IMG/VR virus record: IMGVR_UViG_3300002514_000017
Span: 2,234 to 29,857 of that record
Direction: 5' to 3' (one strand)
Origin: a virus
Length of the DNA: 27,624 bases
In this document: positions 1 through 27,624 of the stretch, piece by piece
Layout: each line of letters starts with the position of its first letter
Position numbering within the stretch: the first letter of the stretch is position 1
Program-made: the position numbers and the translations under genes
Notes under the pieces: model-generated
Told to the model about the DNA's origin: nothing
Databases searched by the model: none
Seen by the model: the letters and a program-made list of their open reading frames with translations, nothing else

Positions 1-719
1 ATCCTTATACCACACAACCGACACTAAGATCATATAGTGATGGGAGGATCCTCCGGTACAGATCAGGCAGAGAGCTTCCATATGCCACCAACCCTACAAG
101 AATGTCTTCAGATAGATTTATATCTATAGGTGCGAGATATGATGATGCGATCTGGGAGGCACCCAAATCGTCACACAGTGTATATATTTTTGCAGATTCA
201 AGAAGAGACAACCGGCTTGTTAATGCATTATTTTATGAGGTAGGGTGGAAGTTTAGGTGGTTACAACAGAATCATCCTGCCGCCGCGAAATCCAATCAGC
301 TTGTAACTGGCTCTAAAGCATTTGGACAGTGTTCTTTGGGAGACTCAACATGCAGAGGCTACATGTATGGAATAATGTCAACCACTCCGCTAAATTCATC
401 AGCAGTCTTTAGGCCAGATCATTTCGGTCAGTTCAGAGACATGCTAGAGCAGAGAAGAGATGGGACATTTTGGAGATCTCCGTGGCGTCGGACTCCATCC
501 GGACGCCTGACCAGAGTAAGAGGAAGAAAGTCAGATCCAGCTGTCGAGGTTCAATTTGTTAACATGGAGGATGGAATGACACTAGTTGATCCCTACTCAA
601 CAAATTGTTCAAATCTCAGCCAAGCAGCAACATCATCAATTCCATATGTTGACGGAGAGATTAAAAATAGCATACCTGGAAGCGGAGGTGCAATAGTGTC
701 CTTCGTGTTAGCGACATGA
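1..719 (+). CDS. Virion structural protein, C-terminal part (5' end outside window)
   Basis: The reading frame is open from the first bases of the window (codons from position 3) to a TGA at 717-719, so this is the last 238 residues of a gene that begins upstream. The ATG at 102 is an internal Met, not a convincing start: the 33 codons before it are open and read as normal protein. Visible stretches are FGQFRDMLEQRRDGTFW, then a basic segment, then AVEVQFVN and a C-terminal block with NLSQAATSSIPYVDGEI. In my memory this arrangement recurs at the C-terminus of large structural proteins of environmental T4-like phages, but I cannot name a function. It is followed after 15 bases by the fibre-like gene, so a tail or baseplate role is plausible. 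The family recognition is from memory; the partial nature is seen directly. Confidence 0.8.
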   Translation, partial: PYTTQPTLRSYSDGRILRYRSGRELPYATNPTRMSSDRFISIGARYDDAIWEAPKSSHSVYIFADSRRDNRLVNALFYEVGWKFRWLQQNHPAAAKSNQLVTGSKAFGQCSLGDSTCRGYMYGIMSTTPLNSSAVFRPDHFGQFRDMLEQRRDGTFWRSPWRRTPSGRLTRVRGRKSDPAVEVQFVNMEDGMTLVDPYSTNCSNLSQAATSSIPYVDGEIKNSIPGSGGAIVSFVLAT

Positions 720-734
720 GAGAGGCTGTGACAT

Positions 735-2114
735 ATGTCAATTAAAAAATTAAGTAATAACCGAAGCCTCATATCTAGAGCTAAGACAGCCTTTCCTACT
801 GATGATGTTCAAAAGGCTGCTTATGTCGTAGTTACAGACTCAAAAACTAAAAAAGTTAACCTCGTCGTGTTTCCATCAGATGTGCGTGTCGGAGATAAAA
901 GTAACCCTAGACTCCAAAGTAACGTCGATGTAGCAGGATCATTGAGCACAGTGGGCGACATCAGCTGTGAAAGTGACATGACAGTCACAGGCGACATAAC
1001 AGTCACAGGTAAGATCATTTCTACTGGAGGTGAGCTCTCAGTTAAAGACGATGGATATGTAAACTTTGGTGATACAGACGGAGAGGATGGGCGCGGAATC
1101 AGAGACAACAGCGGAAAGATCGAGTTCAAGGTCACAGGAGGTGAGTGGACTGAAATGGGCTCATCTAGCGGAACAGTCACGTCTGTTGGGCTCTCTGACG
1201 GTGATCTCATAGACACAACTGGAACTAATCCGATAACAAAATCAGGAACTATCACGATCAATGTGGACCTGAGTGAGCTAACAGATGGAACAGCTGCAAT
1301 AGATGGAGCAACAGATGAGATGGTCTATTTAGACGCCGGATCGCAGAAGAGAAAGCAAATAGATGAGATAGATCTGGGACAGTTTAATAATGATCAAGCG
1401 TGGACATCTAATGCAGGAACAGTGACATCAGTCGGAATCACTGACGGAAATCTTATAGACTCTTCCGGCGGTCCAATAACGAGTGCAGGGAATATAACGC
1501 TTGCTGTTGACTTGAGTGAGCTGAGCACATCAGTATCGAACACTGACGGTGACTTTTTTGTTGTGGTCTCTTCAGCTAATGCACAAAAAAAGTTAACCAA
1601 AGCCAACATCAACCTCAGCGGATTTAATAATGACACAGGATTTACAACAGGCGGCGCTCTTGACTCAAGATACATAGTTAAGGAGACTGCACTTGTAGAC
1701 GGTGATGAGACCCTAGTCACAGCAACGTTTCCCGCTGCAGCAATCACAAATACAGATGTCGTCTCTAGTTATTCTGAGGGAGCATTCACAATAGCATCTA
1801 CAGGTGACTATCGTGTCAGTGTACACATAGCATTAATTACAGCTCAAAATTCGAGAAATAATGTCTATCTCAACACTAAATTTACAAATGGTGGAAGCAC
1901 ATACGAGGAATACACAAGTGCTAAAGATAACATCGACAACGAAACCAGTGTGTTATTTGAAATTCCGACTGCATACTTCACATTTACAGATGATACGACA
2001 AGGACTGTAGAGATAATAGTTAATGCTGATGTGGGAACAGAGGGAGATAATATAGGGACATCAGATAAGTTCGGAAACCCATCTGGAATGATAGAGATAA
2101 CAAAGTTATCATAG
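735..2114 (+). CDS. Repeat-containing tail-fibre-like structural protein
   Basis: A 459-aa protein. The ATG at 735 is preceded by GAGAGG at 720-725, a fair ribosome binding site 9 bases away. Residues 64-95 carry short beta-helix-like repeats (DMTVTG followed by DITVTG). Residues 146-306 hold two copies of an approximately 80-residue unit: each starts GTVTSVG, continues with D-G-[DN]-L-I-D and VDLSEL, and ends near FNND. Units like GTVTSVG and FNND-x-GFTT are common in phage tail fibres. The last ~130 residues are a beta-rich domain with alternating hydrophobic strands, perhaps a jelly-roll or C1q-like trimeric head, which would be the receptor-facing end. The gene sits between other structural genes in the same direction. 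A fibre or fibre-like virion spike is the best reading; the exact location on the virion is not shown by the sequence. Confidence 0.7.
   Translation: MSIKKLSNNRSLISRAKTAFPTDDVQKAAYVVVTDSKTKKVNLVVFPSDVRVGDKSNPRLQSNVDVAGSLSTVGDISCESDMTVTGDITVTGKIISTGGELSVKDDGYVNFGDTDGEDGRGIRDNSGKIEFKVTGGEWTEMGSSSGTVTSVGLSDGDLIDTTGTNPITKSGTITINVDLSELTDGTAAIDGATDEMVYLDAGSQKRKQIDEIDLGQFNNDQAWTSNAGTVTSVGITDGNLIDSSGGPITSAGNITLAVDLSELSTSVSNTDGDFFVVVSSANAQKKLTKANINLSGFNNDTGFTTGGALDSRYIVKETALVDGDETLVTATFPAAAITNTDVVSSYSEGAFTIASTGDYRVSVHIALITAQNSRNNVYLNTKFTNGGSTYEEYTSAKDNIDNETSVLFEIPTAYFTFTDDTTRTVEIIVNADVGTEGDNIGTSDKFGNPSGMIEITKLS
975..1010 (+). repeat. 18-base tandem duplication inside fibre-like gene
   Basis: Two adjacent in-frame 18-base units (975-992 and 993-1010) agree at 16 of 18 positions and encode DMTVTG and DITVTG. 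This is a direct duplication within the beta-helix-like part of the fibre gene. Confidence 0.85.
1170..1652 (+). repeat. Two protein-level repeats of ~80 residues in fibre-like gene
   Basis: Residues 146-227 and 228-306 of the fibre-like protein are homologous units. Each opens with GTVTSVG and a D-G-[DN]-L-I-D motif, contains VDLSEL about 30 residues later, then a stretch ending in QK(R/K) and a strand, and closes with FNND. The conservation is clear in protein; at the DNA level the copies have diverged, so the duplication is not recent. Confidence 0.75.
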
Positions 2115-2150
2115 GAGAATAGCACTCTATAGTGGTGTATAATTACTAAT

Positions 2151-3431
2151 ATGGCAGGAATCTTAGACAGCAAGACAAGAATACTCGATAATGTCGTCAC
2201 TGAGGTCGGAAGGGCACAGATCTCAAGTGGCAAGTTACGAATCGAGTACGCATCTCTGACAGATGCGCAGACGTACTATGAGTTTGATGAGGTGAGTGGA
2301 TCATCTGACGCAACCGCTAGATTTTACTTCGAAGCGTCAGGAAAGAAAAAGCAAGACCTGATAACATTCGAGACAGATGACTCAGGCAAGCTAATGGGAT
2401 ACCCAGATGATCTGTCTCTTACTCTGCGCGGAGATGAACTTTTTAAAAAGGCAGGGAGCACAAGCACAGCATTCGAGTATGTATCAGGGACGACGGCATT
2501 TGCAAGCTTGTCTGCTGGACTAATAACAGGTTCCATTGATAACTTTAATCAGCTCTATATGCTTGGATCAGTTGGTAGTCCAGAAGATATAGCACTGCAG
2601 CGAGCATTTAAGCTAAGCAGGGAGGATGTGGAGTTTTTAGTGCTTAACACACATCCATTCATAGATGGGCCAACTGATTCAGTTGCTAACATAGACAGTG
2701 TGGAACCCTTCTTTACTGACAAACGACTCTCGCACATACCTAATTTTAAATTTTTACCCCCTATGAAGAGAGAGCCAATGAATCCTAGAGGTCCTTTTTC
2801 CTATTCCGAAGAGGTGCAGAAATCAGCAAGTGAGCTGGGCTCAGATCATATCGAATTTGCTCAAGATGCAGAATTAGAAGAAATTGAACGAACAACAGGT
2901 GTAGCAAATAGGGGGATTATTGATAGAGCAAAAGAAAATGTTTTTTTGGGAAACTACACGTCCCTCGGTGAGGCTGGTCTCGATGACGAAGGATACAGCT
3001 ATCAGGCTCTGATGCTTGAGCTAAATGGCCCGCAGAGTCAAGGAGTTGATCCAGACTGGGCGACTGACATAGTCGGTCAGGCTGACCTAGTGCCTTACGG
3101 AGAGGGTGACGTGCGAGCGACATATCCGCTCGGAACTGTCTTTGGCCAGCAGAGGGGCGTCATGAATCTTTCCACGATAGAGGTTGCAAGAGATAGAAGA
3201 AGCATATTCTTTTCTGAGACGTCTCCGCAAAACAATATTGTCATGCAGATGTTTGAGGTAAACGACGGCAAGAAGACATTTAAAAAATTAGATGTAATTG
3301 ACTTTGGAGAGTTTAATACAAGTAGTGATCCAATGAGACCGAATAAACACGTATTCTTTGCCGGAAAGATCTATCAAGATGGGTATGGTATTCCTACCTT
3401 TGTCAACCTATTCACAATAATTTTAGACTAA
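2151..3431 (+). CDS. Virion structural protein sharing an N-terminal module with the 12323 gene
   Basis: A 426-aa protein with no enzymatic motif that I recognise. Its start is the only available ATG: an in-frame TAG lies 21 bases upstream. No Shine-Dalgarno sequence is close; AGGAG occurs only about 35 bases upstream. The N-terminus reads GILDSKTRILDNVVTEVGR, then K-L-R-I-E-Y-A-S-x-T-D, and can be aligned with the N-terminus of the 237-aa protein encoded at 12323 (GFLDQSTNNIILDAVLTDYG, then F-x-F-A-F-S-D-E). The rest is mixed alpha/beta, with an acidic, rather hydrophilic middle. The stop overlaps the next start by one base (TAATG at 3429-3433), so the next gene is probably translated by coupling. 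A tail or fibre-attachment role is inferred from neighbours only. Confidence 0.7.
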   Translation: MAGILDSKTRILDNVVTEVGRAQISSGKLRIEYASLTDAQTYYEFDEVSGSSDATARFYFEASGKKKQDLITFETDDSGKLMGYPDDLSLTLRGDELFKKAGSTSTAFEYVSGTTAFASLSAGLITGSIDNFNQLYMLGSVGSPEDIALQRAFKLSREDVEFLVLNTHPFIDGPTDSVANIDSVEPFFTDKRLSHIPNFKFLPPMKREPMNPRGPFSYSEEVQKSASELGSDHIEFAQDAELEEIERTTGVANRGIIDRAKENVFLGNYTSLGEAGLDDEGYSYQALMLELNGPQSQGVDPDWATDIVGQADLVPYGEGDVRATYPLGTVFGQQRGVMNLSTIEVARDRRSIFFSETSPQNNIVMQMFEVNDGKKTFKKLDVIDFGEFNTSSDPMRPNKHVFFAGKIYQDGYGIPTFVNLFTIILD

Positions 3432-6178
3432 TGTATATTAAAGTACAGTCAAGATTAGGGATTCTATCAAAGGTTAAGTTTGATGAATCTAGAATTGTTG
3501 ATGCTTATAGATTAGGTGAGTTAGAAGCTGAAAGATCTAGCAATAACCACTCACAGACATCTCCTGTATCACCAGCTCTGGTATCTCATGATACAGTTTT
3601 TGTGTACGAGATTTTCTTTAGGGCAGACTTGAGAAAGGCCCTAGATGAAAATTATCTAAAATTAGAATTTAAGATAAAAAATGAACAAAAGAAAGTAAGT
3701 GCATCAATGTTTAGTAATGTCTCTAAGAATGCTGCTGCAGTGACTGCTGCGATATTTAAAGGTGATATTGACAGCAGAGTAAAGATTACTGAAAATAGGA
3801 GAGCAGGTATCATCTATAATAGGATGATAGACCTATCATCTTTTATTAATAATTCTTTAAAGAAAAATTCGTCATTGTTGAATGATGAGACCCTTTTTGG
3901 AAAGATAAAAGATATAAAGATAATAGACGTGGAAACTGTGCTACAAGCAGGAGATAATGTTCTTCTTTCTCAGAGATCACTAGTGAAGAGACGTGCAAAT
4001 ATCAACAACATTGGATTTAAGAGAAATTATGAAAACGCTCTATTTCATGGAAAAGACTCAGCTGAGCTACTAGCTCCAGAAAAAGACATGACACCGGCAT
4101 CACCATCTCTTCGAGGAACATTTGTCCTCACAGAGACAGATGATAATGGTGAACTAGAAAGTATAGGGATAAATTTAAAAAATACACTTGCATCACGTTC
4201 TCAATTTCTTCCCATTAACACAGATAGTCTTCCATCTGGTGTTGGAAAAATAGCACTCACATATGACGGAACAGGAAGAAATAGGTTAATAAAAGTGACT
4301 GCACACGTCAGAAGTTCAAAAATTGGTGCACTGTCTTCACTAATAGTATCGGTTGATGCGATATCACCATCAAGCGGAATAATTGGAGAAAATCTAACAT
4401 TTTCAATTGATCATTCACAAAATGTATCTGACTTTTATGCTCCAAAAATTCTCCCAGAGATATCTGGAATGGTAGGCGCGCCCCCCAAAAATCGTCTCAT
4501 GCTACTTATAAAAGCAAATGATCCAAATATTAGATCAGTGGACATTTATGTCAGAGACATAAAAGAGACAACTGATATCATCTCTAGTGGGTTCAAAAAA
4601 TTAACAACAGTATACTTTTTACCAAATAGAAGACGTAAAAATGAAGTAATTTCTAGATCATTTAATAGAAGACAAGAAGGAAAGCTCTCTATCTTTAGAT
4701 GCGTGCCAAGATCAGTAAATGGAAGATCATATGGAAATTTTACAACATTTTCTCTCATTGATAGAAATTTTTTACCCTATAATGCAGCTATCTTAACAGA
4801 GACACAAGGTGATAAAATACATGTATCTGTTAAAAATATTGCTCCGGGCGTAGCTGGGATATCTCTAGTCAGAAGAGATGTGACAGCCAAGCAGAGAACT
4901 TTTGATAAACTAGACATCGATCAATCTGAACTGGGTAATACATCTCTGGCGCATCTAGCAAGAGCTATATATCCTAAGTCAACTAACTATGGATGTCTAG
5001 ACACTACTGTTAAAAAAAATAGAACTTATGAATATAAGTGCATGCTTCATCATGCCAGTGGAGTAAATACTCTCTCTAGTTCATCATCTCATGCAAAAAT
5101 AATAGATCCGATGAATCTCGTAAGCACCGAGGTGTCTAATATTGAAATACTCTCTAACGCAGCAATTCCATCACAGAGCTATGGTGATATAAATTATTCA
5201 CCTGTCAAGATATCATTTAATATCATATCAAGTATAATTGAGAAGGATGTAGACACTCTTCTTTCAATTTTACGTGATGTAGGGCTCGAAGACTTCTTTT
5301 CAGAGGATATATCTGAAATAAGAGATCAATTTCAAAATCTACTTGCATTAGAGATTAATAGAATTGATCTAGATACTGGAAATGTGGTTTCTCTAGGTGT
5401 ATTGCCAGCATCTGGAAAAATAATAGATGATGGCATAGCTAGCAATGCTCCCCCACCTGCTTCTGGGAGAATGTATCAGTATAGAATAATGCCACTGCTT
5501 ATTTCTCCTCAGGCTGTAAAAGAGGAGCTTTCTCTGGCATCTACAGATGCTGTCATAACATTTTCTAGCGTAATATCACTAAAAAATCCACAATTAATAA
5601 CACGTGTGAGAAATAATTTTAGGTCGAAAGCAACTCTATCACTGGTTGATAATGAAGAATATAGAAGAGATATATTCATAACAAATAAGCTCAAAAAATC
5701 TATTTCATCTTATTCTTTAGGTAGAGGAACTCTAGTTCCCTCCGTCGCTAGTCTAGCAAGTCAATCTTCAAAGTCTGTGTTGCTAGATTATCCGACAGGA
5801 GATAGTGTTAAATTCAGCGTAGATACGGGCTACGGAGGAGTCAGTGTAATACCGCAAATGGTGACATATGGCGGCCACGGAGGAGCGAACATCAGGTGGA
5901 AGATATCTTCTTCTACAGCCCAGGGGTCCCCACAAAACAATATTGATTATTTTGCTGTGATTGCAAAGAAGCAGGGTGTGGGCTCTTTGGTTGGCTGCTG
6001 TCACGGAATTACAAATACTGGGTCATCATTTTCATATCTTGATTTACAAAATACAGGGTTTATTGGAAGAATAACCTATAGCGTAATTCCGGTATTTCTT
6101 GATGGAAATCTTGGAGAAGAAGTTATTGTGGGATCAATAACTCAGCTTGAGTCAAATGCAGAAAAAGATAGGAGATAG
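3431..6178 (+). CDS. Large structural protein with repeated Fn3-like beta-sandwich segments
   Basis: A 915-aa protein whose ATG overlaps the preceding stop (TAATG) and which has no Shine-Dalgarno sequence of its own, pointing to translational coupling. The N-terminal ~340 residues contain lysine-rich and asparagine-rich segments of unknown fold. From about residue 343 onward there are successive beta-rich segments of roughly 100 residues, each with a strand pattern like fibronectin type III. Examples are RSVDIYVRDI near 368, GISLVRRD near 476 with a later Y-E-Y-K, NRIDLD with YQYRIMPLL, and DYFAVIAKK with ITYSVIPVF near the C-terminus. Such tandem sandwiches are typical of phage tail and baseplate proteins. 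I do not recognise a named family. The base composition is more AT-rich than in the following gene. Confidence 0.7.
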   Translation: MYIKVQSRLGILSKVKFDESRIVDAYRLGELEAERSSNNHSQTSPVSPALVSHDTVFVYEIFFRADLRKALDENYLKLEFKIKNEQKKVSASMFSNVSKNAAAVTAAIFKGDIDSRVKITENRRAGIIYNRMIDLSSFINNSLKKNSSLLNDETLFGKIKDIKIIDVETVLQAGDNVLLSQRSLVKRRANINNIGFKRNYENALFHGKDSAELLAPEKDMTPASPSLRGTFVLTETDDNGELESIGINLKNTLASRSQFLPINTDSLPSGVGKIALTYDGTGRNRLIKVTAHVRSSKIGALSSLIVSVDAISPSSGIIGENLTFSIDHSQNVSDFYAPKILPEISGMVGAPPKNRLMLLIKANDPNIRSVDIYVRDIKETTDIISSGFKKLTTVYFLPNRRRKNEVISRSFNRRQEGKLSIFRCVPRSVNGRSYGNFTTFSLIDRNFLPYNAAILTETQGDKIHVSVKNIAPGVAGISLVRRDVTAKQRTFDKLDIDQSELGNTSLAHLARAIYPKSTNYGCLDTTVKKNRTYEYKCMLHHASGVNTLSSSSSHAKIIDPMNLVSTEVSNIEILSNAAIPSQSYGDINYSPVKISFNIISSIIEKDVDTLLSILRDVGLEDFFSEDISEIRDQFQNLLALEINRIDLDTGNVVSLGVLPASGKIIDDGIASNAPPPASGRMYQYRIMPLLISPQAVKEELSLASTDAVITFSSVISLKNPQLITRVRNNFRSKATLSLVDNEEYRRDIFITNKLKKSISSYSLGRGTLVPSVASLASQSSKSVLLDYPTGDSVKFSVDTGYGGVSVIPQMVTYGGHGGANIRWKISSSTAQGSPQNNIDYFAVIAKKQGVGSLVGCCHGITNTGSSFSYLDLQNTGFIGRITYSVIPVFLDGNLGEEVIVGSITQLESNAEKDRR

Positions 6179-6183
6179 ATAAG

Positions 6184-9100
6184 GTGGCAATAAAGGCTAA
6201 AAATTCTCTGGGTAGTCGTTTTATGTACATCCAGCCTGTAAAAAAATCCTTGATTGCTCACGGCACAGGTAACTCATCTGAGCTAGGGCTTCTTAACAAT
6301 GCATCATTCGCTCCCAGTGAACTACTTGTAGGTGGAAATGATTTCTTAGACACAGGATACTCTTATATAGAGTCTCATTTGAATGAAGATCTAGAAGCAG
6401 TTCTCGCAGTGAGAGGGTTTTCTCAACAGCGACCAGTCTTAATCGGTGCATTTGAATATCAGGAACCCCTCCAATCAGATACTGTCAACGCTGCCGACGA
6501 ATGTCATAATTGGAATCCTGCCGGCGGGTACGATTACTATTCTACATCAGCTGGACAGCTCATAGACCTCCAGGGGCAGCTGAAACAGTTAAGATACTCA
6601 GAGACTCTTGTCTTCATGACTCAAGAGCTCACAGTTCATCTGCTAAGGGCACCGTCTGGAATTATACATGATATTCAAGCCGACGCTGATTTGCCCCCTG
6701 GGGACAGATATGTAGGAGGCCTTGTGTTGTCAGATACAGCGCCCGGTTTCGAGTCCCAGGGGGGCGATTATCTGAAAGAGTTTGATTCTCAGGTACAGCT
6801 AGCTGATGATGTTCTTAAATTTTTATCTCTACTGTACAATACGATGTATACTTTTTTGAGGGCACTAGACATAAGATCACTGCCCGCATCTAGGCTTTCA
6901 GTTTCTGATGATATATCAATATTATATGATGCTATTGATGATGATTATAGTAATGTTAGTAAGAAGGTGTCTAGCAGATCGCTCAGCGATTATATTGTGC
7001 AAGAGCTTGATCTGCCAGACAAGTGGTACAGAAGTGCACCGGGCACATCGATCATTTTGATGCTAATAAAAGATGTGCTCATGAAGATACTCTGTCCTAT
7101 TCCGGGCAACAGGTATGATGGAGTAGACGGCTGGGATGCTCCTGACTTCACAAGTCTCGCTAACAATGTCACAAACGGCGAGCTCTTTGGCATCGGAGGC
7201 CAAGATGTATATTCCCTCGTAAGAAAAATCAGGGCCCTTGTTCGAGTTAGAGTGGGAAGGCGTGAGACAACAGAGAGCAGTGACACTGGATTCGTCGGAG
7301 CTGATGGAGTAGATCGCGTGGGAAACTTTAGCAATAGCGGACACTCAAATCTTTCAAATGGGACTTGGTCTGAGGGTGACATGATAAACTTATCTTCAGC
7401 ATGCATAGACGACGACTGGTTCCCAACAATTATATACATGCAAGAAAGAGACCTCGCAGCTCAATTTTATTACAAGTATATTGGCAGTAGTGTAGACACT
7501 CCCCCAGACAAGGTCAGAGCAAACATTAATGATGTGTGGTCAGCAGGGGTATCTGACGTTTTCAGTGAACTTTCTACTATAACTAGTGTGCCACCATTCG
7601 CAGCTAGTAGTACAAATCCTGATTACTTGCATCGTCTTGCTTTCGTTGACGCGCGGAGACCACCAGGATCTCCTGGTTTAATTCTTAGCTTTGATATATC
7701 TCCAAGATTTTTTCCCCAGGGAGTATATCCTGGAAGAGATGGAAAATCATACCTCTTTGATGATCTTTTAACAAGAGAGATGAATGATGTGACGACATCA
7801 ATAGCTATATTTACACAGAATCTGTCAGAAATGAAGACGAGACTTAAGTCACTTTTTGAGGGTCTTGTCATGCCAGTGAATCCGGGATCATCTGTAGATG
7901 ATTCTTCTAGTCTTGAGAATAATATTCTTGAGGGCTCAGGGAGAGCTGCAATTGGCACAATTTATCTCAAAAACTTGAATATAAGCATGACATCATTCTT
8001 GTACAAGTATATCCAGCCAGATTTGCACTGGACATGGGCTGGAATATTAATGATTGCTAACATGTGCTGTGAACACTCACATCTCATGTTTAAGATGATC
8101 AAGATACTAACAGCTAAGTATGGTGGGCTCATGTCTCTTGCTGATCAGTATGCTAGTGAGCTGGGAGACGCCATATATGACACGTATGGCCCTACACTTG
8201 GAGATTACAACCCTGCCAGCGACGGGGATACAAGAGAGTACTGGGAGTTTGGAGGTCGCGGAGGTGCTACAACATTTGATAACTCTAGCATGAGAAGCAC
8301 AGAGCTCAGCAGCCATGATGACTGGACACCGCCACAGCTAACATATGTTCTAGAGCAGATGATCCGTCGTAATGACACGATATGTGATATATCATATGAA
8401 GCATGGAAGACAACACATGCCAGCATCGTGGGGCTTATGGGAGTAACGTGTGAGGGAACCCCTGTAGACATTAGTCATGAGCCGGGCTTTGGTGTGACTA
8501 ATGACTGGCTAGGTGTGGGAGGACCGACAGGCGGCTACGATCCCGGCGGAGCGTGGATCCCAGCATTTTTATATACATTGAGGATGATCTATAACCATAC
8601 ATATATGGCGCTTGTCCCTGGCGGTAGGGTGACCTCCACTGTAGAAGGGGGCTATCTGGAGAGTGACACAAATATTTCATCGCCTGCCCCCTCTACACTT
8701 GCATGGGACGCGCGGGCCATACAGTCTCTAAGGCAGGGACTCCACTTTGCCCATTACAGCAGTGCTGAGTATGATACGTGGTATGAAGAGAATAACGGGC
8801 AACCAACAGAATATAATCCCCGCGGTCAGCTCGAGGGTTGGCATGTCTGGGATGGCCACAATGGAAAAAGTAATCATATATTACTAGTCAGAGATGAGTG
8901 GAAAGGTCACATAAAAAAGATAGGAGGATATGGTGTCTCTATTTTAAACTCATTAAGCTTTGTAGACTCAATTATCACTAATCTAGAAAGCTCTTCAGAA
9001 GCACTAGCAACGGCACTATCTGGCACTGATCTAACAAGCAATGAATTTGATGAGGTCATTGATCGGATAAAAACAGATGAAGAATTTGGAAATCTTATGT

Positions 9101-10236
9101 ATGCCTCTCTGACACGTGAGCAGCTGATGTTAAATTTCTCTCTCTTCGACTCCATAGCAAACACAAATAGAGAGTATCCATACTTACCTGCTAAGAAGGC
9201 ATTAATGATGAATCAGGCAAAAAATCTTGCAACATTTGTCACTGACTTCAAGTGGCTGCAGACAATATACTCTGGAAGAAAGAGAATACTTCCTGTCGGG
9301 ATAACAGCTGGGCTAGTTGAGTATCTGAGAGACTTAGCGATATACAACACAGCTGACATCGCATATAAGACATCAACTGTTATAAAGATAAAGGTGTGGA
9401 GGAGAAATCTTCTCGATGACACTGAGGTCCCAAGTCCAAAAGAATACATATTTGACACATCTAAGTTCATAGTTGAAGGTCTCAGAGATCCACTAACAGG
9501 AGGCGCTATGGACGCCTCCGCAGAATATGTACCAGGACAGTCCAAGTCAGACCTCTTAGATAAAACATCTGTATATACTTACGGCTCTAGTGGGGTGGAG
9601 TCGCAAACAGTTGGAAAGGCTTATAGCTTCAGCAATACAAGCTCAGGCCTTCCAAATGATGACAAGTTTTCAAAGTATGAAGATGTCTTCATAAATGTCG
9701 TAGATGATTTTTACTGTAAGCTCTATCTCATGCTGACGTCAGGAATAGATGTCAATGAGGATATATTTCTATTCTTAGAAAAAGAGGCACTATTCACTGG
9801 TCCAGATTTAGAGATGACACAAACATATAATGAATTATCTAGACAAGCTGGGGAGAGATTTCCAACAAAGGATCTCACCAGTGCAATAAACTATGACAGG
9901 CTCATAGGTGAGCTAAGACGATCCATTCTTTTGAGTCCTAAAAAGTGGAGAAATAGAATAGTATATCCAAAGATATTTGATAGGGTGATATGCCTACTAA
10001 TAGATGAAGCAGAGTTTGGAGATGATATACAGGGTCAACGATCCTCGCTCCTTGCTTCGATAATGTCTAATACAGGGGACATAGACTGGGAGTCAACAAG
10101 AGAAGGAATACAGTCAGGAGAGGCATCTGCTGCACTATTAGCTGACGTAAATGTTCCAACGTACTATCAATTTTTTACAGAGATAACCATCTTGCCTGAC
10201 CCAGAGATCTTAGTTAACGGAATTACAGATTATTGA
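6184..10236 (+). CDS. Very large virion protein of unknown function (1350 aa)
   Basis: The longest gene in the window. I take the GTG at 6184 as start because AGGAG at 6170-6174 lies 9 bases upstream and the previous stop is only 5 bases before it; an ATG at 6223 is an alternative that would remove 13 residues. The protein has no signal peptide, no clear transmembrane segment and no catalytic motif that I recognise. It has many aromatic residues (W, Y), Gly/Asp-rich stretches near residues 375-395 and 685-715, and a mostly helical, charged C-terminal third. It could be a baseplate wedge or hub component, a fibre hub, or a large scaffold protein; nothing in the sequence decides between these. 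Its place between two Fn3-like structural genes makes a virion role likely. GC-richer codon patches occur around 8500-8860. Confidence 0.65.
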   Translation: MAIKAKNSLGSRFMYIQPVKKSLIAHGTGNSSELGLLNNASFAPSELLVGGNDFLDTGYSYIESHLNEDLEAVLAVRGFSQQRPVLIGAFEYQEPLQSDTVNAADECHNWNPAGGYDYYSTSAGQLIDLQGQLKQLRYSETLVFMTQELTVHLLRAPSGIIHDIQADADLPPGDRYVGGLVLSDTAPGFESQGGDYLKEFDSQVQLADDVLKFLSLLYNTMYTFLRALDIRSLPASRLSVSDDISILYDAIDDDYSNVSKKVSSRSLSDYIVQELDLPDKWYRSAPGTSIILMLIKDVLMKILCPIPGNRYDGVDGWDAPDFTSLANNVTNGELFGIGGQDVYSLVRKIRALVRVRVGRRETTESSDTGFVGADGVDRVGNFSNSGHSNLSNGTWSEGDMINLSSACIDDDWFPTIIYMQERDLAAQFYYKYIGSSVDTPPDKVRANINDVWSAGVSDVFSELSTITSVPPFAASSTNPDYLHRLAFVDARRPPGSPGLILSFDISPRFFPQGVYPGRDGKSYLFDDLLTREMNDVTTSIAIFTQNLSEMKTRLKSLFEGLVMPVNPGSSVDDSSSLENNILEGSGRAAIGTIYLKNLNISMTSFLYKYIQPDLHWTWAGILMIANMCCEHSHLMFKMIKILTAKYGGLMSLADQYASELGDAIYDTYGPTLGDYNPASDGDTREYWEFGGRGGATTFDNSSMRSTELSSHDDWTPPQLTYVLEQMIRRNDTICDISYEAWKTTHASIVGLMGVTCEGTPVDISHEPGFGVTNDWLGVGGPTGGYDPGGAWIPAFLYTLRMIYNHTYMALVPGGRVTSTVEGGYLESDTNISSPAPSTLAWDARAIQSLRQGLHFAHYSSAEYDTWYEENNGQPTEYNPRGQLEGWHVWDGHNGKSNHILLVRDEWKGHIKKIGGYGVSILNSLSFVDSIITNLESSSEALATALSGTDLTSNEFDEVIDRIKTDEEFGNLMYASLTREQLMLNFSLFDSIANTNREYPYLPAKKALMMNQAKNLATFVTDFKWLQTIYSGRKRILPVGITAGLVEYLRDLAIYNTADIAYKTSTVIKIKVWRRNLLDDTEVPSPKEYIFDTSKFIVEGLRDPLTGGAMDASAEYVPGQSKSDLLDKTSVYTYGSSGVESQTVGKAYSFSNTSSGLPNDDKFSKYEDVFINVVDDFYCKLYLMLTSGIDVNEDIFLFLEKEALFTGPDLEMTQTYNELSRQAGERFPTKDLTSAINYDRLIGELRRSILLSPKKWRNRIVYPKIFDRVICLLIDEAEFGDDIQGQRSSLLASIMSNTGDIDWESTREGIQSGEASAALLADVNVPTYYQFFTEITILPDPEILVNGITDY

Positions 10237-10266
10237 TATGATACCTATAATCAGGAATAAATTTTT

Positions 10267-12264
10267 ATGGTAGTGCCATCACAAAGCAATGATTCACAAA
10301 ATAATGAAGCAGATGCACTCGAAAGTCAGCTAAATGAGGATTTTAGTGATATTAATTTTACCAGCCTCCCGGGCACTCCTGTCACTCTTGTTAACATACC
10401 TGAGGCAAGATCTGTCAATGCAAAGTTCGTATATAACTTTTATGTAAAAGATGAAAGAACAAATGGCTCAGGCCAGATGGGTGTGATCCCACTCAATAAT
10501 CCTTCTCAGGAAGAAATTCAAAGGGCAAGAGCTTCAAAGCTGCCAAGGTATATCGAGATAAACATAGAGCCGGCTGTATATGACTCAGATGATCCACACC
10601 TCGCCGGATTTGCATCTAGTTTTAAGATATCTGAGAATATTAGCTTATTAAACTTTGAAAGGGCTGTATCTAACTCTTATTTTTCATCATTAAGACTAAA
10701 AGACGATCAGCTAGATCAAAGCTTCTATGATGCTCTTGAGAGCTCTGTTAATTTTTTTGGAGTTAATGCTCAGACCAGTGCTCCTCAGCTAGCAAATGCA
10801 CTAACAAAGCTTGGTGTGACAGGTGAGGCTGCATTTGGGCCTAAGGGGCTGCTTATTAGAGATGTATTGTCAAATATGCAAGCCCAGGGAGTTAGGTATG
10901 CTCCTACAGACACTAGAAGAGAAATTGTTTCTGAGGCATTGAGATCAGTTCGCTATGTTGACTTTACAATGAATATCAACAATCTTGTGATATCAAATGT
11001 TGTAAGAGGGTCCGGCGAAGACAAAACCAATATATACCAAGATGAACTTTTCTCTACATATGACCAAGCTGATAATATTCAGTCACTTGCGATTGGACTA
11101 GCAAATCCGTCGCAGATCTCTGCTGATGAATTTGAACTAACACTCAATGTCATAGACTCAGTAGCTACCACATCATGTTCAACTGAGAATGATGCTCCAC
11201 TAAATGAGAAATCATTTCCAGTTGGATACTATATAGAAAAATATGAAATTGAACAGATAGATGCTGAAAAATTTAGAATAATCACACATAATCCTCTAAT
11301 ATCTGATGGGTATACAAGATGCAGCATCTTAGATTCAGGCGTGAAATATGGTAGCACGTATATCTATCTTGTGAGGGTAATAGCACTCACAAGATTCCAG
11401 GCATTCAGAAGAGATGAGACTGGAAACACAGAGGACCAGGTCGTGACTACAATAGCTGCAGTTGCATCTTCTGGTGTTAATGAGAAAGTAACATGCACAG
11501 AAAATATTCCGCCTAATCCTCCTAGAAATATTAAGTTTAAGTGGGACTATGACAATGATTGCCTCATGTTATTTTGGGACGAGCCTCATAATTCGCAGAG
11601 AGATGTCACAAGATATCAAATTTTTAGAAGACAATCAGTAGATGTTCCGTTTACAATTGTAAAAGAATTAGACTTTGATAAATCTACATCTAGAGTTGTG
11701 CCCGCGGAAGTTGTTCCTAAGTCAAAAATACTTGAGGTAGGCGGCCCAAGAAAGTTCTTTAGAGACATAGAGTTTAAAAAAGACTCGCAGTATATCTACT
11801 CAGTTGCCTGCCAAGATGCACATGGATTTACATCAAATTATTCTGCACAGTTTCTTGTTTCATTTAACAGGGTGAAAAATAAGGTCATAACTGAACTAGT
11901 TTCCAGATTTGGGGCACCCAAGCCCTACCCTAATCTCTACCTCGAGAGGGATCTATTTGTAGATACTATGAGAGATTCAGGTCATTCTAGATTAAGAATA
12001 TTTTTTGATCCAGAATATTATGATGTGACAAAAACAGAAACTATTTCTACATATAAGAGGGGAAAAGAGTACTTTTCACAAAGAAATGCTTCACTTAATC
12101 TGATAGCAGATAATTATAAGTTACAGATAATCAATGTCGATGATCAAATGAGTAAGGTTATCGACATACAGATAAACGATTTATCTGGACCACCGCTTGA
12201 TGTTCCCATTAATGAGACGACAATAAATACAGCAGGTTTAGGTAACATGGTAAGCACAGAGTGA
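10267..12264 (+). CDS. Structural protein with fibronectin-III-like domains
   Basis: A 665-aa protein with an ATG start preceded by AGGA at 10253-10256. The first ~300 residues are unrecognised. Two beta-sandwich segments follow: about residues 319-400 (YYIEKYEIEQ, then YGSTYIYLVRVIAL) and about 417-533. The second is a good fibronectin type III match: a proline-rich entry (PPNPPRNIKF), L-F-W-D-E-P, then RYQIFRRQ, and the late strand YIYSVACQDAHG-x-T-S-N-Y-S. The C-terminal ~130 residues contain RLRIFFDPEYYD and a final beta-rich tail. Fn3 domains are frequent on exposed phage tail, baseplate and fibre proteins, where they may bind cell-surface polymers. The gene follows the 1350-aa protein after 30 bases and probably belongs to the same tail assembly. 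The domain call is from motif pattern; the role is inferred. Confidence 0.7.
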   Translation: MVVPSQSNDSQNNEADALESQLNEDFSDINFTSLPGTPVTLVNIPEARSVNAKFVYNFYVKDERTNGSGQMGVIPLNNPSQEEIQRARASKLPRYIEINIEPAVYDSDDPHLAGFASSFKISENISLLNFERAVSNSYFSSLRLKDDQLDQSFYDALESSVNFFGVNAQTSAPQLANALTKLGVTGEAAFGPKGLLIRDVLSNMQAQGVRYAPTDTRREIVSEALRSVRYVDFTMNINNLVISNVVRGSGEDKTNIYQDELFSTYDQADNIQSLAIGLANPSQISADEFELTLNVIDSVATTSCSTENDAPLNEKSFPVGYYIEKYEIEQIDAEKFRIITHNPLISDGYTRCSILDSGVKYGSTYIYLVRVIALTRFQAFRRDETGNTEDQVVTTIAAVASSGVNEKVTCTENIPPNPPRNIKFKWDYDNDCLMLFWDEPHNSQRDVTRYQIFRRQSVDVPFTIVKELDFDKSTSRVVPAEVVPKSKILEVGGPRKFFRDIEFKKDSQYIYSVACQDAHGFTSNYSAQFLVSFNRVKNKVITELVSRFGAPKPYPNLYLERDLFVDTMRDSGHSRLRIFFDPEYYDVTKTETISTYKRGKEYFSQRNASLNLIADNYKLQIINVDDQMSKVIDIQINDLSGPPLDVPINETTINTAGLGNMVSTE

Positions 12265-12271
12265 TATTATT

Positions 12272-12290
12272 TACCGATAACGTTTCGGTA
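12272..12290 (+). other. Short inverted repeat between structural genes
   Basis: A 6-bp perfect stem (TACCGA at 12272-12277 with TCGGTA at 12285-12290) and a 7-base loop lie in the longest gap of the structural block, just after the stop of the Fn3-like gene. No run of T follows, so it is not a textbook intrinsic terminator. It may be a weak terminator, an mRNA end-stabilising hairpin or chance. The A-rich stretch after it holds the AAGGAG ribosome binding site (12306-12311) of the next gene. Confidence 0.3.
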
Positions 12291-12322
12291 CAGTATATTT
12301 AAAAAAAGGAGTATAACACTAC

Positions 12323-13036
12323 ATGGGATTTCTTGATCAAAGCACAAATAACATAATTTTAGATGCAGTTTTAACAGACTATGGAAGACAGTCTCTCGCA
12401 GCAAATGATGGAAGCTTCTCTATCTTTAAGTTTGCATTTTCTGATGAAGAGGTAGATTACGGAAATATAGTCAATTTTGGAAGAACTGTTGGAAAAGAAA
12501 AAATTGAAAAAAATACTCCAATCTTGGAAGCACTAACACAGGGAAACTTGGGACAAAAGTATAGAACACTATCTATTAATAATGATGCTCTGACTAGACT
12601 ACCAACACTAACCTTGCAGTCTAATTCTAATATCACAAATTCTATTCTGTCAATAGTAGAGGGCGGAAATACAAGACAGGTCACTGTTAGTCAGACTCTA
12701 GTGTCGGGCGGAACTCTTGACCCAGACATAACTGACTACTCGTATAGAATAACACTTTCTAGTCTATTTCTTTCAATACGGGGTAGAACACCAGATAGTG
12801 TTGATTCTGATAACATCGCAACCTATATCCTGGAAGCAGATCCTGTAATCAGCTCTGAAGGATTATCTGGTTTGACATTCAATATATCAGCTAAGGCTGT
12901 CTCAAGTGATCTTTTTGACACCTATAAGCAAAAAGGCGGATCTATAGTTGAAAGAATCTTGACAGTCTCAGGAAATAACTCAGGTGCTTTTTTAAGCTTC
13001 CGTGTACAAATCTCTAGTGGGTCAACTTCTACCTAG
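12323..13036 (+). CDS. Structural protein sharing an N-terminal module with the 2151 gene
   Basis: A 237-aa protein with ATG start and a strong AAGGAG site 11 bases upstream. The N-terminus GFLDQSTNNIILDAVLTDYG followed by F-x-F-A-F-S-D-E-E-V-D-Y matches in spacing and character the start of the protein encoded at 2151. Thus two neighbouring structural genes share one N-terminal module fused to different remainders. From memory, proteins starting MG[FI]LD...ILD..LTD.GR recur in tail regions of environmental T4-like phages without a known function. The remainder is beta-rich (RITLSSLFLSIRGR, LTFNISAKAV, FLSFRVQISSG). The gene ends in a perfect 14-base palindrome that includes its stop codon. 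A tail or fibre-associated virion role is inferred from context. Confidence 0.7.
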   Translation: MGFLDQSTNNIILDAVLTDYGRQSLAANDGSFSIFKFAFSDEEVDYGNIVNFGRTVGKEKIEKNTPILEALTQGNLGQKYRTLSINNDALTRLPTLTLQSNSNITNSILSIVEGGNTRQVTVSQTLVSGGTLDPDITDYSYRITLSSLFLSIRGRTPDSVDSDNIATYILEADPVISSEGLSGLTFNISAKAVSSDLFDTYKQKGGSIVERILTVSGNNSGAFLSFRVQISSGSTST

Positions 13037-13041
13037 GTAGA
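13028..13041 (+). other. Perfect 14-base palindrome over a stop codon
   Basis: TCTACCTAGGTAGA is its own reverse complement and contains the TAG stop (13034-13036) of the 237-aa gene. It ends just before the GAGGAG ribosome binding site (13043-13048) of the next gene. In RNA it could fold as a 5-bp stem with a CUAG loop. It might affect translational coupling or be a protein-binding site; it may also be chance. Confidence 0.35.
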
Positions 13042-13053
13042 TGAGGAGAAAAA

Positions 13054-14334
13054 GTGGCATCATTTAAAGAAATAACTAGTGCAGACATAAAGACAACTAA
13101 GTCTTTTCTTAATCAGCTTGTAGATATAATTCAAGAAGATGTATCTGGGTCAAGCACCAGAAAGACATATCAGGTTTTTGTCACTGGCGGAGTCGGTCCT
13201 GGAGTGACATCATCACTTTTTCAGACAATATACGATCAAAATTTTGACCTGCAGACAGCAAATCCTGTTTTTGATCTGACAATAGGATTATTCTCTGGAA
13301 GTAATGCAGTCACGGCATCATCGACTGGTGTAGATTCTAACGGTAAAGTTCTTTTCCCATCAAGCTCACTTATGATGAGAGAAAAGGTTGCTAACTATAG
13401 ACAGTTCGCTCAGCTCCTTCTGGGAGATTCAAATGCTGCGTTTTACTCTCCTTTCTCAAAATATGTGGCTGCAACTGATCAGACTGAGGATCGCGCTGCA
13501 ACAGATGTAATAGATTCTGCTATGTTCGTGTGCTTTAAGAGGCTCTTTTCTAGGGATGAGATAAAGAGAGAGACATTTGCAATGAAGTTTTTCACAAGTG
13601 CGTCACACTCTCCTTATCCAGGAGGTGCAGCAACTGATACCCAGCTTCCAAATCTTGCACAAACATCTGAGTCCGGCTCAGCAATATTCACTGATGTAGG
13701 TTCTTCAACCAACTTAGAGAGATCATTTGGCGGTTCAGTTGGAAATATTGTCAATGCAGCAAACACAAGTGAAAATGTCGGCCTGATGTTTTATGATCAG
13801 GGAACAGCTATATTCAATCTAAATAGAATAATTTCAGGATCACAGCATGTGAGCGGAGTTATCTCAGCAATGAATTCCCTTGGGCCGAGTGGCATACCTG
13901 TAGGTAAGACACTCATTGGATCTAGCGACCTTGGCGTGTCCTCAAATCCAAAAGCTAAATTTATTCCAGACCTGATGGTGTCAGCATCTATTGATGATAT
14001 CATCAATCACCTTGCTTCATGTAGATTTAGCTCTGGATCTAATACAGCAATGACATTTCAGAATCTAACTGCTATAAACTCTACTTTAATATTCTGTAGA
14101 AAGACAGCAGATGAGTTTAACTATTCGTCTAATCCGACATACGTTGATCCTGATGATAATCGAATTAGGGTGATTGAGGTAGGACAACAAGATGTGCAAA
14201 GAGCATTTTGTTTCGTCACGACAGTCGGTCTTTATGACGCAAGTGATAACTTACTAGCAATAGCTAAGCTATCTCGACCCGTCGAGTTCAATAATGAAAA
14301 GGACATAACAATCAGAGTAAGACTGGATTTCTAG
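13054..14334 (+). CDS. Virion structural protein with a C-terminal module shared with the 14346 gene
   Basis: A 426-aa protein. The GTG start at 13054 has GAGGAG (13043-13048) 5 bases upstream and lies 17 bases after the previous stop. The N-terminal region reads TGGVGPGVTSSLFQTIYDQN and DLTIGLFSGS; the middle is Ser/Gly/Ala-rich. The last ~84 residues (from about 343) read F-N-Y-S-S-N-P-T-Y, then CFVTTVGLYDASDNLLAIAK, then L-S-R-P-V and the ending IRVRLDF. The next gene ends in the same way (F-N-S-S-S-N-P-S-Y, I-S-G-V-Y-L-H-D, A-Q-P-V, IRVKQDF). A shared C-terminal module at the very end of two adjacent virion proteins suggests a common docking or oligomerisation unit. From memory, this ending is widespread in structural proteins of environmental phages. 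No enzyme motif is visible. Confidence 0.7.
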   Translation: MASFKEITSADIKTTKSFLNQLVDIIQEDVSGSSTRKTYQVFVTGGVGPGVTSSLFQTIYDQNFDLQTANPVFDLTIGLFSGSNAVTASSTGVDSNGKVLFPSSSLMMREKVANYRQFAQLLLGDSNAAFYSPFSKYVAATDQTEDRAATDVIDSAMFVCFKRLFSRDEIKRETFAMKFFTSASHSPYPGGAATDTQLPNLAQTSESGSAIFTDVGSSTNLERSFGGSVGNIVNAANTSENVGLMFYDQGTAIFNLNRIISGSQHVSGVISAMNSLGPSGIPVGKTLIGSSDLGVSSNPKAKFIPDLMVSASIDDIINHLASCRFSSGSNTAMTFQNLTAINSTLIFCRKTADEFNYSSNPTYVDPDDNRIRVIEVGQQDVQRAFCFVTTVGLYDASDNLLAIAKLSRPVEFNNEKDITIRVRLDF

Positions 14335-14345
14335 GGGGCTTCTCA

Positions 14346-16808
14346 GTGTCCCTCATAAAGATACTGCCAGAATATATAGAGAAATTTTCTTTAACACTCC
14401 ATCCGGAGATAAGTTATGTGAGTTCCTCTATAGCCGGGTCAACTGGCTCGATGCCGCTGTCTCCCAGACCAAGCAAGTGTCTAAAAAATATCATCTTGCC
14501 AGAAAAGAGCGGTCAAAATGTATTTGATGCTGATAGCACAGCTATTCCTGGGTTCAATGTGATGACCTATGAGATACTTGCAGAGATAGATTCAGCAAAG
14601 GCAAATGTTGCGAAGGCTGCAATAGATGGAGACTCTGTAGACGTATTAAATACATTTGAAAAATACATGGAGTTAGTTAATTCATCGTCACAGATAGCAA
14701 GAAATAGTAAGCGATTTGAAATAGTGAGATTTGACCCTCCGTTTACATATAAGCTTAACACGTCTGTTAAAAATGCAATTAAAAATATACTGATGCCATA
14801 TTATGCACCGTACTATGATCAGTGTCATTTCGCCTATACCAACTATAACACACTTAATTTTTTCACATCATCAAATGTTCCGTCCAACTCAGCTATCATC
14901 TATAATAATCTAGATATAGCTGGACTAGAAGGGAGACCATTTCTCCCGTCAGGTTCATTTTCTATAGACTTCTATGTTAACCCAAGATACACAAATGAAC
15001 CGGGTGAGAATTATAAGGCAGGAACTATCATGCATATGTCATCAACATTTGCTGTTTCACTTGTTTCTGGAAGCACTCATGATGGAAATGGCTCTGCAAA
15101 CACATTTAGAATTTTATTACAGTTGAGTCACAGCGCAGACATAGCACCTAGTAATATTGATGCAAGCATAGCAAATAATAAAAGATCATACCCGACAGAT
15201 CTCGTATTTCTTTCAAAAGAGAGCATGCCTCTCAGTAGAAATCACTGGCATCATGTGTGCATAAGGTGGGGAGGAAATCTTATTAATGCTGGCTCTGGAA
15301 GTATTACAATTGATGACACGCAGACATACTTTAACGTTCCCTCCTCGTCGATAACACCGCCCAAGCATGTCAGTGCTGCAGCACTTATTCTTGGAAACTA
15401 CTATAACGGCTGGGATGATGAGGCAAGGTTTTTTAATAACGTCGACGCACCTGTCGAGGGATACTGGCCGTATGAGACCATTCCCCAAATAGAAGAAAGT
15501 AAATTTAAATTTGATCATCCGCTCAATGCTGAGATCCACGATGTAAAGATATTTGACAAATACATAGACAGCATTAAAATGAAAGAAAATAGTAAGTCTG
15601 GTCAGTCATCTACAGACACAGATGGACTACTATTTTATGTTCCCCCGTTCTTCACACCAGAGTCGAGAATAGCTGAGCAGATAATAACTCCATTTCAAAC
15701 AGAGAATAGAGATACTAAAAAACCATTCAATACAATTTTTTCATTTGGCGTGGGAGGCTGCCTGATCAATCTTCAAAATTTTGTTAGAGAATTCAAGACA
15801 GGTTATCATCCAAGGCTGTGGAACCTGACTGCATCTACGATTGACTATACAGTTCTTGACATAACTGCTAATAGCTATGTTTATCACACAGCATCAACTA
15901 GAAAGAGAAACTTAACAATTCTTCCAAATGATAATGGGTTATTCACTCCAGACTTTGAGATCTTAAATAGCGGCTCACTGCAGCAGAAGACAGATGCATT
16001 TAGAAGTCCGCACGGTGGGTATAATTTGAGCACAGTTGACTTAAGCGATATGGTCCCACCGATCAGAGCATACAAGGGATTGACATCTGTTAGTGCAACT
16101 GATCTGCTAAAGGCAATAGATAACAAGATATCTAAGCTAGAAGATGACACAACGATGAATAATATTGCAAATCAGATTGCTGGAGTCACACCAGAGATAT
16201 TATCTTCTCTTCAGGGTGCAACACAGCCCGGGCAGATCTTAACAATCTATCAGAGGACAAGAGATCCTAGCTCTAATGAAGTCAGTATATTTGATATCTC
16301 TAATCTATATTATGGTAATAAAATTTTTCCGGGAAGTTTTTATCTAACAGATCCCAATGTCACAGCATCTAATGGAATAGTTAAGATGACTCTATCAGAC
16401 AATGAAAGAGGAAGCCTATACAGGGCTGATGCACTAACTCCTCATGCCAAGTGGTCTAGTGTTGGATCACTTTTATATAATGAGGGAGTAGCAGTTGTGA
16501 AGTCTCCTCACATACCATTCTTTGGAAAAGATGTTTTTGAAGCAAAATTCAAGGGTGAGCAGAACACTCATATTATGACAGTTAACATACCTGCTAGTGT
16601 TGGACTCTTTAACTCATCCTCAAATCCATCCTACAGGATACTTTCTGCATCATTTGATGCAAGTGAAACAGATCCCAGATTTGTTTATATATCAGGTGTC
16701 TATCTTCACGATGATAACTTAAACGTCATAATGAGATCAAATTTAGCTCAGCCTGTCAAAAAGAGAACAACTGATGAGATGCTAATCAGGGTCAAGCAGG
16801 ATTTTTGA
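14346..16808 (+). CDS. Large structural protein with LamG/concanavalin-like domain
   Basis: An 820-aa protein starting at GTG 14346. AGGGGG (14333-14338) overlaps the preceding stop and lies 7 bases before the GTG. Residues ~196-410 look like a LamG/concanavalin A-like jelly roll: F-S-I-D-F-Y-V near 205, a long beta region, the typical W-H-H-V-C-I-R-W-G-G at 301-310, then I-T-I-D-D-T near 320, L-I-L-G-N-Y-Y near 347, and E-I-H-D-V-K-I-F-D near 396. Such domains bind carbohydrates or act as beta-sandwich spacers on phage fibres and adhesins. The last ~79 residues (from 742) repeat the C-terminal module of the upstream protein, ending IRVKQDF. This makes it a good candidate for a host-surface-binding or tail-decorating protein. 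The stop TGA overlaps the ATG of the resolvase by one base. Confidence 0.7.
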   Translation: MSLIKILPEYIEKFSLTLHPEISYVSSSIAGSTGSMPLSPRPSKCLKNIILPEKSGQNVFDADSTAIPGFNVMTYEILAEIDSAKANVAKAAIDGDSVDVLNTFEKYMELVNSSSQIARNSKRFEIVRFDPPFTYKLNTSVKNAIKNILMPYYAPYYDQCHFAYTNYNTLNFFTSSNVPSNSAIIYNNLDIAGLEGRPFLPSGSFSIDFYVNPRYTNEPGENYKAGTIMHMSSTFAVSLVSGSTHDGNGSANTFRILLQLSHSADIAPSNIDASIANNKRSYPTDLVFLSKESMPLSRNHWHHVCIRWGGNLINAGSGSITIDDTQTYFNVPSSSITPPKHVSAAALILGNYYNGWDDEARFFNNVDAPVEGYWPYETIPQIEESKFKFDHPLNAEIHDVKIFDKYIDSIKMKENSKSGQSSTDTDGLLFYVPPFFTPESRIAEQIITPFQTENRDTKKPFNTIFSFGVGGCLINLQNFVREFKTGYHPRLWNLTASTIDYTVLDITANSYVYHTASTRKRNLTILPNDNGLFTPDFEILNSGSLQQKTDAFRSPHGGYNLSTVDLSDMVPPIRAYKGLTSVSATDLLKAIDNKISKLEDDTTMNNIANQIAGVTPEILSSLQGATQPGQILTIYQRTRDPSSNEVSIFDISNLYYGNKIFPGSFYLTDPNVTASNGIVKMTLSDNERGSLYRADALTPHAKWSSVGSLLYNEGVAVVKSPHIPFFGKDVFEAKFKGEQNTHIMTVNIPASVGLFNSSSNPSYRILSASFDASETDPRFVYISGVYLHDDNLNVIMRSNLAQPVKKRTTDEMLIRVKQDF

Positions 16809-17362
16809 TGATACTGGGGCTTGATATATCCACAAGTTGCACGGGCTGGTGTGTGATTGATCAAAGCGGTAGTCTCATAGATATGGGATATATCTTTCTC
16901 TCATCTGAGAAGACATTTTTTGATAAAGCAGAAAAGGTAAAGAAAACATTTTTAAGCATAAGATCACAGCACGATATTCAAAAAATATTTATAGAAGAAA
17001 ATCTTCAAGCATTTAGACCTGGATTCTCTTCTGCTAAGACACTGCTAACACTTGCAAGATTTAATGGAATTGTGAGCTATTTATCACAGCTAGAATTTTG
17101 CTTAGCACCTCAGTTTATTAATGTAAATACAGCAAGAAGAGAGCTGGGAATAAAGATTATTTCTAAGAAAAATGGAGGTGACCCAACAAAAGAGCAAATT
17201 TTATCTTGGGTCGCAGAAGAGATTAAAAATACTAGCTATAAATGGCCAACAAAGATACTTAAGTCTGGACCTAGAAAGGGTCAAAAAGTATTAGAGTTAT
17301 TTTGTTATGACATGGCAGATGCATATGTCATCGCTTTATCTGGTCACAGAATGAACACATAG
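16808..17362 (+). CDS. RuvC-like Holliday junction resolvase
   Basis: A 184-aa protein of the RuvC / RNase H-fold nuclease family, which cuts four-way DNA junctions with two metal ions. The four expected acidic positions are visible: D6 in GLDISTSCTGW, E63/E64 in IFIEEN, and D168 and D171 in YDMADAY. The length fits RuvC (about 170-190 aa). I start it at the ATG at 16808, which overlaps the stop of the upstream structural gene (TGATG), rather than at the TTG one codon before; the mature family start M-I-L-G-L-D then fits. Phage T4 itself uses endonuclease VII (gp49) for this step, so RuvC would be a functional replacement here. In T4-like phages resolution of branched DNA is needed for packaging, which suits translational coupling to a late structural gene. 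Confidence 0.85.
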   Translation: MILGLDISTSCTGWCVIDQSGSLIDMGYIFLSSEKTFFDKAEKVKKTFLSIRSQHDIQKIFIEENLQAFRPGFSSAKTLLTLARFNGIVSYLSQLEFCLAPQFINVNTARRELGIKIISKKNGGDPTKEQILSWVAEEIKNTSYKWPTKILKSGPRKGQKVLELFCYDMADAYVIALSGHRMNT

Positions 17363-17385
17363 AAAGATTTCTATATAGTTTATCT

Positions 17386-18348
17386 GTGGAAACATTTACT
17401 TCAAAATCAGACTTCTTAAGGAGATGCTTTGGTGATCTTCGCTTCTCTAGGTGTGAAAATAATGTAGCAGTAGAGTGTCCCAGTTGTGGAGACAAAACAC
17501 AAAAGAAAAAATTCTCTATTAATATCAATAGCTGGAAGTGTCACTGCTGGGTTTGTGGAATAAAGGGAAAAAACTTATCAAGAATTTTATTTGATCATGT
17601 CTCAAAAGATCTCTCTAGAGAGTATTGTTCTAGATTTTTGATAGATTTTGACACAAGTGAGAAGATCGTCGAGGCCAAGGAAGAAAAGATATCGTTGCCA
17701 GAGGAATTTATTCCTATCACAGATGTGATTAGGTCAAAGGATCCTGACATAAGATCCTGTATAAGGTATCTATTTTCTAGAGATGTCAGTGAGAGAGACA
17801 TGTGGATGTATAAGCTGGGAATAGCTACATCTGGAAAGTTTAGAAGAAGAATCATCATGCCATCATTTGATGAGTGCGGAGAGTTAAATTATTTTTCTGC
17901 AAGAGCTATTGATGATTCAAGATACAAGTATATCAATTCAAAAAATAAAAAGATCGACATAGTGTTTAATGAGATTAATATTGACTGGAAAGAGGAGCTA
18001 GTGATAGTTGAGGGCCCGTTTGATCTTTTAAAGGCAGGATTTAACTCGACATGCTTGCTGGGCTCGAGTCTATCACCCTCAAGTCTTCTTTTTAAAAAAG
18101 TTGTATCATTTCAAACTCCCATTATACTAGCGCTTGATAGTGACATGGATAAAAAAACAAGAAAGATAGCTGATCTATTACAAGATTATTCATGTCAAGT
18201 AAGAATTATTGATATTGGAAAATTCAATGATGTCGGTGAAATGTCTAAAAATGATTTTTTAAAAATTAAAAAGGAAGCGTATGCTTGGAGCAGGGGGACC
18301 TCTTTAATTAAAAAAATAGGGGCAATAGAAACAGAATCGATATTTTAG
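17386..18348 (+). CDS. DNA primase, DnaG/T4 gp61-type, zinc finger plus Toprim
   Basis: A 320-aa primase that would make RNA primers for lagging-strand synthesis. The N-terminal zinc-binding domain has C31-P-S-C34 and C54-W-V-C57. A region near 140-180 (KFRRRIIMPSFD, then YFSARAIDD) resembles the N-terminal part of the DnaG catalytic core. The Toprim domain follows with E209 in VEGPFDLLKA and the D-x-D pair D251/D253 in ALDSDMD. There is no helicase domain, so a separate gp41/DnaB-like helicase must be encoded elsewhere. The start is uncertain: GTG at 17386 is the only good start near the conserved zinc finger, but it has no clear ribosome binding site. The gene lies 23 bases after the resolvase. 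Length is close to T4 gp61 (342 aa). Family membership is well supported by motifs. Confidence 0.85.
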   Translation: METFTSKSDFLRRCFGDLRFSRCENNVAVECPSCGDKTQKKKFSININSWKCHCWVCGIKGKNLSRILFDHVSKDLSREYCSRFLIDFDTSEKIVEAKEEKISLPEEFIPITDVIRSKDPDIRSCIRYLFSRDVSERDMWMYKLGIATSGKFRRRIIMPSFDECGELNYFSARAIDDSRYKYINSKNKKIDIVFNEINIDWKEELVIVEGPFDLLKAGFNSTCLLGSSLSPSSLLFKKVVSFQTPIILALDSDMDKKTRKIADLLQDYSCQVRIIDIGKFNDVGEMSKNDFLKIKKEAYAWSRGTSLIKKIGAIETESIF

Positions 18349-18375
18349 AAATGTTATGTCATATTTATTATCATG

Positions 18376-18387
18376 ATCTCGCGAGAT
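18376..18387 (+). promoter_or_regulatory. Perfect 12-base palindrome just before a start codon
   Basis: ATCTCGCGAGAT is fully self-complementary and ends 4 bases before the ATG at 18392, in the 43-base gap after the primase. Its GC-rich core stands out in AT-rich surroundings. It could be an operator for a dimeric regulator, a modification target, or part of a weak ribosome binding site (GAGAT). No partner copy was noticed elsewhere in the window. Confidence 0.35.
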
Positions 18388-18391
18388 AAAA

Positions 18392-18622
18392 ATGTCAGTT
18401 AGCCTTCTTAGAGCTCTTATTAGAGAAGAAATTAAAAAATTAATTCAAGATGATGCTATATTTTATAATCATGATGATTTCGCACTCAAGCAAACTAGAG
18501 ACACACCGGGAATTGAAGAAGAATTTGATGAACCCGGTGATGACTATCCAAGCTGTGTAGAAGATTATGAGGAGATAGCTCTAGAAAGAAGAGCGACTCA
18601 TATGATCAATAAAGACAGCTAG
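18392..18622 (+). CDS. Small acidic protein with N-terminal amphipathic helix
   Basis: A 76-aa protein that I do not recognise by function. The first ~20 residues (SLLRALIREEIKKLI) form a strongly predicted amphipathic helix. The remainder is very acidic (20 Asp/Glu against 9 Lys/Arg in the whole protein), with runs EEEFDEPGDD and EDYEE and a single Cys. From memory, short helices of the form L-R-x-x-I-R-E-E-I are frequent at the ends of proteins in environmental T4-like phages, perhaps as a docking tag. The gene lies between primase and the Mre11-Rad50 fusion in the same direction, so a small replication or recombination accessory factor, or a DNA-mimic inhibitor, are both possible. The ATG has only a weak ribosome binding site (GAGAT). 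It is probably a real gene, as it fills the gap exactly. Confidence 0.6.
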   Translation: MSVSLLRALIREEIKKLIQDDAIFYNHDDFALKQTRDTPGIEEEFDEPGDDYPSCVEDYEEIALERRATHMINKDS

Positions 18623-18626
18623 TAAG

Positions 18627-18653
18627 CTTGTACAATTGATAATATTGTGTAAG
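18627..18653 (+). promoter_or_regulatory. 10-bp RNA hairpin in leader of the Mre11-Rad50 gene
   Basis: CTTGTACAAT (18627-18636) can pair along its full length with ATTGTGTAAG (18644-18653) when two adjacent G-U wobbles are allowed, leaving a 7-base loop. It begins 4 bases after the stop of the small acidic gene and 30 bases before the ATG at 18683. The wobbles mean that the structure is meaningful as RNA in the + direction. No T run follows, so a classical terminator is unlikely. It may protect a processed mRNA end or control translation of the next gene, whose ribosome binding site is weak. Confidence 0.4.
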
Positions 18654-18682
18654 AATTGTATGTGGGACGATGATCATAATTT

Positions 18683-21600
18683 ATGAAAATACTTCATATA
18701 GCAGACATTCACTGGCGTGGACTGTCTAGACATGATGAATATAAAGAATCTTTTTTAGCATTTTTTGAACAAGCTAGATCTCTGAATCCTGATATTATTT
18801 ATATCGGTGGAGATATTGTTCACAATAAGACGCAAGGGATATCTCCAGAGCTGATAGACTGTCTCTGTTGGTGGTTTAAGTCATTATCTGACATAGCACC
18901 CATACACATAATTCTAGGCAACCACGACGGCCTGATGCTTAATTCGGATAGACAAGATGCTATTTCTCCAATAGTTGAGGCGCTAGATAGTGATAGAATT
19001 TATCTCTATAAGAAATCAGGCGTTTTTCCAATATCTGGTCATGAAAAATTTAATTGGTGTGTCTTCTCCTGCTTTGATGAATTATCATGGAAAGATGTCT
19101 TTCCTGAAGATGGTAAGATTAATATTGCACTATTTCATGGAGCAGTCTGGGGTTCACTAACTGACATCGACTGGGAGATAGATGGTGATGTAGATACATC
19201 TTTTTTTAATGGCTATGATTTCGCATTGCTAGGAGACATACATAAGCGACAATTTTTAAATAAAGAAAGAACAATAGCATATCCCGGATCAACAATCCAG
19301 CAAAACTATGGTGAATCTTGCGGAAAGGGATTTTTATTTTGGGATATCAGAGAGAAAGATGATTTTGATGTAGAATTTTTTGAAATTCCGCACTTCAAAC
19401 CATTTGTCACGCTCGACTGGCAAGGCTCAGTTGAGAAAACACTCTTTATTGCAAATGACTACCCGGATGAGTCTAGATTTAGAATAAGATCTGATAGCAC
19501 ACTGAGTCACGCAGACAGTAAAAAAATTCAGTTTGACCTTAAGCGAGAGAAGTCAGCAGCAGAGGTTGTTTTTAAGTCTGAATCTTCTTTTGATGCATCC
19601 AAAATTCAAATTCAAGACGGAAGTTTTAAAAAAGAAAACCTAAGAGACACTAGCACAATAAAGCGTCTAATCAGAGGGTACTATAAGAATTCTGATCTTA
19701 GCAAAGAAATTTTATCACAACTTGACAGGCTAATAGACAATTATGTTTCTCAAATTTCTGAAGAAGAAGAATCTCTTAGAAATACAAGATGGCAAATCAA
19801 TAAGCTAAAATTTGATAATTTATTTGCATACGGCTCAGGTAATCTTATTAATTTTGAAAATCTTCCTGGGATAACAGGAATTTTTGGAAAAAATACAAGA
19901 GGAAAATCATCTATAATAGGTTCGATAATGTATGGACTTTTTAATACAACAGACAGGGGAAGTATTAAAAATGAACACATTATTAATAGCAGAAAAAATA
20001 ATTGCATAGCAGAGATTGATATTTCTGTTAATAGCGAACCATTCAGAATACTAAGATCAACAAGCAAGCATCAAACAAGAAAAGGAGAGATATATTCATC
20101 AACCTCATTAAATCTTTATAGGCTTAATGAGCTAGGCGATATTAAGGATGACTTAACTGAGGAACAAAGAAGAGAAACTGAAAAAGTATTGAGAAAAATA
20201 ATAGGAAGTGCAGATGATTTTTCTATGACATCTCTAGCTGCTCAAGGAGAAATGAACACGTTTATTAGAGAAAAAGCAACTGCAAGAAAGATTATTTTAA
20301 CTAAATTTCTTGATTTAAATATTTTTGAAAAAATGCATGACATAGCAAAATCTGAATCAGCAGAGATCAGAAATAAAATAAAGATCTTTCCAGATATAGA
20401 CTGGCAATCAGAAATTGATGAGCTTAAGATAATACTATCTGATTCTAAAAATAAAAAAGAGCTTTACACAAATGATATTCTCACTAAGAGAGAAATATTG
20501 CAAAGATTGAGCGCAGACTTAGCAACATCAGATAATCCAGATATTATTACTATTGAAGAGATAGATAGGAAAAAATTATCTATAGATAAGATTTCTAGAA
20601 CATTGGTTAAAATTGATAAAAAAGAGGATAGTTTAAAGAGTCAGATAACAGAAAAGACAGAAAAGCGAGAAAAGATTGAACTTGTAAAAAATGATTTTTC
20701 AATTGATAGCTTAAGAAACAAGCTCGAACATCAAAATGAACTTGAAAGAGATATTGTTGAGCTAAAGCATAAAAGTGAAAAGATAGAGTCTGAACTTTTA
20801 AGACAAAAAAGATCAATTCAAAAACTAAGCGGGATTCCATGTGGAGATACCTATCCTGCCTGTAAGTTTATCAAAGATTCACATTCTGACAAAAAGAAAA
20901 TAGATGATCAAATAGAGCTATCAAAGACTTCTATGCTAGCGCTATCTTCTGCTAAGAGTGCACTTAATGTAATCTTAGGTGAAGAAATAGATGCTAAAAT
21001 TAAAAAATACAAAAGGATGTCTGATATGCAAGCAAATTTGTCAATGGAGGTATCAAAAATACAGGTAGCCTATAATAACACCATAAATGAAAAGAAAAAT
21101 GTATCTAGTGAGCTTGAATCTCTAAGGGACGATCTAGTAGAGATGAAAGAGAGGTACATAGAAGATGAAGATAATAGATCATCTGCGATAAGAAGAAAGA
21201 TAACAGAAATATCAGAAGAATTAACTTCACTAGATAGAAAAAAGACAAAAGAAATTGAAAAGATAGCCAAGACGAGTGTAGAGATCTTGGGCCTTGAAAA
21301 GGACAAAAAAGATTTTTCAAGATTTAAAAGTGATATCTTAACGTATGACATGTTTATTCAAGCAGTATCTAAAAAGGGAATACCACTACAGATAATGATG
21401 TCACAGTTACCAATAATAAACTTAGAAATATCAAAGATCTTGCAGGGAGTTACTGGTTTTACAGTTGAGCTAGAGGCTGATCTTGACTCAAATTCCATGG
21501 ATGTATTTATTAATTACGGCGACAGTAAAAGAATAATCGAGCTAGCATCAGGAATGGAAAAGATGATGGCTTCATTAGCGATAAGAGTAGCACTGATTAA

Positions 21601-21820
21601 TGTTTCAACTCTAACAAAAACAAACATGCTTATCATCGATGAAGGATTTGGAGCACTAGATGAGCTAAATATTGAGGCCTGTACAAGACTTTTAAGCTCA
21701 TTAAAAAAATGGTTTAGAAATATTATAATCATATCTCACGTAGACTCTATTAAAGATGCAGTCGATCACTCATTAGAAATAACTAAGAAGGAGAAGAATA
21801 CAGTTGTCTATCATCCATAA
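18683..21820 (+). CDS. Single-chain Mre11-Rad50 (SbcD-SbcC, gp47-gp46 type) recombination nuclease
   Basis: A 1045-aa fusion of two proteins that are normally separate. Residues 1-~345 are Mre11/SbcD-like: D8 and H10 in ADIHWRG, D44 in GGDIVHN, GNHD at 79-82, H152 in FHGA, and GDIHKRQ at 184-190. Residues ~370-1045 are Rad50/SbcC-like: Walker A GKNTRGKS (402-409), Q-loop Q521 in AAQGEM, a coiled coil from ~555 to ~890 interrupted by a hook with C720 and C727, signature LASGMEK (954-960), Walker B with D986-E987 in MLIIDEGFGALDE, and H1019 in ISHVD. The complex resects double-strand ends using ATP and, in T4 (gp46/gp47), feeds recombination-dependent replication. No ATG, GTG or TTG lies in frame across residues 352-382, so a hidden separate Rad50 start at the junction is unlikely. 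Each coiled-coil arm is only ~150 residues, much shorter than in bacterial SbcC. Confidence 0.9.
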   Translation: MKILHIADIHWRGLSRHDEYKESFLAFFEQARSLNPDIIYIGGDIVHNKTQGISPELIDCLCWWFKSLSDIAPIHIILGNHDGLMLNSDRQDAISPIVEALDSDRIYLYKKSGVFPISGHEKFNWCVFSCFDELSWKDVFPEDGKINIALFHGAVWGSLTDIDWEIDGDVDTSFFNGYDFALLGDIHKRQFLNKERTIAYPGSTIQQNYGESCGKGFLFWDIREKDDFDVEFFEIPHFKPFVTLDWQGSVEKTLFIANDYPDESRFRIRSDSTLSHADSKKIQFDLKREKSAAEVVFKSESSFDASKIQIQDGSFKKENLRDTSTIKRLIRGYYKNSDLSKEILSQLDRLIDNYVSQISEEEESLRNTRWQINKLKFDNLFAYGSGNLINFENLPGITGIFGKNTRGKSSIIGSIMYGLFNTTDRGSIKNEHIINSRKNNCIAEIDISVNSEPFRILRSTSKHQTRKGEIYSSTSLNLYRLNELGDIKDDLTEEQRRETEKVLRKIIGSADDFSMTSLAAQGEMNTFIREKATARKIILTKFLDLNIFEKMHDIAKSESAEIRNKIKIFPDIDWQSEIDELKIILSDSKNKKELYTNDILTKREILQRLSADLATSDNPDIITIEEIDRKKLSIDKISRTLVKIDKKEDSLKSQITEKTEKREKIELVKNDFSIDSLRNKLEHQNELERDIVELKHKSEKIESELLRQKRSIQKLSGIPCGDTYPACKFIKDSHSDKKKIDDQIELSKTSMLALSSAKSALNVILGEEIDAKIKKYKRMSDMQANLSMEVSKIQVAYNNTINEKKNVSSELESLRDDLVEMKERYIEDEDNRSSAIRRKITEISEELTSLDRKKTKEIEKIAKTSVEILGLEKDKKDFSRFKSDILTYDMFIQAVSKKGIPLQIMMSQLPIINLEISKILQGVTGFTVELEADLDSNSMDVFINYGDSKRIIELASGMEKMMASLAIRVALINVSTLTKTNMLIIDEGFGALDELNIEACTRLLSSLKKWFRNIIIISHVDSIKDAVDHSLEITKKEKNTVVYHP

Positions 21821-22070
21821 ATCAGATATCATTTTTAAAAATTCTTTAGACAAATTAACTCCTTCATTTTGTCCTGTTTGTGACTTTATGATCTCTACTG
21901 AATTAGATGTTTTTTCATTTCAGCAATATGAATGCTGTCACTTTTGTTCGCTCAGGTGGGCTGAAGCTAGAAAAGAATCGTGGAATAATGGGTGGAGACC
22001 ACGTCAAGACGACATAGATAGTATAAAAGAGGAAAGAAAAATTATTCGTCCTATATTTAAGGAAATATAA
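21804..22070 (+). CDS. Small zinc-ribbon protein, unknown function
   Basis: An 88-aa protein starting at TTG 21804 and overlapping the end of the Mre11-Rad50 gene by 17 bases. AAGGAG at 21788-21793 lies 10 bases before the TTG and makes this start convincing. Two cysteine pairs, C23-P-V-C26 and C45-H-F-C48, 18 residues apart, form a zinc-ribbon pattern. The C-terminal part is charged and Trp-rich (LRWAEARKESWNNGWRPRQD). The role is unknown. The overlap suggests co-expression with the nuclease, so it may be a small DNA-binding or protein-binding partner of the recombination machinery or a link to transcription. From memory, similar small CPVC proteins accompany terminase genes in environmental phages. 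Confidence 0.65.
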   Translation: MSIIHKSDIIFKNSLDKLTPSFCPVCDFMISTELDVFSFQQYECCHFCSLRWAEARKESWNNGWRPRQDDIDSIKEERKIIRPIFKEI

Positions 22071-22073
22071 AAA
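22066..22073 (+). promoter_or_regulatory. Possible T4-type late promoter
   Basis: TATAAAAA differs by one base from the T4 late promoter box TATAAATA. It overlaps the end of the zinc-ribbon gene, and transcription from it would begin around 22080, giving a short leader with AAGGAG (22085-22090) before the ATG at 22096. That layout is typical of T4 late genes and would drive the packaging cassette. The match is short and the region is AT-rich, so this is tentative. Confidence 0.3.
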
Positions 22074-22095
22074 TAATTATTATTAAGGAGTTGCT

Positions 22096-22476
22096 ATGCT
22101 TAATTCACACGAAATCAATGTCTTGGGTCAGACACTAAATGACACATGGGGAAAATCTTCAACATCTGTATCACCAACTGTCTCAATCACAACTAAAATG
22201 TCAGGTGATACACTGACGCTAAATTATACGACAGTTTGTAATTTAGCATCTGAAAGAAATCTTAGGGATCAGGTAAAAGTTTTTGAAGAGGAGTCTATAC
22301 AGCTTATAAAAGACTTTGTCTCTAGAGTAAAGAAAGAGTTTAAGGAAGCAGCTGGAAGAGCACTTAAGTTAAAAGAACTTTCTACTAATGACAGTGTTGA
22401 ATTAATAACAGCTTCTCCATTTACTCCAAGAAAGACCGCATACTATAGAAGATTCACAACATTTCGGTGTGAGTAA
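22096..22476 (+). CDS. Hypothetical protein in the small-terminase position
   Basis: A 126-aa protein with ATG start and a good AAGGAG site (22085-22090). It lies directly before the large terminase and overlaps its start by one base (TAATG at 22474-22478). In T4 this place is held by gp16, the small terminase that recognises DNA and regulates gp17. However, the protein does not show the central coiled coil and helix-turn-helix expected of gp16. It has a beta-rich N-terminal half (SPTVSITTKMSGDTLTLNYT), one amphipathic helix (EEESIQLIKDFVSRVKKEFK), and a basic C-terminal end (SPFTPRKTAYYRRFTTF). It could equally be a head- or tail-completion protein. Small terminase is therefore a positional guess only. 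Confidence 0.65.
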   Translation: MLNSHEINVLGQTLNDTWGKSSTSVSPTVSITTKMSGDTLTLNYTTVCNLASERNLRDQVKVFEEESIQLIKDFVSRVKKEFKEAAGRALKLKELSTNDSVELITASPFTPRKTAYYRRFTTFRCE

Positions 22477-24101
22477 TGGCGAGAATTAATAAGTCTAGAC
22501 AGATATCAGAGATAATAAAGTGTGGAAAAGACCCTACATACTTTTTTAACTCTTATCTGAGAATTCAGCACCCAGTTAGAGGATTGATAAAGTTTGATAC
22601 TTATCCCTTTCAAGATGATTGTGTTGAGACTTTTATTGAAAACAGATTTTCAATAATATTAAAGTCTAGACAGCTAGGAATGTCAACTCTTGTTGCTGCA
22701 TATGCGACGTGGATTGCTCTTTTTCAAAAAGATAAAAATATTCTTATTATCGCAACAAAGCTGAGTGTTGCTCAAAACTTTATCACAAAAGTTAAAACAA
22801 TGATAAGAAGTCTTCCAGCATGGCTAGTTTTACCTCAAATAGTAACGAATAATAAGCAGCTAATTGAATTTAATCACGGATCATCAATAAAAGCAGTTCC
22901 TACCTCTGAAGATGCTGGACGATCCGAGGCTTTGTCACTTCTAATCATCGATGAGGCAGCATTTGTTAGAAATTTTGATGAGCTGTGGACAGGCCTTTAT
23001 CCTACAATATCAACAGGGGGCCGAGTTATTATTCTCTCATCACCCAATGGTGTAGGCGGACAATATTACAAGCTATATACAGATGCAGAGGCGAACTTGA
23101 ATGAATTTCAATCAATAAGATTGCCTTGGGACGTACACCCAGAAAGAGATAAAAACTGGTTTGATCTCACAACTAAAAACTTATCACCCCGCCAGATCTC
23201 ACAGGAGTATTTATGCGATTTTGCATCCTCAGGAGAGACATTTCTATCAGTCACAGATATTGAGTGGGTACGAGAGGAAATAAAGCCGCCTAGAGAAAGA
23301 ACAGGATTTGATAGAAATATATGGATCTGGGAATACCCACTATCAGAACATCAATACATTATTTCCGCTGATATATCTCGGGGTGACTCAAAAGACTTTT
23401 CTACATTTCATGTAACTGATATAGATACAGGTGAGTGTGTTGCTGAGTATAAGGGCAAACTACCTCCAGATAGATTTGGAGAAATTTTAGATGAATATGG
23501 AAGAAAATATAATAATGCACTTCTCTGTCCAGAAAATAATTCATATGGATTTGCAACAATTGTTAAGCTCAAAGATTTAAATTATCCCTGCCTATACTAC
23601 TCAAAAAGAAAGTCAGTATTTATAGGAGGGTACCAGCCAAAATCAGATTCCGAGATCGCAGGTTTTACAACAAGTGGAAAGACGCGTAATTTAATACTAA
23701 CAAAGCTAGAAGAAATTATTAGAAATAAGCAAATAAAGGTATACTCATCTAGATTTTATGAAGAGTTAAAAACATTTGTTTGGAAGTCTAACAAGGCACA
23801 GGCGATGAAAGGGTATAATGACGATCTAGTAATGAGTTTTGCAATTAATATGTGGCTGTACGACACTTCATCAGACCATAGCAAAAATTCAAAAGTTTTA
23901 AATGCCTCAATGCTTGAAGGAATGAAGTTAACGAGAAACTCATATGATGATCTTCCAGGAGCAATAACAGAAGGTAGACCCCATAGCTCTACAAGTAGAG
24001 ATCCAAAGGCTCATCCAGATGATATGAAGAAAAATTCTTTATCTCCTGGGTGGAATTCTAAAATTAAAATGCTATCAGAATGGGACTGGGTAGTTAAATA
24101 G
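22476..24101 (+). CDS. Terminase large subunit (T4 gp17-like)
   Basis: A 541-aa DNA-packaging motor: an N-terminal ATPase translocates DNA into the prohead and a C-terminal RNase H-type nuclease cuts the concatemer. ATPase motifs are Walker A in LKSRQLGMST (62-71), Walker B LLIIDE (155-160, D159 and catalytic E160), and the coupling motif LSSPNG (187-192). Nuclease acids are D299 in SADISRGD, E353 in CPENNSYG, and D449/D450 in GYNDDLVMSF. The P-loop differs from T4 (SRQLGKTT): Lys before T is Met, and the nearest Lys is K63 at the start of the loop, a deviant form known in several terminases. The start overlaps the previous stop. The protein is shorter than T4 gp17 (610 aa), mainly in the N-terminus. 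Portal follows 20 bases downstream, as in T4-like head operons. Confidence 0.93.
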   Translation: MARINKSRQISEIIKCGKDPTYFFNSYLRIQHPVRGLIKFDTYPFQDDCVETFIENRFSIILKSRQLGMSTLVAAYATWIALFQKDKNILIIATKLSVAQNFITKVKTMIRSLPAWLVLPQIVTNNKQLIEFNHGSSIKAVPTSEDAGRSEALSLLIIDEAAFVRNFDELWTGLYPTISTGGRVIILSSPNGVGGQYYKLYTDAEANLNEFQSIRLPWDVHPERDKNWFDLTTKNLSPRQISQEYLCDFASSGETFLSVTDIEWVREEIKPPRERTGFDRNIWIWEYPLSEHQYIISADISRGDSKDFSTFHVTDIDTGECVAEYKGKLPPDRFGEILDEYGRKYNNALLCPENNSYGFATIVKLKDLNYPCLYYSKRKSVFIGGYQPKSDSEIAGFTTSGKTRNLILTKLEEIIRNKQIKVYSSRFYEELKTFVWKSNKAQAMKGYNDDLVMSFAINMWLYDTSSDHSKNSKVLNASMLEGMKLTRNSYDDLPGAITEGRPHSSTSRDPKAHPDDMKKNSLSPGWNSKIKMLSEWDWVVK

Positions 24102-24121
24102 ATAAAATATCGGTGATTTAA

Positions 24122-26170
24122 ATGGCAAATTCAAATAAAAGCCTATTCAGAAAGTTAACACAGCTGTTCAGAAGCGGTCCAGTCATAAAGAGAAAGGTTC
24201 GAGATTTTGAATCTAGCTCTAAGACATCCTCAGCCTTTGAGCTTTTTAGAAAAAATCAGAGCCACGTCTATAGCACAGCAATGAGCGCATATGGCACGTA
24301 TGATAGGATGGCAAGATATTCTGATTTTTCAGAGATGGAATATACACCAGAGATATCCAGTGCGCTAGACATATATTCAGAAGAAACTGTGGCATCTGAT
24401 GAACACGGAAGAGTGCTTCACATCTATTCTGAGAATCCTACGATAGATAGACTATTAACTGAACTATTTTATGACACACTAAACGTGGAATTTAACCTCA
24501 CTTCGTGGGTAAGAAATCTTTGTAAGTACGGAGACTTTTTCTTATTCAATGATGTTGCCCCAGACCAGGGAGTCATTAATGCATATCCTATGCCAGTTAA
24601 TGAGGTAGAGAGAGAGGAGGGCTTTGATCCTGAAGATCCGATGGCAGTGAGATTTAGGTGGGTGACCCAGGGGAATCAGGTACTTGAAAATTGGCAAGTT
24701 TCTCATATGAGAGTCCTGGGAAATGATGCATTCCTGCCATATGGCTCTTCTGTCCTTGAAGCTGCGAGAAGAATTTGGAGACAGCTGATACTTGTCGAGG
24801 ATGCTATGCTAGTCTATAGGGTTGTCAGGTCACCTGAGAGACGAGTGTTTTACGTCGATGTCGGAAATGTTCCTCCAGAAGATATTCCGAACTATATGGA
24901 GCAGGTTCAGTCAACACTAAAGAAGTCCGAGGTGATTGATAAGTCATCTGGAAGGGTTGACCTGAGATATAATCCTCTGAGTGTTGATGAGGACTATTAT
25001 ATTCCAGTTAGGGGGGCAGAGTCTGGAACAAAAATTGACACGCTAGCTGGGGGAGCAAATGCAACAGCAATCGAAGATGTTGAGTATATACAAAAAAAGC
25101 TTTTTGCTGCATTAAAAATACCTAAGGCATATCTTGGATATGATGAAGGGCTCGGAGCAAAGGCAACCCTATCTCAAGAAGACATACGATTCTCTAGAAC
25201 AATTGCTAGAATTCAAAGAACAGTCGTAGCTGAGCTCAATAAGATAGCAATAATTCACTTATTTTGCAATGGATTTGAGGGAGAAGACCTCCTAGACTTC
25301 AGCCTTCAGCTCAGCAATCCCTCTACGATTGCACAGCAGCAAAAGCTAGAACTATATAGGACAAGATTTGAAATTGCAACATCTGCAGCAGGAAATGAGG
25401 GGCTTGTCAGTAGGGACTGGGTTAGAAAAAAGCTATTTAATATGACAGATGACGACATCGCTAATATTCAAAGAGAGAGAATAGAAGATAAGGAAGAAGA
25501 TCTTGAGGTTGAAGCTGTCAAGTTGCCAGGGTCTGGAGGGGATGAAGAGCTGGGAGGAGATCTCTCAGCACCACCGCTAGCTGAATCTGAAATAGATGAC
25601 ATCAGTGATAATAAATCAGGCTTTGACTTTGATAAACTATCAATATCAGACATAAATTCTCCAATTATTGCTCAAAATACTGTTAACAGGCTATCGTCAA
25701 TAAATGAGGAGAGTGACAATGAGGAGAGTGACTATGACATCGAAGATGAACTATTAGAGAGTGATCCTGAAACACAGGCCGAAAAAGATATAGCAAATAG
25801 CAAGAGAAGAAATAGAAAAGGGTACTCAGATACTGATCATCTTTCACTTGTGTCGCATGATCCTTCAGATGTTTCAGACTCTATTTCTCACCCATACGCT
25901 GAAAAGCTCCGAAGGCAAAAAGATAAAGGTGAACAAAGAGATGCTGTTAATCCACTGAGAAGAGCACATAGGACTGGATTAAACGAATATGAGGGATATA
26001 TGACTGGATTTCTTGATGATAAGCTTAATAATCATGCAAATATGACTGCTAGACTACAATCGACCTTAAAATCTCTAGAGAAGAGAATACATAATAAAAG
26101 GACAATTCTTTCTGAGAATGATGAGTTAGACATACAATCTCGTGAGCATGAATCTTACGGGGAGGACTAA
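24122..26170 (+). CDS. Portal protein (T4 gp20-like) with long acidic C-terminal tail
   Basis: A 682-aa portal, the dodecameric ring at the head vertex through which DNA enters and leaves and on which the head is assembled. The core (about 30-455) shows the gp20 pattern: YTPEISSALDIYSEE near 74-88, RNLCKYGDFFLF near 131-142, YGSSVLEAARRIWRQL near 207-222, RVVRSPERRVFYVDVG near 233-248, and the clip/stem region IPKAYLGYDEGLGAKATLSQ at 333-352 followed by DIRFSRTIARIQR. T4 gp20 is 524 aa; here about 225 extra residues follow, mostly acidic and Ser-rich (455-600) and then helical (NMTARLQSTLKSLEKRI near the end). The tail holds a duplicated NEESD. It might bind prohead core, DNA or neck proteins. 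The ATG has a weak ribosome binding site and follows the terminase by 20 bases. Confidence 0.9.
   Translation: MANSNKSLFRKLTQLFRSGPVIKRKVRDFESSSKTSSAFELFRKNQSHVYSTAMSAYGTYDRMARYSDFSEMEYTPEISSALDIYSEETVASDEHGRVLHIYSENPTIDRLLTELFYDTLNVEFNLTSWVRNLCKYGDFFLFNDVAPDQGVINAYPMPVNEVEREEGFDPEDPMAVRFRWVTQGNQVLENWQVSHMRVLGNDAFLPYGSSVLEAARRIWRQLILVEDAMLVYRVVRSPERRVFYVDVGNVPPEDIPNYMEQVQSTLKKSEVIDKSSGRVDLRYNPLSVDEDYYIPVRGAESGTKIDTLAGGANATAIEDVEYIQKKLFAALKIPKAYLGYDEGLGAKATLSQEDIRFSRTIARIQRTVVAELNKIAIIHLFCNGFEGEDLLDFSLQLSNPSTIAQQQKLELYRTRFEIATSAAGNEGLVSRDWVRKKLFNMTDDDIANIQRERIEDKEEDLEVEAVKLPGSGGDEELGGDLSAPPLAESEIDDISDNKSGFDFDKLSISDINSPIIAQNTVNRLSSINEESDNEESDYDIEDELLESDPETQAEKDIANSKRRNRKGYSDTDHLSLVSHDPSDVSDSISHPYAEKLRRQKDKGEQRDAVNPLRRAHRTGLNEYEGYMTGFLDDKLNNHANMTARLQSTLKSLEKRIHNKRTILSENDELDIQSREHESYGED
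25703..25732 (+). repeat. Perfect 15-base tandem duplication in portal tail
   Basis: Two identical adjacent 15-base units (25703-25717 and 25718-25732) encode NEESD twice, residues 528-537 of the portal, in frame. Perfect identity suggests a recent slippage or duplication event in the acidic tail. Confidence 0.9.
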
Positions 26171-26175
26171 AAATA

Positions 26176-27030
26176 ATGGGAAGATCTCACAATAAAAAGA
26201 GAAATGTAGGGATCATTTATGAGCTTTTATTAAGAAATATCTCAAACTCTCTCGTAGAGAGTGATAAGAATAAAGCAGCTATGGCACTAAAGATCATAGA
26301 AAAAAGATTTGATAGCTCTACAGCACTCTATAGGGAATTTAGATTATTTAATGCACTTGCAAAGTCAACAATCAGTGATTCTGCAATCGCTGCTGCAATT
26401 TTAACAGAGGCAAAGAATGCAGCTAGACGATGTGACATTGGAAAGCTTTCAAAGGAAAAATCATATCTTATACGAGATATAAATCACACATTACAAGATG
26501 GTGACTTTTATCACAGAAGAATACCTGAGTATAAAATTTATGCGACAATCCAAACACTTTTAAATGAGTGGAGAAAAGAAGACAGGTCTAATTTATCTAA
26601 AATGGTTCAATATGAAGCAAAAGTCATAGAGTGGCTGCTGAGTGAGAAAGAATCATGTTTAATAGATGAAATTTCAAATCCAGACGTCAATCAGCTTGTT
26701 GTTAAGATAATGACAGAAAAAATAAATGATAAATACAAGGGGAAGCTTGATAAAAAACAGAGAGGATTAATAAAGTCATATGTTTTCTCTATTTCAAATG
26801 ATAACGGATCCTCTATAAAGCGAAATTTAAAAAATGTCAGGCTAGAGACAATCAAAAATCTTGAATCCCTTAAAGAAAACACAGATAATAATATAATACT
26901 TGAGAAAATAGATCTTGTGAAAAATAAAGTTGAGAGACAGGATTCTAGCATAATCTCTGATGATAATATTTCTAAATTTCTAGTGATAATGAAGCTTCAT
27001 GAAGAAGTAAGGGAGTCTCTAAATGAATAA
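26176..27030 (+). CDS. Unknown protein between portal and prohead protease
   Basis: A 284-aa, mostly helical, lysine-rich protein. The ATG at 26176 has GGAGG (26161-26165) in the end of the portal gene, 10 bases upstream. It begins with a basic segment (GRSHNKKRNVGIIYELLLRN). The middle has A-rich helices (SAIAAAILTEAKNAARR) and a Trp/Lys region, and the C-terminus is a long charged helix. I see no enzyme motif, membrane segment or zinc site. In T4, the genes between portal (20) and protease (21) are 67 and 68, which encode prohead core components. The position and helical, charged nature would fit a core or scaffold-associated protein, but it is larger than gp67 or gp68 and I cannot align them. 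The next gene's ATG overlaps its last 8 bases. Confidence 0.7.
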   Translation: MGRSHNKKRNVGIIYELLLRNISNSLVESDKNKAAMALKIIEKRFDSSTALYREFRLFNALAKSTISDSAIAAAILTEAKNAARRCDIGKLSKEKSYLIRDINHTLQDGDFYHRRIPEYKIYATIQTLLNEWRKEDRSNLSKMVQYEAKVIEWLLSEKESCLIDEISNPDVNQLVVKIMTEKINDKYKGKLDKKQRGLIKSYVFSISNDNGSSIKRNLKNVRLETIKNLESLKENTDNNIILEKIDLVKNKVERQDSSIISDDNISKFLVIMKLHEEVRESLNE

Positions 27031-27624
27031 AGATAATCTTAAGCTCTTAACAGAGTGGTTGCCGCTAAGTTACACGACTGAAATGATAAACGAGTCAATT
27101 CAGAGCAATGACGGAAAGATAATGCTAAAGGGTATATTGCAGAGATGTGATACACTAAATCAGAATGGAAGGATTTATCCTAAGGCAATTTTAGAAAGAG
27201 AGGTCCTTAATTATCAAAAGTTTATACAGGAAAATCGAGCACTTGGTGAGTGTGATCACCCTGATTCCTCTGTTGTCGAATTAAAAAATGTATCTCACAT
27301 CGTTAGAGATGCACAGATGGACGGAGATAATGTTGTGGGTCTCATAGAGATATTAAATACGCCTAGCGGAAATATCTTGCAGAGCCTAATACAGGCAGGT
27401 GTGACACTTGGAATTAGCTCTAGAGGTGTGGGATCAACACTCAAGGAAGGAAACTGTCAAATAGTTCAGGATGATTTTCAATTAATTTGTTTTGACATGG
27501 TAAGTGAACCATCAACACCTGGTGCATTCATGCTCAGAGAGGGAAAGATGATATCACAGGAAGACCTAGATAAATCATTTAACAGAACTGATAGAATTGA
27601 TAGAATTTTTAATGATATTCTATC
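27023..27624 (+). CDS. Prohead core protease (T4 gp21-like), 3' end outside window
   Basis: The frame opens at ATG 27023, overlapping the previous stop by 8 bases with GGGAG (27011-27015) upstream, and is still open at the window end: 200 codons plus two bases. It matches the prohead protease family that matures the capsid by cutting core and head proteins (T4 gp21 type). Diagnostic features are Q-N-G-R-I-Y-P near 47-53, G-E-C-D-H79-P, then T-L-G-I-S132-S133-R-G-V-G, and D158-M-V-S-E-P-S. H79, one of S132/S133 and D158 are the likely catalytic residues, by analogy with the His-Ser catalytic pattern of the family. T4 gp21 is 212 aa, so at most a modest C-terminal part is missing unless this version is longer. 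The order portal - unknown protein - protease supports the call. Confidence 0.88.
   Translation, partial: MNKDNLKLLTEWLPLSYTTEMINESIQSNDGKIMLKGILQRCDTLNQNGRIYPKAILEREVLNYQKFIQENRALGECDHPDSSVVELKNVSHIVRDAQMDGDNVVGLIEILNTPSGNILQSLIQAGVTLGISSRGVGSTLKEGNCQIVQDDFQLICFDMVSEPSTPGAFMLREGKMISQEDLDKSFNRTDRIDRIFNDIL

Follow-up and report, generated by a model that had tools for sequence, protein, structure and literature searches.

A probable single-chain Mre11–Rad50 nuclease of a T4-related tailed phage, with a stretched putative zinc hook

The DNA analysed here (the window) is a stretch of 27,624 bases, positions 2234–29857 of a 75,118-base viral record which may itself be a fragment. It contains, on the plus strand, an uninterrupted frame from ATG to stop that encodes 1045 residues, with a nuclease at the amino terminus and an ATPase at the carboxy terminus. 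The frame belongs to a run of genes on one strand, in the order RuvC-like resolvase, DnaG-like primase, fusion, two small genes, terminase, T4-type portal protein and prohead protease. The fusion and its principal neighbours are:

16805..17362, + strand, RuvC-like resolvase (PHROG_159, 1.7e-11; beside the fusion in 96 loci)
17386..18348, + strand, DnaG-like primase (PHROG_47, 1.7e-36; just upstream of the fusion in 128 loci)
18683..21820, + strand, fused Mre11(SbcD)–Rad50(SbcC) gene (open frame and family matches; 113 intact fused homologues)
22476..24101, + strand, terminase large subunit (PHROG_2, 3.4e-52; conserved neighbour in 134 loci)
24122..26170, + strand, T4-type portal protein (Portal_T4, 8.4e-75; conserved neighbour in 124 loci)

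Both halves of the chain were recognised by family and by structure searches. Pfam Metallophos matches residues 1–188 (1e-13) and PHROG_77 SbcC matches residues 279–1042 (8.7e-53); SMC_N was matched as well. The matches to solved structures separate by half, those to Mre11/SbcD falling on residues 1–225 and those to Rad50/SbcC on residues 385–573 and 873–1036. An alignment was made with 62 homologues, which are 39–69% identical to the window protein. The residues that never vary among them are D8, H10, D44, H47, N80, H81, H152, D185 and H187 in the nuclease, and G402, K408, S409, Q521, S956-G957-M958-E959, D986-E987, D993 and H1019 in the ATPase. The motif positions named in an earlier note on this DNA (D8, H10, D44, N80, H81, H152, G402–S409, 954–960, D986-E987 and H1019) were all right, and those of its residues that were tested are invariant in the 62 homologues; D185, H187 and Q521, which its list lacked, are likewise invariant. 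The parts of the protein were assigned as follows:

18683..19417, + strand, Mre11/SbcD nuclease domain, residues 1–245, with D8, H10, D44, H47, N80, H81 and H152 (Metallophos; SbcD folds 7dog, 4m0v and 6s6v)
19235..19243, + strand, last metal-ligand motif, residues 185–187, DIH where HxH is usual (no variation of D185 or H187 among the 62 homologues)
19418..19582, + strand, capping domain, residues 246–300, boundaries approximate (strand and helix order in the model; SbcD structures of nuclease plus capping domain matched)
19583..19624, + strand, flexible hinge from the capping domain to the Rad50-binding helices, residues 301–314 (pLDDT below 50 in an otherwise confident model)
19649..19756, + strand, Rad50-binding helix-loop-helix, residues 323–358 (predicted helices 323–333 and 341–358)
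19757..19786, + strand, fusion linker, residues 359–368 (after helix 341–358 and before the ATPase's first strand at 369)
19787..20317, + strand, Rad50 ATPase N-lobe, residues 369–545 (model; PHROG_77 and SMC_N matches)
19886..19909, + strand, Walker A, residues 402–409, GKNTRGKS (G402, K408 and S409 invariant in 62)
20318..20833, + strand, ascending coiled coil, residues 546–717 (model helices)
20834..20872, + strand, putative zinc-hook loop at the coil apex, residues 718–730, C720-x6-C727 (loop between model helices 674–717 and 731–766)
20873..21367, + strand, descending coiled coil, residues 731–895 (model helices)
21368..21817, + strand, Rad50 ATPase C-lobe, residues 896–1045 (invariant columns; Rad50 structure matches)

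The amino-terminal half has the calcineurin-like phosphoesterase fold of Mre11/SbcD with the metal ligands DxH, GDxx, GNHD, H and (H/D)xH. It also has the capping domain and the carboxy-terminal Rad50-binding helix-loop-helix of these proteins, as indicated by predicted helices and by alignment with the tails of split SbcD proteins. The split references carry His at position 185, with the exception of one Vibrio phage. Two loci (L083 and L169) contain interrupted genes; the break lies in the nuclease domain, near residue 195–210, away from the junction of the two halves. A group I intron in L083 was rejected, as Rfam gave no match.

The carboxy-terminal half consists of two lobes split by a coiled coil and carries all the motifs of Rad50/SbcC, namely Walker A, Q-loop, signature, Walker B, D-loop and H-switch. 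The signature (residues 954–960, LASGMEK), Walker B (D986-E987), the D-loop and H1019 are in the C-lobe. At the third position of the signature, M stands in place of G (SGME). A CXXC zinc hook, described as conserved in all life (PMC5093744), is not found in the window protein, which has two apex cysteines at CX6C spacing. This C-x6-C arrangement is read at the coil apex in 60 of the 62 homologues (e.g. VPCGDSFPTCKF): C727 is present in all 62 and C720 in 60, two relatives lacking the first cysteine. In the sister clades of fused proteins, and in almost all of the split references, the hook is CxxC. By sequence, the CX6C of the window's subclade is an altered, stretched putative zinc hook and, as a test case provided by nature, could show how strictly the universal CXXC rule holds.

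An AlphaFold model of the fusion, computed as a monomer, has a mean pLDDT of 83.5 and a pTM of 0.51; the latter is expected because of the long flexible coil. The order in the model is nuclease, capping domain, hinge (301–314), helix-loop-helix (323–358), linker (359–368), N-lobe, coil and C-lobe. Helices 323–333 and 341–358 align with the carboxy-terminal Rad50-binding helices of split phage SbcD/gp47. The stretch 359–369 is 11 residues long in 46 of the 62 homologues, 10 in 15 and 13 in one; the linker is poorly conserved in sequence (mean column identity of 0.39), although nearly constant in length. Yoshida et al. calculated a linker of 9–12 residues from a gap of 28 Angstrom in the complex of Thermotoga (PMC3175470), and the observed lengths agree with this range.

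The linker is also the place where two working polypeptides might be separated, by an internal translation start or by cleavage, even though the gene is fused. Apart from the weak conservation of the linker sequence, in-frame start codons at alignment position 375 in 20 of the 62 homologues speak for this. No alignment position has a conserved start in the 62 homologues, however, and Shine–Dalgarno-like sequences upstream of candidate starts amount to seven scattered cases in the family; the length of the linker is maintained while its sequence drifts. The earlier note had observed that residues 352–382 hold no in-frame ATG, GTG or TTG and had taken this to argue against a hidden second gene. 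The observation is true, and the start-free gap is larger still: none occurs at residues 301–415 of the window gene, and the only one within residues 301–420 is the ATG at 416, after Walker A and inside the ATPase. Nothing thus points to a hidden second gene, and an internal start was rejected on these two grounds, the missing conserved start and the start-free gap. A recognisable ribosome-binding site is absent even at the true start of the window gene, so that its absence internally is only weak evidence against internal initiation. On balance, we regard the production of two working polypeptides as very unlikely.

Related loci were gathered by scans of viral contigs, first with the window protein and then with the alignment of 62 homologues, and by a scan of 84,980 species genomes. 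The complete fused frame is present in 113 of 129 related loci, nearly all of them independent viral contigs. In the other 16 the frame runs off the end of the contig, and none of the 129 is split into two genes; split relatives inside the fused clade were not found either. In order not to pick fused relatives by design, an alignment of nuclease halves only was used as a second query. It returned 80 loci; in 79 of them the nuclease frame continues into the ATPase, and the remaining one is truncated. The join is far beyond chance. The suspicion in the earlier note that related fusions exist in metagenomic phages is borne out by the 113 intact cases, and its reading of the two motif sets in one open frame as a true single-chain Mre11–Rad50 stands.

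Two genes can appear as one through a missed stop, a frameshift or an assembly join, and there is a precedent. Listeria phage LMTA-57 has an annotated ‘fusion’ of 1009 residues, while the genes are split in relatives such as P100. The two are 97.5% identical and differ by single-base insertions and deletions, and the ‘linker’ of LMTA-57 is a translated intergenic stretch which includes the second gene's own start codon. The linker of the window protein, in contrast, contains no leftover ribosome-binding site or start codon, and the same frame and linker length come from dozens of independent metagenomes. Because independent contigs share the fused frame, an assembly artefact is refuted, and we consider any artefact of this kind vanishingly improbable.

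The remainder of the record fits a virus of the T4 type. It encodes a UvsX-like recombinase (record positions 63583–64779, 1.8e-71), a single-strand binding protein (record positions 62694–63467) and, elsewhere, a DnaB-like helicase, a DNA polymerase fragment, an exonuclease, a ribonucleotide reductase, a T4-type major head protein and a contractile tail sheath. No second SbcC or SbcD is present on the 75,118-base record, which is possibly incomplete. By its gene content the record carries a T4-like kit for recombination-dependent replication, with the putative gp46/gp47 in one chain. The scan of the 84,980 species genomes gave only three matches, labelled Halobacteriovorax, Methylococcaceae and Gemmatimonadetes. 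These three contigs show the phage gene order and are therefore viral DNA in metagenome-assembled genomes, and a cellular origin was rejected. The phage of the window is marine.

The fusion is thus in all likelihood the DNA-end-processing nuclease, a single-chain Mre11–Rad50 (SbcD–SbcC), of a T4-related tailed phage, where it would replace the separate gp47 and gp46. The window protein is most likely a working enzyme. Covalent fusion fixes the Mre11:Rad50 stoichiometry at 1:1, as the earlier note had pointed out. Contacts between two copies would be made by the nuclease domains, by the heads with ATP bound and by the hook at the tip of the coil, and the dimer would be the same assembly of two nucleases and two ATPases as the ordinary complex. 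The Rad50-binding helices would dock in cis on the coiled-coil base of their own chain and be followed, after about 10 residues, by the N-lobe of the ATPase. According to the predicted fold, the hinge before these helices should still let the nuclease pair move on ATP binding and hydrolysis. The ordinary cycle is expected: with ATP bound, the heads would close and the nuclease would be shielded, and the cutting state would open upon hydrolysis in the presence of DNA.

It had also been suggested in the earlier note that the fusion restricts how ATP binding can open the nuclease, which would make for a mechanically different machine with the nuclease locked to the ATPase and an opening unlike that of ordinary Mre11–Rad50. 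The covalent 1:1 coupling is certain, and in the window's subclade both the hook (CX6C) and the signature (SGME) are altered, which would fit such a machine. However, in ordinary Mre11–Rad50 the helix-loop-helix is bound at the base of the Rad50 coil, and the stretch from the capping domain to it is a ‘long flexible linker’ or, in Pyrococcus, a 14-residue loop (PMC5786021, PMC8824468). The join thus falls between parts that already touch in ordinary complexes; as it links a helix-loop-helix already tied to Rad50, and as the mobile hinge 301–314 is kept, the fusion need not restrict ATP gating. The catalytic and ATP-switch residues are conserved as well. The suggested restriction is unsupported, and a locked machine seems to us quite unlikely.

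With gating of the ordinary kind, the enzyme would trim DNA ends to 3' single strands for the UvsX-like recombinase and the single-strand binding protein, as gene content and the example of T4 suggest. By the same reasoning, the 3' strands would drive recombination-dependent replication and the resulting genomes would then be packaged. The roles of T4 gp46/gp47 are in line with this proposal (PMC3175470). The main task could instead be host DNA breakdown, hairpin opening before packaging, or a Lamassu-like action against rival elements: T4 gp46/47 degrade host DNA too (T4 record annotation), the fusion gene directly precedes the terminase and portal genes, and there is a match of the ATPase half to LmuB, the ATPase of Lamassu (1.9e-23). 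The LmuB match, however, is that of any Rad50-like ATPase, and SbcC families score equally well or better. Lamassu LmuB is an SMC-like ATPase that belongs to a defence locus and has effector partners of the LmuA type; the ATPase of the window, by contrast, is fused to Mre11 and lies among primase, RuvC, terminase and portal genes. In more than 100 contigs the fusion is part of a core block for replication and packaging rather than of a variable defence region. A main task other than recombination-dependent replication is therefore unlikely. As a natural single-chain Mre11–Rad50, the enzyme could be a convenient reagent; with fixed stoichiometry, about 1050 residues and a short coil, it could allow ATP gating of the nuclease to be studied without assembly of a complex.

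A tree was computed from 560 conserved columns of 42 proteins (32 fused, ten split references). All 32 fused proteins are in one clade with a support of 100/100 and the ten split references are outside; this holds for a fused set gathered by similarity, a small split set and several long branches. The tree was calculated without R555 of Mimivirus and without the bacterial and eukaryotic fusions, and the row of locus L155, which was in a wrong frame, was excluded. Separate trees of the halves agree on the fused clade (support 98 for the nuclease, 97 for the ATPase), which includes a Microcystis phage isolate, relatives from 735-kb phages and Tenacibaculum phage pT24.

The earlier note had proposed an undescribed variant machine. 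This does not hold for the architecture, which has been on record since 2011, when Mre11/Rad50 fusions were reported in Mimivirus (R555), plasmids, bacteria, eukaryotes and a Bacillus phage (Yoshida, Claverie and Ogata; PMC3175470), among them Bacillus phage 0305phi8-36 and a Clostridium kluyveri plasmid; Tenacibaculum and Microcystis phages carry the fusion too. What is new, not having been found described in the literature searched, is the uniform fused phage clade, its conserved gene block and the CX6C hook. Yoshida et al. found the fusions to be scattered and not monophyletic (PMC3175470). Tentatively, and with less than even confidence, we propose that one ancient fusion founded a lasting single-chain lineage that spans marine tailed phages, huge phages (484–735 kb) and giant eukaryotic viruses, and that the CX6C hook of the window's subclade pairs the coils unlike every known Rad50. 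If the single ancient origin were true, the 2011 view of repeated independent fusions would be overturned for the viral part of the family. Yoshida et al. also argued for marine phages as a possible source of the abundant R555-like reads of viral fractions (PMC3175470). Such reads in seawater viral fractions most likely come from tailed phages like that of the window, which would explain this loose end.

Among the known systems, Mimivirus R555 shares the nuclease-first order, a similar linker and the retained helix-loop-helix. Two peculiarities of R555 (PMC3175470) are both invariant in the 62 proteins of the window's family: H47, where His replaces the third Asp (of GDxxD), and D185, where Asp replaces the first His of HxH. 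The best fold matches of the window protein are giant-virus proteins from Tupanvirus, Yasminevirus and Harvfovirus. The GOS scaffolds of Yoshida et al. carried phage primases (PMC3175470), and a primase adjoins the window fusion too. R555 differs in length (1351 residues compared with about 1045), whereas the window fusion is in a tailed-phage genome and has, in its subclade, the CX6C hook. Single-chain fusions of the same clade occur in two isolated phages, Microcystis phage Mel-JY01 (WWT39521.1) and Tenacibaculum phage pT24 (BPT24_019), where they are annotated only as ‘AAA domain containing protein’ and ‘DNA repair’; both have a CxxC-type hook, and that of pT24 is very divergent and has 1310 residues. 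T4 gp47/gp46 and the split phage SbcD/SbcC have the same domains, the same gene order and the same expected role with a UvsX-like recombinase. They differ in consisting of two genes, with His at 185, a signature of the S-E-G-E type and a CxxC hook; the coil of T4 is shorter than that of the window protein, and the split phage proteins fall outside the fused clade. Escherichia coli SbcCD, whose head structures 6s6v and 7yzp were matched, has the same fold and motifs, but is encoded by two genes and has the canonical GHIH, LSGGE and CPLC motifs.

The loop at the apex of the Rad50 coil in the fused Mre11-Rad50 protein (window 20834-20872) carries its two cysteines with CX6C rather than CXXC spacing and is a putative zinc hook. 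This spacing recurs at the coil apex in nearly all members of the window's subclade. In two relatives, L061 and L063, the hook reads GCKC, the first cysteine being lost.

Two relatives have interrupted frames. In a 484-kb phage (LR756508.1; L083:3944-8169), a 305-residue ORF interrupts the fused gene near residue 195, in the segment that separates the GDIHK motif from GSTIQQ. This ORF contains a PDFF...EVKG stretch as well as zinc-finger-like cysteines, and in these features it resembles a homing endonuclease. The interruption matched no intron family in Rfam, and insertion of a mobile endonuclease may therefore have split the gene. The frame of L169 (L169:3304-6544) is broken at the same place, near residues 200-210, by an insertion and a frame change; a sequencing error is a possible explanation.

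Seven large ORFs (up to 1350 residues; window 735-14334) had no match in Pfam or PHROGs. For one of them, at 13054-14334, relatives nevertheless occur in 75 loci among those compared. Elsewhere, the viral record encodes:

L184:6322-7038 (genome 36121-36837), sulfotransferase-like gene directly after the major head protein gene (PHROG_3347, 1e-12)
L186:155-2638, ribonucleotide reductase large subunit (1.4e-100)
L186:4254-5195, endolysin/amidase

The annotated 'fused' recombination exonuclease of Listeria phage LMTA-57 (L181:3917-6946) results from single-base insertions and deletions relative to phage P100 (L176), whose ATPase gene is itself spread over two frames; probably one of the two records contains errors. 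On an Ilyobacter polytropus plasmid (L180:3881-8086), sbcD directly adjoins sbcC; the two share a reading frame with just a stop codon between them, possibly a halfway step towards fusion.
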